DNA of 64,000 bases, taken from Bradyrhizobium sp. 200 (lineage in GTDB: Bacteria; Pseudomonadota; Alphaproteobacteria; Rhizobiales; Xanthobacteraceae). Made by a program: the position numbers and the translations under genes. This document shows positions 1 through 64,000 of this stretch, piece by piece. The notes under the pieces are model-generated. The model searched no databases and was not told the DNA's origin. It worked only from the letters and a program-made list of their open reading frames with translations. The first letter of the stretch is position 1; each line of letters opens with the position of its first letter. Location of the stretch: assembly GCF_023100945.1 (NCBI RefSeq), contig NZ_CP064689.1, forward strand, positions 3,702,001-3,766,000. Direction: 5' to 3'.

Positions 1-1
1 T

Positions 2-1027
2 GGCGGACGTTTTGCGCCGGAACCGCTGAGCGAGGCCGAGCGATCAGCGCTCACCTCGCGCACCCTCGACGGCGCGCCGCCGCACATTGCCGGCGACTAT
101 CCGGAATGGCTGGATGCGCATCTGGCCGCCGTGTTCGGCGACGACCGCGTGGCCGAGGCCACCGCGATGGCAAGCCGCGCGCCGCTTGATCTGCGCGTCA
201 ACACGCTGAAGGCCAAGCGCGAAAAAGTTCTCGCCTCGCTCAGGCATCTCGGCGCGCAGGAAACGCCGTGGTCGCCGATTGGCCTGCGCATCGAGCTCGG
301 CGCCGACGCGCGCAATCCCGGCATTCACGCCGAGGAGGATTTCATCAAGGGCGCCGTCGAGGTGCAGGACGAGGGCTCGCAACTGGCCGCATTGTTCTCG
401 GCGGCAAAGCCCGGCGAGCAGGTGATCGATCTCTGCGCCGGCGCCGGCGGCAAGACGCTGGCGCTCGCGGCGATGATGCAAGGCAAGGGGAGATTGATCG
501 CGACCGACCGCGACAAGCGCCAGTTCGCGCCGATCTATGAGCGGCTGTCGCGAGCCGGCGTCCACAATGCCGATGTGCGCGCGCCGAAAGGCGACAGCGA
601 TCCATTGTCTGACATCAAGGCCTCGGCCGATCTCGTGCTGATCGACGCGCCCTGCACCGGCACCGGTACCTGGCGCCGCAACCCCGATGCCAAATGGCGC
701 ATGCGCCCCGGCGCGCTCGAAGTTCGCTTGAAGGACCAGGCCGAAGTGCTTGATCGCGCGAGCGCACTGGTCAAGCCGGGCGGCCGCATCGCCTATGTCA
801 CCTGCTCGGTGCTCCCTGCGGAAAACGGCGAGCAGGTGCGTGCGTTCATCGCGCGCCATCCGGAATTTTCGATTCAGCCACTGAACGAGACGGCGAGCGT
901 GCTATGGGACAAGGCCGAAGATTTCGAAAACGCCGCGCGGCAGTCTCCCGAAGGCTGGCTGATGACGCCGCGCCGCACCGGCACGGACGGTTTTTTTGTA
1001 TCGATACTGAGAAGGAATTCGTCGTGA
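2..1027 (+). CDS. RsmB/NOP-family rRNA (cytosine-5) methyltransferase, 5' end missing
   Basis: This is a SAM-dependent m5C methyltransferase of the RsmB/NOP2 family, which modifies rRNA in the cytoplasm. The frame is open from base 2, so the N-terminus (probably an RNA-binding NusB/PUA-like part) lies left of the window. Visible motifs are the SAM loop DLCAGAGGKT near 430-460, the motif VI cysteine in DAPCTGTGT near 645-670, and the motif IV cysteine in TCSVLPAENG near 800-830. Both family cysteines are therefore present. The stop overlaps the next start (GTGA), suggesting translational coupling. In this group the gene usually sits between guaB and guaA, and guaA follows here. The family is certain; the exact paralogue (RsmB or RsmF-like) is not. 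Confidence 0.9.
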   Translation, partial: GGRFAPEPLSEAERSALTSRTLDGAPPHIAGDYPEWLDAHLAAVFGDDRVAEATAMASRAPLDLRVNTLKAKREKVLASLRHLGAQETPWSPIGLRIELGADARNPGIHAEEDFIKGAVEVQDEGSQLAALFSAAKPGEQVIDLCAGAGGKTLALAAMMQGKGRLIATDRDKRQFAPIYERLSRAGVHNADVRAPKGDSDPLSDIKASADLVLIDAPCTGTGTWRRNPDAKWRMRPGALEVRLKDQAEVLDRASALVKPGGRIAYVTCSVLPAENGEQVRAFIARHPEFSIQPLNETASVLWDKAEDFENAARQSPEGWLMTPRRTGTDGFFVSILRRNSS

Positions 1028-1725
1028 GGCGATATCATTGGATCGGCTTTTTGAGCGCCGCGGCAATCTTTGTTGGCGCGATCAGTTCGGCGTTTGCCGA
1101 TGAGACGGTCAACATCGGCGGCTCCCGCGCCGTGCTGATCAAGCCAGGCGCGCCGCGGGCGAGCGTGATCCTGATCCCGGGCGGCGACGGCGTCATTAAT
1201 GCGGGCGACAATGGCGATATCCGCGGTCTCAAGTTCAACCAGCTTGTTCGTACCCGGCACGCCTATGCGGCGCGGGGGCTCGCGGTGCTCGTGGTCGACG
1301 CCAATACCCCGCTCGATAGCGCTATTCAGTATATGGCTGCGATCAAGCGGCCGGTGACCATCGTCGCCACCAGCCGCGGCACGATCCGCGCCGCGCAGTG
1401 GATTGCGCGCGGGGCCCGGCCGGACGCGCTGGTGCTGACGTCAGGATTTCTCAGCGCCGAATCCGGCAGCGGTCAAAATGTGATGTCGATCCTGGGCTCG
1501 CCGGCATCGCTGCCGCGCACGCTGGTCATCCATCACAGCCAGGATAGTTGCCGGGTGACCTTGCCGGCCGGAGTTGAGCCGTTCGTCAAGTGGTCAGCCG
1601 GTCGGGCACGGGTGACCTGGCTCAGCGGCGGCGTCAACGAAGGCGACCCCTGTCAGGCCCGGGGCCATCATGGCTTTAACGGCATTGACGGTCGGGTGGT
1701 CGGCCTTGCGGCGAGCTTCCGCTAA
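1024..1725 (+). CDS. secreted alpha/beta-hydrolase-like protein
   Basis: A 233-residue protein starting at a GTG that overlaps the preceding stop by four bases. The N-terminus is a clear Sec signal peptide (hydrophobic stretch ending SSAFA), so export to the periplasm is expected. The body looks like an alpha/beta hydrolase. A nucleophile elbow ATSRG follows a VTIV strand, a HHSQDSC segment could carry the acid, and HHGFNG near the C-terminus could supply the histidine. The substrate is unknown. An upstream in-frame start at 904 would remove the signal peptide from the N-terminus and is less likely. Confidence 0.75.
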   Translation: MRRYHWIGFLSAAAIFVGAISSAFADETVNIGGSRAVLIKPGAPRASVILIPGGDGVINAGDNGDIRGLKFNQLVRTRHAYAARGLAVLVVDANTPLDSAIQYMAAIKRPVTIVATSRGTIRAAQWIARGARPDALVLTSGFLSAESGSGQNVMSILGSPASLPRTLVIHHSQDSCRVTLPAGVEPFVKWSAGRARVTWLSGGVNEGDPCQARGHHGFNGIDGRVVGLAASFR

Positions 1726-1742
1726 CTTTCGGGGATGGCCCC

Positions 1743-2075
1743 TCAATCCACGATGAACAGCTTCGCGCCGGTCTTCGTCGACGACCGGTGCGCGGCATCG
1801 CCGAAATCCGACACCTGGTAGCTCATGCCCGGCTTGAGCTTGAACTTGCGCCCGTCGCGCAGTTCGCTGTCGAGTTCGCCTTCCAGCACGTAGAGCACAT
1901 GGCCGCGGTCGCACCAGTGATCGGCGAGATAGCCCGGCGAATATTCGACCATCCGCACGCGCAAGTCCCCGATGTTGAGGGTACGCCAGAGCGCTTCGCC
2001 GGTTTCTCCGGCGTGCGTGGTCGCGGCGACGCCGCTCCAGTCGGTGACGGTAAAGGGGAGTGTCGGAATTTTCAT
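1743..2075 (-). CDS. small cupin-fold protein
   Basis: A 110-residue single-domain protein. The centre reads DHWCDRGHVLYVLEGEL, the type of metal-binding cupin motif 1 seen in the small 'DHCW-motif' cupins, followed by a second strand set (LKPGMSYQVSDF, then H). No signal peptide. It converges with the upstream hydrolase, with only 17 bases between them. It may bind a metal and a small ligand; no substrate can be inferred. Confidence 0.75.
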   Translation of the reverse strand: MKIPTLPFTVTDWSGVAATTHAGETGEALWRTLNIGDLRVRMVEYSPGYLADHWCDRGHVLYVLEGELDSELRDGRKFKLKPGMSYQVSDFGDAAHRSSTKTGAKLFIVD

Positions 2076-2113
2076 GGGAGACAGTCCTGCGGTAAGGGGA
2101 GCGCGGTCTTTCC

Positions 2114-2175
2114 GCCGTCATTGCGAGCCAACGGGTCGCGCGAATGCGCGCCCGATGACAGGCTCCGCGAAGCAA
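2114..2175. repeat. degenerate copy of the short palindromic 'gcgagc' repeat
   Basis: The stretch begins TCATTGCGAGCCAACGG and runs to GCGAAGCAATCCAT. Both halves are the arms of the dispersed element seen better at 56829-56882 and 59400-59475. It fills the gap between the cupin gene and guaA. It explains why the guaA frame can be read upstream of its real start. Confidence 0.65.
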
Positions 2176-2317
2176 TCCATCGCGCGGCTTCGCTCCAGTC
2201 AATCCAAATTGTGTCAACAATACTTACCTAATTTGGGTTTGTCCATGCCGTCAGAAGAATGTGGGCTGGCTGTTTCTCGCGGTTGCGAGGCCGCTCCCCG
2301 TCGCGTATCTGCTTGCC

Positions 2318-3913
2318 ATGACAGCCGCACAGAAAGCCCGCGAGCAGACCACCTCAGTGGCCTCGGCGCATGACAAGATTCTGATTGTCGACTTCGGCAG
2401 TCAGGTGACGCAGCTTATCGCGCGAAGGGTGCGTGAGGAGGGCGTCTATTCCGAGATCGTGCCGTTCCAGAAGGCGGAATTAGCCTTCGACGAGATGAAG
2501 CCGAAAGCGGTGATCCTCTCCGGCGGTCCGGAATCGGTGCATGAAAAAGGCTCGCCCCGCGCGCCGCAGAAAATCTTCGATTCCGGCGTTCCCGTGCTCG
2601 GCATCTGCTACGGCCAGATGACCATGGCCGCCCAGCTCGGCGGCGAGGTCGAAGGCGGCCACCACCGCGAATTCGGCCGCGCCGATGTCGAGGTGAAGGC
2701 CGCAAGCTCGCTGTTCGAATCCACCTGGGCGATGGGCGAGAAGCATCCGGTGTGGATGAGCCATGGCGACCGCATCACCAAAATGCCGCCGGGTTTTACG
2801 GTCGCCGGCGTTTCGCCGAACGCGCCGTTCGCGGTGATCCAGGACGAGAAGCGCAAATATTACGGCCTGATGTTCCACCCCGAAGTCGTGCACACGCCCG
2901 ACGGCGCCAAGCTGATCCGCAATTTCGTCCGCAAGGTCGCCGGCCTCACCGGCGACTGGACCATGCGCGCGTTTCGTGAAGAGGCGATCGAAAAAATCCG
3001 CGCGCAAGTTGGCAAGGGCAGGGTGATCTGCGGCCTTTCCGGCGGCGTCGATTCCGCCGTCGCCGCGGTCTTGATCCATGAGGCGATCGGCGACCAGCTC
3101 ACCTGCGTGTTCGTCGACCACGGTATGCTGCGGCTCGACGAAGCCAAGACCGTCGTCGACCTGTTCCGGCATCACTACAACATTCCGCTGGTGCACGTTG
3201 ACGCATCGAAGCAGTTCCTCGGCGAACTCGCAGGCGTCAGCGATCCCGAGGCGAAGCGCAAGACCATCGGCCGCCTCTTCATCGACGTGTTCGATGCCGA
3301 AGCGAAAAAGCTCGGCGGCGCGGATTTCCTCGCCCAAGGCACGCTCTATCCCGACGTGATCGAGAGCGTCTCCTTCACCGGCGGCCCGTCGGTGACCATC
3401 AAGTCGCACCACAATGTCGGCGGTCTCCCCGAGCGCATGAACATGAAGCTGGTCGAACCCTTGCGCGAACTGTTCAAGGACGAGGTCCGCGTCTTGGGCC
3501 GCGAGCTTGGCCTCCCCGAAATCTTCGTCGGCCGCCACCCGTTCCCAGGCCCCGGCCTCGCCATCCGCTGCCCCGGCGACATCACGAAGGAGAAGCTCGA
3601 CATCCTGCGCCAGGCCGACGCCGTCTATATCGACCAGATCCGAAAAGCCGGCCTCTACGACACCATCTGGCAAGCCTTCGCCGTGCTGCTGCCCGTGAAG
3701 ACCGTCGGCGTGATGGGCGACGGCCGTACCTACGAATACGTCGTCGGCCTGCGCGCGGTGACGTCGACTGACGGCATGACCGCGGACTTCTATCCCTTCA
3801 ACATGAAATTCCTCGGCGAAACCGCGACGCGGATCATCAACGAGGTGAAGGGTGTGAACCGCGTGGTGTACGACGTGACGTCAAAGCCGCCAGGGACGAT
3901 TGAGTGGGAGTGA
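2318..3913 (+). CDS. guaA: GMP synthase (glutamine-hydrolysing)
   Basis: GuaA converts XMP, ATP and glutamine to GMP, the last step of guanine nucleotide synthesis in the cytoplasm. The 531-residue protein has the class I glutamine amidotransferase domain first, with the triad C97 (GICYGQ), H187 and E189 (MFHPEV). The ATP-pyrophosphatase P-loop SGGVDS follows at 241-246, then the C-terminal dimerisation domain ending KPPGTIEWE. The start [10 protein letters not shown] was chosen because sequence further upstream is repeat-derived. The last nine codons are repeated at 9825-9851, marking this gene as the integration target of the island that follows. Confidence 0.97.
3884..3913 (+). other. attachment-site-like repeat, guaA-proximal copy
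   Basis: The last nine guaA codons plus stop (AAGCCGCCAGGGACGATTGA and onward). Twenty-six of the 27 sense bases recur in the same orientation at 9825-9851. The guaA 3' end is a known integration site for genomic islands, so this is probably one end of the insertion. Confidence 0.75.
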
Positions 3914-3983
3914 AGGGGAATCTGCGACCGCTGGCTGATCATAAATAAATAATGCGATACGGTGGATGCAATAAAGTGGCGCT

Positions 3984-6035
3984 ATGGCAGGAAAGCGACA
4001 GCACTATGTTCCCCGACTGCTTCAACGCGGCTTTCTCGATGATCCGTCGGATGAGGCCGAGCGGACTTGGTTGCACCGTCGCGGCGTCGATGCCAAGCTA
4101 GTCGGGATTCGCGATGTTGGAGTAGAAGACTGGTTCTATTCGCGGAGGTCGCTTGACGGCACGCCGACTCTCGACGATGCGATCACGGCCATTGAGCGCG
4201 ATTTGGGTACAAGCGTCGGGGCGCTGAGAGCGAGTGCACCCGGCAGTTCCATCGATGCAGTGGAGGCGGCCCGCACCGTCGTCCACTTGGTCATGCGGAC
4301 CGGCCATCTACGGGGTGTCATCTCCACCGGGATGACCAGCTTAACCAACGAAATCGGATCCTTGTTCACCGATCCAATGCGGCTGGGTGCGATGATCGGC
4401 CTCACCGGGCCGGCACTTGCGTCGGTCGTATTAGACACGATCCGCGACAAGGCCGCGGAGTTGGTACCGACTGGCATACCCGCGGCCTTTTCCGAGCGGC
4501 TGATGGCATTTGAATTGCGAGAGCTTGGCGAACGACTCGTCGAGCAGGCCGTCGCGATGCTTGGCCCGATCTTTCCGCAGCTGTTCAGCGGTCTTGCGGG
4601 AAAAGTGCGTGACGCTCATAATTCGATCTTGGCGACCTCACCCGAGAGCAACGGCTGGGTGACCGCGCTCGCCGCCTTTGAGTGGACCGTTGAAGCTGGT
4701 GTAGACCTGATACTACCCGATGCGGTCGCCCTCGCGCGCGAAGACGACGGTCCGCTTATGCCACTTCTGTTCACAAAGGCCAGAGACCTTCGCGCCGTAG
4801 TCATGCCGGTTTCACCGGATCGGATGCTGGTCGGACGTCCAGTCGGTAGCGCGCCGATCAATCTTGACAGGTTCAACACGCAGGCGGCGGCGAGTTGCGA
4901 AGCCTTCTTCATTAGCGCAAGGCCGTTCAACGGAGACAAGCTAAACGCTCTCATCGGTTCCGCATTGGCCAATGCGATTGAGAATACGATTTCGACGGCG
5001 ATACGCGAAGCTGAACAGGTTCGGACGACAGCCGGTCTGGTGATTGCTCCAGCCAAAACCCATGCGATCACGCAGCAAGGATTCTCGTTCAGCGTTCGGC
5101 TCGCCGACTTCGGTGACGATGTTCTCGCCAAGGAATTTGCGGCAGTACTCGATGGTGTGGTCGGCGCGCTTATCCCGAGTCTTCCATTGCATGAATTGGA
5201 CGGCTTCACCCTAGCAGTCGACTATCACGACGCACTAGCGGCACTTGATCGTGGCGACCCCAATCTGCCGCGGGTCACCAGCCGCGTGCTGGGCTATGGC
5301 CTAGGCGTGGCTAGTCCTGTCGCCGTGATCCGTGACGGCGTCCGCAAAAAGCATCTCGTCGTCTCTGCAGTGCTCGCTGAGATGTGGTTGTCGCCAGACG
5401 CCGACGTACGGGCGGCCGGTCTTCACACCCTTGTCAATATGCTTGCAGGGATCGCGCATTGGACGCGATATGCTGCCAAGCAGGAAACCGGCTTTACGCC
5501 CGGCGCTATGGAGCGCGAACTACATTCCGCGGTTGCCGCGGCGCCCGCTCACTATTGGAGCGCACGCCAAGCCGCCTTCGTTAAGCCCGACCAGGGAAGA
5601 GTCTACGCCGAGCTGGTCCTCGACAGCCTCGACTTCGCCGAGCGCGAGATCGCGAAGGAGCGCGCCCGCATCCCGGACAAAGGCGGCGTCGGCTATACCA
5701 CAATGCGCGCGCTAGAATGCGTGTCGGCCATCCTCAGCCATGCTGCTGATTGGCTGGGGCACCACGACGGAATCGCCGAAGGTCAGACGTTCGCAGGCAT
5801 CGATTTGCGCGCGCGACTGAAGGCGCGCGGCTTGGACCGCTGGATCGAGTTATTCGGCCGAGATCTCGCCGCCTGCTACGGCCCTGACGATGCTCTCAAC
5901 TTCGAGCTGGTGACTAGGCTCAGCCCGCATGTCGAACGGCTGTTCTGGAGCCTAGGCATCTATTGCTGGCCCGAGGAAAACCATGTCCGCTGCTTGGTTA
6001 CCGACCAGTTCTTTCTCCCGCCGGACCTGCCCTGA
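3984..6035 (+). CDS. DUF4238-domain protein
   Basis: A 683-residue protein of unknown function. The N-terminus KRQHYVPRLLQRGF (residues 4-17) is the hallmark of the DUF4238 family, whose members are scattered in accessory regions. No transmembrane segment or signal peptide is obvious, so it is probably cytoplasmic. The family core normally occupies about 250-300 residues, so the C-terminal half (SLDFAEREIAKERARIPDKG and beyond) may be a second domain I do not recognise. An A/T-rich stretch (ataaataaataatg, 3941-3954) precedes it and could hold its promoter. It is the first gene of the guaA insertion. A defence role is only a guess from location. Confidence 0.7.
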   Translation: MAGKRQHYVPRLLQRGFLDDPSDEAERTWLHRRGVDAKLVGIRDVGVEDWFYSRRSLDGTPTLDDAITAIERDLGTSVGALRASAPGSSIDAVEAARTVVHLVMRTGHLRGVISTGMTSLTNEIGSLFTDPMRLGAMIGLTGPALASVVLDTIRDKAAELVPTGIPAAFSERLMAFELRELGERLVEQAVAMLGPIFPQLFSGLAGKVRDAHNSILATSPESNGWVTALAAFEWTVEAGVDLILPDAVALAREDDGPLMPLLFTKARDLRAVVMPVSPDRMLVGRPVGSAPINLDRFNTQAAASCEAFFISARPFNGDKLNALIGSALANAIENTISTAIREAEQVRTTAGLVIAPAKTHAITQQGFSFSVRLADFGDDVLAKEFAAVLDGVVGALIPSLPLHELDGFTLAVDYHDALAALDRGDPNLPRVTSRVLGYGLGVASPVAVIRDGVRKKHLVVSAVLAEMWLSPDADVRAAGLHTLVNMLAGIAHWTRYAAKQETGFTPGAMERELHSAVAAAPAHYWSARQAAFVKPDQGRVYAELVLDSLDFAEREIAKERARIPDKGGVGYTTMRALECVSAILSHAADWLGHHDGIAEGQTFAGIDLRARLKARGLDRWIELFGRDLAACYGPDDALNFELVTRLSPHVERLFWSLGIYCWPEENHVRCLVTDQFFLPPDLP

Positions 6036-6135
6036 TGAGGCGGCGCGTGGCCGCCTTGCGGCGCGGCACAAATTTCGCGGCAGGATTGTATGTGGCTGGT
6101 TGTGTAAGTTGGGCGGGTTAGGCTAGTTTCTCGGT

Positions 6136-6564
6136 ATGACACAGCTTGCAGTCGAGTCTGACGGGATTGTTTTTGGCTACACCGCCGGTATGAAGCGGAC
6201 ATATAAATCGATGAACTATCATCGACAGCCAAAGCTCAAGCCGGATAAAACCAAATGGGATTCGGCAATTAGCCGTCCCGCTGAGTATAGCTATTTTGAA
6301 CAATGTGAGGCGAAGTCTTGGCTTAGCCAATCGGGCGACTACTGGTGGGTCTCGCAAGATGCATTGACCACTGTAGGACTCGGCGGGGAGCGACTGGCGT
6401 TCTTTCCTATTTGTCACAATCATCCTGGCCCGTGGCATGGTTACCCTGTTTCGGCCATCTCGGATCGAGACTACGAGGTACCTAAGGAGTTAATCGAGAA
6501 GTGGGAAGATGATGAGACCATCGACGATCTCATCGCCGGTCGCATGCGGAAGGGCAAGCTATGA
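6136..6564 (+). CDS. hypothetical protein, first gene of a two-gene cassette
   Basis: A 142-residue protein I do not recognise. It is rich in aromatic and charged residues, with a central segment CHNHPGPWHGYPVS (about residues 94-107) whose histidines could bind metal or act in catalysis. The acidic C-terminus (EKWEDDETIDDL) is followed by basic RMRKGKL. No membrane segment. An internal methionine (MKRTYKS, residue 19) is a possible alternative start. Its stop overlaps the next start (ATGA), so the two are almost certainly co-translated. Codons are visibly richer in A/T than in the core genes, consistent with acquired DNA. Confidence 0.6.
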   Translation: MTQLAVESDGIVFGYTAGMKRTYKSMNYHRQPKLKPDKTKWDSAISRPAEYSYFEQCEAKSWLSQSGDYWWVSQDALTTVGLGGERLAFFPICHNHPGPWHGYPVSAISDRDYEVPKELIEKWEDDETIDDLIAGRMRKGKL

Positions 6565-7745
6565 GACTCAAACGGCTCATTCTGCCAGGTCGGTTTGTGG
6601 AGGCCTACGTCTACTTTGATTTTGCGTGGCTCTTTTCCAAGGACGGGGTTGTTCGTGCCTTCGACCTCGCGAGATACTGTCAGGAACGCCTGAACGGCGA
6701 GGGAAGCGTTGCTGCCGCATTATTCTCTAACAATCAACTCTTGTCGCAGCACCAGAGAAGCGATGGACAGGAATCGTCGGATCTCACGCAGCTTCTTTCG
6801 AGCGAAAAGCCCATTGAGGTTACGGCCAAGGATGTTGATGGCTATTCCTATATATTCCACACCGAAGGGGCGTGCCGCTCGGTGCTCGACGTTCGATTTT
6901 ATAACGGGCGTGCCTTCGTAGGTGCAGATAATGGCATACGGCAGTTTTTTGCTTTGGGGCGCGATGACCTTCAGGAAAGCAAACTCGGACGCTCCGCTGC
7001 CGAAAGTCTTCACGATCAGCGCGTCTCCGAATTACCAGCGCGGCAGATTCGAGGACGATTGGGTGCCGTAGCTGCTGCTTGTGGCCCAGCCGGAGGCATC
7101 GTTGGATTCGGCGCTGGGACGGACGATCGCGATTGGCGTATCAGCTTTCAGCCATTTACGGAAAGATGTTACGGGATCGAACTCAACGGACGTGCCGTTT
7201 CGAGTCTCGTTAATTCAACAGCCATAGAGTTATATGGTGTCGGTCGCCAAGAGGTGCAGCCGCGGGACGCTAGAGTTCTTTCGGATGATGAGTATGATGG
7301 TTTGGAATTGACCGACGTTAAGGGGCGAGGTGTCGGCGTGCAGGACGCTCAACTGAATCAGGTGATCACTAGATTGCCGGGCGCTGTTCGTACCTTTCTC
7401 TTTAAGGAGACATTCTGGGTCTTAGCTCAAGACGGATTCTACTATTTCCGATTTATTGCGAACGGTGAGATCACCGTGCCGCGCCGGCCGACGGTGAAGG
7501 CGCCTTCCACGCGGGTGTTATCTGCTTCTGGGAGCGCAGCGGGTCTGATAGTGGAATCTGATGATGAAGTCTTCTTACTGAATGACCACCGCTGGACTAA
7601 TCTAGTCTCTGAGCCGGTTCACTCTGTGCGCGGCTATCCAAGCTCTAAGCGTTACAAGCGTTTAATCACGGCTGTGACACGAGACCGCGTGGAACTGGCG
7701 GCGGTACTTAATAGCCCGAAGACAGCTCCCGCTGCCCAACGCTGA
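6561..7745 (+). CDS. hypothetical protein, second gene of the two-gene cassette
   Basis: A 394-residue protein of unknown function, translationally coupled to the preceding gene. The sequence alternates short hydrophobic strands with turns (VLDVRFYNGRAFVGADNGI; VRTFLFKETFWVLAQDGFYYF; AAGLIVESDDEVFLLNDHRW). This suggests an all-beta, possibly propeller-like fold; that is an impression, not a domain match. No signal peptide or clear membrane helix. Relaxed codon use and its position between the guaA end and the vapBC repeats mark it as island cargo. It could be an immunity or defence partner of the 142-residue protein, but nothing in the sequence proves this. Confidence 0.6.
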   Translation: MRLKRLILPGRFVEAYVYFDFAWLFSKDGVVRAFDLARYCQERLNGEGSVAAALFSNNQLLSQHQRSDGQESSDLTQLLSSEKPIEVTAKDVDGYSYIFHTEGACRSVLDVRFYNGRAFVGADNGIRQFFALGRDDLQESKLGRSAAESLHDQRVSELPARQIRGRLGAVAAACGPAGGIVGFGAGTDDRDWRISFQPFTERCYGIELNGRAVSSLVNSTAIELYGVGRQEVQPRDARVLSDDEYDGLELTDVKGRGVGVQDAQLNQVITRLPGAVRTFLFKETFWVLAQDGFYYFRFIANGEITVPRRPTVKAPSTRVLSASGSAAGLIVESDDEVFLLNDHRWTNLVSEPVHSVRGYPSSKRYKRLITAVTRDRVELAAVLNSPKTAPAAQR

Positions 7746-7842
7746 CGACCTGCATTTGTGGTTTGTGGCGTCGCTATGGATTGCGTCGTATCACTCGCGA
7801 AGACAACGTTGCACCGCCGCCGCGACAAAACCGGCACGATAG

Positions 7843-8365
7843 GCAAATCACTTCTGATTTTCCGAAATCGTGTCAATCCCGTAAATCAAAAATATTCTGC
7901 TTTCGTTCTTACCCAAATCAGCCGCATAACTCCGCCCGTCTCACGGCGGATGAGGGGCGCTTCGCGGTCGTCACGAACGTGCGGTGAGATGCGGTGGACG
8001 CTGAAGGCGCGCTAGACGTACGCGCAGGAAGCGTACGACGAAGTCGTGTGGTTCGGGCGCCGCGGTGCTGGCGTTAAGCGTGCGATAAGAAGCGCAGGCG
8101 ACGGAGGCAAAAGAGCCGTTCTCCGGGAAGAGCACGAAGTAAGCCGTAAAGCCATTGCGCAGGGAAGGCCGGAGTGTTCCCGCTGCCCTGTATGCTCGTG
8201 TGCACTTTTGTTTGCGCAAATCGCACGCGAGACCGCGGGTGCAGCAAGCACCCGGTCTTCCCTGCGCCCTCTAATGATTCAGAGGGTCTCTGGATGACGC
8301 AAAGCTCGGGCGCTGCTCGCCGCGAGGATGCGGACTCACACCCTCATGCTGTTTGAAATGTAGAT
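7843..8365. repeat. ~0.5 kb dispersed repeat, copy A
   Basis: Runs from GCAAATCACTTCTGATTTTC to GCTGTTTGAA, and is repeated in direct orientation at 9268-9797 with most bases identical. It contains several hairpins: a 7 bp CGTACGC/GCGTACG stem near 8015-8035, a long stem with arms at 8157-8173 and 8251-8267, and CCCTCTAATGATTCAGAGGG near 8268-8287. It carries no credible gene. Similar sequences are, as I recall, common in Bradyrhizobium genomes. Confidence 0.8.
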
Positions 8366-8376
8366 CAGTCATAGAG

Positions 8377-8398
8377 CGGAATAGCGCAGCGTATTTCG
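8377..8398. repeat. small palindrome related to that at 22614-22635
   Basis: CGGAATA, an 8 base loop, then TATTTCG, preceded by GAG. A near-identical hairpin with perfect 7 bp arms lies at 22614-22635. It is probably a short dispersed repeat. There is no U-tract, so it is not a good terminator. Confidence 0.45.
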
Positions 8399-8447
8399 CC
8401 AATCGGCCACGATCGGCGCGGCGCGCATCGTCATTGAGCGCTACGAT

Positions 8448-8852
8448 CTATCCACCACGAAACGGATTGGCGATGCGTAATCCCTCGTCGAGCTTCATGC
8501 CGTGCTGCATATCCTCCGACCAGAGCGTGTCGCAACCGGCGTCAAGTGCCGAGGCGGCAATCATCGAGTCATAGATTGAAAGGCCGTATCGCTCCGCCAG
8601 TCGAAGTCCCGTTTCGTGGGTCTCGACGGTGAGGGGATGAACCGTCAGCAGGCCTCGCAACATGTTGAGGAATGCATGCGTCTCGTCCCAGGACATCTGC
8701 ATTTTCCTGCGCGCGACGTTGGCAAGTTCGTTCAGAACTTGCACGCTGATTGAACCACCCTTGGCAAGAGTAGCTTCCGCCCGATCGGCCTTCGTCACAT
8801 CGCCTGATGCGAGGTAGACGAGGACGTTGGTGTCGAAGAAACTACCGGGCAT
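8448..8852 (-). CDS. vapC: PIN-domain toxin of a VapBC pair
   Basis: A 134-residue PIN-domain protein, expected to be a Mg-dependent RNase that blocks growth when free of its antitoxin. The acidic pocket is complete: D7 (FFDTN), E42 (NELANV), D95 (SIYDSMIAA) and D114 (WSEDM). Its start lies inside the end of the antitoxin gene (11 base overlap), the normal arrangement for coupled expression. It sits in the guaA island between two long direct repeats. Such pairs often stabilise mobile DNA. Confidence 0.9.
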   Translation of the reverse strand: MPGSFFDTNVLVYLASGDVTKADRAEATLAKGGSISVQVLNELANVARRKMQMSWDETHAFLNMLRGLLTVHPLTVETHETGLRLAERYGLSIYDSMIAASALDAGCDTLWSEDMQHGMKLDEGLRIANPFRGG

Positions 8853-9072
8853 TCGCCTCGTCCCGGTCGAACTTGAAGTCGGCAGGGAGGCGACCGCGGA
8901 AGGTGCGAAGGCGCTTCAACCACTCGTCGCGTCCGGGCTTGCGCGCTATGCTGAACTGTCGTCTCTCCGCGACGTGGATTTCGATCTCGTCGCCTTCCTT
9001 GAGGCCGAGCGCTTCGACCACGACGGCTGGAAGGCGAACGGCAAGGCTGTTCCCCCATTTTGCGACCTGCAT
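8842..9072 (-). CDS. vapB: AbrB/MazE-type antitoxin of the VapBC pair
   Basis: A 76-residue antitoxin. The N-terminal swapped-hairpin DNA-binding domain reads MQVAKWGNSLAVRLP, then LGLKEGDEIEI. The C-terminal tail (KRLRTFRGRLPADFKFDRDEANAR) should wrap and inhibit the toxin. The start at 9072 was chosen because GGGAG lies just upstream and because longer starts (9090, 9108) run into the probable operator at 9094-9119. It should autoregulate as a complex with VapC. Confidence 0.88.
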   Translation of the reverse strand: MQVAKWGNSLAVRLPAVVVEALGLKEGDEIEIHVAERRQFSIARKPGRDEWLKRLRTFRGRLPADFKFDRDEANAR

Positions 9073-9093
9073 GCCAGCTCTCCCGTCCATTTG

Positions 9094-9119
9094 GATATAC
9101 ATGTTCATAAATGTATATC
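9094..9119. promoter_or_regulatory. vapBC operator (inverted repeat)
   Basis: Perfect 9 bp arms GATATACAT and ATGTATATC separated by 8 bases, just upstream of the vapB Shine-Dalgarno. An AbrB-type antitoxin dimer typically binds this kind of site, so autorepression is inferred. Confidence 0.7.
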
Positions 9120-9128
9120 TAATAATTG

Positions 9129-9193
9129 TGAAGGTCAAGGAGGCTGCGACGGGGGGCGCATACGAATATGTCGTCGGCCCGCCTGCGGTCACC
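9129..9193 (+). pseudogene. internal guaA fragment (remnant)
   Basis: Bases 9161-9193 match guaA 3731-3763 at 27 of 33 positions. In the guaA-like frame they read YEYVVG, two changed residues, then AVT, against [11 protein letters not shown] in GuaA. Weaker similarity reaches left to about 9129 (VK...G). Only this piece is recognisable. It supports repeated recombination at guaA during formation of the island. Confidence 0.55.
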
Positions 9194-9267
9194 TTGATTG
9201 GCAGGGGATGGCTTCGCTTCGCTCCGCAAGGACGAAGTCGCTCATCGAGTGCGACAAGCTGGCCCGG

Positions 9268-9797
9268 GCAAATCACTTCTGATTTTCCGAAATCGTGTCA
9301 AGCCCGGATTCAAAAAATATTCCGCTTTCGTTCTCACCCAAATCAGTCGCATAACTCCGCCCGTCTCACGGCGGATGAGGGGCGTTGGCCATCGTCACGA
9401 ACGCGCGGTGAGATGCGATGGACGCGGATGGCGCGCTAGACGTACGCGCCGGACGCGTACGGCGAAGGCGTGTGGTTCGGGCGCCGCGGTGCTGGCGCTA
9501 AGTCCTGGAGAAGCGAAGCTTCTCGGGGGCGACGGAGGCAAAAGAGCCGTTCTCCGGGAAGAGCACGCTATAAGCCGTAAAGCCATTGCGCAGGGAAGGC
9601 CGGAATGCTCCCGCTGCCCTGTATGCTCGTGTGCATTTTTGTTTGCGCAAATCGCACGCGAGACCGCGGGTGCAGCAAGCACCCGGTCTTCCCTGCGCCC
9701 TCTGTCTTTCGAGAGGGTAAAATCAAAACAATAGCTCGGGCATTTCGTGCCGCGAGAACGTGGGTCCGTACCCACGCTGTTTGACAGTTGAATCAGA
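9268..9797. repeat. ~0.5 kb dispersed repeat, copy B
   Basis: Direct repeat of 7843-8365. The CGTACGCG/CGCGTACG stem is kept although its loop and base pairs differ from copy A. The long GCGCAGGGAAG/CTTCCCTGCGC stem is kept, and the last hairpin (CCTCT...AGAGG) has a changed loop followed by TAAAATCAAAA. An extra small hairpin (GAGAAGCGAAGCTTCTC) replaces a different sequence in copy A. The two copies bracket vapBC. Confidence 0.8.
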
Positions 9798-9824
9798 AGA
9801 ACCGCATTGCGTTCACGGACGAGC

Positions 9825-9854
9825 AAGCCGCCGGGGACGATTGAGTGGGAGTAG
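9825..9854 (+). other. attachment-site-like repeat, distal copy of the guaA 3' end
   Basis: Encodes the last nine GuaA residues (KPPGTIEWE) plus a TAG stop with no guaA body in front of it. 26 of 27 sense bases equal guaA 3884-3910. This is the expected footprint of site-specific integration at guaA and gives the right boundary of the island. Confidence 0.75.
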
Positions 9855-10018
9855 GGGGCAAGTGGGCCCGGGCCGAAAGGGCCTGACTCCGGCAGGGCCT
9901 CCGCAAGGGTCAAGGGCCGGTGGCGACTACAGAAGGGCACGCGTCAAAAAATAATCGCGTGCTGTCGGATCTTGTCGATCTGGCTCGTCCTCAGGTTTGG
10001 ACCGCCACAAGGAGACAG

Positions 10019-10441
10019 ATGATGCGGGTGATGGTGTTCGGAAAAGCGACTGACGGCAGCGAAAAAAGCGCGCCCCCCACGAAAGAGGCGTTCGCGGCGA
10101 TGGACCAGTTCACCGAGGAGCTGGTCAAGGCCGGAATCATGGTGGCCGGCGCCGGCCTCCAGAACAACGCCCAGGCCAAGCGCATCACGTCAGATGGTTC
10201 GAGCAGCAAGGTCATCGACGGGCCGTTCGCCGAGACCCGCGAACTGGTCGCCGGCTTCATGATCTGGCAGGTCAAGGACATGGACGAGGCCGTGGCCTGG
10301 GCGAAGCGCAATCCCATGTTAGGCCCGAGCGGGGTCGAAATCCGCCCGTTCTACGAGGCGGCGGATCTGGCTGAGTATCTGACGCCCGAGGAGCTCTCGA
10401 CGCCCCGCGACGGCGAGCGCGGGAAGCTCGGCGTCGCCTGA
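10019..10441 (+). CDS. YCII-related (DGPF-domain) protein
   Basis: A 140-residue YCII/DGPF-domain protein. The signature VIDGPFAETRELVAGF lies mid-protein, followed by the usual helix MDEAVAWAKRNP. The fold is a ferredoxin-like dimer of unclear chemistry; members are often encoded beside sigma factors or small reductases. AAGGAG lies 6-10 bases before the ATGATG start. It sits directly right of the island end and 79 bases ahead of a RibD-like reductase in the same direction, so the two may be co-transcribed. Confidence 0.85.
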   Translation: MMRVMVFGKATDGSEKSAPPTKEAFAAMDQFTEELVKAGIMVAGAGLQNNAQAKRITSDGSSSKVIDGPFAETRELVAGFMIWQVKDMDEAVAWAKRNPMLGPSGVEIRPFYEAADLAEYLTPEELSTPRDGERGKLGVA

Positions 10442-10520
10442 ACCCGTCGGCTGGATCGGCGGCCATCCGTCTCGGCCGGCCGCGAGATTTCGTTTCTTCT
10501 GGAAAGCTGAGGAAATCGCT

Positions 10521-11057
10521 ATGGCGAAGATCGTATTTGGAATGAACCAGTCCCTGGACGGCTACGTCGACCACGACCATCCCGAATTCAGGCCAAGCCC
10601 CGCGCTCTTTCGTCACTTCATCGAGCAAGTGCGCGGCCTGGCGGGCAGCGTGTACGGCCGCCGCATGTATGAGGTGATGCGCTATTGGGACGAAGACCAT
10701 CCTGAGTGGGACGCCGCGGAATATGACTTCGCAGCGGCGTGGCGGAACCAACCGAAGTGGGTCGTGTCGCGCTCCCTGGAGTCAGTCGGCCCCAACGCCA
10801 CGCTTGTCGGGGATGACCTCGAGGCGGTGATACGGGGGCTGAAGGCTCAGCGCGCTGGGGAGATCGACGTCGCCGGACCAGACCTGGCGCGAAGCCTGAC
10901 CGATCTTGGTCTTATTGATGAGTATCAACTCTACCTCCACCCCGTCGTGTTGGGTCGCGGCAAGCCGTTCTTCTCCGGCCCCCGGCCGCCGCTCCGCCTT
11001 GTGGCCAGCGATCGAATTGGCGAGGACGTGATCAGGTTGACGTACGTTCCTGCCTGA
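10521..11057 (+). CDS. dihydrofolate reductase family protein (RibD C-terminal-like)
   Basis: A 178-residue protein with the RibD C-terminal/DHFR fold: KIVFGMNQSLDGYVD at the N-terminus, the GRRMYEVMRYW loop, and the closing ELILHPVVLG-type strand seen here as YQLYLHPVVLGRGKPFF. Probably an NAD(P)H-dependent reductase of unknown substrate in the cytoplasm. It follows the YCII gene. It is not the riboflavin enzyme, which is encoded at 29370. Confidence 0.85.
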   Translation: MAKIVFGMNQSLDGYVDHDHPEFRPSPALFRHFIEQVRGLAGSVYGRRMYEVMRYWDEDHPEWDAAEYDFAAAWRNQPKWVVSRSLESVGPNATLVGDDLEAVIRGLKAQRAGEIDVAGPDLARSLTDLGLIDEYQLYLHPVVLGRGKPFFSGPRPPLRLVASDRIGEDVIRLTYVPA

Positions 11058-11118
11058 TTGCGGGACTCGCCCGACGAACGGCATCGACGCGTCAGGTACT
11101 CCTCGCAGGCGGGCCGTT

Positions 11119-11721
11119 TCAAATCTCCGACTTCAGGTCGGCGAACGCCTCTTTTAGATAAGTGGCGATAGGTCGCTTCCCCTGGTCGCGGTTCCAGTTG
11201 TCGATCGCAAGACGAAATGCTCCGATCGACATCATGGCGACAATGCGCAGCGCAGGCTGCCGCTTCTGCTGCGGCCACATCTGGCAGAGCGCGTCGAATA
11301 CCGCTTGTTCTTTCTCTACATATTTCGCCTGGTGTCGCATGCGAAGGGACTCGGTCGCGCACATCAGGCGTTCGATCTCCCTGGCTTGCTTGTAATCGGC
11401 CTGAAAGCGGATCGTCAGCCCCAATAAGGCGTTCTTCACCGCGTTGAGTGGTGACTGTTTGGTCGATTGCTCCAGCACGGCGCCTCGCAGGGTCTCGGTG
11501 AAACCGCCGTCCTGCCACGCCAGCAGAATCTCTTCCTTGGACTTGAAGTAATAGAAGAACGTCCGCCGCGAGATCCCCGCTGCCTCCGCGATCGCGTCGA
11601 GCGTGGTGGCCTCATAGCCGTTGGTCAGGAACAGTTTCAGGCCTTGCTCGGCGATGCGATGCAGCGTCTCGCGCCGCTTCCGTTCGCGCAGGCCTTCCTC
11701 CTTGGGGGGCGAACTTTTCAT
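11119..11721 (-). CDS. TetR-family transcriptional regulator
   Basis: A 200-residue TetR-type repressor. The HTH is typical (LDAIAEAAGISRRTFFYYFKSKEEIL, about residues 38-63), followed by a C-terminal helical ligand domain. The start at 11721 is preferred over 11778 because the longer start would run through the operator at 11757-11771. It is divergent from a secreted hydrolase/lipoprotein pair, whose promoter lies over two matching operators, so it probably represses that pair and itself. Confidence 0.88.
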   Translation of the reverse strand: MKSSPPKEEGLRERKRRETLHRIAEQGLKLFLTNGYEATTLDAIAEAAGISRRTFFYYFKSKEEILLAWQDGGFTETLRGAVLEQSTKQSPLNAVKNALLGLTIRFQADYKQAREIERLMCATESLRMRHQAKYVEKEQAVFDALCQMWPQQKRQPALRIVAMMSIGAFRLAIDNWNRDQGKRPIATYLKEAFADLKSEI

Positions 11722-11756
11722 GGCCAGTTCTGGCACGAATTTATTCTCTTGCAAAA

Positions 11757-11771
11757 TTACACTCAGTGCAA
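11757..11771. promoter_or_regulatory. TetR operator 1
   Basis: TTACACTCAGTGCAA, a near-palindrome (TT-CAC-N3-GTG-AA) in the divergent promoter region. A second copy lies 24 bases away. Probable binding site for the adjacent TetR regulator. Confidence 0.6.
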
Positions 11772-11780
11772 TACACAAGA

Positions 11781-11795
11781 TTACACCCGGTGCAA
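11781..11795. promoter_or_regulatory. TetR operator 2
   Basis: TTACACCCGGTGCAA, identical to operator 1 except in the central spacer. The 24 base spacing puts two dimers on nearly the same DNA face. Confidence 0.6.
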
Positions 11796-11905
11796 ATTAT
11801 GTTCAAGGTGTGTTCATGGAGAGCAGGGTGGGCGGCGATACTCCCTCGCGGCGTGTTCAATCCTCTCTCGCGGGTGGTCAGAGCGACGCAATAGTACCGG
11901 TCAAC

Positions 11906-12940
11906 ATGACGCGACGGCGCCTCGGCGCCATGCTGCTCGCCGTTGCAGTTACAGCCGCGGTTCCTGTAAATCCAGCGCGAGCGCAGTCCGCCGCGCCCGC
12001 TTTCGTTGACTTTGACTGGGTCGACTCCGCGCGTTCGCGTGCCGTTCCGGCGCGCCTGCATTGGCCCGCGAGTATCGCGCCGGGGTCGCGCGTGCCGCTC
12101 ATCGTGTTCTCCCATGGCATGGGCGGCTCCCGCCGGGGATACAGTTATCTGGGCCAATATTGGGCTGCGCGCGGCATTGCCAGTCTGCATGTTCAGCATA
12201 CTGGCAGCGACTCGTCGCTCTGGATGGGCAATCCTCTTGCCGTCGTGGACCGTTTGCAGCGAGCGGCGCACGAGAGCGAGGCGCTTGCGCGGGCCTGGGA
12301 TCTGCGCTTCGCTCTGGATCGCCTGCTGTCGAGCGGCGCCGGCGCCCAGATCGACCGTCGGCGTATCGTCGTGGCCGGCCATTCGTATGGCGCAAACACG
12401 GCGCTTCTTGCGGTCGGCGCCCGCGTGCTGCGCGAAGGGCAGTGGATCGAGGCCCGTGATCCGCGCTTTGCGGCGGCGATCGTGATCTCTGCGCCGCCGT
12501 TCTACGGCGAGTCCGATCTTGCTTCGGTGCTGAGCAAAATCACGGTTCCGAGCCTGCACGTGACCGCGACCAACGATGTCATCCAAATTCCCGGATACCA
12601 CTCGCCCGCCGCTGATCGGCTAGCCGTCTTCAACGCTATTGCCACACCGCGCAAGCTGCTTGCCGTGTTTGAAGGCGGGTCGCACAGCATCTTTACCGAT
12701 CGCTCGTTCACAGGCGGTCCGGCTCTAAACCCGAAAGTGAAGGCTGCTACGGCTGAACTCACTCTGGCTTTCCTCGATCTGGCCTTCGACGGTAACGGGA
12801 CGACGCTGACGCGCTGGAATGCGACTTGGGAGCCAATCCTGGCATCGGCGCCCGGCACCGCGCTTTCTCCTGTTCCGGTCGCGCGTTCCCGCCGCATGGT
12901 CCAGGGATCGGCGGCTGGCCTGGTTGCCGCCGCGCCATGA
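11906..12940 (+). CDS. exported alpha/beta hydrolase (PAF-acetylhydrolase/dienelactone-hydrolase-like)
   Basis: A 344-residue hydrolase. The start at 11906 puts a good signal peptide at the N-terminus (MTRRRLGAMLLAVAVTAA, cleavage after ARA), so a periplasmic or secreted enzyme is likely; a start at 11816 would add 30 residues before it. The nucleophile elbow is GHSYGAN, the oxyanion strand region reads LIVFSHGMGGS, and the acid and histidine are probably in ATNDVI and GGSHSIF. Probably an ester hydrolase. Controlled by the divergent TetR. Its stop overlaps the lipoprotein start (ATGA). Confidence 0.8.
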   Translation: MTRRRLGAMLLAVAVTAAVPVNPARAQSAAPAFVDFDWVDSARSRAVPARLHWPASIAPGSRVPLIVFSHGMGGSRRGYSYLGQYWAARGIASLHVQHTGSDSSLWMGNPLAVVDRLQRAAHESEALARAWDLRFALDRLLSSGAGAQIDRRRIVVAGHSYGANTALLAVGARVLREGQWIEARDPRFAAAIVISAPPFYGESDLASVLSKITVPSLHVTATNDVIQIPGYHSPAADRLAVFNAIATPRKLLAVFEGGSHSIFTDRSFTGGPALNPKVKAATAELTLAFLDLAFDGNGTTLTRWNATWEPILASAPGTALSPVPVARSRRMVQGSAAGLVAAAP

Positions 12941-13785
12941 GATGGGTCCTGGTACCGACGCTAAGCCTGATGGCTGCTGGTTGCGCGACCGCACCGCTGG
13001 AGCGGTCCGGGTCATTAGCCTCCTACGACAATCTGACGCCGTCCGATGGGGTTCTGACCAAGTCGCAGGTTCGGGTCAGCAAAGCTGATGTTCTCGGCGC
13101 GAAGACCGCGCGGATCGAGCCAACCGCATTCGCGGTAGCCGCGGCAAGCGAGCCGTTCTCGGACAAGCAGCGCAGCCTGATCAAGAACGCGGTAAACCGA
13201 GCGATGTGTTTTGCGCTGAGCGAGCGCTTCCGAATTGTAGAACCGACGGAAGCGGCGGACTTGAGTGTCCGGGCGGTCGTTACCCACATTACGCCGACCG
13301 ATGCGACCGCCGCCGGCGTCTCCAAGGTCGCGAGCGTTGTACCGTCTGTCGTTGCTCCCGGTGTGCCCATCCCTGTGCCGCGGCTTCCGATAGGACTCGG
13401 AAGCCTGTCCGTAGAGGCCGAGGCCCGCGATCGCAGCGGCAGCCAAAAGGCTGCCATGATCTGGGCGCGCGGTGCGAATTCCTTCACCAGCGCTCCGCGT
13501 GTATCGAACGACGGGGATGCCTATGATCTCGCCAGCGCTTTCGGAGCCGATTTCGGGAAATTGCTTGTTACCGCCGAGAGTCCGTTCGGGAAGGTCTCGG
13601 CGCCGCCATCAATCGATAGCTTGAAGGCCTCGCTCGGCGGAGCGCCGAAGCAGGCGATTTGTGAAGCATTCGGCCGCGCGCCGGGACTGCCCGGCATGAT
13701 CGGCGAGAGGATCGGGCTGCCGCCGGATTGGACCGACCGGGGTGCGTCGGCGAACGCAGTGTCGGAAGCGTCGGTTACCGATTAA
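12937..13785 (+). CDS. DUF3313-like lipoprotein
   Basis: A 282-residue outer-membrane or periplasmic lipoprotein. The start, overlapping the hydrolase stop by four bases, gives a signal peptide with lipobox LMAAGC, so C16 should be acylated. The body resembles DUF3313 proteins (LTPSDGVLTKSQVRVS; then VTHITPTDATAAG). No catalytic motif. Coupled to the hydrolase, so the two probably act together at the cell envelope. Confidence 0.75.
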   Translation: MRWVLVPTLSLMAAGCATAPLERSGSLASYDNLTPSDGVLTKSQVRVSKADVLGAKTARIEPTAFAVAAASEPFSDKQRSLIKNAVNRAMCFALSERFRIVEPTEAADLSVRAVVTHITPTDATAAGVSKVASVVPSVVAPGVPIPVPRLPIGLGSLSVEAEARDRSGSQKAAMIWARGANSFTSAPRVSNDGDAYDLASAFGADFGKLLVTAESPFGKVSAPPSIDSLKASLGGAPKQAICEAFGRAPGLPGMIGERIGLPPDWTDRGASANAVSEASVTD

Positions 13786-13930
13786 GCTAGCAACGCCGCC
13801 AGAGGCCTTGCCTTGCACGAACAATCGCACGCAGATCTGCCATTCTGGTGGAGGGGCTGCGGCCCGCTGCCTGTCGTGGCATGTTCGGCGCAATGTTCGA
13901 AGGCTTCACCACATTTGCGGATCGGGCGGC

Positions 13931-15334
13931 ATGTCTGACGAGTTGAACTGGCTTTCCGCCCGCGAGATGGCGCGGCGCTTCGCCGAGGGCGAGCTGTCGC
14001 CGGTTGATGTGCTGGAAGCCACCCTGGCGCGATTGCACACGGTCAATCCGGCTCTCAATGCCACCTGCCTGCTGGATGAAGCGCAGGGCCGGCGCCTGGC
14101 CGTAGAGTCGGCGGAACGGTGGCGTCGCGGCGCACCGCTCGGACCGCTCGACGGCGTGCCGGTCGCCATCAAGGACACGGCGCATGTCGCCGGCTGGCCG
14201 ACGCGCATCGGCTCGCATGCGACGCTAGCTGTGCCGAGCACGGAGGATACGCCCGGCGTCACCCGCTTGCGCGAGGCCGGCGCCGTGTTTTTCTGCAAGA
14301 CAACAACGCCCGAATTCGGTTGGAAGGGCATCACCCATGGCCCGCTGAGCGGCATCACGCGTAATCCCTGGGATGTTTCCCGCACGCCCGGCGGCTCCAG
14401 CGGCGGCTCGGCCGCACTGGTGGCGGCGGGCGTTGTACCGCTGGCCACCGGCGGCGATGGCGGCGGCTCGATCCGCATCCCGGCGGCGTTCAGCGGCGTG
14501 TTCGGACTGAAGCCGAGCTACGGCGTGGTGCCGAATTTCTTGGGACCGATGGGCACGCTCGCGGTGTATGGCGGCCTGTCGCGCGATGTCGCTGACAGCG
14601 CCTTGATATTGAACGTGCTCACGCGGCCGGACGCGCGTGATTCCTTTGCCATTCCCTATCGCGGCATCGATTATCTCGACGGCCTCGATAGCGGGGTGGC
14701 GGGGATGCGGATCGCATGGTCGCCCGATCTCGGTTTCCCGATCGCCGATCCCGCCGTCGTGGCCGGCATGCAGCCGGCCATCGACGCGCTGGTGAAGGCC
14801 GGTGCTGACGTGCAAAATGTCTCTCTCGATCTGTCCGGTGCGCAGCCGGCGCTGGAAGCGATCTGGGGCGTATCGCATGCCGCGTTGGTGCGTGATTTCG
14901 ACGGCGCGCAGCTAGCGGCGCTCGATCCGGGCCTGCTGCGGCTGGTCGTCGCCGCCCAAAATATTTCCGCGATGCAGTTGCAGGCGGCCTATGCCGAGAT
15001 GCGCGCGCTGAGCCAGAAGATGCAGTTGTTTCATCAGGAGTATGATCTGCTGCTGACGCCGACCGTTCCTATCACCGCGTTCGCTGCCGGCGTCGACACG
15101 CCCGACGCCACGCGCTTCCCGCAATGGTTCGACTGGACGCCGCTGACATGGCCGTTCAACCTCACCCGTCAGCCTGCGGCCTCGGTACCTTGCGGATTTG
15201 TCGAGGGCCTGCCGATCGGATTGCAGATCGTGGGACCGATGTTCGCCGAGCAGAACATTTTTCGGGCCAGCCGCTGCGTCGAACTGGCCTGCGCCACCGG
15301 TGTGCGGCCGAACCTTGGAAGCGCGCGGCCATGA
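13931..15334 (+). CDS. amidase (amidase-signature family)
   Basis: A 467-residue amidase-signature enzyme with the full Ser-cisSer-Lys triad: K81 (VAIKD), S156 (GGSSGGS) and S180 (GGDGGGSIRIP). The 24 residue spacing between the serines matches the family. It hydrolyses an amide in the cytoplasm; the substrate is unknown. It is a stand-alone gene without gatB or gatC nearby, so it is unlikely to be the tRNA amidotransferase subunit. Start chosen at MSDELNWLSA, the usual N-terminus for this group. Confidence 0.88.
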   Translation: MSDELNWLSAREMARRFAEGELSPVDVLEATLARLHTVNPALNATCLLDEAQGRRLAVESAERWRRGAPLGPLDGVPVAIKDTAHVAGWPTRIGSHATLAVPSTEDTPGVTRLREAGAVFFCKTTTPEFGWKGITHGPLSGITRNPWDVSRTPGGSSGGSAALVAAGVVPLATGGDGGGSIRIPAAFSGVFGLKPSYGVVPNFLGPMGTLAVYGGLSRDVADSALILNVLTRPDARDSFAIPYRGIDYLDGLDSGVAGMRIAWSPDLGFPIADPAVVAGMQPAIDALVKAGADVQNVSLDLSGAQPALEAIWGVSHAALVRDFDGAQLAALDPGLLRLVVAAQNISAMQLQAAYAEMRALSQKMQLFHQEYDLLLTPTVPITAFAAGVDTPDATRFPQWFDWTPLTWPFNLTRQPAASVPCGFVEGLPIGLQIVGPMFAEQNIFRASRCVELACATGVRPNLGSARP

Positions 15335-15367
15335 CCGAAGCCAAGGCCTAGAGCGCTTCGAATCCAC

Positions 15368-15700
15368 TCACCTCGAAAACTGCGGACACCGATGAACGTA
15401 GTCCCAGGGAATATCATGCACGCAGGTGAAACGAAGGTCGTCCGATTGTTTTAGTGGCGGCGGCGGAGCCTCTACGACAGTCGGTCCGTCGTCCGGCAGG
15501 CCATAGAAGACGCCGCCGAAACCGGCAAATCCCCGGTGATGGTGTTGATGCATCGATCGGCCGGGTGCCGATGGGAAAGCCGGACGCGATGGAGCAACCC
15601 CCGCGCCGCGCGCTGGTCCGGGATCGGCAAATGTCTCGCCAGCGGCGAGGACAAGCGCTACTGCACTGAGAGAGGCGATAAACGTTGTTCTATAAGTCAT
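15368..15700 (-). CDS. small exported protein of unknown function
   Basis: A 110-residue protein with a Sec signal peptide (TFIASLSAVALVLAAGETFA) and a proline- and histidine-rich mature part (MHQHHHRGF) containing two late cysteines (CVHD and HRCPQ). Start at 15700 rather than 15718 because GGTGAG precedes it. A periplasmic role, perhaps metal binding through the histidines, is speculation. Confidence 0.65.
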   Translation of the reverse strand: MTYRTTFIASLSAVALVLAAGETFADPGPARGAGVAPSRPAFPSAPGRSMHQHHHRGFAGFGGVFYGLPDDGPTVVEAPPPPLKQSDDLRFTCVHDIPWDYVHRCPQFSR

Positions 15701-16019
15701 GGCACTCACCCATTTCACAGGTTACTGAGCAGCATTCCCAAGAACGCTAAGCCGTGCTTTTCGTGCCCGCAAAGCCATACTTAATTATTAGTTAAGGCGT
15801 AATCTTAATGGAGTGGCCGTTCGCGCCGCCGCTCGCCGGCCACGCTTTGGGTCGTACCCATCGGATTTGGGGTGTCCACGTCTTATCCGGTAGAGGGCCA
15901 ATCTCCGAAATGCCAGTCGAAGGCATCGGATGGCACGAGAAGTTGAAAAGCGTGATCTGGCCCTATATGACCCTGACGAGCACAGACGATCGCGTCGGCG
16001 TGGGGCATCGGTAGTCGGA

Positions 16020-16760
16020 ATGAGCGACATCTACGACCCGCAGTTCGTGAAGGCCGTGTTCGATCGCTGCTCGGATCGGTACATCACCTTCAGCCTGGTC
16101 TGCTCGTTCGGTTTCACCGAGCGCTGGCGCCAGCAATGCGTGGCGGCGATGCCGGCGCTTCTCCCTGGCGGCGCGCGCGGCTACGACCTGATGGCGGGGA
16201 CCGGCGAGGTCTGGCCGCATCTGTTGAAGCGTTTTGGCGATATCGGCGCGATCACCGCCGTCGACATCTCCTCCGGCATGCACCGCCGCGCCATGGAGCG
16301 GCTTCACGCCCAACGTGCCCACCGGATCGAATTCATCGAGGACGACGTGCTGGCGAGCGATCTGCCGTCGGAGAGCGCGGACTTCGTCATCTCCACCTTC
16401 GGGCTGAAGACATTCAATCCCGAGCAGCACGCGCGGCTCGCCGCCCTGATCGCGCGCGTGCTGAAGCCCGGCGGCGTCTTCTCCATGATCGAGGCCTCGG
16501 ACCCGAAAGGGTGGTGGCTGCGGCCGCTGTACCTGTTCCATCTCAAGGTGTTTCTGCCGCTCATCGAACGCATCTTGCTTCGCGGTGCGCAGGATTTTGC
16601 GATGATCGGCACCTACAGCACCAACTTCGGCAGCGCCGCAGAGCTCGCCGCCATCTTGCGCGAGCACGGCCTCGATGTGGAATTCTCGAAATACTTTTTT
16701 GGTTGTGCCACCGGCGTGGCTGGCCGCAAGATCGCGTCGATTTACGGAACGAGCGGGTAA
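16020..16760 (+). CDS. UbiE-like class I SAM-dependent methyltransferase
   Basis: A 246-residue methyltransferase. The SAM site is YDLMAGTGEVWP, then AVDISSGM and the LKPGGVFSMIE strand. The C-terminal part (YSTNFGSAAELAAILREHGL) resembles UbiE/COQ5 quinone methyltransferases. It lacks quinone-biosynthesis neighbours, so it should not be called ubiE. Start at MSDIYDPQFVK, where homology begins. Confidence 0.8.
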   Translation: MSDIYDPQFVKAVFDRCSDRYITFSLVCSFGFTERWRQQCVAAMPALLPGGARGYDLMAGTGEVWPHLLKRFGDIGAITAVDISSGMHRRAMERLHAQRAHRIEFIEDDVLASDLPSESADFVISTFGLKTFNPEQHARLAALIARVLKPGGVFSMIEASDPKGWWLRPLYLFHLKVFLPLIERILLRGAQDFAMIGTYSTNFGSAAELAAILREHGLDVEFSKYFFGCATGVAGRKIASIYGTSG

Positions 16761-16795
16761 GTAAAGACGTGAACCGGATAACGCATGATCCTGAG

Positions 16796-17275
16796 ATGAC
16801 TGCACGGATGGCCGAGCCCTCGGAGACTGCCGTGTTGGCGCGGCTCTGGTATGACGGCTGGCAGGATGCCCATGCCGCGATCCTGCCGGCTGCGCTGGCA
16901 CGTGCGCGCACGCCCGAAAGCTTTGCCGAACGGATGGCTGCCGCGCTCGCCGATGTGCGGGTGATCGGGCCGCCAGGTGCGCCGCTGGGCTTTGCGATGC
17001 TGAAGGGCGATGAACTCTACCAGTTCTACGTGGCGTCGGAAGCGCGGGGCGCCGGAGTTGCCGCCGCGCTCATGGCGGACGCGGAAGCGCAGTTGTCCGA
17101 TCGCGGCGTCGAGACGGCGTGGCTCGCCTGCGCGATCGGCAATGCGCGCGCGGCCAGATTCTACGAGAAGAGCGGATGGTATCTTGCCAAGACGATGGTC
17201 AGCCGCCTCGACACCGGCGATGGTTTTTTCGATCTCGAAGTCTGGCGTTATGAGAAGCGTCTGGTATACCGTTGA
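16796..17275 (+). CDS. GNAT-family N-acetyltransferase
   Basis: A 159-residue acetyltransferase. The acetyl-CoA loop is ASEARGAGVAAALM (R/Q-x-x-G-x-A type) and the end FYEKSGW is the usual GNAT motif B. Substrate unknown. Three in-frame starts exist (GTG 16769, ATG 16796, ATG 16808); 16796 is chosen as an ATG outside the conserved fold. It follows the methyltransferase closely in the same direction. Confidence 0.85.
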   Translation: MTARMAEPSETAVLARLWYDGWQDAHAAILPAALARARTPESFAERMAAALADVRVIGPPGAPLGFAMLKGDELYQFYVASEARGAGVAAALMADAEAQLSDRGVETAWLACAIGNARAARFYEKSGWYLAKTMVSRLDTGDGFFDLEVWRYEKRLVYR

Positions 17276-17332
17276 GCTCAGCATCGCGGGCGTAAGCAGT
17301 CCGGCCGTACCAGCTACGCCGGGCGTCAAGCA

Positions 17333-18244
17333 CTATCGCTTTCGCCGGCGTGTCTCGGGGCGATATCGCACATGGTCGACCAGCGCGCGCAGCTTGGGCG
17401 GAAGATTTCGGCGGTCCGCGAAATAGAGGAAGAAGCCCTGGAAGGGTGGGCAGTACTGCTCCAGAAGCGGCACCAGCTCCCCTCGCTCGATATAGGGCCT
17501 GAAAGTCTCCTCCATGCCGAACGTCAGGCCGCCGCCGGCGCAGGCGGTTCGTACCATGACCCACATGTCATTGGTCGTGATCCTGGGGTTTACCGCGACG
17601 TCGAACTCGCGGCCATTCTCCTTAAACTCCCAGCGATACGGCGCCACCTCCGGCGCCGGTCGCCAGCCGATGCAGCAGTGCCGCGCAAGTTCGGACGGAT
17701 GAGATGGCGCTCCGAAGCGCTCCAAGTAGGACGGTGCGGCCACGACCATCTGGCGCTGATCGCCCGAGACCGGCACGGCAATCATGTCCTGCTCGATGAC
17801 TTCGCCGAGCCGAACGCCGGCATCGTAACCCTCGGCTACGATATCGAATTCCTCGTCTGTCACGGTGATATCGATCTGCACACCTGGATGAGCGTGCGTG
17901 AAGCTCGCAAGCAGCGGTCCGCAGATGAACCGCTCGGCGATCGAGGAAACGGCGAGCCGTAGCTGCCCTGTTGGCTTGGTGTCGCGGTCCTGAGCGGTAT
18001 CGAGTGCGTGTTCGACCTCTGCGATGGCTGGCGCGACGCGCCGGTGCAGTTGCATGCCGGCCTCCGTGAGGCTGACGCTGCGTGTCGTCCGCTGGACGAG
18101 GGCCACGCCCATCCGGTCTTCCATGCGTCGAATGGCCTGGCTCACCGCGGACCGGGTTACGCCCAGCCGCTCGGCGGCGCCGCGAAAGCTCTTTGCCTCT
18201 GCGACCGCAAGAAAAACGCCAACGAGATTGAGATCCAGCGCCAT
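17333..18244 (-). CDS. LysR-family transcriptional regulator
   Basis: A 303-residue LysR regulator: N-terminal winged HTH (FRGAAERLGVTRSAVSQAIRRME, residues about 20-42), linker helix, then the periplasmic-binding-protein-like effector domain. It is divergent from an aldo/keto reductase operon, with a candidate T-N11-A box beside its own start codon. It probably controls that operon in response to a small ligand. Confidence 0.9.
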   Translation of the reverse strand: MALDLNLVGVFLAVAEAKSFRGAAERLGVTRSAVSQAIRRMEDRMGVALVQRTTRSVSLTEAGMQLHRRVAPAIAEVEHALDTAQDRDTKPTGQLRLAVSSIAERFICGPLLASFTHAHPGVQIDITVTDEEFDIVAEGYDAGVRLGEVIEQDMIAVPVSGDQRQMVVAAPSYLERFGAPSHPSELARHCCIGWRPAPEVAPYRWEFKENGREFDVAVNPRITTNDMWVMVRTACAGGGLTFGMEETFRPYIERGELVPLLEQYCPPFQGFFLYFADRRNLPPKLRALVDHVRYRPETRRRKR

Positions 18245-18264
18245 TGGTTAGTTCAGCTTACCAA
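18244..18264. promoter_or_regulatory. candidate LysR box
   Basis: TTGGT, 11 bases, ACCAA: an inverted repeat with the T-N11-A layout of LysR sites. It touches the regulator's start codon, which fits autoregulation and control of the divergent operon. Confidence 0.5.
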
Positions 18265-18340
18265 GGTGGTCACGATTGGGCAAATTGTTTCACCTCTCGC
18301 TTCGTCGTATGTCCGCCTCCGACATGGAGGCAAAGACAAA

Positions 18341-19402
18341 ATGACGTCCCTTGATCACTACCGTCTGCTCGGCCGATCCGGCCTGCGCGTATCGCCAATC
18401 GCGCTCGGCACGATGACCTTTGGTCAGGACTGGGGCTGGGGCGCCGATGCGAGTGAGGCGCGCCGGATCTTCGATCTCTACATCGGTCAGGGCGGCAACT
18501 TCGTCGATACGGCCGTGAACTACACCGATGGCGCCTCCGAGCGCATCGTCGGCGAGTTCATCAGGGACAAGCGCGACCGCCTTGTGCTCGCAACCAAATT
18601 CACCATGGCGCGCGAGCCGGGCAACCCGAACTCGGGCGGCAACCACCGGCTCAACATGCTGCGCTCGGTGGAGCAGAGCCTGCGGCAGCTCGACACCGAC
18701 CGCATCGACCTGTTGTACCTGCACGGCTGGGATATGACCACGCAGCCCGATGAAGTGATGCGCGGGCTCGATGATCTCGTGCGCTCCGGCAAAATTCACT
18801 ACGTCGGCATCTGCAATACGCCGGCCTGGCGCATCTCACAGATGCAGACATCGGCCGATATGCGCGGCTGGTCACCCTTCGTGGCGCTGCAGATTGAGTA
18901 CAGCCTGATCGAGCGCACGGTCGAGCATGAGCTGATTCCGATGGCGGCCGCGCTCGGCATGGGCGTGCTGCCCTGGTCGCCGCTCGGCGGTGGCGTGCTG
19001 ACCGGCAAGTATGCCAGGTCCGATGTCGCGGACTCGCGCGACGCGGGCATCTCGATGACGCGCAGGGGTGTCATTGCATCGTCCGGCCATCTCAATGAAC
19101 GGTCGATCGAAATCGCCGATCTCGTGCGCACTGTGGCCGAAGAGGTTGGCGCGACGCCGTCGCAGGTAGCGATCGCCTGGACGCTCTTGAACCCCGCGGT
19201 CACGTCACCTGTCATGGGCGCGCGCACATTGGCCCAGGCGAAAGACAATCTCGGCGCCCTCGAGGTCGCACTGTCGCCGGAGCATGTCGATCGGCTCAAC
19301 CAGGCGAGCGCGCCGGATCCGATCTTTCCCGGCCGCTTCGTGGGCCGTCCCATGGTTCAGCAGCTCATCTTCGGCGGCGCATCCGTCGCCCGGCGGGATT
19401 GA
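18341..19402 (+). CDS. aldo/keto reductase
   Basis: A 353-residue NADPH-dependent aldo/keto reductase with the full tetrad D56 (FVDTAVNY), Y61, K86 (LATKF) and H128 (LYLHGWD). The cytoplasmic TIM barrel reduces an aldehyde or ketone of unknown identity. GGAGG lies 9-13 bases before the ATG. First gene of a small operon (AKR, NTF2-like, Atu4866-like) divergent from the LysR regulator. Confidence 0.92.
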   Translation: MTSLDHYRLLGRSGLRVSPIALGTMTFGQDWGWGADASEARRIFDLYIGQGGNFVDTAVNYTDGASERIVGEFIRDKRDRLVLATKFTMAREPGNPNSGGNHRLNMLRSVEQSLRQLDTDRIDLLYLHGWDMTTQPDEVMRGLDDLVRSGKIHYVGICNTPAWRISQMQTSADMRGWSPFVALQIEYSLIERTVEHELIPMAAALGMGVLPWSPLGGGVLTGKYARSDVADSRDAGISMTRRGVIASSGHLNERSIEIADLVRTVAEEVGATPSQVAIAWTLLNPAVTSPVMGARTLAQAKDNLGALEVALSPEHVDRLNQASAPDPIFPGRFVGRPMVQQLIFGGASVARRD

Positions 19403-19489
19403 ACGCAAGTCGACGCAAAGTGCATCAGCGCGAGCCGTGGCGGTATTGCAACGATCGCTCTGGGAAGAAGAGCAGAACAGGAGAGATTC

Positions 19490-20005
19490 ATGAGAGCCAT
19501 GGCAAATCGCGCACTCGCATGGTGCTTGTGCGCCGCGATGTTCACCGCTTCCAGCCTGACCACGGCTGCCCCCTGCGGCCAGTCGAGCACGACTGAAGAT
19601 GATAACAAGCGAGTCGTCACCGAAGCCTTTCATCGCTGGGCAGCCGGCGGAACGTCGTTCTTCAACGATATGCTCGCCGAGAATGTCGTCTGGAGGGTCA
19701 AAGGATCGGGTCCCAGCGCCGGTGAATTCCAGGGTCGCGAGACCTTCCTGGAGCGCGCGGTCCGTCCATTCGCGACGAGATTGTCCACTTTCGTCCGTCC
19801 GACGGCCGTTCGGGTCTGGGCCGACGGGGACCATGTGATCGCTCAGTGGGAGGGGAGCGGTGTGGCCCGCGACGGCAGGGGCTATACCAACAGCTACGCC
19901 TGGATCTTTCGCATGCACGACGGAAAGGCGACTGACGTGACGGCCTTTCTCGACCTCGCCCCATATGACGATGTGCTGCGACGCATTCCTGCGCCCGCGA
20001 AGTAA
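19490..20005 (+). CDS. exported NTF2/SnoaL-like protein
   Basis: A 171-residue protein with a signal peptide (ALAWCLCAAMFTASSLTTAA) and an NTF2-like cone fold (NKRVVTEAFHRWAAGG, NVVWRVKGSGP, YAWIFRMHDGK). It could be a small hydrolase/isomerase-like or ligand-binding protein in the periplasm. AGGAG precedes the start. It belongs to the aldo/keto reductase operon. Confidence 0.8.
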   Translation: MRAMANRALAWCLCAAMFTASSLTTAAPCGQSSTTEDDNKRVVTEAFHRWAAGGTSFFNDMLAENVVWRVKGSGPSAGEFQGRETFLERAVRPFATRLSTFVRPTAVRVWADGDHVIAQWEGSGVARDGRGYTNSYAWIFRMHDGKATDVTAFLDLAPYDDVLRRIPAPAK

Positions 20006-20035
20006 GGCGTCGGCCGATCACTGGAGGAAGGCGAG

Positions 20036-20407
20036 ATGAAGCGTCGACCCGTCACGATATCCGCCCTGATACTGGGATCGCTTTATGTCATCGGACCGTC
20101 GATCGCGGTCGCTTCCAGCGAGGTATCAACAGACAGCAAACCCGAGCAGCGATCCATGGAGAACAAGATGACGCAGCATCCCTATGTTGGCATGTGGGTG
20201 ACCGATGGCGGCCACATTCGCCATGAGCTTCTTGCGAACGGTCGCTACGACGAGGCCCGCGGCACGCGCAGGACCGCCTATCAGGGGCGCTACGAGATCA
20301 AGGGCAATCACATCGACTATTGGGATGACACTGGTTTTACCGCTGACGGCACGTTCGTTGACGAGAATACGCTCCATCACGGCGGCATGATCTTCCGCCG
20401 CCAGTAA
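20036..20407 (+). CDS. exported Atu4866-like protein
   Basis: A 123-residue protein with an N-terminal signal peptide and a beta-rich domain (VGMWVTDGGHIRHELLANGRYDEARG through GGMIFRRQ) that matches the Atu4866 family as I recall it. Function unknown. GGAGGAAGGCGAG before the ATG is an excellent ribosome site. Third gene of the LysR-controlled operon. Confidence 0.78.
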   Translation: MKRRPVTISALILGSLYVIGPSIAVASSEVSTDSKPEQRSMENKMTQHPYVGMWVTDGGHIRHELLANGRYDEARGTRRTAYQGRYEIKGNHIDYWDDTGFTADGTFVDENTLHHGGMIFRRQ

Positions 20408-20500
20408 CGTCTACTCCTTCCGGCATAATGTCTGCAGGATAGCCGCAGCCCTCCGTTCGATCTCCACGGTGAATTGATTCCGTCGATCGTGCGTTTCCCC

Positions 20501-21034
20501 TCAATCTCGCGACATCTTCGCAAGCCGCTTGATCAGGCGCTCGCGCTTGAGGCGGGACAGCCGCTTGATCAGGCGCTCGCGCTTGAGGCGGGACAGCCGC
20601 TTGATCCAGAACAGGCCGTTGAGCTGATCGATCTCATGCTGGTGACAGACGGCGCGCAGGCCCTTTGATTCCTCGGTCTTTAGGTTGCCGTGGACGTCGT
20701 GATAGCTGATCCGGACACGCGCATGACGCTCTATGTCGTCGTTGACGCCGGGCATCGAGACGCTGCCTTCCTGATGCAGGATCGTCTCCGGCGAGGCCCA
20801 AACGATCTCCGGATTGACATAGGTCCGCGCGCCATCGATGGGGTCGAGGTCGAGCACCACCACCCGCAGGGAAACGCCAATATGCGGCGCGGTGATCCCG
20901 ATACCGGGCGCGGCGTGCATCGTCTCGAGCAGATCGCTGGCAAGATCACGCAGTGCGCTGTCAAACACGGTCACGGGCTGCGCCGGGAGCTCAAGCCGAG
21001 GGTCGGGATAGCGAACGATGGGACGGATGGTCAT
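20501..21034 (-). CDS. peptide-deformylase-like protein with altered metal site
   Basis: A 177-residue protein of the polypeptide deformylase family. All three family motifs are present but changed. Motif 1 reads GIGITAPH (Gln replaced by H51), motif 2 EGSVS (metal Cys replaced by S91), and motif 3 HEIDQ (second metal His replaced by Q137). H133 and E134 remain. With two of three ligands gone it probably does not deformylate like Def; another activity or a pseudoenzyme is possible. The start at 21034 matches the family N-terminus (IRPIVRYPDPRL). The C-terminus contains a tandem repeat (20523-20606). Confidence 0.8.
   Translation of the reverse strand: MTIRPIVRYPDPRLELPAQPVTVFDSALRDLASDLLETMHAAPGIGITAPHIGVSLRVVVLDLDPIDGARTYVNPEIVWASPETILHQEGSVSMPGVNDDIERHARVRISYHDVHGNLKTEESKGLRAVCHQHEIDQLNGLFWIKRLSRLKRERLIKRLSRLKRERLIKRLAKMSRD
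20523..20606. repeat. 36 bp in-frame tandem repeat, 2.3 copies
   Basis: Two identical 36 base units (20523-20558, 20559-20594) and a 12 base partial. Each adds twelve residues of a basic helix (RLSRLKRERLIK) to the deformylase-like protein. Exact identity of the units suggests a recent duplication and likely length variation between strains. Confidence 0.9.
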
Positions 21035-21121
21035 GATCTGGTTGGCATATGGGCGCGGAATTTGTCCGACCAGAGCGGGATGATTTTTTTCGATCCCGCT
21101 CTGCCTTTTCCGGATCATGCC

Positions 21122-21589
21122 CTAAGCCGGGAAGAACTGATAATCGACCAGGATCCGGCCTTCGTCGTCGATGATCAGAAACTCCAACCCCCTGACTAGC
21201 ACGGTGTCACCATTGGCGGGTAGCATCTCCCAATGGAACGTCACGACATTGTGCAGGCGGCGAGCGCCGGGCGCTGCGCGAAATCTGTTGCCATCGTCCC
21301 TGACATTCCTTTCGTGCGATCCCCGGACCCGCTTCTCCAGCTCCTCATAGCCCCGGGCCTGCCGGCCTTCGACGAAGTGCTGGCCATTTGGCACCCAGAG
21401 CGCCGATATGGCGTTCCGCCTGCGCGTCTCGTCGGCTTCATTCCATACGGCAACATATCGGTCGGCTAGCGTCTGTGGGTCGAGCATTGCTTTGTCTCCA
21501 ATTGGCGATCTGGCGTTCTGGGCGAGAGCAGGGATCGCAAGCACTGCGCTCATCAGAAGTGCGAGCAGGTAGTGATCAATCCTGGGCAT
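21122..21589 (-). CDS. exported SnoaL/NTF2-like protein
   Basis: A 155-residue protein with a signal peptide (LLALLMSAVLAIPALA) and an NTF2-like fold (LADRYVAVWNEADETRR, VVTFHWEML, RGLEFLIIDDEGRI). Role unknown. GAGGTGG precedes the start. It is divergent from the XRE-MmyB regulator, with two matched operators in between, and is the likely target of that regulator. Confidence 0.8.
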   Translation of the reverse strand: MPRIDHYLLALLMSAVLAIPALAQNARSPIGDKAMLDPQTLADRYVAVWNEADETRRRNAISALWVPNGQHFVEGRQARGYEELEKRVRGSHERNVRDDGNRFRAAPGARRLHNVVTFHWEMLPANGDTVLVRGLEFLIIDDEGRILVDYQFFPA

Positions 21590-21669
21590 GTTCCACCTCG
21601 AAGTTTTTCGGTCTCAAGTTCGAACCAAAGCCCCGCGCCAGCATTCGCCTGGGCGTCAGCCGAAATCGA

Positions 21670-21684
21670 TGACCTCGCAGGTCA
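21670..21684. promoter_or_regulatory. XRE-MmyB operator 1
   Basis: TGACCTCGCAGGTCA: perfect 6 bp arms around CGC, in the divergent promoter region. A second copy lies 42 bp away. Confidence 0.7.
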
Positions 21685-21711
21685 AAAAGCAGCGCTTCCG
21701 TGCAGGCAACT

Positions 21712-21726
21712 TGACCTCCGAGGTCA
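21712..21726. promoter_or_regulatory. XRE-MmyB operator 2
   Basis: TGACCTCCGAGGTCA: the same perfect arms around CCG. The 42 bp centre-to-centre distance is four helical turns, so both sites face the same side. Confidence 0.7.
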
Positions 21727-21761
21727 TTGAGAACGGCCGGGCCGGAGGCTAGGCTCGCGCG

Positions 21762-22604
21762 ATGAATGCCTATCAGCTTCCTTTCGGCATCCTTCTTCGG
21801 CGTTGGCGCGAGCGGCGGCGCATGACGCAGGCCGACCTCGCCCACGTAGCGGAGAGTTCGACCAGGCATCTGTCTTGTCTCGAGACCGGCAGGTCGCAGC
21901 CCAGTCGTGAAATGATCATGCGACTTGCCGAGCATCTGGGTTTGCCGCTTCGCGACCAGAACAAGCTGCTGCTCGCCGCGGGCTTCGCGCCCGCCTTCCA
22001 GGAGCGCGCGCTGGAGGAACTGGAGGCGGCAAAGAGCGCCATTGAGAGTGTGCTGAGGGCCCACACGCCATATCCGGCCTTCGCGGTCGATCGGCACTGG
22101 AACGTGGTGCTGTCGAATTCGGCGCTTCCGCAACTTTACGAAGGCTGTTCGGCAGAGCTCTTGAAGAAGCCTGTCAACGCCATGCGTCTCATCCTGCATC
22201 CGGCTGGAATGGGGCCGCGCATCGTGAACTTCGGTCAATGGCGCGCGCATTCATTGAGCGTTCTTCGCCAACAGATCGAAACGGGGGCCGATCCGGTGAT
22301 CCAGCGGTTGCATGCGGAAATAGCGGCTTACCCCGTTCCACCCAACTCCGAACCGCTCGGTGGCTTCGAGGCCAGGCTGCATCTGGCAACGCCACTTCGT
22401 ATCGCGACGCGCCTGGGGACGGTGTCATTCCTCAACACCGTAACCGTTTTCGGCACTCCCAATGATGTGACGCTGGCCGAGCTCGCGCTGGAAATGCTCT
22501 TTCCTGCCGATAACAGGACAATTGAGATTGCGAGAGACATGGTGCGGGAGCAAGTCCAGCTAAACAACACGCCCAGCGGCGAGGCTCGCTTGTTCGCGAC
22601 TTAG
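21762..22604 (+). CDS. XRE-family regulator with MmyB-type ligand-binding domain
   Basis: A 280-residue regulator. The N-terminal HTH (MTQADLAHVAESSTRHLSCLE, about residues 21-41) is joined to a C-terminal MmyB-like domain (YPAFAVDRHWNVVLSN, then NAMRLILHPAG). The MmyB domain is PAS-like and binds a small ligand, perhaps a fatty acid. It probably represses the divergent exported protein and itself through two TGACCT-N3-AGGTCA operators. Confidence 0.9.
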   Translation: MNAYQLPFGILLRRWRERRRMTQADLAHVAESSTRHLSCLETGRSQPSREMIMRLAEHLGLPLRDQNKLLLAAGFAPAFQERALEELEAAKSAIESVLRAHTPYPAFAVDRHWNVVLSNSALPQLYEGCSAELLKKPVNAMRLILHPAGMGPRIVNFGQWRAHSLSVLRQQIETGADPVIQRLHAEIAAYPVPPNSEPLGGFEARLHLATPLRIATRLGTVSFLNTVTVFGTPNDVTLAELALEMLFPADNRTIEIARDMVREQVQLNNTPSGEARLFAT

Positions 22605-22613
22605 CCAATAGAG

Positions 22614-22635
22614 CGGAATAGAGTTGCGTATTCCG
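22614..22635. repeat. short palindrome between convergent genes
   Basis: CGGAATA, 8 bases, TATTCCG. Perfect 7 bp stem, no U-tract. Shared with 8377-8398, so it is more likely a dispersed repeat than a dedicated terminator. Confidence 0.5.
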
Positions 22636-22666
22636 TCAAACGGGTATCGCCGGTGCAACGAGCCGC

Positions 22667-23149
22667 TTACCGTCCGTAAAGCCGTTCATCCCACCACACC
22701 GGCTCGGGCAGGGTGTGCGTGATGCCCTTGGCATCCGGGTGCGCCGGGTTGATCAGAAAGTTACGCTCCAGCCTTGCGGGTATGGACGGGACCATCAAGA
22801 GCGCCGAGCGTTTCTCCTCGCACCATTTCTGGCCGAAGGTCTTGCAGATCGTCTCGTTGCGCGAATCCCAGCCGGGATGCGCCGCGGTCTGGAAAATTTC
22901 ATACGGGACACCGTTCGGGATCGTGATCTCGATGAAGTGCTGATTGACGGGCATCACCAGATTGGTGTGCACCAGCTTTTCCAGGAGCGCGGTGGAATAG
23001 TGCTCAGCGGTGTAGATGACCGGGCTCGTATGCGTGTTCCAGCGTCCGGGATAGAGGCGGGCGCCTTCGGCATCATAGATCGGGAAGGTGCCGTCCGGGT
23101 CCCCGATGCGATAGCATTTCAGGACCCGGTCGCTCTTCTGAACGCTCAT
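22667..23149 (-). CDS. RES-domain toxin
   Basis: A 160-residue RES-family toxin. Known members degrade NAD+ or ADP-ribosylate a target. The three name-giving positions are visible: R in CYRIG near the N-terminus, E in YTAEHYSTAL, and S in SALLMVPS. Its start overlaps the antitoxin stop (ATGA), giving coupled translation. It forms a type II pair with the DUF2384 protein upstream. Confidence 0.9.
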   Translation of the reverse strand: MSVQKSDRVLKCYRIGDPDGTFPIYDAEGARLYPGRWNTHTSPVIYTAEHYSTALLEKLVHTNLVMPVNQHFIEITIPNGVPYEIFQTAAHPGWDSRNETICKTFGQKWCEEKRSALLMVPSIPARLERNFLINPAHPDAKGITHTLPEPVWWDERLYGR

Positions 23150-23580
23150 ACGCCGCCGCTATACGCCGCGCGGCCCATCAGGTTGATCACCGCATCTGCG
23201 CCGGGGCCGGTCGCGAGCGCCACTTCGAGCGGCGCCTTGTCGTCCAGCATCGGGTGCGGCCGCTCGAGAAAGTCGCGCACCTTGGCTTCGTCGCGGAAGA
23301 CATCGATCCCGAAGGCGAACACCTTGGCGACACGCGCGAGGCGGTCGCTTTCATCAATAGTCAAGAGCTGCTTCTGCTTGCGCCGGCGTTCCAGCGTCGG
23401 CTTGGGCACGACCCGATAGGTGAAGCGGCGGACATCGTTCGGGCTGACGCGGCCCGCGAATTTGTCCAGCGCCGAGACCGGCAGGCCCTTCTCGACGGAA
23501 TAGGCCAGCGTCAGCGTCGTCTCGGTGTTCTTCGGTTTGACGCCGAGAAGCTCGGCGGCGGTCGCGGCCTGGTAGCCCAT
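23146..23580 (-). CDS. Xre/MbcA/ParS-type (DUF2384) antitoxin
   Basis: A 144-residue antitoxin with an N-terminal Xre-like helical domain (AATAAELLGVK..TLAYSVEKGLPVSALDKFA) and the C-terminal DUF2384 toxin-binding part (VFAFGIDVFRDEAKVRDFLERPHPML). GGAGAG precedes the start at 23580; the longer start at 23634 would cover the operator. Should neutralise the RES toxin and autorepress. Confidence 0.9.
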   Translation of the reverse strand: MGYQAATAAELLGVKPKNTETTLTLAYSVEKGLPVSALDKFAGRVSPNDVRRFTYRVVPKPTLERRRKQKQLLTIDESDRLARVAKVFAFGIDVFRDEAKVRDFLERPHPMLDDKAPLEVALATGPGADAVINLMGRAAYSGGV

Positions 23581-23590
23581 GAAACTCTCC

Positions 23591-23626
23591 GCATCAGTTG
23601 AGGCAAAGATATGCCTCATATGAGGC
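23591..23626. promoter_or_regulatory. RES/Xre operator pair
   Basis: A perfect 14 bp palindrome GCCTCATATGAGGC at 23613-23626 and an imperfect copy GCATCAGTTGAGGC at 23591-23604, one or two turns apart, just upstream of the antitoxin start. Confidence 0.7.
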
Positions 23627-23727
23627 GAAGTCAAGGTGCGAAAGGGGGCGTCGACGGAAATACCCCGGCCGGAGCCGGCTCGTTACGCTATCGCCGACCT
23701 GTTTTTCCGAACCGCTCAGCCCCTGCT

Positions 23728-24429
23728 TCACGCATTTGCAATCCAGCCGCGCCAGGTAAAGGCGGCGTAGAACAATTCCACGTTCTGGAATCCGGCCTCA
23801 CGCAGAATTTGCGCGTCCTGTTCCGGGCTGAACAGGTTCAGGTGTGCGTCGACGGCGGCACGCGCATTGTTGGCCTGGTCCGGATCGGCGCCGGAGGCTA
23901 TCGCATAGGCGGCATAGCGCGACAGCCATCGCGCGCGCTCGGCCTCCTGCTGCGGAAAACTGGAATGGGCCGCGACAAAGGGCGCGCCGGGTCTAAGACG
24001 GCGGTGGATTTCCCTTGCCGTCCGCCGCCGTTCATCGACATCGAGGAAATGAAGCGTGAGCAGGCACGTGGCGGCATCGAACGGCCCATCGGGCGCGTCA
24101 TCGATATAACCCTGCTTCAGCTCCACGCGCACGTTGAACGGCCCGAGCGTCTGCTCGGCGAGCTTCAGCATTGCCAGCGCGGGATCGACGCCAACGAAGC
24201 TCCAGCGAGGCTCTGCCTCCGCCAATGCCTTCAATTCCAGGCCGCCACCGGCGCCAAGCACCAATACGCTGGCGTCCCGCGCCGTCTGTTCCGCCAGCAG
24301 GATGCCGGTCATGCGGTGAAGGTCCGCAAACCCGGGCACGAAGCGCGGCGGCCCATCCGCATAACGCCTCACCGCCTCGGGATCGGAGAAGCGGGCCAGC
24401 CAGGGCTGGACGGCTGCATCATCATGCAT
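23728..24429 (-). CDS. class I SAM-dependent methyltransferase
   Basis: A 233-residue methyltransferase. Motif I is [11 protein letters not shown], motif [11 protein letters not shown], and the LHFLD strand and RLRPGAPFV follow. Substrate unknown. Its start lies within the end of the Rrf2 gene (8 base overlap), so the two form one operon and the regulator likely controls its level. Confidence 0.85.
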
Positions 24430-24883
24430 GGGCGGTCTCCAGACGATGACGGTTGCGCCGGTCGCCCAGGCGCTTTTGAAAGTCGGCGCTCAACATCGCA
24501 AGCGTCACGTCACCCAGGCGCGACAGCAGCAGCGCCTCCGCATCGTCGAACGCCCGGTCGAGCGCAGCATTCACGGCCTGCTCGACAAGGCAGCCCGGTG
24601 CTTCCGTTCTGTTTCCTATCGCGAACAGCGAGGGCTGACCGAGCGCCTCATAGACATCCCGCAGCGATATCGTCGCGAGGTCGCGGGCGAGGGTCCATCC
24701 GCCGCCATGCCCTTTTTCCGATCGCACATAGCCCTGATCGCGCAGCCCGGACATGATCCGCCGGATCACCACGGGATTTGTATCCATGGCCTTTGCCAGC
24801 ACCTCTGACGTCACCGGCGCATCCCGCTCGGCCATATGGAGCAGGACGTGGAGCACGCCTGACAATCGACTGTCTCGTTTCAT
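24422..24883 (-). CDS. Rrf2-family transcriptional regulator
   Basis: A 153-residue Rrf2 regulator. The winged HTH includes [22 protein letters not shown] and [20 protein letters not shown]. Only one cysteine (PGCLVEQ) lies in the usual cluster region, so an iron-sulphur cluster of the IscR/NsrR type is unlikely. The start at 24883 is the family N-terminus ([17 protein letters not shown]). Its own operator overlaps the start codon. Confidence 0.88.
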
Positions 24884-24903
24884 GTAACTATCGATATTAC
24901 ATG
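24881..24903. promoter_or_regulatory. Rrf2 operator
   Basis: CATGTAA, 9 bases (CTATCGATA), TTACATG. Perfect 7 bp arms that include the start codon, so binding would block initiation; autorepression is likely. Confidence 0.65.
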
Positions 24904-25034
24904 ATTGGTCGACGGTCAAGAAACATTGCAACGCGTCACATCGCAAAAAAGTGAGCCAGCGGCGCTTCGACCTTGTCGGTTCCAGCCCATCCCGTTCGTC
25001 TTCCACGCAGAGAGCGCTACAGGGGAGATCAGGA

Positions 25035-26249
25035 ATGGAAAATTCTCGCTATCGCTGGGTCATCGTTGCGGCCGGGGGCTTGCTCGGCTGCGTCGCAATT
25101 GGCGGCATGTTTTCGCTGCCGGTGTTCCTGCAGCCGATTGCGCGGGATACCGGCTGGTCGGTCACCGGCATTTCCAGCGCCATGACCATCGGCTTCCTGG
25201 CGATGGCCTTCTCCAGCATGATCTGGGGCACCTTGTCCGACCGATTTGGGCCGCTGCCGGTGGTGTTGACTGGGTCGGTCGTGCTGGCGGTAAGCCTCGG
25301 GCTGGCCAGCCTTGCGACATCGCTGGTCGTATTTCAGTTCGTCTTCGGGCTGCTGGTCGGCGCCGCAACGGCAGCGATCTTTGCGCCGATGATGGCCTGC
25401 GTCACCGGCTGGTTCGATACGCATCGCAGCCTTGCGGTGTCGCTGGTTTCGGCCGGCATGGGCATGGCGCCGATGACCATGTCGCCGCTGGCCGCCTGGC
25501 TGGTCTCGAACCATGACTGGCGCACCTCGATGCAGATCGTAGCCCTTGTCGTCGCCGCGATCATGATCCCGGTCTCATTGCTGGTGCGCCGCGCGCCCGC
25601 ACTCGAGAGCGGGGCCTCCACGTCATCCGTCGATCCGTCGCAGCCGGACATGACGCTCGCGCAGGCGCTGCGCTCGCCGCAATTCATCATTTTGCTCGCG
25701 ACGAATTTCTTCTGTTGCGCAACCCACTCGGGCCCGATCATTCATACCGTGAGCTACGCCATCAGTTGCGGCATCCCGATGATCGCGGCCGTCACCATCT
25801 ACAGCATCGAGGGCCTCGCCGGGATGGGCGGCCGTATCGCCTTCGGCCTGCTCGGCGATCGCTTTGGCGCCAAGCGCGTGCTCGTGTTCGGCTTGCTGGC
25901 GCAGGCGTTCGGCGCACTCGGTTATGTCTTTGTGCGCGAGCTCGCCGCGTTCTATGCGGTCGCGGCGCTGTTCGGCTTCATCTATGCCGGCACCATGCCG
26001 CTCTATGCTGTTCTGGTGCGCGAAAACTTTCCGCTGCGGATGATGGGCACCGTGATCGGCGGCACGGCGATGGCCGGCAGCCTCGGCATGGCGACGGGCC
26101 CGCTCGCCGGCGGTCTGATCTACGATACGTTTGCCAGCTACGCCTGGCTCTATATCGGCTCCTGGATCATGGGGATCGGCGCGTTCCTGATCATCCTGAC
26201 GTTCAGGCCGATGCCGGCGGCGCGGGCTGCTGCGCCGGTACCGGCGTGA
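25035..26249 (+). CDS. MFS transporter
   Basis: A 404-residue inner-membrane transporter with about twelve hydrophobic segments and the MFS loop GTLSDRFG between TM2 and TM3, echoed by GLLGDRFG in the second half. Resembles oxalate/formate-antiporter-like or monocarboxylate MFS members; substrate unknown. AGGGGAG lies 11 bases before the ATG. Divergent from the Rrf2 unit, so the intergenic operator could also affect it. Confidence 0.9.
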
Positions 26250-26292
26250 GGGTGTAGGTGTTGCATGGTGCGTCGCGCGCGGGATGCGTAGC

Positions 26293-26520
26293 TTAGTGCT
26301 GCTCCTTGAGCCGATGTCGATGAGCCGCCTGCTTCGCGCGATTGCCGCAGAGCGCCATGCTGCGCCACCGTCGCGTCCGGCCGCGCGTATGATCGGCAAA
26401 GAGTAGCGTGCAGGCCGGCCCTTCGCAGGCCTTCACGTCTGAGAAGTCTTCCGTACAAACAAGCTGCGCCAGCGCCTCGCCGATCGGGGAGAGAAGGGCT
26501 TCGGGCGTCGCAATTGCGCA
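26293..26520 (-). pseudogene. CGNR zinc-finger (ABATE) protein, 3' remnant
   Basis: Reading leftwards from about 26510 the frame gives LLSPIGEALAQLVC, then KACEGPACTLLFADHTRGRT, WRSMALCGNRAKQ and a stop at 26293. This is the C-terminal CGNR zinc finger of ABATE-domain regulators (about 65 residues). No start codon or N-terminal domain remains: upstream the frame enters a dispersed palindromic repeat at 26503-26573. The gene looks truncated by repeat insertion or deletion. Confidence 0.75.
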
Positions 26521-26573
26521 CCGGGGAATGACGAGGGGAGGGTGGATTGCTTCGCTTCGCTCGCAATGACAGT
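26503..26573. repeat. mosaic palindromic repeat
   Basis: Begins with GTCGCAATTGCGCACCGGGG and ends GGATTGCTTCGCTTCGCTCG CAATGAC. The right part is one arm of the element complete at 59400-59475; the left part shares GCGCAATTGCGCA with 27361-27400. It interrupts the CGNR gene. Confidence 0.65.
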
Positions 26574-26616
26574 CTCAAGAAAATCGCGCCAACCGACAAG
26601 CCCAGAGGAAAACCCC

Positions 26617-27240
26617 ATGCTCACGCTTCATCACCTCAACGACTCCCGCTCGCAGCGAATTCTGTGGCTGCTGGAGGAGCTGGGACTGCCCTACGAGACG
26701 AAGCGCTATCAGCGCAACGCCGAGACCCGGCTGGCGCCGCCCGAACTCACAAAGATCCATCCGCTCGGTAAATCGCCTGTCATCACCGATGGCGATGCGA
26801 CGATTGCGGAGTCCGGCGCCATCGTCGATTACATCATCCGCCGTTACGGGAAAGGCGCGATGATGCCGGCGCCGGGAAGCGCGGACTACGAGGCCTACAA
26901 TGAGTGGCTGCATTATTCCGAAGGCTCGGCAATGCTGCCGCTGATGCTCAACCTCTACGTGTCCCGGCTGAAGGAAGCGGGCGCGCCGCTGCACCCGCGC
27001 ATCGACAGCGAGCTCGCCAATCATCTCGGCTATGTCGACGGCGCGCTGAAGGGGCGGGACTTCTTCGTCGGTCCGTCGCTGACCGGCGCCGACATCCAGA
27101 TGAGCTTTGTCGGCGAGATGGCCAAGGTATTCAGGAAGCTGGATCCATACCCGAACCTCGCGGCCTGGCTGGGGCGGATGCATGCCCGGCCAGCGTTCCA
27201 GCGGAGCATCGAAAAGGGCGGGCCGTACCGGTTTGCGTAG
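26617..27240 (+). CDS. glutathione S-transferase
   Basis: A 207-residue cytosolic GST. The N-terminal thioredoxin fold has SRSQRILWLLEELGL (about residues 9-23) and the glutathione motif GKSPVITDGDATIAESGAI. A C-terminal helical domain with SLTGADIQMSF follows. Starts at MLTLHHL after AGAGG; sequence upstream of that is repeat. Substrate unknown. Confidence 0.92.
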   Translation: MLTLHHLNDSRSQRILWLLEELGLPYETKRYQRNAETRLAPPELTKIHPLGKSPVITDGDATIAESGAIVDYIIRRYGKGAMMPAPGSADYEAYNEWLHYSEGSAMLPLMLNLYVSRLKEAGAPLHPRIDSELANHLGYVDGALKGRDFFVGPSLTGADIQMSFVGEMAKVFRKLDPYPNLAAWLGRMHARPAFQRSIEKGGPYRFA

Positions 27241-27567
27241 CTTCCCGTCGTTCCGGCCAAGCGAAGCGCGAGCCGGAACCCATACGCCGCGGCCGTTGGA
27301 AAGGGCACCGTGGCGGACGCCTTCCTCTCCCAAAGGGCTTCCGGGGTATGGGCCCCGGCTCCTTATGCGCAATTGCGCATTTGGGCCGGGGCGACGAGGG
27401 GCGGGGGGCTTCCTCCCCACCATATCTTGCATAAATAGCAGCCCTGTACCGCAAGTGCTTGGCCAATTCCGGCCGATGTGGTATCTCGCAGGCGCTTCTT
27501 TCGACCGCCACACCAGACCCGCCCGCTTCGCCCCTAAGGGCCTGCGGCGGTGGAGATATTTCGCCCC
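27241..27567. repeat. intergenic mosaic repeat upstream of glyA
   Basis: No gene seen. Contains GTCGTTCCGGCCAAGCGAAG, then AGCCGGAACCCATAC, and a strong hairpin around GCGCAATTGCGC (about 27353-27400, GCCCCGG arms). Repeat-derived except for the last ~100 bases, which must carry the glyA promoter. Confidence 0.6.
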
Positions 27568-28878
27568 ATGACCTCCTCGTCCTCGAGCCCCAAGACCGCT
27601 TCCGCGCCCGACTCGTTCTTTACGGCCACGCTTGCCGAGGCCGACCCGGAAATCGCCGCCGCGATCAAGGGCGAACTCGGCCGTCAGCGGCATGAGATCG
27701 AGCTGATTGCATCCGAAAATATCGTCAGCCGCGCCGTGCTGGAAGCGCAGGGCTCGGTGATGACCAACAAATACGCCGAGGGCTATCCGGGCGCGCGTTA
27801 CTATGGCGGCTGCGAATGGGTCGACGTCGCCGAGACGCTGGCGATCGAGCGCGCCAAAAAACTGTTCGGCGCGCAGTTTGCCAACGTGCAGCCGAACTCC
27901 GGCAGCCAGATGAACCAGGCGGCGTTTCTGGCACTGCTGCAGCCCGGCGACACCTTTATGGGCCTCGACCTCGCCGCTGGCGGCCATCTCACGCACGGCT
28001 CGCCCGTCAACATGTCCGGCAAGTGGTTCAAGGCCGCGCATTACACGGTGCGGCGCGAGGACCAGATCATCGACATGGATGAGGTGGCAAAGCAGGCCGA
28101 GCTGGTGAAGCCGAAGCTGATCATCGCCGGCGGTTCAGCCTATTCGCGGGCCTGGGATTTCAAGCGCTTTCGCGAGATCGCCGACAGTGTCGGCGCCTAT
28201 CTGCTGGTCGACATGGCGCATTTCGCCGGCCTCGTCGCGGGCGGCGTCCACGCCTCGCCGGTGCCGCATGCCCACGTCACGACGACAACCACGCATAAAT
28301 CGCTACGCGGCCCGCGCGGCGGTCTGATCCTCTGCAACGACGAGGCGCTCGCCAAAAAGCTCAATTCGGCGATCTTCCCGGGCCTGCAGGGCGGTCCGCT
28401 GATGCATGTGATCGCCGCCAAGGCAGTCGCCTTCGCCGAGGCCCTGCGTCCGGACTTCAAGGTCTACGCCAAGAACGTCGTCGAGAACGCCAAGGCGCTG
28501 GCGGAAACGCTGCGCGGCCATGGCCTCGACATCGTCTCCGGCGGCACCGACAACCATTTGATGCTGGTCGATCTCCGGCCCAAGGGGCTGAAGGGCAACG
28601 TGTCGGAGAAGGCGCTGGTGCGTGCCGCCATCACCTGCAACAAGAACGGCATTCCGTTCGATCCCGAAAAGCCGTTCGTCACCTCCGGCCTGCGTCTCGG
28701 TACGCCGGCGGCAACCACGCGCGGCTTCGGCGTCGCCGAGTTCAAGCAAGTCGGCGGCATGATCGCCGAAGTGCTCAACGCGCTGGCGCAGTCGGAGGAC
28801 GGCAAGGCGCCGCTGGTGGAAGCCGCGATCAAGGAACGCGTCAAGGCGCTGACCGACCGCTTCCCGATCTATCAGTAA
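27568..28878 (+). CDS. glyA: serine hydroxymethyltransferase
   Basis: GlyA interconverts serine and glycine with tetrahydrofolate, feeding C1 units to purines and methionine. 436 residues, PLP-dependent fold type I. The PLP lysine is K244 in [13 protein letters not shown], and the early motif [10 protein letters not shown] is intact. Start at 27568 after a GGTGGAG sequence; a GTG at 27550 is possible. First gene of glyA-nrdR-ribD-ribE, with a 12 base gap to nrdR. Confidence 0.97.
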
Positions 28879-28890
28879 AGGCCACATTGG

Positions 28891-29373
28891 ATGCGCTGTC
28901 CTAGCTGCAACAGTCTCGATACGCAGGTGAAGGATTCGCGTCCGACCGAGGACTCGGCCGTGATCCGGCGGCGGCGGGTGTGCATCGCCTGCAACTTCCG
29001 TTTCACGACCTTCGAGCGGGTGCAGTTGCGCGAACTGACCGTGATCAAGCGCAACGGCCGCCGGGTGCCGTTCGACCGCGACAAGCTGGTCCGCTCGCTG
29101 CAGATCTCCTTGCGCAAGCGGCCGGTCGATCCTGAAAGGGTCGAGAAGATGGTTTCCGCGATCGTGCGCGAGCTCGAAAGCGGCGGCGAAGCGGAAGTAT
29201 CCTCGGAGGCGATCGGCGAGATCGTGATGGAGCATCTGCGCCAGCTCGACGACGTCGCCTATGTGCGCTTTGCGTCGGTCTATCGCAATTTCCGCGAGGC
29301 CAAGGACTTTGAGGCCGTGCTCGGCGAACTCTCCGCGGAAGACGACGCACGGGTCGCCACGTTACGCAAATGA
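28891..29373 (+). CDS. nrdR: transcriptional repressor NrdR
   Basis: NrdR represses ribonucleotide reductase genes when dATP is high. 160 residues: zinc ribbon with C3, C6, C31 and C34, then an ATP-cone domain ([21 protein letters not shown], about residues 50-70). The stop overlaps ribD (ATGA). The glyA-nrdR-rib order is common in alphaproteobacteria. Confidence 0.97.
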
Positions 29374-30521
29374 TCTTCCGCATTCTGGAAGACCAGTACG
29401 GGCAGAAACTCAAAGAAGCCAAAGCGGCCGACCAGCGCTTCATGCAGCTTGCGCTCGCGCTCGGCCGGCGCGGGCTGGGGCGCACCTGGCCGAACCCGGC
29501 CGTCGGCGCGGTCGTGGTGAAAGACGGCGTCATCGTAGGCCGTGGCTGGACCCAGCCCGGCGGACGGCCGCATGCCGAGCCCGAGGCGCTCAGACGCGCC
29601 GGCGAGGCCGCACGGGGCGCCACGCTCTATGTGACGCTGGAGCCCTGTTCGCATTTCGGCAAATCGCCCCCCTGCGTCGATGCGGTGATCACGTCAGGCA
29701 TTGCGCGCGTGGTGTCAGCGATCGAGGATCCCAATCCCGAAGTGGCTGGGCAGGGGCACGCAAAACTTCGCGCTGCCGGTATCACGGTTGATGTCGGGCT
29801 ATGCGCCGCGGAAGCCGCCTATGACCACGCCGGCCATTTCCGCCGCATCCGCGACAGGCGTCCGCATGTGATCCTGAAGCTCGCGGTATCCGCCGACGAC
29901 AAGATCGCCGCCGCCGGCCACAAACCCGTCGCGATCACGGGCGAGGCGGCGAAGACACGCGTGCATCTGTTGCGCGCGCAGAGCGATGCCATCCTGGTCG
30001 GCATCGGCACCGTGCTGGCCGACGATCCGGTTCTGACCTGCCGCCTGCCGGGCATGGCAGCGCGCTCGCCGGTGCGGGTGGTGCTGGATCGCGCGCTGCG
30101 GCTGCCCGGCACCAGCAAGCTGGTCCATTCCGCGCGCCAGACGCCGCTCTGGGTCGTGACGTCGGATTTCGCCGAAGCCCCCGCAGCCATGAAACTCGGC
30201 GCGGCCGGCGCGCAGGTGATGCGCGTTGCCGCGACCGCGCAGACGCCGGGGCTGGATCTGCCGGCGGTGCTGCACGCGCTGTCCGACAAGGGCATCACGA
30301 GGCTGATGGTGGAAGGCGGATCGCGGGTCGCCGCGTCCTTTGTCGCCAGCGGCCTGGTCGATGAAGTCTGGCTGCTGCGCGGACCTGAAACCATCGGGAC
30401 CTCCGGCATTCCCGCGCTGGACGCATTGCCGCTGTCGTCAATCACCGGCTCGCCTGCCTTCAAGGCACGTGCTAGCGAAAGCCTTGGCCAAGACACCCTT
30501 ACCGTTTACGAGCGCGCCTAA
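29370..30521 (+). CDS. ribD: bifunctional riboflavin deaminase/reductase
   Basis: RibD catalyses the second and third steps of riboflavin synthesis from GTP. 383 residues. The deaminase domain has the zinc motif H68-A-E70 and C93...C102 ([11 protein letters not shown]). The reductase domain starts near residue 165 ([14 protein letters not shown]) and includes [13 protein letters not shown]. Overlaps nrdR and ribE, so tightly coupled. No FMN riboswitch is visible upstream. Confidence 0.96.
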
Positions 30522-31129
30522 TGTTTACCGGAATTGTCACCGACATCGGCGAGATCGCGAGCCTCACGCCAACGGCGCAGGGCCAGTTGCACCGCATGCG
30601 CATCGCCTGCCGTTACGACCAGACCACCATTGCTGACGGCGCCTCGATCGCCTGCAACGGCGTCTGCCTGACGGTGGTTGCTTCCGGCGTCGAAGGCGGC
30701 AAGACCTGGTTCGAGGTCGATGCGGCTGCCGAGACGCTCGGCATGACCACGGCGAAACACTGGGTCAAGGGCACCAAACTCAACCTCGAGCGTGCGCTGA
30801 AGATCGGCGACGAACTCGGCGGCCATATTGTCGCGGGGCATGCCGATGGCATTGCGACCATCGTCAAGCGCGACGATCTGCCTGACATGGCGCGGTTCGA
30901 ACTGCGCACCACGCGGGAGCTCGCGCGTTTCATCGCCGCCAAGGGCTCGGTGACGCTGGACGGCGTGTCGTTGACGGTGAACACGGTCGAGGATGTCGTA
31001 TTTTCGGTGCTGATCATCCCGCACACGCTCAGCGTCACCACGCTCAGCGGCTGGCGCGCGAGCAGCGAGGTCAATATCGAGGTCGATCTGATGGCCCGCT
31101 ATGCGGCGCGGCTGTCAGAAATGCAGTAG
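30521..31129 (+). CDS. ribE: riboflavin synthase alpha subunit
   Basis: Dismutates two lumazines to riboflavin. 202 residues made of two lumazine-binding barrels. The N-terminus [12 protein letters not shown] is diagnostic; the second barrel begins near residue 98 (GGHIVAGHADGIA). Its start overlaps the ribD stop by one base (TAATG). Separated from ribH by a repeat element. Confidence 0.96.
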   Translation: MFTGIVTDIGEIASLTPTAQGQLHRMRIACRYDQTTIADGASIACNGVCLTVVASGVEGGKTWFEVDAAAETLGMTTAKHWVKGTKLNLERALKIGDELGGHIVAGHADGIATIVKRDDLPDMARFELRTTRELARFIAAKGSVTLDGVSLTVNTVEDVVFSVLIIPHTLSVTTLSGWRASSEVNIEVDLMARYAARLSEMQ

Positions 31130-31142
31130 CGGCGACAACAAA

Positions 31143-31263
31143 TGTGTCATACGCGGGCTTGACCCGCGTATCCATCCTCTTAACAAGATAGCTTCCTGGC
31201 AGGATGGATTGCCGGTAGCTAGATGGGGCAGACGCGCTTCGCGCTTTAGCCCGGCAATGACGA
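31143..31263. repeat. mosaic palindromic repeat inside the rib operon
   Basis: Starts GTCATACGCGGGCTTGACCC and ends GCCCGGCAATGAC. The same modules, in reverse order and strand, form 55023-55123. It separates ribE from ribH, and would form two hairpins (CATACGCGGG/CCCGCGTATC and a GCCGG/CCGGC arm) in the operon mRNA. Confidence 0.75.
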
Positions 31264-31275
31264 CGAAGGCAGACA

Positions 31276-31767
31276 ATGGCAGACGCACGGCGCGCACCGC
31301 TGAAAGACCAGGCCGACATTTCAGGCGCGCGCGCGCTGATCGTCGAGGCGCGGTTCTATGACGACATCCAGGATGCGCTGCTGGAAGGCGCGGTTGCCGA
31401 GCTCAAGGCGGCTGGCGTGACGCACGACGTCATTACGGTGCCCGGCGCGCTGGAAATTCCGGCCGCGATCGCAATCGCGCTTGATACTGCCGAAAACAAC
31501 GGCAAGCCTTATGATGCGGCAATCGCACTCGGCTGCGTGGTGCGCGGCGATACCATTCACTTCGAAATCGTCTCGATCGAATCCTCGCGCGCGCTGATGG
31601 ATCTGGCGGTCGCGCGAAAAATTCCGCTCGGCAACGGCATCATAACAGTCAATACCGACGCGCAGGCCTGGGCGAGGGCGCGCGCCAGCGAACTCAACAA
31701 GGGCGGCGACGCCGCGCGCGCGGCACTCGCGATGCTGCGGATCAAGCGCCGGCTGACAAAGGCTTAG
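31276..31767 (+). CDS. ribH: 6,7-dimethyl-8-ribityllumazine synthase
   Basis: Makes lumazine from the RibD product and dihydroxybutanone phosphate. 163 residues, with the family motifs [11 protein letters not shown] and [16 protein letters not shown]. Forms an icosahedral or decameric assembly in this family. Three bases separate it from nusB. Confidence 0.96.
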
Positions 31768-31770
31768 GCG

Positions 31771-32265
31771 ATGGCAGACAGCAAGAAGCCAGCGAAAAGT
31801 CCGGACAAGAAAGCCAACCGCCGCGGTGCGGCGCGGCTGGCCGCCGTGCAGGCGCTCTACCAGATGGATATCGCCGGCGCCGGCATCAACGACATCTTCG
31901 CCGAGTTCGAAAGCCACTGGCTCGGCAATGAGGTCGAGGGCGACAAATATCTGCCGGCGGAAGCTGCGTTTTTTCGCGACGTGGTGTCCGGCGTGGTCCG
32001 CGACCAGGCCAAGCTCGATCCCCTGATCGATGATGCGCTGTCGAAAGGCTGGCCGTTGAAGCGGATCGACGCGATTTTGCGCGCGGTGCTGCGGGCTGGC
32101 TCCTACGAGCTGGAGCACCGCAAGGATGTGCCCGGTCGCGTCGTCGTGTCCGAATATGTCGACGTCGCGCACGCCTTTGTGGAGAAGGACGAAACCGGCA
32201 TGGTCAACGCCGTGCTCGACCAGATCGCGCGCCAGTTCCGCGCCGACGAGTTCGCGCGTGGCTAG
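31771..32265 (+). CDS. nusB: transcription antitermination protein NusB
   Basis: NusB binds boxA RNA with S10 in rRNA antitermination. 164 residues, all-helical: RRGAARLAAVQALYQMDIAG at the N-terminus and KRIDAILRAVLRAGSYEL plus EYVDVAHAFV in the second half. Its end overlaps thiL by 8 bases. Confidence 0.96.
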   Translation: MADSKKPAKSPDKKANRRGAARLAAVQALYQMDIAGAGINDIFAEFESHWLGNEVEGDKYLPAEAAFFRDVVSGVVRDQAKLDPLIDDALSKGWPLKRIDAILRAVLRAGSYELEHRKDVPGRVVVSEYVDVAHAFVEKDETGMVNAVLDQIARQFRADEFARG

Positions 32266-33253
32266 CGCCAAGCCCGCGTCCGGCGAGGACGCGCTGATCG
32301 CGCGCTATTTCCGGCCGCTTGCGACCGATCCCGGCGCCTTCCATCTCGACGACGACGCCGCGGCGTTGAAGCCTGATGGCAATGACGTCGTGGTGACGGT
32401 GGACGCCATCGTTGAGGGCGTGCATTTCCTGCCCGACGATCCCCCCGACACTGTCGCGCGCAAGGCGCTGCGGGTGAACCTTTCCGATCTCGCGGCAAAG
32501 GGCGCCACGCCGGCCGGTTTCGTGCTGGCGCTCGCGCTGCGCAGCCCCGACGATGCCTGGCTAAAACCGTTCGCGGCGGCGCTTGGTGAGGATGCCGCTC
32601 AGTTCGGCTGTCCGCTGCTGGGCGGCGACACTGTGTCCACGCCGGGGCCGATGATGATTTCGGTCACGGCGTTCGGCCGGGTGCCGCCGGGCAAGATGGT
32701 CCATCGCAGTGGCGCAAAGGCCGGCGAGCGGGTGATGGTGACGGGAACGGTCGGCGATGCCGCGCTGGGGCTTGCCATCCTGCGCGGCGGGAAGGTGCAT
32801 GCCGCCGCATCCGACAAGGCCGCGCGCGAGACGCTGATCGGGCGCTATCGCGTTCCGCAGCCGCGTGTGGCGATGGCGGAGATCGTTCGCGATTATGCCA
32901 GTGCGGCGATGGATCTGTCTGATGGCCTTGCCGGCGATCTCGCCAAGCTGTGCGGAGTGTCCGGCGTCTCCGCGGTGATCGATCTGGAGTCGATCCCGCT
33001 GTCTGATGCGGCGAGGGATCTGGTGTCTCGCGGCGTTGTCGGACAGGAGACGCTGATCGCCGGCGGCGACGATTACGAGATCCTGTGCACGATCGCGGAG
33101 GATCGCGTCGAGGCGTTCGTGCAAGCTGCACGGCGCGCTGGCATCACCGTAAGTTCCATCGGAACGGTGGTCGCGGGAGGCGCAGTCCCGAAGTTCATCG
33201 ACGGGCAGGGCAGGGAAATCGTGCTGGAACGGCTCTCTTACAGCCATTTCTGA
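32258..33253 (+). CDS. thiL: thiamine-phosphate kinase
   Basis: ThiL phosphorylates thiamine monophosphate to the active diphosphate. 331 residues of the AIR-synthase fold: DDDAAAL (Mg site), VDAIVEGVHF, LGGDTVSTPGP and DLSDGLAGDLAKL. The GTG start inside the nusB end gives the usual length and removes an implausible upstream extension. Last gene of the glyA-to-thiL run. Confidence 0.93.
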   Translation: MASAKPASGEDALIARYFRPLATDPGAFHLDDDAAALKPDGNDVVVTVDAIVEGVHFLPDDPPDTVARKALRVNLSDLAAKGATPAGFVLALALRSPDDAWLKPFAAALGEDAAQFGCPLLGGDTVSTPGPMMISVTAFGRVPPGKMVHRSGAKAGERVMVTGTVGDAALGLAILRGGKVHAAASDKAARETLIGRYRVPQPRVAMAEIVRDYASAAMDLSDGLAGDLAKLCGVSGVSAVIDLESIPLSDAARDLVSRGVVGQETLIAGGDDYEILCTIAEDRVEAFVQAARRAGITVSSIGTVVAGGAVPKFIDGQGREIVLERLSYSHF

Positions 33254-33460
33254 AGGTGGCGCGTTAACGCCGTCGGCCTTTATTTCCCGCCAGCCATTGC
33301 ATTTCAGCGGAAAACCTATAGGTGTAGGTCCATTCGATTGCCGCCGTGCCTTTCCGAACGCGCCCCAAGGGGCTTCTTCCAGAGACATCGTCGAGATTGG
33401 ATTTGAATCCGTGCGATCGCCGCGCGGAATTAAAAGCCTATGTGCTTTGGAGAAGAGAAA

Positions 33461-33670
33461 ATGGCTACGGGAACAGTGAAGTGGTTCAACGGTCAAAAGG
33501 GTTTCGGTTTCATTGAGCCGAGCGATGGCAGCAAGGATGTGTTCGTGCACATCTCGGCCGTCGAACGCGCCGGTCTCGGCGGTCTGGCCGAAGGCCAGAA
33601 GGTTCAGTTCGAACTCAAGACCGACAAGATGCGGGGCAAGGTAAGCGCGGAAAATCTGTCGCTCGCCTAA
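33461..33670 (+). CDS. cold-shock protein (CspA family)
   Basis: A 69-residue OB-fold RNA/DNA chaperone with RNP1 (KGFGFI) and RNP2 (VFVHIS) motifs. GAGAAGAGAAA precedes the start. The ~200 base gap before it (33254-33460) has no gene and probably holds the long leader usual for csp genes. A good terminator follows. Confidence 0.95.
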
Positions 33671-33713
33671 GGCCTCGAAACGGTCGTTTCACGGATGTAC
33701 TGGAATGGCTAGT

Positions 33714-33750
33714 GAGCCCGCTCGATCCCTTTGGGGTTGAGCGGGCTCTT
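33714..33750 (+). terminator. Rho-independent terminator after the csp gene
   Basis: GAGCCCGCTC at 33714-33723 and GAGCGGGCTC at 33739-33748, then TT. Perfect 10 bp stem. Confidence 0.85.
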
Positions 33751-33764
33751 GTATTTTGGGGCGG

Positions 33765-33934
33765 GCCGGGTGCCTGTCGCTGCGCGGGCGACAACTTGGC
33801 AGCCCGGTAACCGGTGAATCCTTTCGAAAATCGACGGATTCTGGCCTCCGCGGCGTTGCGCCAGGGGGGCGATTTTGGCATGGTCCCGCCGATTTGAGAG
33901 GCCGCCCTTCTGGGCAGGGAAGGCCTCCTTTTTA
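33765..33934 (+). ncRNA. candidate structured RNA or leader before hppA
   Basis: Between the csp terminator and hppA lie three consecutive hairpins. The first is CGGGTGCC-T-GTCGC / GCGAC...GGCA-CCCG (33767-33806), the second GAATCC / GGATTC (about 33816-33841), and the third a strong stem GAGGCC / GGCCTC with inner GCCC/GGGC (33898-33927), followed by CTTTTT. The last is terminator-like and sits ~60 bases before the hppA start. This fits either an independent sRNA or a leader attenuator. No known family was recognised. Confidence 0.45.
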
Positions 33935-33993
33935 TGCGTCCGCCGCGACCGCGGTGACGCGCGGGGTGGAACAAAAAATCTGAGGCAAATTCA

Positions 33994-36114
<2,121 letters not shown>

Positions 36115-36138
36115 GCTGCGCGAAGCTGATCGAAAATG

Positions 36139-36168
36139 AAAACCCCGCGGTGCGTGCCGCGGGGTTTT
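36139..36168 (+). terminator. Rho-independent terminator after hppA
   Basis: AACCCCGCGG, TGCGTG loop, CCGCGGGGTTTT. It also has A's on the left and can serve the convergent gene. Confidence 0.9.
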
Positions 36169-36191
36169 GATTTGCATGAGACGTCTGGCGC

Positions 36192-37196
36192 TCAGCCCGC
36201 GTCCATCTGTAGGCCTTCGCGCTTGATGATTTCGCCGAACTTCGTCGTCTCCGCCTGGAGGAAGTCGGAATACTGCTGCGGCGTCCCGTAATCGGTGCGT
36301 GCGCCGATCTTGGCCATCTGCTCCTTGATGTCATCGCGCTCCAGGAACACCTTGATCTCCTTGTTGAGCGCGTCGAGGACAGGGGCGGGCACACTCTTCG
36401 GCAGGAAAATGCCGAACCAGGATGAGACGTCGAACTTTGCAAGCTCCGGTGCGCTCTCGCGCATGGTGGGAACCTTGGGCGCCAGCGCGGCACGCTCCGG
36501 CGTGGTCACGCAAAGCGCGGTGAGCTTGCCGTCCAGAACCTGCGGCAGCGTCGGATAGAGATTGTCGAACAGGATCTGGATATCGCCGGCAAGCGCCGCC
36601 TGCAGCGCCGGGCCGGCGCCGCGGAACGGCACATGGACCATCTTGAGGCCGGTCAATTGCAGGAACCAGGCACCGGTGAGGTGCGGGCTCTGTCCGACGC
36701 CGGACGAGGCATAGGTGAGCTTGTCCGGATTGGCCTTGATATAGGCGATCAGTTCTCCGATCGACTTGATGCCGGTCGACGGATGGGCCGACACGATATT
36801 TGGAATCCGGATCAAGTTGGAAACCGGCTGCAACTGATCCGCCTTGTAGGGCATGTTGCGGAAGATGCTGTAGGCGATTGCGTTGGGGCCGGGATTGCCA
36901 ACGAGGATGGTGTGTCCGTCCCCCTTGCTGCGCACGGCTTCGGCGGTGCCGATGGTGCCGCCGCCGCCGGAACGGTTCTCCACGACCGCGGACTGGCCCC
37001 ACGCCTTCTGCAGATGTGCGGCCAGCAACCTCCCCATCACGTCGGTGGTGCCGCCTGGTGCCGCCGGCACGATGAGGCGGACGGTTTCGGTTGGCCGCCA
37101 GTCGGAGCCGAAGCTTGAGCGCGGCAAGATTGCCGCCGCCGAAACGGCTGCAGCTCCGGTCAAAACGCGGCGTCGAGAAATAGCTTTAATCGTCAC
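36192..37196 (-). CDS. Bug-family (TctC-like) periplasmic solute-binding protein
   Basis: A 334-residue tripartite-tricarboxylate-transporter-type binding protein. The N-terminus SRRRVLTGAAAVSAAA is a twin-arginine-like signal. Family landmarks RLIVPAAPGGTTDVMGRLLA, LVGNPGPNAIA and FRGAGPALQAALAGDI are present. No tctA/tctB membrane genes adjoin, which is normal for the many orphan Bug proteins. Ligand unknown, probably a carboxylate. Confidence 0.92.
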   Translation of the reverse strand: MTIKAISRRRVLTGAAAVSAAAILPRSSFGSDWRPTETVRLIVPAAPGGTTDVMGRLLAAHLQKAWGQSAVVENRSGGGGTIGTAEAVRSKGDGHTILVGNPGPNAIAYSIFRNMPYKADQLQPVSNLIRIPNIVSAHPSTGIKSIGELIAYIKANPDKLTYASSGVGQSPHLTGAWFLQLTGLKMVHVPFRGAGPALQAALAGDIQILFDNLYPTLPQVLDGKLTALCVTTPERAALAPKVPTMRESAPELAKFDVSSWFGIFLPKSVPAPVLDALNKEIKVFLERDDIKEQMAKIGARTDYGTPQQYSDFLQAETTKFGEIIKREGLQMDAG

Positions 37197-37321
37197 AAGT
37201 TCGCTCCCTGCTGAATCATTTAATTGCAGGGAGCGTAGGCACCGCGCGCGCCGAGGGCAAGCGGGCGACTTGGCGCAGGATTTCCGTGTCGCGGAACAGG
37301 GTGAATCAGTACTGACCGGGC

Positions 37322-37798
37322 CTAGTTAAAGCTGAGCAGCTTGAACAGCGGCGTCAGGTAGCTGAGCTCCTGGCCGGATGTGGGCGTGGTGCGGCTGATG
37401 AAGTCGAAGATCTTGCCGTCCTGCAATCCGTAATTGGCGAGCCGCTGCACCTGGCGATTTTTGTCGAAATAGATCGCTATCACGCGCTGGTCGACGACCT
37501 GCTGATTCATGAACGCGACTTTGCGCTCGGAGCGCTGCGAGATGTAGTAGAACACCTCGCCGTTCAGGGTCGCGACCGTCGACGGCGTTCCCATCACGAT
37601 CAGCACCTGATCCTGGCTCGCACCGATCGGAATCTGCTCCAGCGCGTTGGGCGGCAGGATATAGCCCTTCTGGAACTGCTCGCCGGTGCATCCACCCAGC
37701 GCCGCGCAAACCAGTGCCACGGCCATGGCCGCGCGGAAGCCGCGCCGGCGCGCAGTCGGGCGGCGCGCCGAGGGCAAGCAGGTGCTCAGGTGGCTCAT
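37322..37798 (-). CDS. bamE: outer-membrane assembly lipoprotein BamE
   Basis: BamE (OmlA/SmpA) is a lipoprotein of the beta-barrel assembly machine. 158 residues with a basic N-region, hydrophobic stretch and lipobox AALGGC. The BamE fold follows (GASQDQVLIVMGTPSTVATLNGEVFYYI, then VIAIYFD). Start at MSHLST chosen as the ATG nearest a plausible signal peptide; longer starts run into the divergent promoter. Confidence 0.88.
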   Translation of the reverse strand: MSHLSTCLPSARRPTARRRGFRAAMAVALVCAALGGCTGEQFQKGYILPPNALEQIPIGASQDQVLIVMGTPSTVATLNGEVFYYISQRSERKVAFMNQQVVDQRVIAIYFDKNRQVQRLANYGLQDGKIFDFISRTTPTSGQELSYLTPLFKLLSFN

Positions 37799-37914
37799 CT
37801 CGGTTATCTCGGGAATCAGCTCGTCCTCTTGCATCGCGCGGTGCGTTGACGTACCGGGCAGCACGCTGAATTGCAACATGCGCGGCCCGGGAGGGTTCGC
37901 TTGCGGAACCCACA

Positions 37915-38463
37915 ATGCTTTGGCCGTTCAATCACTTCAGGAAACCCCGGACGCCGTTGCGCGGCACCATCGAGGCCATCTATGGCATGATCGTGACGCA
38001 GGCGCGAGAACCGTCGTTTTATCGGGACTTTGGGGTCCCGGACACGGTTAACGGCCGTTTTGACCTGCTTCTGCTGCATTTGTGGCTGGTCCTGCGCCGG
38101 CTCAAGTCGGCCGAGAGCGGCGCGGCCCTCTCGCAGGGGCTGTTCGATCATTTTTGCAACGATATGGACGATAATCTGCGCGAGATGGGGGTCGGCGACC
38201 TCACGGTGCCGAAGCGCATGCAGGCCTTCGGCGAAGCCTTCTATGGCCGGACGGCGGCCTATGACTTTGCGCTGATGGAGGGCGGCGAGGCACTGGCGCA
38301 GGCAGTGTGCAAGAATATCCTGAACGGCGAGAACATCGAAAAGGCCCGACGGCTTGCGGCCTATGCCAAGGCGGCGATGGCCGCTCTCGACCGCCTCGAC
38401 GAGGCCGCGCTGGTGAGCGGTTCGGCCAGGTTTCCCTTGCCGGAGAATGGCGCACAGCAATGA
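37915..38463 (+). CDS. ubiquinol-cytochrome c chaperone (CBP3-like)
   Basis: A 182-residue protein of the mitochondrial CBP3/UQCC1 family, which helps assemble the cytochrome bc1 complex. Motifs: FYRDFGVPDTVNGRFDLLLLHLWLV and RLKSAESGAALSQGLFDHFCNDMDDNLREMGVGDL. Overlaps the DUF177 gene by four bases. Divergent from bamE, the standard alphaproteobacterial order. Confidence 0.9.
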   Translation: MLWPFNHFRKPRTPLRGTIEAIYGMIVTQAREPSFYRDFGVPDTVNGRFDLLLLHLWLVLRRLKSAESGAALSQGLFDHFCNDMDDNLREMGVGDLTVPKRMQAFGEAFYGRTAAYDFALMEGGEALAQAVCKNILNGENIEKARRLAAYAKAAMAALDRLDEAALVSGSARFPLPENGAQQ

Positions 38464-39047
38464 GCAAGAACGAAGCAACAGAGAAGCCCGACCCATGGCG
38501 CGTCCCCGTCGCGGTGGCGCAGATACCGGAGACGGGCCTGCATCGCGACATCGAAGCCGATCAGGCCATCCGCAATGCGGTGGCCGATGTGGGCGGCTTG
38601 CGCGAGGTGCTTTCGGTGCGGGCCTCGTTCGACGTGACGCCAAAGAGCGGCGGCCGGTTCCACGTGGCCGGCCAGGTGCGGGCGCGGGTCGGGCAGACCT
38701 GTGTGGTGACGCTGGAGGAGATCGAGAACGACATCGACGAGCGGGTCGATCTGACCTTCGCGCCGCCGGAGCAGGTCCCACAGATGGCCGCGCTGGTCGA
38801 TGAGGCCGAGGAAGGCGACGAGGAGACGCCCGATCCGCCCGAGCCGATCGAGAACGGCATGATCGATCTCGGCCGGGTCGCTACCGACGCCTTGTATCTC
38901 GCGGTCGATCCATATCCGCGCAAACCCGGCGCCGTATTTGAGCCGGTGGTTGAAGTTGCTGATCCCGAGGATCACCCGTTCGCGGCGCTCAAGGCGCTCA
39001 AGCCAGAACCGAAAAAATCGGGCACTAAAAAGCCCAAGGGCAAGTAG
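38460..39047 (+). CDS. DUF177 (YceD-like) protein
   Basis: A 195-residue DUF177 protein. In other bacteria YceD is tied to 23S rRNA and L32 accumulation; its role here is inferred. The conserved core is QTCVVTLEEIENDIDERVDLTFAP, then an acidic stretch and DLGRVATDALYLAVDPYPRKPGAVF. The lysine-rich tail is common. Coupled to the chaperone gene upstream and followed, after ~300 bases, by plsX. Confidence 0.85.
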   Translation: MSKNEATEKPDPWRVPVAVAQIPETGLHRDIEADQAIRNAVADVGGLREVLSVRASFDVTPKSGGRFHVAGQVRARVGQTCVVTLEEIENDIDERVDLTFAPPEQVPQMAALVDEAEEGDEETPDPPEPIENGMIDLGRVATDALYLAVDPYPRKPGAVFEPVVEVADPEDHPFAALKALKPEPKKSGTKKPKGK

Positions 39048-39349
39048 CCGGCAGTTAAAGTGACCGGCGAAGCTGCCACCGGTTTCAGGCGGCTGTCCTG
39101 TCTCGCCAATAATCCTTCGTAAGATATTGAATTATATAGAGATATTTTGTATTCTTGATTTCGGGCCACAGCGCTTCTCTTTCGCCAAAGATGGAGGTCA
39201 AGAGGTTGTGTCGGGACAGGGACACGCTATTGTCGCGGCCCGGCGGAGGCGCGGGGATGCACCTTTTGCCGAGCACCGCGTAGGGGTGCCATTCCAGTGC
39301 GCGGCCGGGCTCTCCGAAGGCCGCAAGAGATCAGGTTTCCGGGACGTTC
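39048..39349. other. intergenic region before plsX, no gene seen
   Basis: 302 bases with an A/T-rich core (about 39118-39160: AAGATATTGAATTATATAGA) likely to hold the plsX promoter. No convincing small gene or terminator seen. Confidence 0.4.
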
Positions 39350-40387
39350 ATGCCGCAAAAGGTTCGAATCGCGCTTGACGCCATGGGTGGCGATGTCGGC
39401 GCATCGGTCGTCATTCCCGGCGCCGCCATCTCTTTGAAACGGCATCCCGACAGCGAATTTCTGCTCTATGGCGACAGCAAGCAGATCGACGAGCAACTCG
39501 CCATGCATCCGGCGCTCAGGAAGGCCTCGCGCGTGGTCCACACCGACGTCACCGTCAGCATGCACGACAAGCCGAGCCAGGCGCTGCGCCGCGGCCGCAA
39601 GAACTCGTCGATGTGGCTTGCGATCGACGCGGTGAAGAAGGGCGAGGCCGACGTCGCGGTTTCCGCCGGTAATACCGGCGCGCTGATGGCGATGGCGCGC
39701 TTCCATCTGCACACCATGCCCGGCATCGACCGGCCGGCCATTGCCGGCGTATGGCCAACGTCGCGCGGCGATTCCGTCGTGCTCGATCTCGGTGCCAGCA
39801 TCGGCGGCGATGCGCATCATTTGGTGTCGCTTGCGATCATGGGTAGCGCGATGGCGAGCGTGCTGTTCGGCCTGAAGCGTCCGACCGTGGGATTGCTCAA
39901 TATCGGGGTCGAGGAGGTCAAGGGCGGTGAGGAGATTCGCAAGGCGTCGGAGCAGCTCCGCGCGATGAATCTTCCGGAGCTCGAGTATGTCGGCTTCGTC
40001 GAGGGCGACGGGATCGGCGCGGGCGCGGCTGACGTGATCGTGTCGGAAGGTTTCAGCGGCAACATCGCGTTGAAGGCCGCCGAAGGGACTGCGCGCCAGA
40101 TGGCGGATTTCCTGCGCAGCGCGATGGCGAGTAGCTGGCAGTCCAAGATCGGCTATCTGTTCGCCCGCAGCGCCTTCAAGGCGCTCCGTGACAAGCTCGA
40201 CCCCAACAAATCCAATGGGGGTGTTTTGCTTGGATTGAAAGGTGTAGTTGTCAAAAGCCATGGCGGAATCAACGCCGAGGGCTTTGCCTACGCAGTCGAT
40301 GTTGGCTATGAGATGGTCCGCTGCGATCTCCTCACCAAGATCAGTGCGCTGGCACAGGCGCAGATCGCGCAGGAGGTTGTGTCGTGA
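39350..40387 (+). CDS. plsX: phosphate acyltransferase PlsX
   Basis: PlsX makes acyl-phosphate from acyl-ACP for phospholipid synthesis, peripheral to the inner membrane. 345 residues. Signatures: [20 protein letters not shown] at the N-terminus, [13 protein letters not shown] and [21 protein letters not shown]. Overlaps fabH by four bases (GTGA). Confidence 0.96.
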
Positions 40388-41361
40388 CTGCAATACGTTC
40401 GGTCGTACTCGGCTGCGGTTCATATTTGCCGGAGCGGATTCTGACCAATGCCGAATTGGCGAGCCGCATTGATACATCCGACGAGTGGATCGTGCAGCGC
40501 ACCGGCATCCGCCAGCGCCACGTCGCCGCCGAGGGCGAGTTCACCTCGCACCTGGCGATCAAGGCTGCGCGCGCGGCGCTGCATCATGCGAGGCTCGACG
40601 CCCAGGCGATCGACCTGATCGTGCTGGCGACTTCGACGCCGGACAACACCTTTCCGGCCACCGCGGTGGCGGTGCAGGAGGGCCTTGGCATCAACCACGG
40701 CGCTGCCTTCGACCTGCAAGCGGTCTGCTCCGGCTTCGTCTTTGCGTTGGCGACCGCCGACAATTTCCTGCGCGCGGGCAATTACAAGCGTGCGCTGGTG
40801 ATCGGCGCCGAGACCTTTTCGCGGATTCTGGACTGGAACGACCGCGGCACCTGCGTGCTGTTCGGCGATGGCGCCGGCGCGGTCGTGCTGGAGGCGCAGA
40901 CGGAGCCGGGCAAATCGAGCGACCGCGGCGTGCTGACGACGCATTTGCGTTCCGACGGCCGCCACAAGTCGAAGCTCTATGTCGATGGCGGCCCGTCCTC
41001 GACCCAGACCGTCGGCCTTTTACGGATGGAAGGCCGCGAGGTGTTCAAGCACGCGGTCGGCATGATCACCGATGTGATCGTCGATGCCTTTAACGCCACC
41101 GGCCTGACGGCCGACGACATCGACTGGTTCATCCCGCACCAGGCCAACAAGCGAATCATCGATGCTTCGGCGCACAAGCTTCATATTGCACCGCAGAAAG
41201 TGGTGCTGACCGTCGATCAGCACGGCAACACGTCGGCGGCCTCGATTCCGCTGGCGCTTGCGGTTGCCGTCAAGGACGGGCGCGTGAAGAAAGGCGATCT
41301 GGTGCTGTTTGAAGCCATGGGCGGCGGCTTCACCTGGGGTTCCGCCCTCGTGCGCTGGTAA
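40384..41361 (+). CDS. fabH: beta-ketoacyl-ACP synthase III
   Basis: FabH starts fatty-acid chains by condensing acetyl-CoA with malonyl-ACP. 325 residues with the complete triad C115 (AVCSGF), H252 (PHQAN) and N282 (HGNTSAAS). GTG start inside the plsX stop, so coupled. Order plsX-fabH-ihfA-merR is conserved in alphaproteobacteria. Confidence 0.97.
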
Positions 41362-41492
41362 GCGCTGCGTGAAAGTACCGACTAAAATTGTACACTTGTT
41401 CCATGCGTGTGCATGATGGTGGCTGTTGACCATTGCGTGCTAACCTCATAATTTCAGGGAATAAATTGTTCGCCGAGAGTGCGGGGCAGGCG

Positions 41493-41822
41493 ATGACCGG
41501 GACCGGAAAAACAGTCACACGTGTCGATTTGTGCGAGGCGGTCTACCAAAAGGTCGGCCTGTCGCGAACGGAATCGTCGGCGTTTGTCGAGCTCGTTTTG
41601 AAAGAGATCACCGATTGCCTGGAGAAGGGCGAGACGGTGAAGCTATCGTCGTTCGGCTCGTTCATGGTGCGCAAGAAGGGTCAACGTATCGGACGTAACC
41701 CGAAGACAGGTACGGAAGTGCCGATCTCGCCACGGCGCGTGATGGTGTTCAAGCCATCGGCCATTCTGAAGCAGCGGATCAACGGCCACGCGCCCGGCAA
41801 TGGCGAAGGCAAGGCTGACTAG
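41493..41822 (+). CDS. ihfA: integration host factor alpha subunit
   Basis: IHF-alpha pairs with IHF-beta to bend DNA at promoters, origins and att sites. 109 residues: [19 protein letters not shown] at the N-terminus, then [24 protein letters not shown] (DNA-binding arm). Start at MTGTGKT; the longer start (41433) adds an atypical leader. The stop lies inside a 13 bp tandem repeat array. Confidence 0.95.
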
Positions 41823-41898
41823 CAAGGCTCACTAGCAAGGCTGTATGCAAGACCGAGTACAGGGATCGCGTACGAAGGCCGCGTAGCAAGACCGCGTA
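41809..41898. repeat. 13 bp degenerate tandem repeat, seven units
   Basis: Units of the form GCAAGGCTCACTA / GCAAGACCGCGTA run head to tail from inside the ihfA stop to ~38 bases before merR. Six are 13 bases and one is 12. The last three have drifted to ...CGCGTA. No function known. Confidence 0.8.
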
Positions 41899-41935
41899 AT
41901 CGTCTTAGACAACATCAGTTGAGAGGAGCGAGCAT

Positions 41936-42496
41936 TTGGACAAAGCGCCGGATGCGTTCCGTACCATCAGCGAAGTCGCTGAAGAGCTCGACATTCCCCA
42001 GCACGTGCTGCGGTTTTGGGAGACGCGGTTCGCCCAGATCAAGCCGATGAAGCGAAGCGGCGGGCGGCGTTACTACCGCCCCGACGACGTCGACCTGCTC
42101 AAGGGCATCCGCCGCCTGCTGTACGGCGAGGGCTACACCATCCGCGGCGTGCAGCGGATCCTCAAGGAGCACGGCATCAAGTCGGTGCAGGGCCTTGCCG
42201 ACCAGGCTTCCGCCGTCACGTTCGGCGCGGTCGAGGAGGCGATCGGTCTCAGCCTGCAGGAGCCCGAGGAGGACGAGCGCGAGACGCCGATCGTCGGTGC
42301 CGACGACGAGGATTACGAGACCGAAGAGAAGGAAATCGACTACCGCTTTGTCGATACCGACGATGACGGCATTTTGCTGCCATTCGCCAAGGGGAAGCCC
42401 GGCCCATCGGACGAAGACCGCGAACGCCTCGAACGGGTGTTGCAGGATCTCGTCGCCTGCCGGCAATTGCTCGATAACGCCATGAAGGACGGCTGA
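41936..42496 (+). CDS. MerR-family regulator of the fabH-ihfA locus
   Basis: A 186-residue MerR-type protein. The HTH reads [23 protein letters not shown], followed by [25 protein letters not shown], then a long acidic tail ([24 protein letters not shown]). TTG start, with GAGAGGAG 8-15 bases upstream. Found next to ihfA throughout this group; target genes unknown. No metal-binding cysteines. Confidence 0.9.
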
Positions 42497-42583
42497 GGGA
42501 GCGGGAACTGGTCGGCTGCCGGCCGCAAAGAGGCCGCTCGCGCGCCTTGCGCCGGGCCGTGATCGCAGCTAATGGAACGGCAT

Positions 42584-42661
42584 CGGAGCGTGGCGCAGCC
42601 CGGTTAGCGCACTAGTCTGGGAGACTAGGGGTCGGAGGTTCAAATCCTCTCGCTCCGACCA
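42584..42661 (+). tRNA. tRNA-Pro(GGG)
   Basis: Full cloverleaf: acceptor CGGAGCG/CGCTCCG, anticodon stem CTAGT/ACTAG with loop CTGGGAG (anticodon GGG), T-loop TTCAAAT, discriminator A and encoded CCA. No copy of its 3' end was seen elsewhere in the window, so it is not an obvious island site here. Confidence 0.96.
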
Positions 42662-42720
42662 ATTTTCGACAATACCTTCAGCCGGTTATAGAACTCCCGC
42701 GTGGCGCCCACCGGCACGGC

Positions 42721-43944
42721 CTATTTTTTCGGGCGCTCCGAAAAAGCCGTCTCGATCACGTCGCCGATCAGTTGCCAGGTGCGGCCATCGAATTGAATCA
42801 GCCGCATCTGCTTGATCGGCTGGTAATTGTCCGGGCTGGTGTTGATCTTGATGCCGGGCAGCAGGACTGAGACCTCGAAATCCCCGAGCGAGGCGGCCTG
42901 CCGCATGATGTTCTCGCGCGAGAGATCATTGCCGCATTGCTGGAGCACCTGCGTGAGCGTCTCGGCTGCCGCGTAGCCGTAGAGGGCGGCGCTGCTGCGC
43001 TTGTCTCCCTTGGGATAATATTTGTCCATGAAGGCCAGCCAGCGCTGGATCGCCGGATCGTCTTTCCACGCCGGATCGCCGGGATCCTTGAGGAAAGCGG
43101 CCGAGATCACGCCGGCAGAGGTCTGCACGCCGGCCGGTGTCAATGAGTTGCCGATCGAGGCGGCCGCACCGTTCAAAAGAAACGCCGGGTGCCAGCGGAA
43201 ATCCGCGGCCAAACGGATCGCCTGCGAGGCCGTGCTGGGCACGCCTGCAAAAACAAGGATGTCGGCGCCCGCTCGCTTCAGGATCGAGACGTGCCCGTCG
43301 ATATGGGCATCCGCAATATCAAAGGCGACGCCAACGAGGATCAAGCGGGTCATATCGCCGAGCCCGTCCTGAATTCCCTTGTACAGCTCACGGCCGAACT
43401 CATCGTTCTGCCAAAGCACCACGATCTTGCGTTGCGGATACGAGGCCTGGATGAAATTGGCGTAGATGCGTCCCTCGGCCGGGAACGACGGTTGCCAGCC
43501 CATGGTCCAGGGAAACGCCTTGGGATCGCTGAACTCCGCAGCGCCGGAGGCAACGAATAGTTGGGGAACCTTCCTCTCATTCAGGTAGCGGCGCACCGCA
43601 AGGTTTCCCGGCGTTCCAAACGAGCCGAACATCAAGTGGACATTCTCGCGCTCGACCAGTCCGCGCGTCAGGTCAAGCGCGATGGTGGGATCTGAATTGT
43701 CATCGTAGGAAATGAAACGAATCTTGCGGCCGTTGATGCCGCCGCGCTCGTTGATCATGTCGAAATACGCGGCTTCGGCCTTGCCGATCGCGGCAAATTC
43801 GGACAATGCCCCGGTGTAGGGCATCAGATTGCCGATGCGGATTTCGCCGTCGTCAGCGGATTGTGCCGCGCGTTCCGGAGACATCGCACCCAACGATGTC
43901 AACGCGATCACGAAGGCGAGCAGCATCCGGCCTGCCACGTTCAT
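42721..43944 (-). CDS. ABC-transporter substrate-binding protein (Liv/branched-chain type)
   Basis: A 407-residue periplasmic binding protein of the peripla_BP_6 type. Signal peptide MLLAFVIALTSLGAMSP, then IRIGNLMPYTGALSEFAAIGKAEAAYFDMINERGG. No permease or ATPase genes adjoin. Ligand unknown; the family ranges from amino acids to aromatic acids. Confidence 0.9.
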   Translation of the reverse strand: MNVAGRMLLAFVIALTSLGAMSPERAAQSADDGEIRIGNLMPYTGALSEFAAIGKAEAAYFDMINERGGINGRKIRFISYDDNSDPTIALDLTRGLVERENVHLMFGSFGTPGNLAVRRYLNERKVPQLFVASGAAEFSDPKAFPWTMGWQPSFPAEGRIYANFIQASYPQRKIVVLWQNDEFGRELYKGIQDGLGDMTRLILVGVAFDIADAHIDGHVSILKRAGADILVFAGVPSTASQAIRLAADFRWHPAFLLNGAAASIGNSLTPAGVQTSAGVISAAFLKDPGDPAWKDDPAIQRWLAFMDKYYPKGDKRSSAALYGYAAAETLTQVLQQCGNDLSRENIMRQAASLGDFEVSVLLPGIKINTSPDNYQPIKQMRLIQFDGRTWQLIGDVIETAFSERPKK

Positions 43945-44332
43945 TGTACCGCCCTCGATACGTCGGCTTTTTCAGCGTGAGGGGAATAACGGGATTGCTA
44001 ACGGAAGATCCCGCGTCGTGGTTCCATCCTCGAGGCAGCGCGTCCGGCGACAGGGTCTATCATCTGCTTCATACCCCATTGACATAGGTCAAGGGTTTTT
44101 GATCCCGGCACGCTGGCGGTTCTTGCGGTGCGACGGCCGGTAGAGGGCAGTTGTTACAATCAGGCGACGTCCGCCCGGTCTCGATGGCAAAAAGCCTGGA
44201 CGCTTTGAATCGCGGGCCGGTCCCGGGTAAGTTCGCCTTAACCCCGTCCACGCATCGATCCGCGGTTAACGTTTCCGGCACACTCATAGTGTTATGGATA
44301 CCCTGAGCACAACTTGTGCAGGGCGTTTAGCC
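43945..44332. other. divergent intergenic region
   Basis: 388 bases between the binding protein and the paralogue pair. No gene recognised. It must carry promoters for both directions, but no clear operator or repeat was seen. Confidence 0.35.
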
Positions 44333-44914
44333 ATGAATTTCTTGATGCGCGCGGCGTTTGTTTTGGGCGGCATTTTCCTGGGTATCAATTTGATCAACTA
44401 TTTTGTCCTGGGCCACACCGGGGATTATCTGCCAGGGGGCGAACGAATGGGCGAATGGAAACAGGCCAAGATACGGGAGGCCTGTTATCCCGCACTCGAG
44501 AGCCCGGAGAAGGACGGACAACTGCCGAAGCTTTCGACCGACAAACATCGCGTCGACTGGCGGGATCTCAACCGGGCGATCGAAATGACGGCGGCGCTGA
44601 ACTGCTATCTCGTCACGCATCCAAACGCGATATGCGAACGGAACAATCGCGCCTACATCGTCGATTCCATCAATCGCTATTTTGCCAAGTTCGATGAAAT
44701 GATCGACGTCGCGAAGCGATATGGCGAATCCGAAATATCCACCGTCAGGAATCTTTGGGATAGCCCGCGCAACCGCGCGATCAGTGCCGCGCTGGCGACG
44801 GACGCCAGCAATGGGCGGTTGATCAAGGCTGATTTCGGCTGGACGGTGCCGGCGGCAATGAAGCCGATGCTCGATCGGTACAAGGGCACGACCGACAACT
44901 GCCCCAGGGCCTAG
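44333..44914 (+). CDS. membrane-anchored protein of unknown function (paralogue 1)
   Basis: A 193-residue protein with one N-terminal membrane segment (AAFVLGGIFLGINLINYFVL) and a soluble, probably periplasmic, domain. It shares a pattern with the next gene product: LNC, a spaced C, NRA, an FFA-like helix, then (K/A)ADFG and a final cysteine. The start at 44333 puts the hydrophobic segment at the N-terminus; 44294 is possible. No domain recognised. Confidence 0.65.
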   Translation: MNFLMRAAFVLGGIFLGINLINYFVLGHTGDYLPGGERMGEWKQAKIREACYPALESPEKDGQLPKLSTDKHRVDWRDLNRAIEMTAALNCYLVTHPNAICERNNRAYIVDSINRYFAKFDEMIDVAKRYGESEISTVRNLWDSPRNRAISAALATDASNGRLIKADFGWTVPAAMKPMLDRYKGTTDNCPRA

Positions 44915-44931
44915 CCGCAGGATATTGAAAA

Positions 44932-45609
44932 TTGATCGGCGAAATTTTCAGACTCATTCGCGTGCCCGCCATCGCTTTCGTCGGCGGCTTCCTTGTGGTC
45001 GGCGGGTGGATGTGGGCGCCGAAAATATCGAATCTGATCCAAAGCCTGTTTTCGGGCGGGCCCAGTGTTTCGCTGTTTGCCGACATGAATCGTATCGGCC
45101 GGCCGGAGGTCGCGCCGGTCGTGCGAAGCTGTATCTTCAAAGTGGTGGACGTCGGTCCGGACGCACAAAAGATGGAGCCAAGTGCAGCGTACTTCATCCT
45201 AAAGGCTGGCACCATGCAGGCGAACGTTTCCGCCGCGCTTGGCAAGTCAGACAGATGGTCTGAAAGCCAGACGATCAATCTGGCCACCTCTTGGGGAGAA
45301 CTGGCGAACTGCATTTACGCCCAGGACGATCGCGAACTATGTGATCCCGATAACCGCGCCGCGGCTGTAGAGGCCACCACGAAGTTCTTTGCCTTTGCCA
45401 AGCAGACAGAGGGCTCCACCGGCAAGCCGGCGATATCCGCCAGTGCCGCACGTGTACTCGAAGGGTTCGGGGACCGTCTGCTGATCATGCTCAAGAACCA
45501 CCGTCGCTATGGCACGCTTGTTGCCGCTGATTTCGGCAGCTTCGCGCCGTCCGAGATCATGCGGATCATGCGTGAGGAGAAAGAGACCCGCGATATCTGC
45601 AAGCGTTGA
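44932..45609 (+). CDS. membrane-anchored protein of unknown function (paralogue 2)
   Basis: A 225-residue protein starting at a TTG after AGGAT, 17 bases behind its neighbour. N-terminal membrane segment (AIAFVGGFLVVGGWMW), then a soluble domain similar to paralogue 1: LANCIYAQDDRELCDPDNRAA against LNCYLVTHPNAICERNNRA, and LVAADFG against LIKADFG. A diverged tandem duplication is the simplest explanation. Function unknown. Confidence 0.65.
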   Translation: MIGEIFRLIRVPAIAFVGGFLVVGGWMWAPKISNLIQSLFSGGPSVSLFADMNRIGRPEVAPVVRSCIFKVVDVGPDAQKMEPSAAYFILKAGTMQANVSAALGKSDRWSESQTINLATSWGELANCIYAQDDRELCDPDNRAAAVEATTKFFAFAKQTEGSTGKPAISASAARVLEGFGDRLLIMLKNHRRYGTLVAADFGSFAPSEIMRIMREEKETRDICKR

Positions 45610-45802
45610 TGGCCGGGCGGTGAAATATTGCGGGCTGCGAGCGCCGGGCCTGCTTTGATCGACAGCCAATTCACGCGGCGTTTCCGATACCCTGCCGTGC
45701 CAATTCCGCAACTGGAAAGCTGTCCCGACATCCCATAGGCTAGCGCCGCCGGAAAGCGGGGATACACCCGTTGGCAGGGAATCGAAACGCGAGGGCCGAC
45801 CC

Positions 45803-46708
45803 ATGAAAGCACGTCCCACCGGCGTGATACCGCCGATGACCACGCCGTTCCGGAAAGATGGCGAGATCGATTTCAAACAGGTCGCACCCCAGGTCGACTG
45901 GCTGATCGGCGCCGGCAGCCACGGCATGGCGGCCGGCGGCTCGACCGGTGAGGGGCATACGCTCGATCACGAGGAGTATCGTGACCTGATGGCGGCAACC
46001 GTGGAAGCCGCGAAAGGGCGCGCGCCCGTGATTGCCGGCATCATCGTCGATTCCACCCGCGACGCGATCCGTCGCGGCAGACTGGTGCGCGACATGAACG
46101 TCGCAGCACTTCAAGTGACGCCGGTGCATTATCTGTTCAAGCCGGACGAGCAGGCGATGGTCGATCACTTCCGCCGCATGGCCGATGAAACCGGCATGCC
46201 TGTGATCATCTACAACGTGGTGCCGTGGTCCTATCTCTCGCCTGCGCTTTTGACGCGGATCATGAACGAGGTGCCGCTGGTCGTCGGCGTCAAGCAGAGC
46301 GCGGGCGATTTGAAACTGTTTGCCGATCTCATGATGATGGCGCCGGACAAATTGATCTACAGCGCCGTCGACGCGCTGATGTATCCGTCCTACGCGCTCG
46401 GCGCGCATGGATCGATTGCGGCGATCCTGAGCGCCGCGCCGCACGCTTCCGTCGAACTCTGGAACGTCGTCAAGGCTGGCAATCATGTTCGCGCGCTGGA
46501 GCTGCACAAGAAATTGCTGACGATGTGGAACGCCATTGTCTCGGACAATCTGCCGGCGTGCACGCGCTACGCGCAGTCGCTGCAGGGGCTGCCGGTGACA
46601 TTCTCGCGCGCACCGATGCCGGAAGCTTCCCCGGCGCAACAGGCCGCGATCAGGAAGGCGCTGGAGGGATTGGGCGCGCTGGGTGGCTCTCGCGAGGCGG
46701 CGGAGTAA
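45803..46708 (+). CDS. dihydrodipicolinate-synthase family aldolase
   Basis: A 301-residue TIM-barrel lyase of the DapA/NAL family. Schiff-base lysine K164 (VVGVKQSAGD), Y137 (IIYNVV), and the substrate loop GGSTGEGHTL at 45-54. The lack of lysine-pathway neighbours and the GGSTGEG loop fit a catabolic or unassigned member rather than dapA itself. Followed by an SDR gene, perhaps the same pathway. Confidence 0.88.
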   Translation: MKARPTGVIPPMTTPFRKDGEIDFKQVAPQVDWLIGAGSHGMAAGGSTGEGHTLDHEEYRDLMAATVEAAKGRAPVIAGIIVDSTRDAIRRGRLVRDMNVAALQVTPVHYLFKPDEQAMVDHFRRMADETGMPVIIYNVVPWSYLSPALLTRIMNEVPLVVGVKQSAGDLKLFADLMMMAPDKLIYSAVDALMYPSYALGAHGSIAAILSAAPHASVELWNVVKAGNHVRALELHKKLLTMWNAIVSDNLPACTRYAQSLQGLPVTFSRAPMPEASPAQQAAIRKALEGLGALGGSREAAE

Positions 46709-46860
46709 TTCCGCCGCGCGAAAACGTCCATGAGACAATCGAGCCGCCCCGTCTCGCGGGCGGCTTTACCGGCAGTCGCGAACTGTTACTGTCCTGTTCG
46801 CACAGGCTCCATTGCCATGAGGCCCCAACTCAAAATTGAAAACCCGAGGTAACGATCTCA

Positions 46861-47829
46861 ATGAAGGACTTTGCCGGAAAGTTTGCCGTGATCACCGGAG
46901 GCGGCACAGGCATGGGCCGCGAACTCGCGCGCCAGCTCGTGGCCGAAGGCTGCAATGTCGCGATGTGCGACGTCTCGGTGGAGGCGATGGCCGAGACCAA
47001 GCGGCTGTGCGAAGCTTCAAGGCTGCCGCAGGGCCTTCGCGTCACCACCCATGTCGCCGACGTCTCGATCGAGAACCATCTCCAGCGTTTTCGTGACGAG
47101 CTGATCGAGCAACAGGCGACCGACAAGATTCATCTGCTGTTCAACAATGCCGGCATTGGCGGCGGCGGAAGCCTGTTCACCAACACGCGCGAGCAGTGGG
47201 AACGTACCTTCAACATCTGCTGGGGCGGCGTCTATCTCGGTGTCCGCACTTTCCTGCCGCTGATGATGAGGGCGGACGAAGCCCACATCGTCAACACATC
47301 GAGCGTCAATGGCTTTTGGGCCACCGTCGGCATGGGCGCGCCGCACACCGCCTACAGCGCCGCCAAGTTCGCGGTGAAGGGATTTACCGAAGCCTTGATG
47401 ACTGACCTCCAGCTCAACGCACCCCATATCAAATGCTCGGTTGTGATGCCCGGGCATATCGGCACGTCGATCGTTTCCAATTCGCGCAAGATCCAGAGCG
47501 GGACAGAATCCGAGCAATTGAGCGCGAACGAGATACTAGCGACGCGGCAACGCCTGAACGGCATGGGTATCGACACCAAGCCGATGTCGGACGAGGATAT
47601 CCAGCAGATCGCGCTCGATCGCGCGCGGACGTTCCGCGACGAGGCGCCGACGACGGCCTCGGCCGCGGCGAAAATCATCCTCGACGGCGTCAAGGCCGAG
47701 CGCTGGCGTATCCTGGTCGGTGACGACGCCCACAAGCTCGACGAACGCGTGCGGAAGACGCCGGAGGAGGCCTATACGCCGGAGTTCTTCCGGAGCTTCG
47801 CGGAGGAGGTCGGCTGGCGGCTGGGCTGA
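46861..47829 (+). CDS. short-chain dehydrogenase/reductase
   Basis: A 322-residue NAD(P)-dependent SDR: TGGGTGMGREL (cofactor), NNAGIGG, S147/S148, and the catalytic Y165-x3-K169 (AYSAAKF). The C-terminal ~70 residues (WRILVGDDAHKLDERVRKTPEEA) extend the classical fold and recur as a remnant at 52395-52560. Substrate unknown. GAGGT precedes the start. Confidence 0.92.
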   Translation: MKDFAGKFAVITGGGTGMGRELARQLVAEGCNVAMCDVSVEAMAETKRLCEASRLPQGLRVTTHVADVSIENHLQRFRDELIEQQATDKIHLLFNNAGIGGGGSLFTNTREQWERTFNICWGGVYLGVRTFLPLMMRADEAHIVNTSSVNGFWATVGMGAPHTAYSAAKFAVKGFTEALMTDLQLNAPHIKCSVVMPGHIGTSIVSNSRKIQSGTESEQLSANEILATRQRLNGMGIDTKPMSDEDIQQIALDRARTFRDEAPTTASAAAKIILDGVKAERWRILVGDDAHKLDERVRKTPEEAYTPEFFRSFAEEVGWRLG

Positions 47830-48442
47830 AATTGCTTCCGCGGGCGCCGCTTCGCCTCTCCGGTTGTGGGAGAGGTCGGATCGCATCGAAGGATGCGATC
47901 TAAGGGTCTTGAAGGCACCTCACCCGCGCGACGCGCCCCCCGCTGGCAGGCGACGCATGTCCCGGGCGATAGAGTAGGCCGTCAACCCGGCTATGCCGCA
48001 GAAACGAAAATCAGTGGAATCGCGCGCAACGGGAGAACGAATATCTCTTATGAATGGCTCGCAGCATTCCAATGTCCGGCTAGAGTTTATTCCAAACCTG
48101 ACGGGCCCGCTCGATCACCCCCCTTGCACTGGGGTGCAACGGTAGCCAACTATTATTCGGCTCGGTAAACAGCCGTTTGCCGGGCCTGTTTGTCGTCTGT
48201 TGTTGTCTCGTTGTGGCTACCGCGCACTATGTTTGGCGATCATCGGGCGTTCGATCATCTCTCTTCCGAAGGGGCAAGCTTGATTTGTATGTGACAGTTT
48301 GCATGTGACAGTGAGATGTCGCTGCCTTGTTCAAGCGATGTTGATCTCGAATATCGATGTTTCGACGTTCGTCGGCTTGGTAACAGGACTGAGATAAGTT
48401 ATCCAATCAGCTGTCAAAGTTAGCAATCGAGTTTGTCTGCAA
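47830..48442. other. 613 base intergenic region with a repeat
   Basis: The first ~110 bases (47866-47940) hold a dispersed-type sequence, TTGTGGGAGAGGTCGGATCG followed by the inverted repeat CGCATC/GATGCG and CACCTCACCC. The rest is unremarkable. An open frame of 100 codons at 47866 is repeat-derived and is not called. Confidence 0.5.
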
Positions 48443-49561
48443 ATGATTCCCGCGTGCCCCTCGGCGGAATGGGCGTTCTGGCCGGAAAGGGAAGACCTCT
48501 CCGCCGAGTTCATGAGGCTTCTCGCCGCGGCCCAGGACGGCGGGGCCACCATTGCCGAATGTTTGCTGGTGGCGCGACAAACCAGGAGAGGCGACGAGCT
48601 TTCCTGGCATCGCGAGTGGATAAGCGTGGCGGAGACGAGCCGGAATCGAGCCGATGCGGCGCTTGCCGCGGGCCATATGGCGACGGCGCGACGCAACTGG
48701 CTTCGTGCCGTCAACTACTACAATGCTGCAGTTCTTCCGTTAGATCCAGCAGACGAGAGACGCCGGGCTTCGATCGCCGCGATGCAGGAATGCGCCCGCA
48801 GCTTTCTCAAGTTTAGCGATCCTGCAGGTGAAGTCGTCACGTTGCCGTGGCTAAATGGTCATTCGCTGCAGGGTTATTTTCTGCCAGCGCCATCGACGCG
48901 CGGGCCGGCGCCGACGGTGATCTGCATCGGCGAACCCGGCCATCGAAAGGAAGAGTTTCTCTTCAAGCTCGCTCCTCACGCGCGCGAGCGCGGATTGTCC
49001 ATGCTGGCGGTGGACCTGTTGGGAGCGCGCGACGACGATTTTCTGGAGCAGATCGTCAGGCGCCCGGACATCAATGCGTCGATCTCGCATGTTGTGGATT
49101 ACCTGTGTTCTCGGGCGGACGTCGATGGCGATCGAATCGCCGTGCTGGCAGATGGGTGGGGGTCTTCATTCGTAGCGCGTGCGGTCGTGCGCGAGCCACG
49201 CATTGCGGCTGCGGTCTGCGACGGGGGTCTGTGGGATCTCCATGAGCGCGCCTTCATGGCCAACCGGATCATGCTGCGGGATGCGACTATCGTCCCGGTG
49301 CCGGAGGTTCCCCCTATCGCCCGCAACATCGACTGCCCGGTCCTCGTTACCGTGGGCGAGGATGGCTGGCTCAAGACGGATCGCGTGCGCAAAATGGTGC
49401 AGCAGTCGAGAAACCATCGCCTGGATGTCACCCTCAAGGTGTTCACCGCCGAGGAAACCGGCGCCGCGCAGGGGCATGCCGACAACCCGACCCTCGCGAA
49501 CGAATATATCTTCGACTGGCTTGCTTCGCGGCTCGCTCCGCTGGCAGCCGTACCGGCATAA
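48443..49561 (+). CDS. FrsA/DHPON-hydrolase-like alpha/beta-hydrolase fold protein without the nucleophile serine
   Basis: A 372-residue protein with a helical cap (residues 1-130) and an alpha/beta-hydrolase core. The strand-turn-helix after DRIAV, where relatives have GxSxGG, reads ADGWGSS: the nucleophile position is G238. The downstream EPRIAAAVCDGGLWD, TVGEDGWL and QGHADNP segments are conserved. It may have lost hydrolysis or use a shifted serine (S241). Neighbouring MarR gene is convergent. Confidence 0.75.
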   Translation: MIPACPSAEWAFWPEREDLSAEFMRLLAAAQDGGATIAECLLVARQTRRGDELSWHREWISVAETSRNRADAALAAGHMATARRNWLRAVNYYNAAVLPLDPADERRRASIAAMQECARSFLKFSDPAGEVVTLPWLNGHSLQGYFLPAPSTRGPAPTVICIGEPGHRKEEFLFKLAPHARERGLSMLAVDLLGARDDDFLEQIVRRPDINASISHVVDYLCSRADVDGDRIAVLADGWGSSFVARAVVREPRIAAAVCDGGLWDLHERAFMANRIMLRDATIVPVPEVPPIARNIDCPVLVTVGEDGWLKTDRVRKMVQQSRNHRLDVTLKVFTAEETGAAQGHADNPTLANEYIFDWLASRLAPLAAVPA

Positions 49562-49579
49562 TCCAGCAATCGCTTCGAA

Positions 49580-50038
49580 TCAAAGGTCGAGCGAGACCTT
49601 CATGCATGCCTTTGCGAGACGGTCCTTGAGCGTCGCGATCTTGGCGGTAAATTCCGACAACTCGTCCTCGTCGAATTCCTCGAAGACGAATTTCCCGATC
49701 GCCTCGTGCTGCCCGGCGAGGATCGCCAGATGCTTCTGGGTCTTGTCCGTCAGCGACATCCGGACCACCCGGGCATCTGTTGGAGAAGGCTTGCGGCGCA
49801 GGAGGCCCTTCTTCTCCAGCAGTTTCGACTGGGTGGTGACGAACGACGGATCGACGTGGACCAGTTTCGACACCACATTGACCGGAACGCCGTCATCCTT
49901 GTCGAGGTCGGAAATGGCCATCAGAATCATCCATTGCGGTCCGCTGATGCCAAGCGTCCGGGCCCAGAGCTGGCGGAGTTCCTCCAGGTAAGTATGGATG
50001 GACGATATCTCCCAAGTGAAGCGCTTGATAAGGTCCAT
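49580..50038 (-). CDS. MarR-family transcriptional regulator
   Basis: A 152-residue winged-helix regulator: LGISGPQWMILMAISDLD, then VNVVSKLVHVDPSFVTTQSKLLEKKGLLRRKPSPTDARVV (DNA-recognition helix and wing). The start at MDLIKRFTW is favoured; 50146 would add 36 non-conserved residues. Divergent from a porin gene, which it might control. Confidence 0.88.
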   Translation of the reverse strand: MDLIKRFTWEISSIHTYLEELRQLWARTLGISGPQWMILMAISDLDKDDGVPVNVVSKLVHVDPSFVTTQSKLLEKKGLLRRKPSPTDARVVRMSLTDKTQKHLAILAGQHEAIGKFVFEEFDEDELSEFTAKIATLKDRLAKACMKVSLDL

Positions 50039-50503
50039 ATTTCCGACGGAGTGGCGGCGAGCGCCATCTTTCCTTGTCGGGGACACAGCTTCGCTCCCTG
50101 ATCTGTTTTTCGTTGCAAGCACCATGAGCGTCCATTGTTGACGCAACTCAGCTCTAACGCAAGTGCAGGGCTGGTAATTATGTCACCCATATAACAAATC
50201 TTACCCAATCACCTTTTGGCCGGAGAAGCACGTGTGACCTTGAAGTCACAGGTGCCTGCAATCCAATAGCTGATTTAATAAACTATTTTGATTAAGGAAG
50301 TTAAGCATGCATATTCAGCCTCGACGGTGGGGGGATTCTCGATCGTCCCGTTGCAGGTGGTTCGCTTAAGTCCCTCGCGTTCATGCGGGTGTGTCCGAAG
50401 GTACGAAGCGGCTGAGCGGGTTTGAACAAGCGGGGGGGGCGGGCCTTTCTGGGGAACAGCACTTGGCCCGTCCTCTTCTGACAGTGCAACTTGGAGGTTT
50501 GAA
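50039..50503. other. porin upstream region
   Basis: No gene recognised. It contains an A/T-rich segment (about 50267-50305, GATTTAATAAACTATTTTGA) and a G-rich leader (about 50431-50445) before TTGGAGG at 50491. It carries the promoters for porin and marR. Confidence 0.4.
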
Positions 50504-51997
50504 ATGAATTTGATCAAGAGCCTTTTGCTCGGCTCGGCGGCGGGTCTCCTCGCCATGGGCGGGGCACAGGCGGCCGATCTTCCGGTAAAGGCCAAAGCGG
50601 TCGAGTACGTGAAGGTTTGCTCCCTGTACGGTGCCGGATTCTACTACATCCCGGGCACCGACACCTGCATCAAGCTCGGTGGTTACCTGCGCGTCGAGAC
50701 TGCTCTCTGGACCAACAGCAACTATGGTGGCGCCTATAACAGCGTCGCGGGTGCGGAGAACCGCCTGAGCAACCACTACCAAGCTCGTTCCCGTGGCGAT
50801 TTCAACATCGATACGCGCACCGCGACTGAATACGGCGTGGTCCGCACCTTCTTCGATGCGGTCTTCACCTGGACGTCGGGCACCACGACCGCTAGCGGCA
50901 CCAGCTCGGGAACGACGTATGCGGGTGATGGCATCTCTGGCGGTTCGCTCGGCGTCTACTTCGCGTTCATCCAGTTCGCCGGTTTCACGATGGGTAAGGC
51001 GATCTCCCAGTTCGATGCGCCTTGGACCAACTATCCGGCCAACAACTTCGACGGCTTGGTCGGCGGCGGCGGCGACGTCACCGGTGTCAACCAGTTCTCC
51101 TATACCGCGCAGTTCGGTAACGGCGTGTCGGCGACAATCTCGGCTCAGGACCAGGTTGCCTACTACCAGACCAACATCTGGAACACGGCGGGTGCTACGG
51201 CTGCGGGCATCGTGACCGGCGTGTATGGAGCGAACAGCATCGGCGGCGCGTGGGCTCCTGACATCGTTGGTCAGGTCAAAGTCGACCAGGCTTGGGGTCT
51301 GGCCCAATTCTCGGTGGCGGCACACAACAACCACGCCGGCTACTACGGCACCACGGAAGCGTCCGGTCATCCGGAGGACAAGTGGGGTTGGGCTGTCCAG
51401 GGAGCCTTGTCGATCAAGAACATTCCGACCGGCGCGGGCGACACGCTTAACTTGCAGGCCGTGTATACGGACGGCGCGAGCCGGTACAACTTCCAGAGTT
51501 TGTCTGTGACCAACTTCGCGATGTACGGCAGCAGCGGCTTGGCTGGCGCTTACCAGAGCATTGGCTTTGCCGGCGTATCTGATGCTGTGTACGCCCCGGG
51601 CACCGGACTTCAGACGCCTACGTCATGGGGCTTCCGCGGTGGTTTCACCCACAACTGGGATCCCTTCTGGAACACCGGCATCTACGGCGCCTATGCTCAG
51701 TTCAAATACAACGACACGGGCAAGGCTCTCATCTGCGCCAACGTAACGCCGCTGCTGACGGCGGGATCCACCTGTAATCCCGACTTCAACATCGCACAGG
51801 TCGGTGTGATTACGCGCTGGACCCCGGTCAAGAACCTGACGTTCTCGGCCGACGTCACCTACACCCATCTCGACCAGAAGTACTCGGGTGCGATTGCGGC
51901 CCCGGCGATTGCGGCGGTTGCCAAGCCGGCAGCCGTGTACGAGCTGAAGGATCAGGACACGGTAAGCATGCTCCTCCGCGCTCAGCGCAACTGGTAA
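50504..51997 (+). CDS. alpha-proteobacterial porin (Omp2b-like)
   Basis: A 497-residue outer-membrane beta-barrel. Signal peptide MNLIKSLLLGSAAGLLAMGGAQA, then ADLPVKAKAVEYVKVCSLYGAGFYYIPGTDTCIKLGGYLR, the signature N-terminus of the family. Ends with alternating strands and a terminal aromatic (LLRAQRNW). Forms general diffusion channels. TTGGAGG before the ATG and a strong terminator after the stop suggest high expression. Confidence 0.95.
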   Translation: MNLIKSLLLGSAAGLLAMGGAQAADLPVKAKAVEYVKVCSLYGAGFYYIPGTDTCIKLGGYLRVETALWTNSNYGGAYNSVAGAENRLSNHYQARSRGDFNIDTRTATEYGVVRTFFDAVFTWTSGTTTASGTSSGTTYAGDGISGGSLGVYFAFIQFAGFTMGKAISQFDAPWTNYPANNFDGLVGGGGDVTGVNQFSYTAQFGNGVSATISAQDQVAYYQTNIWNTAGATAAGIVTGVYGANSIGGAWAPDIVGQVKVDQAWGLAQFSVAAHNNHAGYYGTTEASGHPEDKWGWAVQGALSIKNIPTGAGDTLNLQAVYTDGASRYNFQSLSVTNFAMYGSSGLAGAYQSIGFAGVSDAVYAPGTGLQTPTSWGFRGGFTHNWDPFWNTGIYGAYAQFKYNDTGKALICANVTPLLTAGSTCNPDFNIAQVGVITRWTPVKNLTFSADVTYTHLDQKYSGAIAAPAIAAVAKPAAVYELKDQDTVSMLLRAQRNW

Positions 51998-52018
51998 GAT
52001 CGGTCTAACGGCCTTCGG

Positions 52019-52050
52019 AACCCCCCGGCGAGAAATTGCCGGGGGGTTTT
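52019..52050 (+). terminator. Rho-independent terminator after the porin
   Basis: AACCCCCCGGC, 8 base loop, GCCGGGGGGTTTT. Very stable stem. Confidence 0.92.
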
Positions 52051-52299
52051 CTTTGGTACGTGAAACCGACAGGCGTCAAAACTGGAAGGCTCTTGTCCGT
52101 GCAGGAGATCGACGCGGCATTGGCGAAGTCATGAACAACGCGGCCTGAGTGCAGGGAAGCGCTGGTCAGCCATGCAACGTGGTGTAAATAAAATGATTTA
52201 CTTACCTTAGTAACTAATGTATATGGGTTTTAGCCGACGAACTGCTTTGTTGGCATGGTCTCAAAAGGAGCCGATACCTACTTTGTGATAAACCTCCGA

Positions 52300-52330
52300 A
52301 ACCTCCGGCAATGCCCTGCCGGAGGTTTTT
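52300..52330 (+). terminator. orphan terminator (possible small RNA end)
   Basis: ACCTCCGGC / GCCGGAGGT followed by TTTTTG. No gene ends just before it. The preceding ~120 bases include a possible promoter (TTACTTACC, TAATGTATAT near 52201-52224) and the CCTCC-type sequence twice (AACCTCCGAAACCTCC). This would fit a short sRNA from about 52210. Confidence 0.55.
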
Positions 52331-52394
52331 GATTCGGGGGAGTGGCGCTGCGGATGATGACTGCCATCAACGGCGTGCGATTCGCTGGCACCGG

Positions 52395-52560
52395 CCACGG
52401 CGGTGGCCGCGGCGAAAGCATCCAGGCCGAGTGCTGGCGCATTCTGATCGGCGATGACGCGCACAACCCGATGAACGGGTGCGGCAACCGCCGGACAAGG
52501 CCTGTACGGCCGAATTCTACCAAGCTTTACGGAAGAGATCGGTTGGCGGCTCGCATCGAG
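52395..52560 (+). pseudogene. SDR C-terminal remnant
   Basis: One frame reads QAECWRILIGDDAH, like KAERWRILVGDDAH in the SDR at 46861. After a frameshift another gives DERVR, then PPDKA, TAEFY, against DERVRKTPEEAYTPEFF. Nothing of the catalytic part remains. A decayed paralogue. Confidence 0.7.
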
Positions 52561-52683
52561 CCCTATCGGTTCTGATTAAATCAGAACCGCGACTCGCTCG
52601 TTATCTTGACATCTTGACGTGTTTTCTTCACGCGAACCGGATTCCAGTCCGGGGTAGGCTTTCACTCGGGAACGCTGTCGTCA

Positions 52684-53154
52684 CTATCCGCGCGCGACCC
52701 GCTGACGCGAGCCTGGACGGTAGGCGAGGCGGTGGTGGCCCGAGCAATAGGGCATGCCTTCCACCGGCGTATTGCCGCAAAAGCAGAAGTCCTCGGCGCC
52801 GGGCGTGCTGATTGGCCAGCGGCACCGTTCGTTACTGAGTTCGAACAGCGAGCAGCGGCGTTCGCTGGCGATCGGCTCTTCCTGAAGCGGCGGCGCGTTT
52901 TCGTAGACCGCCTGCAGGATCTGATACTGCAGCCTGGGGATGGATTTCCTGGAGCGCTCTCTGGCGGTCTTTTCCGGGCGCGGTTTGGCCCTTGCGGGTC
53001 CGCGCGTCAATTCCAGGCGAGCGAGCTTGCCGATCACGGCGTTGCGGCTGACGCCGATGCTGGCTGCGATCTCGCGGCAGGTAAGGCCGGCTTCAAAATG
53101 ACTCTTCAGCAATTCGACGCGATCGGTGGTCCAGGTCGGTATGTGCGTAAGCAT
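52684..53154 (-). CDS. GcrA-family cell-cycle regulator
   Basis: A 156-residue GcrA-like protein. The N-terminus WTTDRVELLKSHFEAGLTCREIAASIGVSRNAVIGKLARL is the HTH of the family (GcrA acts with sigma-70 at methylated GANTC sites). The C-terminus has the cysteine/histidine segment CRWPI...CFCG...YCSGH. Length and motif fit, but it may be a second copy rather than the essential gcrA. ATG at 53154 chosen over an upstream GTG. Confidence 0.85.
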   Translation of the reverse strand: MLTHIPTWTTDRVELLKSHFEAGLTCREIAASIGVSRNAVIGKLARLELTRGPARAKPRPEKTARERSRKSIPRLQYQILQAVYENAPPLQEEPIASERRCSLFELSNERCRWPISTPGAEDFCFCGNTPVEGMPYCSGHHRLAYRPGSRQRVARG

Positions 53155-53204
53155 GTTTCTCGGTTCCACATTCTGTGTGAACCGCCGCGTTCCGAAAATT
53201 CCCG

Positions 53205-53405
53205 TCAGGACGGCTTTCCGTTGTCGCGGATCGCAAGCAGCCCGTCCTTGATGGCGAGCCGAATGCCTTCCTCGATCAGGGTCCTCGCAACGCCGGGAAC
53301 GCTAGTGCCGTGGGTGCCCTGTCTCACCAGTCTTTCGAGATAGTTGATGGTCGAGAGCGCCAACGTAACGGGAACGCGGTCGGTTTCGGCTTTTTCTGTA
53401 GCCAT
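53205..53405 (-). CDS. small RHH-like protein
   Basis: A 66-residue protein (MATEKAETDRVPVTLALSTI...) with a strand-helix-helix pattern (VPVTLALSTINYLERLVRQG, GVARTLIEEGIRLAIKDG) like ribbon-helix-helix regulators. No partner toxin is adjacent. Start at 53405; the longer frame adds an uncharacteristic leader. Confidence 0.6.
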   Translation of the reverse strand: MATEKAETDRVPVTLALSTINYLERLVRQGTHGTSVPGVARTLIEEGIRLAIKDGLLAIRDNGKPS

Positions 53406-53690
53406 GGAGAACGCTAACTTTGAAATGGTGTACTGAAAAGTTACTATTTCGACTCTATTTAGTTTTGCACACAAGAGTCAAACGGCTTGTGGATAGCCTT
53501 CTATCCAATTGAAAGAACGTCTAAAAAGCGGGAGCTAGGTCTGTGGATTGGCTGCGCCCGGTGTGCGCGGAGCTCCAGGCGAGCCTCGGACACCCTGCCG
53601 CGGCGAAACGATCCAGCCGCGGGTCCATTTCTTGATTGCCTCGTGCCACCGGGAATGCCGATGATGTCCGGGGACGGCGGCAAGGGCGCA

Positions 53691-54038
53691 ATGACGGTAA
53701 CGAACGGTCTCTACACCATCCAGATCGAGATGACGGACGGCGGACATGGCCGCGCCCACGGCGTGATCGTGCTGCACGACGGCAAGATCGCCGGCGGCGA
53801 CTCATATTTCTTTTATACGGGCTCCTACCGTGCCGATCGCGGCAAATGGCGCGGCGAATTGATCACCAATGAGCACACGAAGTCCGCAGGCAGCCTGCCG
53901 CTGTTTGGCGGGCGCGAAGTCACCTGCGGCTTTACCGGCGCCTATTCCACCGACGCGGCGGAAGTGAATGGAACGGCGCTGGTTGGAAAAACCAGCGTGG
54001 TGTTTCACGCCAGACTGCAACTGCGTTCGGAGTTCTGA
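53691..54038 (+). CDS. GrlR-like regulatory protein
   Basis: A 115-residue beta-barrel-type protein resembling GrlR: NGLYTIQIEMTDGGHGRAHGVIVLHDGKIAGGDSYFFYTGSY. In enterobacteria GrlR negatively controls a type III secretion regulator; in rhizobial genomes such proteins are common without that context. Role here unknown. Start chosen at MTVTNGLY. Confidence 0.75.
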   Translation: MTVTNGLYTIQIEMTDGGHGRAHGVIVLHDGKIAGGDSYFFYTGSYRADRGKWRGELITNEHTKSAGSLPLFGGREVTCGFTGAYSTDAAEVNGTALVGKTSVVFHARLQLRSEF

Positions 54039-54046
54039 AGCTGGCG

Positions 54047-54988
54047 TCAGCCGTGCACGACCGCCTTTGCGATCATGCAATGAATGCCCTTGGAGCCGTT
54101 GACGGTCTGCGTCACCCGTAAATCGGCAGCGAGGCTGCAGAGCGTGTAGGCGTCCTCGCGCGACAGATTGCGCTTCTCGCCGAGCAGCACGATCATGTCG
54201 CGCAGTGCGCGCACCACGCATTGATCGAGGTCGGGGTCCATCGCCATCGTCATGTAATGATCAGGCGTCTCGGCGCGGGGATAGGCGAGCTGCAGGTCCT
54301 TGCGCAGCGTCAGTCGGAAGCGGCCCTGCAGCGCGGTCTCGATCGCAGTGACGCAGACTTCGCCATCGCCCTGCGCGCCGTGGCCGTCGCCGCAGGAGAA
54401 CAGCGCGCCCGGCACGAATACCGGCAGATACAGTTTGGCGCCGGCGCCCAATTCCTTGTTGTCGAGGTTGCCGCCCATCGCGCGCGGGATCAGCGAGGTG
54501 ATGCGGCCCCAGGCGGCTGGCGGCGCCACGCCCATCACGCCGAAGAACGGCTTGAGCGGCAGATCGAGGCCCCACGGCATCCGGCCCACCATGCGTTCGC
54601 GATCGAGCGGAATGTTCAGGATCCGCGTCTCGTGGAAATCGTCGGGCAGGGTGCCCGCCAGCGGGCGGATCAGATTGTAGCCCCAGTCCTGGCGGAGCTG
54701 GACGTCGAGAATGTCGACCTCCAGCACGTCGCCGGGCTCGGCGCCGGCCACCGCAACCGGGCCGGTGAGAATGTGGCCCGGCACCATGCGCTCGCTCCGG
54801 GCGTGAATGTCGGCAAGCTCGGGAGGCACGTGAAACTTGGCTCGGTCAGGCACGACGTCCGGACCGCCGCTCACGGTGTCGATGGTGACCTCATCACCGC
54901 TGGCGATCGTCAGGACGGGCTTCAATTTCGCTTCGAAGAAGCCCCAGTGGCAGGTTTCGGGGCTGGAATGCAGGTGATGATGGGGCAT
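54047..54988 (-). CDS. acetamidase/formamidase family protein
   Basis: A 313-residue FmdA/AmdA-family enzyme: DTVSGGPDVVPD, HILTGPVAVAGAEPGDVLEVDIL and FSCGDGHGAQGDGEVCVTAIE are the family landmarks. Hydrolyses a short amide (formamide or acetamide class) to ammonia; specificity cannot be read. Cytoplasmic, stand-alone. Confidence 0.92.
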   Translation of the reverse strand: MPHHHLHSSPETCHWGFFEAKLKPVLTIASGDEVTIDTVSGGPDVVPDRAKFHVPPELADIHARSERMVPGHILTGPVAVAGAEPGDVLEVDILDVQLRQDWGYNLIRPLAGTLPDDFHETRILNIPLDRERMVGRMPWGLDLPLKPFFGVMGVAPPAAWGRITSLIPRAMGGNLDNKELGAGAKLYLPVFVPGALFSCGDGHGAQGDGEVCVTAIETALQGRFRLTLRKDLQLAYPRAETPDHYMTMAMDPDLDQCVVRALRDMIVLLGEKRNLSREDAYTLCSLAADLRVTQTVNGSKGIHCMIAKAVVHG

Positions 54989-55022
54989 GAGGAGGCTTTC
55001 TTGCCGGGAAGATCTTGCTCAA

Positions 55023-55123
55023 TCTGTCATTGCCGGACTTTATCCGGTAATCCATCTTTTTCGAAAAGGCCCTTTCTGCGAAGAAGGATGGGTACGCGGG
55101 TCAAGCCCGCGTATGACGAGTTT
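55023..55123. repeat. mosaic palindromic repeat, inverted relative to 31143-31263
   Basis: Begins GTCATTGCCGGACTTTATCC and ends GGGTCAAGCCCGCGTATGAC. On the other strand the same modules form the element inside the rib operon, with a different central sequence. Confidence 0.75.
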
Positions 55124-55131
55124 GCTTATCC

Positions 55132-55944
55132 GTGAGGCTTCCCTTGTTTTTTGTTCTCTCCAAGACGATCGGCTACTTGCTGTTGCCGACGAATCTCCTG
55201 ATCGGCATCGGATTGGTCGGCGCCATATTGACGTTCACGCGCTTTGCGTCGCTCGGCCGCAAGCTGGTGATAACAGCCGTCCTGCTGCTCGTGATCTGCG
55301 GGCTGTCGCCGCTCGGAAAGATCTTGCTCTACCCGCTGGAGCAGCGCTTTCCGTCATGGGATGCCGCGCGCGGCGCGCCCGATGGAATCATCGTCCTCGG
55401 TGGCTCGATCGATGCTGATGTCTCGGCTGCGCACAATACGTCGGTGGTGCGCGGTGCGCCGGACCGGATCATCGCGGCCGCCGCGCTCGCCAAGCGGTAT
55501 CCGAACGCGCGGCTGCTGTTTTCCGGCGGCAGTCCCAACCTGATCTCTGACGACGCCAGGGAAGCCGATTTCGCCGCCGCCGTCTTCGAAAGCCTCGGCG
55601 TCGACAAGTCACGGCTGATCATGGAACGGGGATCGCGCAACACCCAGGAGAACGCCGAATTCTCCAAGGCGCTGGTCAAGCCGAAGGAGGGTGAACGATG
55701 GGTGCTGGTGACGTCGGCCTTCCATATGCCGCGATCGGTCGGCTTGTTCCGAAAAGTGGGATTTGCGGCGGAGCCCTATCCCATTGATTGGCGGGTCGGC
55801 GGACGCGATGACCTGATGGCGCTTTCAAACATCGTCGAAGGGCTGGGGCGGACCGACCTTGCGGTGCGGGAATGGATGGGCCTCATCGCCTATCGGCTCA
55901 CCGGCAAGATCGACGAGTTGTTGCCGGGCCCGGCACCGAAGTAA
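55132..55944 (+). CDS. DUF218 (YdcF/ElyC/SanA-like) membrane protein
   Basis: A 270-residue inner-membrane protein with two N-terminal helices (TIGYLLLPTNLLIGIGLVGAIL; LVITAVLLLVICGLSPL) and the DUF218 domain (DGIIVLGGSID, RLLFSGGSPN, ERGSRNTQENAEFSKAL, VTSAFHMPRSVGLF). Relatives affect envelope/peptidoglycan integrity. GTG start next to the end of a repeat. Confidence 0.88.
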   Translation: MRLPLFFVLSKTIGYLLLPTNLLIGIGLVGAILTFTRFASLGRKLVITAVLLLVICGLSPLGKILLYPLEQRFPSWDAARGAPDGIIVLGGSIDADVSAAHNTSVVRGAPDRIIAAAALAKRYPNARLLFSGGSPNLISDDAREADFAAAVFESLGVDKSRLIMERGSRNTQENAEFSKALVKPKEGERWVLVTSAFHMPRSVGLFRKVGFAAEPYPIDWRVGGRDDLMALSNIVEGLGRTDLAVREWMGLIAYRLTGKIDELLPGPAPK

Positions 55945-56019
55945 GAGGTCGCAACCACCATCCCGCCGGGCTACAATCAGGCAAGGCGCTGTTCAGCGCG
56001 CCGATTGGGAGTTGACGCC

Positions 56020-56805
56020 ATGCAACAGCAGACGCCGCTGGAACCGCTCGATTTGGCCGGCATGGTGGCCGACCTGAACAGCCTGCTTCGGCTCAAGACG
56101 ACCGTGATCGGCATCAAGATGTTTGCCCGCGCCGAGGAGATGGCCGCGATCCCGAAAATCCGCCGTCCCTCGGCGGTGCATACCACCGACCAGATCGTCA
56201 GCATGGCCTCGCGGCTCGGCTGGACTGTGGGCATCACAGGCGACGATCTCGTCGGCGCGCAGTGCCGGGCCGTGATCGGGCTCGCGCCGCAGGACGAAAA
56301 ATTTCTCGCCGGCGAAAACTATGTCGGCGTCTGGCACGGTACGGCCGAGGATGCGCGCAAGCGCCAGGAAGCGCTCGACGTTGTGCCTTTCGGACGGTAC
56401 CAGGCGATGGCCGTGAGCCCGCTCACCAGCGGCCGGCTCAATCCGCCGGATATTTGCCTGGTCTATGCGACGCCCGGCCAGATGATTATTCTCATCAACG
56501 GCCTGCAATATACCGGCTACAAGAAGTTCGAATGGGGCGTGGTCGGCGAGACCGCGTGCGCGGATTCCTGGGGCAGGGCGCTCAAGACCGGCGAGCCAAG
56601 CCTGTCGCTGCCGTGCTTTGCCGAGCGGCGCTATGGCGGCGTGCCCGACGAAGAGATGCTGATGGCGCTCAAGCCCGAGCATCTTGCCAAGGCCATTGTC
56701 GGCATGAAGCAGCTCGCCAAGAACGGTTTGCGCTATCCGATCGCGCCCTATGGCATTCAGGCCGATGTCCGCGCCGGCATGGGCGTGTCCTACGCGAAGA
56801 AATAG
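56020..56805 (+). CDS. DUF169-family protein
   Basis: A 261-residue DUF169 protein: LDLAGMVADLNSLLRLKTTVIGIKMF at the N-terminus, HTTDQIVSMASRLGWT, and the later cysteines of LSLPCFAERRYGGVPDEEM. Function unknown; possibly metal-binding or ancillary to C1 metabolism in other taxa. GGGAG precedes the ATG. Confidence 0.82.
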   Translation: MQQQTPLEPLDLAGMVADLNSLLRLKTTVIGIKMFARAEEMAAIPKIRRPSAVHTTDQIVSMASRLGWTVGITGDDLVGAQCRAVIGLAPQDEKFLAGENYVGVWHGTAEDARKRQEALDVVPFGRYQAMAVSPLTSGRLNPPDICLVYATPGQMIILINGLQYTGYKKFEWGVVGETACADSWGRALKTGEPSLSLPCFAERRYGGVPDEEMLMALKPEHLAKAIVGMKQLAKNGLRYPIAPYGIQADVRAGMGVSYAKK

Positions 56806-56828
56806 GCTTGCGAAATGCGGCCGAAGCC

Positions 56829-56882
56829 GTCATTGCGAGCCAACAAGTCGCTCGAACGCGCGCCCCGTTGGCTCGCAATGAC
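56829..56882. repeat. short palindromic 'gcgagc' repeat
   Basis: GTCATTGCGAGCCAAC at the left and GTTGGCTCGCAATGAC at the right form a perfect 16 bp inverted repeat. Same family as 59400-59475. Confidence 0.8.
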
Positions 56883-56901
56883 GAGAAGAGGAACCGAGTA
56901 A

Positions 56902-58083
56902 ATGTCTTCGTCGAAATTCGACATCGTCGTCTATGGCGCCACCGGATTCACCGGCCAGCTCGTCGCCGAATATCTCGCCGCGCATTACAAGGGCGCCGCC
57001 AATTTGAAATGGGCGATGGCCGGCCGCAGCAAGGACAAGCTCGCCGCGGTCCGGGATGCAATTGGTGCGCCGGCGGAGACACCATCGATCGTCGCCGACG
57101 CCAGCGACCCGGCTTCGCTGAAAGCGATGGTGGCGCAAGCGAAGTCGGTCATCTCGACCGTCGGTCCGTATCAGCTCTACGGTTCCGACCTCGTTGCGGC
57201 CTGCGCCGCCTCCGGCACGGACTATTTCGATCTCTGCGGCGAGCCGGTCTGGATGCGCCGGATGATCGAGGCGCATGAAGCGGCGGCGAAATCGTCAGGT
57301 GCGCGGATCGTGTTTTCCTGCGGCTTCGATTCCCTGCCGTTCGAACTCGGCGTATTTTGCGCGCAGGAGGAAGCCAAGAAGGTATTCGGAGCGCCGGCCA
57401 ACCGCGTCAAGGGTCGCGTCCGCGACATGCGGGGTAAGTTTTCCGGCGGCACTGCCGCCAGCATGCGAGCTACTTTCGCAGCCGCAGCGAATGATCCAAG
57501 CATGGTGCCGCTATTGAGGAGCCCGTTCGCGCTGACGCCGGGTTTCGAAGGCCCGAAACAGCCGCCCGGCAACCGGCCGACATTCGACCAGGAACTCGAC
57601 TCCTGGACCACGCCGTTCGTGATGGCGACGATCAACACGCGCAATGTTCATCGGTCCAATCTGCTGATGGGCTTTCCGTACGGCAAGGACTTCGTCTACG
57701 ACGAGATGATGCTGACGGGGCCCGGCGAACAGGGCGAGGCCAAAGCCAAGGCCATCGCGACCGCCAATACCGCGGAAAAAATGGGCTCCGGCGTGCCGAA
57801 GCCGGGCGAGGGCCCATCAAAGGAAGAGCGCGAGAACGGCATGTATGATCTGCTGTTCGTTGCGATTGCCCCGGATGGCCGTCAGGCCCGCGCGGTAGTC
57901 AAGGGCGATCGCGATCCTGGCTACGGCTCAACGTCCAAGATGATCTCCGAATGCGCCATCTGCCTGCTGCGCGATACGTCTGACGTGCCGGCGGGCTTCT
58001 GGACGCCGGGGGCGGCGATGCAGCACAAGCTGATCAAGCGCCTGGTCGATCATGCCGGCCTGACGTTTAGCGTTGAAAAATAG
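56902..58083 (+). CDS. saccharopine-dehydrogenase-like (trans-acting enoyl reductase type) protein
   Basis: A 393-residue Rossmann-fold oxidoreductase: FDIVVYGATGFTGQLVAEYLA, AMAGRSKDKL, VISTVGPYQLYGSDLVAACAASGTDYFDLCGEP. Related to enzymes annotated as saccharopine dehydrogenase or trans-acting enoyl reductase in mycobacteria; the real substrate is unknown. AGAGGAACCG precedes the start. Confidence 0.9.
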   Translation: MSSSKFDIVVYGATGFTGQLVAEYLAAHYKGAANLKWAMAGRSKDKLAAVRDAIGAPAETPSIVADASDPASLKAMVAQAKSVISTVGPYQLYGSDLVAACAASGTDYFDLCGEPVWMRRMIEAHEAAAKSSGARIVFSCGFDSLPFELGVFCAQEEAKKVFGAPANRVKGRVRDMRGKFSGGTAASMRATFAAAANDPSMVPLLRSPFALTPGFEGPKQPPGNRPTFDQELDSWTTPFVMATINTRNVHRSNLLMGFPYGKDFVYDEMMLTGPGEQGEAKAKAIATANTAEKMGSGVPKPGEGPSKEERENGMYDLLFVAIAPDGRQARAVVKGDRDPGYGSTSKMISECAICLLRDTSDVPAGFWTPGAAMQHKLIKRLVDHAGLTFSVEK

Positions 58084-58087
58084 TACT

Positions 58088-59356
58088 TCAGGAAACTCTG
58101 GGCGGGCCCTTGAGCGCGGGATTGGTGCTTGCCTTCCAGCGTTCGGCGGCGACGAACATGCCCCACATCGTGCCCAGCATCATCCAGAAGTGCCGCCAAT
58201 GGTCGGTATCGATGATGAAACTCTCGCCGACGGTGCCGAGGAAAGCGGCGAAGATGGCCAGATAGACCGGCTGCCAGGGCACGCGCACGAACACATAGCG
58301 GAAGCTCGTCAGCACCGTGACGAAGACCAGCGCCGGATAGCAGACGCCGGAGAGCCAGCCGCCCGACATGAACGCGTTCAGGTAGGAATTGTGGGTGTCT
58401 TCGGGAAAGAAGCGGTTGAACTGCAGCGGCCCGATGCCGAATGGCAGCCCAAGCGCCATCTCCGCGCCTAGGATATGCCGGCCGAAACGGCCGAAGCGGC
58501 CCTCATCATAGCTCTGGTCGAAACTGGCGCGCTGCTTGAATAGCTGCGAGATCGAATCGAACGACAGCAGCACCACGACCAGCGCGGCAGCCAGCACCGC
58601 TACGGCCAGCGCCATGAGGATGATGCGCGACCGCTGCGACTGCGAGCGGCTGGTCAGCACCATCAGCACCAGCATGGCGGCGGAGGTGACGACGAGCATG
58701 CCCCATGCGGCGCGTGAGAATGCCAGCAGGATCGCCAGTGATATGATGCCGAAGGCGATTGCGCTGCGGAGCGATTTGCCGAGCCTGTCTGAAACGACGC
58801 TTTGCAGCGCGAACAGCGCCGGCAGGATCAGGAACGCGCCGTACACGTTGGGGTCCTTGAAGGTGCCGCGGGCGCGATCATACAGCGTCAGCAAGTCACG
58901 CCCGCCGGGGACGAGATTGAAGTAGCCGGCGATGCCGGCGAGCGCTGCGATTACGGCGCCGACGACGAGGCCGCGGCGGAGCATGTCGAGCCGCGCCGTG
59001 GTGTCCTCGGAGATGACCATTGCGAAGAAGATGACCGTAACCGCCATGTACCAGGAAGTCGCAATCCAGTTCGGCACACCGGGCCGGTCCATCACGGCGA
59101 CCGCACTGATGCTGTAGCCGATATTGATCAGGAACAGGAGCAATAGCAGCGGCACAAACACCAGCCGCATCCGCAGCCCCGTTGCGAAGAAGATCAGCGA
59201 GGCGGCAAGCGTCGCCAATTCGTAAGGGCTGGGTTCGATGAAGACGATGGCGCCGGACGCACCGACCAGCCACACCATCGCGCGCTGCAAGGCAAGCACG
59301 CCGGGCGCGGCCGTCATCGATGGTAGGGAGCCCCCGGCTGTCGCCGCATACGCCAT
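58088..59356 (-). CDS. O-antigen ligase/polymerase (Wzy/ExoQ-like)
   Basis: A 422-residue inner-membrane protein with about eleven hydrophobic segments and the Wzy/WaaL core (YDRARGTFKDPNVYGAFLILPALFAL, then LLAFSRAAWGMLVV, and the EDTHNSYLNAF histidine loop). It should polymerise or ligate the repeat units of the polysaccharide made by the neighbouring genes. GTGAG lies just before the ATG at 59356. Confidence 0.88.
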   Translation of the reverse strand: MAYAATAGGSLPSMTAAPGVLALQRAMVWLVGASGAIVFIEPSPYELATLAASLIFFATGLRMRLVFVPLLLLLFLINIGYSISAVAVMDRPGVPNWIATSWYMAVTVIFFAMVISEDTTARLDMLRRGLVVGAVIAALAGIAGYFNLVPGGRDLLTLYDRARGTFKDPNVYGAFLILPALFALQSVVSDRLGKSLRSAIAFGIISLAILLAFSRAAWGMLVVTSAAMLVLMVLTSRSQSQRSRIILMALAVAVLAAALVVVLLSFDSISQLFKQRASFDQSYDEGRFGRFGRHILGAEMALGLPFGIGPLQFNRFFPEDTHNSYLNAFMSGGWLSGVCYPALVFVTVLTSFRYVFVRVPWQPVYLAIFAAFLGTVGESFIIDTDHWRHFWMMLGTMWGMFVAAERWKASTNPALKGPPRVS

Positions 59357-59399
59357 TACAAACTCACGCAACTCAACAAACTACGGCACCATTATCCGC

Positions 59400-59475
59400 G
59401 TCATTGCGAGCGAAGCGAAGCAATCCATGCTGCCGCGCAGGGATAGATGGATTGCTTCGCTCCGCTCGCAATGAC
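59400..59475. repeat. complete short palindromic repeat
   Basis: GTCATTGCGAGCGAAGCGAA GCAATCCAT and its nearly perfect complement at the other end, spaced by 19 bases. This is the best copy in the window. It sits between the polymerase and sugar-transferase genes. Confidence 0.85.
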
Positions 59476-59492
59476 GGCGAGGTCTTCTCAAC

Positions 59493-61073
59493 TCAATACG
59501 CGTTCTCGCTCTTGGTCATCAGCGCCAATGGCGTCTTGAGCAGAATGTAGAGGTCGAACAGCACCGACCAATTCTCGATGTAATAGAGGTCGAACTCGAC
59601 GCGCTTCTGGATCTTCTCATCGGTATCGACTTCGCCGCGCCAGCCGTTGATTTGGGCCCAGCCGGTGATCCCCGGCTTGACGCGGTGGCGGGCGAAATAG
59701 CCGTCGACGGCCTCGTCGAACAGCCGGCTCTGCAGCTTGCCCTGCACGGCATGCGGGCGGGGGCCGACCAGCGAGAGGTTGCTCTTGAACACGACGTTGA
59801 AGAGCTGCGGCAATTCGTCGAGGCTGGTCTTGCGGATGAAGCGCCCGACGCGGGTGACGCGGGGGTCGTTTTTAGTCACGACCTTGGAGGCGGTCGGATC
59901 GGCCTGGTGGTGATGCATCGAGCGGAACTTGAAGACGTCGATGCGCTCGTTGTTGAAGCCGAACCGCTTCTGGCGGAACAGCACCGGCCCCGGGCTGTCG
60001 AGCTTGACCGCGAGCGCGACCAGTCCCATCACCGGCAGCGCCAGCACCAGGATCACGAAGCCGACGACGTGATCGAACAACCACTTCATCACCAGGTCCC
60101 AGTCGGTGATCGGCGCCTCGAACACGTCGAGGGTGGGCACCTTGCCGAGATAGGAATAGGAGCGCGGACGGAAGCGCAGCTTGTTGGTGTGGGCCGACAG
60201 CCGGATATCGACCGGCAGCACCCACAGCTTCTTCAGCATCTCCAGAATGCGCGTCTCGGCCGAGATCGGCAGCGCGAACAGCACGAGGTCGATCCGGGTG
60301 CGGCGCGCCAATTCGACGATGTCGTCGACCTTGCCGAGCTTGGGGCTGCCGGCGCAGGTATCCATCGCGCGGTCGTCGTTGCGGTCGTCGAAGACGCCGA
60401 GCACCTTGATGTCAGAATCATCCTGGGTCTTGAGCGCCTGGACCAGCTCTTCGCCGTTCTGGTCCGCGCCCACGATGATGGTGCGGCGATCGAGCCGGCC
60501 CTGACGGGCCCAGCCGCGAACCAGTGAGCGCAGGAACAGCCGCCCGGTCACTAGCGCCGCAAGGCCGCTGAAGAAAAACGCCGTGAGCCAGAGCCGCGAA
60601 ATTTCGCTGCCGAGCTTGACGATGAAGGATGCGCCGATGAACAGCAGGAACACGAACGCCCAGGATGAAACCATCCGGGTCATCTGGCGCAGATGGCCGC
60701 GGAAGAGCTGCACCTGATAGATATCGGCGGCCTGGAAGCAGATCACGGCCGTTGCGGCCACGCTGAAGATCGCCGTGAGAAATTCCCAGGCAAAGCCGCT
60801 GAGCGGGACGACATACGCGAAATAGAGTGCGACGCCGATCGCGCTCAGCATCGCGAAGTCGATGACGCGAACCACGCCTGCGATCACGATCGGCGAGTAG
60901 GCGCGGCCGACTTTCCGGTTGCTGACGGCAAGGGCGGCTGGAGTGAGCCTCCGGCGCCGTTCGACCTGCGGGCGTTCGGCGGTGGCGGTCATCGCGGCCG
61001 TTGCCGCGGAATCGAGCATCGAGCGAGCGTTAATCGGTTCCACTGGTCCACGTCCGTTCTGGAGCATGCACAT
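59493..61073 (-). CDS. undecaprenyl-phosphate sugar phosphotransferase
   Basis: A 526-residue WbaP/WcaJ/ExoY-family enzyme that puts the first sugar-1-phosphate on undecaprenyl phosphate. N-terminal membrane helices, a CoA-binding-like middle ([19 protein letters not shown]), and the C-terminal transferase domain with [36 protein letters not shown] and [14 protein letters not shown]. The start could be at 61073 or 61019; no good ribosome site decides it. Starts the repeat unit of the cluster. Confidence 0.92.
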
Positions 61074-61158
61074 AGGAACGTGCCTGCCGGTGCGGAATTC
61101 CCCACCCCTCGGACTTACGGGACAAATCGGAAGAAACAGTTACGTTGGTAAAGAACGG

Positions 61159-62292
61159 TTAACGATTGGCAAACGCGTCGCGGTAGCCGGCAAAGACGCC
61201 CTCGACCATCGCCTTCTGCGAAAAGTGCATGAAGATTCGTTCGCGCAGCGATTTGGCCCGCTCGCGCCCCGCGGCCGGATCCTTCAGCGCGGCTTCGATT
61301 GCATCGGCCATGGCGGCGGCGTTGCTGGGAGCGAACAAGGCGTCGCCATGCGGGCCGAAAATCTCGGGAATGCCGCCGACCTTGGCGGCGACCATTGGAA
61401 TGCCGGCGGCGGCCGCTTCGATCACGACATAGGGCATTGAATCCCCGCGGGAGGGCACCACCAGCAGCGAGCCTTTGGAGAAGCCGAAGCGCGCCTTGAC
61501 GTGCCCGATGAACCGCACGGTGTCGCCGAGGCCGAGCTGTTGCACCTGGGCCTTGAGGCTTTCGCTTTCCTCGCCGTCGCCGGCGAGCGTAAGTTTCACC
61601 GGACGGCCGCCGGCGCGCAGCCGTGCCACTGCGTCGATCAAGAGGTCGGCGCCTTTGATGTGCCGGAACTCGCCGACATAGCTCAGGTCGGTGGCGTCTT
61701 CGGCCTTCACGACCGGATCGAATTCACTGGCGGTGACGCCGTTGAACACGCATCGCACCAGCCCCTTCGGCTTGCCGATGGTACGCTGATAGGTGTCGCG
61801 CGCAAAAGCGCTTTCGAACAGGAACAGGTCGGTATTGTTCATCAGCGCGCGTTCGACACGGGCATAGATGTTGCCCTTCAGCGTCGACAGCGGATAGTGC
61901 AGCGAGCCGCCATGCGGGGTGTAGACCCGGATCCTGTCGCGGGAAGCGGTTTTCAAACGCATGAAGGTGCCGGCCTTGGCGCCGTGGCCGTGCAGCACGT
62001 CCGGATTCAGCTCGCGGATCATGCGCTGGAATCGGGCCCACACCAAAAAATCGCTCGGCAGCGGTTCGCGGCGAATGGCTGTGCGGTGAACGCCGAGCTT
62101 GAGACGCGGGGCGATTTCCGCCAGCGCCTGCTCGGCGCGCTCGCCGCCGGTGAGGCTGTCGGCGATGATGCCGACGTGATGGCCGCGGTCGGCCTGGCCG
62201 TTGGCGAGATCGAGGATATGGCGGAAAATGCCGCCGACAGGCGCACGCGTGGCATGCAGGATACGAAGCGGCTGACCGTCAACCAGAGGCAT
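61159..62292 (-). CDS. GT4-family glycosyltransferase
   Basis: A 377-residue cytoplasmic GT-B transferase: HATRAPVGGIFRHILDLANGQADRGHHVG at the N-terminus and the donor site VPSRGDSMPYVVIEAAAAGIPMVAAKVGGIPEIF, with the EX7E-like spacing. It adds a sugar to the lipid-linked intermediate. Sugar unknown. Confidence 0.92.
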   Translation of the reverse strand: MPLVDGQPLRILHATRAPVGGIFRHILDLANGQADRGHHVGIIADSLTGGERAEQALAEIAPRLKLGVHRTAIRREPLPSDFLVWARFQRMIRELNPDVLHGHGAKAGTFMRLKTASRDRIRVYTPHGGSLHYPLSTLKGNIYARVERALMNNTDLFLFESAFARDTYQRTIGKPKGLVRCVFNGVTASEFDPVVKAEDATDLSYVGEFRHIKGADLLIDAVARLRAGGRPVKLTLAGDGEESESLKAQVQQLGLGDTVRFIGHVKARFGFSKGSLLVVPSRGDSMPYVVIEAAAAGIPMVAAKVGGIPEIFGPHGDALFAPSNAAAMADAIEAALKDPAAGRERAKSLRERIFMHFSQKAMVEGVFAGYRDAFANR

Positions 62293-62551
62293 GATTCAGA
62301 ACCAGCGCTCGCCGACGAGCACGAGCGCAGTAACCAGACATGGGATTCGAGCGGGTACGCTTCGCATTACTGGAGTCCTGAAAAAGTTGCCGCCCGATTA
62401 AGGCCTTTGATGGTTAACAAAAAATGACCGCGTGCAATAGCCCGTGTTTGCGGCCCGCGAAATGGGGCAAATTAACCCAGCGGCAACCATAATGAAGTGT
62501 ACTCGCGCCAGGGTTCGAGTGGACCAGCATTTGTGTCCGCGGGAGTGAGCG
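62293..62551. other. divergent promoter region of the polysaccharide cluster
   Basis: No gene. Separates the leftward transferase genes from the rightward chain-length gene, and contains TTAATTT-type A/T patches (about 62408-62416, 62470-62477). GGGAGTGAGCG ends it. Confidence 0.4.
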
Positions 62552-64000
62552 ATGCGTTTGGCGTTCTGGCGTGCAGGCAAGGACAAGCCGGTGGTGCAGC
62601 GGGCGATGGCAAGGCCTGCACCTTCGGCTCCGAAGCCCGTTGCCGCAACCGAATCCGGCGACCTCGATCTGCAGGCGCTCGGTCATGCGCTGATGCGCAA
62701 GCGAAGCTTGATCATCGTCCCGACGGTGCTGGTGCTGGTAGCGTCGCTGGCCGCGGTCAACATGATCACGCCCCGCTACAAGTCTGAAGCGCGCATCCTG
62801 ATCGATGGCCGGGAGAATGTCTTCCTGCGGCCGAGCGGCGAGCGTAGCGAGGAGCGTAATCCGCTCGACGCCGAAGCCGTCACCAGCCAGGTGCAACTGG
62901 TGCAATCGCGCGATCTGGCCCGCGAGATCATCAAGAAGAACAAGCTTGCCGAGCTCCCCGAATTCGATCCGGTGCTGCGAGGCTTCTCGCCGATCAAGTC
63001 GCTGCTGGCTCTGGTCGGCATCGGACGCGACCCGTTTTCACTGACGCCGGAAGAGCGCGTGCTGGAAGCCTACTACGAGCGTTTCACGGCCTATGCGGTC
63101 GACAAGTCCCGCGTCATCGTCGTGGACTTCCAGTCGCGCGATCCCGATCTGGCGGTGCGCGTGGCCAACTCGATCGCCGAAGGCTATCTGGTGTTGCAGC
63201 AGGATGCGCGGCAGCAGCAGGCGAAATCGGCCAGCCAGTGGCTGTCGAGCGAAATCGAGGACCTGCGCAAGAAGGTGGCTGAATCCGAATCGCGCGTTGA
63301 GGACTTCCGCTCCAGGTCGAGCCTGTTTGTCGGCACCAACAACACCACGCTGTCCAACCAGCAAATGGGCGAGATCAACACGCAGCTGAACAATGCCCGC
63401 GCATTGAAATCGGACTTGGAATCAAAGGCGCGGCTGATCAAGGAGATGCTTCAGGGCGGCAGGCCGATCGAAGCGACCGAAGTGCTCAATTCCGATTCGA
63501 TCCGTCGCATGTCCGAGCAGCGGGTGACGCTGCGCGCCCAGTTGGCCGAGCAGTCGTCGACCCTGCTCGACGGCCATCCCCGCATCAAGGAGCTGAAGGC
63601 GCAACTCGCCGATATCGATCGCCAGTTGCGCGAGGAGGCGAGCAAGATCTCGCGCTCGTTCGAGAATGACGCACGCCTCGCCAGCGGCCGGGTCGATGGC
63701 CTGACGAACAGTCTCGACCAGTCGAAGAAGCAGGCGGCTTCGAACAACGACCAAGACGTCCAGCTCCGCGCGCTTGAGCGCGACGCCAAGTCGAAGCGCG
63801 TCCAGCTGGAATCCTTTCTCGCCAAATATCGTGACGCGACCGCGCGCGAAAACATCGAGGCCACGCCGACCGATGGCCGCATCATTTCGCGCGCCACCGT
63901 TTCCAACACCCCGGCCTATCCGAAGAAGCTGCCGATCGTGTTGATCGCGACGCTGGCGACCTTGCTGCTCACCTCAGGTGCGATCGCGACCGGCGAGCTG
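62552..64000 (+). CDS. Wzz/GumC-family exopolysaccharide chain-length/export protein, 3' end missing
   Basis: 483 residues to the window edge, still open. N-terminal Wzz domain with a membrane helix (LIIVPTVLVLVASLAAVNMI, about residues 52-71), then a long helical coiled-coil region (about 240-440), and the start of the second membrane segment (LPIVLIATLATLLLTSGAIA) after the proline stretch NTPAYPKKLP. Such proteins control chain length and may end in a tyrosine-kinase domain, which would lie outside the window. Start with GGGAG at 62552. Confidence 0.9.
   Translation, partial: MRLAFWRAGKDKPVVQRAMARPAPSAPKPVAATESGDLDLQALGHALMRKRSLIIVPTVLVLVASLAAVNMITPRYKSEARILIDGRENVFLRPSGERSEERNPLDAEAVTSQVQLVQSRDLAREIIKKNKLAELPEFDPVLRGFSPIKSLLALVGIGRDPFSLTPEERVLEAYYERFTAYAVDKSRVIVVDFQSRDPDLAVRVANSIAEGYLVLQQDARQQQAKSASQWLSSEIEDLRKKVAESESRVEDFRSRSSLFVGTNNTTLSNQQMGEINTQLNNARALKSDLESKARLIKEMLQGGRPIEATEVLNSDSIRRMSEQRVTLRAQLAEQSSTLLDGHPRIKELKAQLADIDRQLREEASKISRSFENDARLASGRVDGLTNSLDQSKKQAASNNDQDVQLRALERDAKSKRVQLESFLAKYRDATARENIEATPTDGRIISRATVSNTPAYPKKLPIVLIATLATLLLTSGAIATGEL

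What the first reader, a model, noticed from the sequence alone, without database searches (positions are those of the whole stretch)
3884..9854. Integrase-less genomic island at the guaA 3' end, bounded by a 27 bp duplication
The last nine guaA codons (3884-3910) recur with one mismatch at 9825-9851, same orientation, with no gene body in front. Between them lie only accessory genes with codon use unlike the core. The guaA 3' end is a known integration site (established knowledge). No integrase is visible, so the element is immobile or needs one in trans.
Basis: partly seen in the sequence, partly recalled or inferred. Interest (0 to 1): 0.75.

Follow-up and report, generated by a model that had tools for sequence, protein, structure and literature searches.

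The report
Displaced gene end beside guaA
In this Bradyrhizobium-type bacterium foreign genes have piled up behind the gene guaA, and the short duplicated guaA end looks like an older end of the gene pushed outward by a later insertion; some relatives show the same layering, in one case around a virus-defence system.

Summary
The duplication is real: 26 of 27 bases of the guaA 3' end recur at 9825-9851, same strand, nowhere else in the 9.49 Mb genome. The copy is larger than stated: guaA homology spans 9799-9854, and another guaA piece lies at 9146-9197, parted from it by a dispersed ~530-bp repeat. Hotspot and missing integrase hold. But it does not look like a plain integrase island: 12 candidate attR sites in relatives with a guaA integrase share only ~10-14 bp with guaA, and those islands' ~180-bp left arm is absent here. 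In 21 of 160 genus genomes, 26 second copies lie 1.2-42 kb downstream of guaA, same strand; 33 measured tails run 27-401 bp. What follows one tail (892 bp, 92%) follows intact guaA in another strain, so tails appear to be displaced older guaA ends. The interval is a mosaic; YCII/RibD are accessory too; a block shared by most relatives resumes near 20.5 kb. Cargo: a DUF4238-like protein, a two-gene pair (one a predicted beta-propeller), a PIN/AbrB toxin-antitoxin pair. One sister interval holds Gabija. I favour homology-anchored (RecA) stacking, which is inferred; a decayed integrase island is the main rival.

The parts
2318..3913 (+). guaA (GMP synthase), intact; its 3' end is the insertion hotspot
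3884..3910 (+). guaA 3' end, reference copy of the 27-bp duplication
3984..6035 (+). 683-aa protein, weak DUF4238 N-terminal match; function unknown
   Evidence: Pfam PF14022 E 1e-5, just under the cut-off; 181 database relatives among the candidates scored; model pTM 0.60, no PDB match at E <= 0.001
6136..6564 (+). 142-aa protein overlapping the next ORF by 4 bp; probable operon pair
   Evidence: linked pair also in G161, 79% identity
6561..7745 (+). 394-aa protein, predicted beta-propeller; found in 3 of 265 genus genomes, own included
7842..8350 (+). copy 1 of the dispersed ~530-bp repeat (end approximate)
8448..8852 (-). PIN-domain toxin-like gene
   Evidence: Pfam PF01850 E 2e-13
8842..9072 (-). 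AbrB/MazE-type antitoxin-like gene (listed ORF 8842-9276; the start at 9072 is my choice)
   Evidence: Pfam PF04014 E 6e-13
9146..9197 (+). guaA fragment (guaA bases 1403-1453), same orientation
   Evidence: 81% over 52 bp, E 1e-6
9267..9798 (+). copy 2 of the dispersed ~530-bp repeat, apparently inserted into the guaA tail (inferred)
9799..9854 (+). displaced guaA 3' end (contains the 27-bp copy 9825-9851)
   Evidence: same junction in G124 and G125
10022..10441 (+). YCII-like protein; accessory in this genus
10521..11057 (+). RibD C-terminal-domain protein; accessory, DNA matches of 82-85% on eight rhizobial plasmid records

Best explanation
The 3' flank of guaA is a layered insertion hotspot. 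Some layers were laid down by guaA-specific tyrosine-recombinase islands (seen in relatives). The layer in the window belongs to a second class without integrase: incoming DNA is spliced in directly behind guaA so that an intact guaA stays on the left, while an older guaA 3' end, of any length from tens to hundreds of bases, is pushed to the right together with whatever used to follow it. The repeat at 9825-9851 is such a displaced end. The most likely splice is homology-anchored recombination (RecA): homology in the guaA 3' region on one side, and either illegitimate joining on the other or single-crossover entry of a circle carrying a guaA tail. Loss of guaA function would be selected against, so only products with an intact guaA persist. 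The resulting direct repeats, and the dispersed 530-bp repeat, allow further swapping, which would explain the mosaic. Shown by comparison: same-strand guaA tails of variable length downstream of guaA, no tyrosine recombinase in the intervals examined, mosaic blocks, and in two clear cases an old guaA junction behind the tail. Inferred: that the window's tail arose the same way, RecA, and the form of the incoming DNA.
For: 26 extra copies in 21 of 160 genus genomes, all on guaA's strand and contig and downstream of it, 1.2-42 kb away (guaA itself checked); a 22nd genome, G035, has two such tails on a contig where guaA was not found. 33 measured tails have 5' breakpoints from 27 to 401 bp, 3' ends at or near the stop codon (G023a stops 18 bp short), unlike the ~10-14 bp of candidate attRs of integrase islands. 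What follows tail G111a continues into what follows intact guaA in L109 (892 bp past the stop, 92%); tail G111b likewise matches G078 (395-bp alignment, 83%); four further, weaker or shorter cases among 33 tails tested. In G106 a 324-bp tail is followed by a decayed N-terminal piece of a guaA-type integrase: an older integrase island displaced with its guaA end, or one that landed on the tail. No tyrosine recombinase in 15 fetched tail intervals, while the same HMM finds it in the G104 island, nor in the 20-kb stretches of G010, G015, G019, G020, G023. The window's left junction lacks the integrase-island arm.
Against: guaA's 3' end shows no excess phylogenetic discordance, and in four tails compared the tail was not closer to the other lineage than the intact end was: no clear sign that incoming DNA brought its own guaA end. 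Best matches are mixed: tails of G020, G023 and G015 match their own guaA best, those of the window, G019 and L109 (first) match other strains better. The window's own tail is contiguous only over 37-58 bp, the fragment at 9146 rests on one 52-bp alignment, and G124 and G125 share the tail without it. Nothing following the window's tail matched sequence behind an intact guaA. Int-bearing and tail-bearing genomes do not overlap in the census, but 0 of 10 int-bearing genomes is not significant (P about 0.2, my estimate). The only other genus genomes with the 394-aa gene are both int-bearing, which links this cargo to integrase islands. Only tyrosine recombinases were sought systematically.
Confidence: 0.5

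Rival explanations
1. A decayed or cis-mobilizable guaA integrase island: an integrase-type island entered at guaA, lost its integrase and left arm, and the 27-bp copy is its attR; it could be moved by an integrase supplied in trans.
For: Genuine integrase islands exist at guaA in relatives; arm-bearing islands with a broken (L123) or undetected (L113) integrase exist; the 142/394-aa pair occurs in int-bearing G161 on a contig with guaA-core-like sites, and a fragment lies 42 kb behind guaA in int-bearing G278; the tail contains the core motif.
Against: No left arm at the window's junction, and elsewhere in the window only chance-level scores, best E 1.6; guaA homology upstream of the core is far longer than in 12 candidate attRs; right junction shared with G124 and G125 but cargo not.
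Confidence: 0.28
2. An undetected recombinase (another tyrosine, serine or transposase type) crosses over upstream inside guaA and its elements carry a replacement guaA 3' end, as for icd-targeting phages (recalled).
For: Would give long displaced ends and an intact guaA; several tails start 139-229 bp from the end.
Against: Breakpoints range from 27 to 401 bp without a common site; no 3'-end discordance in guaA; many intervals are only 1.1-3 kb and hold few genes.
Confidence: 0.12
3. Local segmental duplication of the guaA end first, with cargo and repeats dropping in later by unrelated events.
For: Several tails match their own genome's guaA best (G020, G023, G015); the dispersed repeat did land next to the tail.
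Against: Sequence behind two tails (plus weaker cases) is what follows intact guaA in another strain; no tandem duplication closer than ~1.2 kb was seen in the 160 genomes.
Confidence: 0.1

Closest known systems
guaA-specific integrase islands and ICEs (including IntG of Mesorhizobium tripartite ICEs; PMC8627217, passages read)
   Same: Same target, the guaA 3' end; accessory cargo behind guaA; same core motif as the islands compared here
   Different: Integrase and left arm absent; displaced guaA end longer than the short attR core. Kinship of the Bradyrhizobium integrases to IntG was not tested
CIMEs (cis-mobilizable elements; concept recalled and seen in passages of PMC3146451)
   Same: Integrase-less cargo between two direct repeats of the target, stacked arrays
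   Different: No att arm on the left here, and repeat length varies from case to case
Dehalococcoides ssrA genomic islands (PMC3146451, passages read)
   Same: Stacked islands at one gene end, 15 of them described there as lacking an integration module, direct repeats within 100 kb downstream
   Different: There the repeat is a fixed ~20 bp with a shared motif upstream; here 27-401 bp with scattered breakpoints
Homology-facilitated illegitimate recombination (PMC3240628, start of abstract in a listing only)
   Same: One homologous anchor plus one illegitimate joint could place new DNA next to guaA and duplicate part of the anchor
   Different: Described for linear DNA in a few species; not shown for this locus

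Membership tests
guaA integrase genomic island | tyrosine recombinase directly downstream of guaA | tested here: not met
   no integrase in the interval; none of this family found in the genome at E <= 1e-60, 6 of 23 candidates scored
guaA integrase genomic island | ~180-bp left arm after the guaA stop codon | tested here: not met
   HMM from 20 left ends: no hit at the window's junction at E <= 10; arm found in L113 and L123
guaA integrase genomic island | second copy of the short guaA core downstream | tested here: inconclusive
   core present inside a 58-column tail; 12 candidate attRs in 9 of 19 int-bearing genomes searched share only ~10-14 bp
CIME | flanked by attL and attR | tested here: inconclusive
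   direct repeat present, attL arm absent
CIME | no integration or transfer genes | tested here: met
   five ORFs of the interval: no recombinase or relaxase by Pfam
CIME | excision or accretion by a resident element | not testable with these tools
   needs an experiment
ssrA-type stacked island array | direct repeats of one fixed length | tested here: not met
   33 tails, 27-401 bp
type II toxin-antitoxin (PIN with AbrB/MazE-type antitoxin) | PIN toxin gene overlapping an AbrB-type antitoxin gene | tested here: met
   Pfam hits over cut-off for both; activity not tested

The most novel reading that the evidence does not exclude
Bradyrhizobium uses the guaA 3' end as an integrase-free cassette dock: homologous recombination keeps adding small cargo units, including anti-phage systems such as Gabija, next to an intact guaA, each time pushing out the previous guaA end, so the tails form a stratified record of acquisitions.
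Probability: 0.3. Interest if true: 0.7.

Novelty: new variant of a known kind. Interest (0 to 1): 0.5.

Why it matters
If right, some defence and accessory genes need no integrase or transposase to gather at a hotspot; an essential gene's end is enough, and displaced ends give each insertion a footprint that can be counted and ordered. It also warns against reading every guaA-end repeat as an att site: tail length and the left arm separate the two classes.

Tried and rejected
Rejected: the 27-bp copy as attR of the known guaA integrase; YCII as core flank. Import of the guaA 3' end as a detectable genus-wide signal: negative. A clean guaA-YCII junction was sought among YCII carriers and not found. 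The 24 phage-integrase matches of the own genome were not tested for guaA specificity. No Rfam match at E <= 1 in window 3500-21500; no PADLOC match for five cargo ORFs; no NCBIfam match for the DUF4238-like, 142-aa, 394-aa and PIN proteins. The DUF4238-like model gave no PDB match at E <= 0.001; the 394-aa model resembles many beta-propellers, none closely. Weak sequence matches of the 142-aa protein to picornavirus VP2 (best E 0.001) were judged chance and not followed.

Limits. Serine recombinases and transposases were not searched for systematically. The tail census covered 160 of 265 genus genomes (157 with any match) and, by its 26-base pattern with 3 mismatches, cannot see tails much shorter than about 24 bp, so att cores of integrase islands are invisible to it; matches on other contigs, on the other strand or far away were set aside. 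The leave-one-out test of the integrase HMM missed 4 of 24 training domains (L001, L012, L022, L024); L001, L012 and L024 I had probably read on the wrong strand. Of 64 island ORFs scanned together only the 25 commonest of 66 families were shown.
Full report
What is there. guaA ends at 3913. Its last 27 coding bases recur once in the 9.49 Mb genome, at 9825-9851, same strand, one mismatch. Against relatives' guaA genes the homology runs from 9799 to 9854, and a second guaA piece (bases 1403-1453) lies at 9146-9197. Between the pieces sit about 70 bp of other sequence and a ~530-bp dispersed repeat, 9267-9798; searching the genome with 9267-9870 gave 53 hits. So the copy looks like a guaA tail of perhaps 200 bp into which the repeat inserted; this is inference.

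Cargo. Between guaA and the tail lie a 683-aa protein with a sub-threshold DUF4238 match, a 142-aa and a 394-aa protein overlapping by 4 bp, another copy of the repeat, and a PIN/AbrB toxin-antitoxin-like pair on the other strand. The 394-aa protein is predicted with good confidence as a beta-propeller (mean pLDDT 87.8). It was found in 3 of 265 genus genomes, own included. None of the five matched PADLOC. Functions of the first three are unknown.

The interval is a mosaic. In the 20-kb downstream stretches of 20 relatives, blocks of the window recur patchily; the first block found in most of them is 20561-21040 (15 of 20), while the amidase block 13831-15337 recurs in 4 and the block 11105-13799 in 1. 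The block from 9265 through the tail into YCII is shared at about 93-95% with G125 and, from 9641, with G124, whose cargo on the left is different. YCII at 78% or more occurs in 7 of 265 genomes.

Two classes of guaA insertions. Class one: a tyrosine recombinase directly behind guaA. It was found in 8 of the 80 named loci fetched with guaA (L112, L120, L126, L130, L138, L148, L161, L183; L154 carries a more distant one and L158 two weak pieces on the other strand), and a search with that of L126 rang in 20 of 265 genus genomes, of which 2 at only 47-48% identity and 4 as partial matches. In 18 of these 20 the integrase lies 213-313 bp from a guaA end; the exceptions are G187 (on another contig) and G218 (no guaA-end match). 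In 19 of them I looked for a 14-base core; 9 have, on guaA's contig and strand, 9.9-155 kb downstream, 12 further copies, which share only about 10-14 bp with guaA. These are candidate attR sites, not proven ones. Class two: guaA tails without integrase. In 160 genus genomes (157 with any match) a 26-base guaA-end pattern with up to 3 mismatches gave 26 additional same-strand copies 1.2-42 kb downstream of guaA in 21 genomes (guaA checked). G035 has two copies 1.3 kb apart but guaA itself was not found there. With six further tails found otherwise (G023a, G187, two in L109, L122, L125) and one of G035, 33 tails were measured: 27-401 bp, with scattered 5' breakpoints and 3' ends at or near the stop codon.

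Which class is the window? An HMM of the ~180-bp left arm of class-one islands (20 sequences) was run on 73 left ends. It found its own members plus L123, which has a broken integrase piece, and L113, where none was detected; nothing at the window's junction (E <= 10) and nothing at E <= 0.001 among the tail-bearing genomes in the set. With homology over 58 columns and traces to 197 bp the window belongs to class two.

Tails look like displaced ends. For 33 tails I asked whether tail plus following sequence matches intact guaA plus following sequence elsewhere (73 left ends). G111a matches L109 (892 bp past the stop, 92%), G111b matches G078 (395-bp alignment, 83%); G093-L110 (69%), G177-G132 (72%), G132-L119 and L122-L119 (short) are weaker; the window's tail and the remaining ones had no match running across the stop. 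In G106 a 324-bp tail is followed by a decayed integrase start of the guaA type (34 aa, 62%), so a class-one island either was displaced with its guaA end or used the tail as a landing site.

What the intervals carry. Among ORFs scanned, Pfam and PADLOC recognise Gabija (GajA E 1e-233, GajB E 1e-240) with an Mrr-type nuclease in G111; a TIR-nSTAND1 protein in G023; an nSTAND3 protein in G124; two SNF2 helicases in G078; a CHAT-domain protein in G020; HNH nucleases in G132 and G145; other ORFs are ordinary enzymes or have no family. Thirty ORFs, chosen by hand, were scanned one by one; no test of enrichment for defence was made.

Mechanism. A 10-14 bp site-specific crossover cannot by itself leave tails of 100-400 bp. 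Homology-anchored recombination can. This step is inferred. Results against its simplest form, in which incoming DNA replaces the guaA end: guaA's 3' 192 bp show no more discordance than internal windows (56 genes), and tails are not closer to the other lineage than intact ends (four cases); which genome a tail matches best is mixed. The link of the 142/394-aa pair to int-bearing genomes keeps the decayed-island reading alive; whether the G278 fragment lies inside the integrase island is not shown, since no attR was found there, and in G161 the contig with the pair is not joined to guaA.

Literature. ICEs at guaA, and tripartite ICEs with an integrase for guaA, are known in Mesorhizobium (PMC8627217, passages read). 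Stacked islands at one gene end, some without integration module, are known at Dehalococcoides ssrA (PMC3146451, passages read). The listings of my searches (guaA with genomic island and integration; Bradyrhizobium with guaA and integrase, or island; GMP synthase integration hotspot; tripartite ICE with guaA; cis-mobilizable element with accretion; homology-facilitated illegitimate recombination) showed, in titles and abstract starts, no report of variable-length guaA tails; only open-licence papers are held and most listed papers were not opened. GMP synthase as an integration hotspot in general is recalled knowledge.

Noticed in passing
window 7842-8350 and 9267-9798: Dispersed ~530-bp repeat; the query 9267-9870 gave 53 hits in the own genome, it occurs near guaA in several relatives, and no Rfam family matches it.
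   Followed up: partly
L251 (G111), interval between guaA and its 139-bp tail: Gabija pair (GajA, GajB) plus Mrr-type nuclease in a 5.5-kb interval behind guaA without a detected integrase.
   Followed up: partly
L260 (G114) 2163-3696: guaA followed about 30 bp later by a PIN/AbrB pair, then a second toxin-antitoxin-like pair (read by eye), then YCII, with no guaA tail found.
   Followed up: partly
G161:C68:166460-168028: Relatives of the 142/394-aa pair (the larger gene broken) on a contig with guaA-core-like sites at 157470 and 52251; the guaA contig ends before it.
   Followed up: partly
L085 and L087, tails 5595 and 7723 counted from the guaA side: In G019 and G023 a guaA tail lies just behind an amidase gene whose homologue in the window (13831-15337) has none.
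   Followed up: no
L245 (G035): Two guaA tails 1.3 kb apart on a contig where guaA itself was not found; the assembly is about 80% complete.
   Followed up: partly
window 42584-42661: tRNA-Pro (ggg), another usual kind of insertion site; its flanks were not examined.
   Followed up: no
window 6136-6564: 142-aa protein shows weak, probably chance, sequence matches to picornavirus VP2 chains.
   Followed up: no
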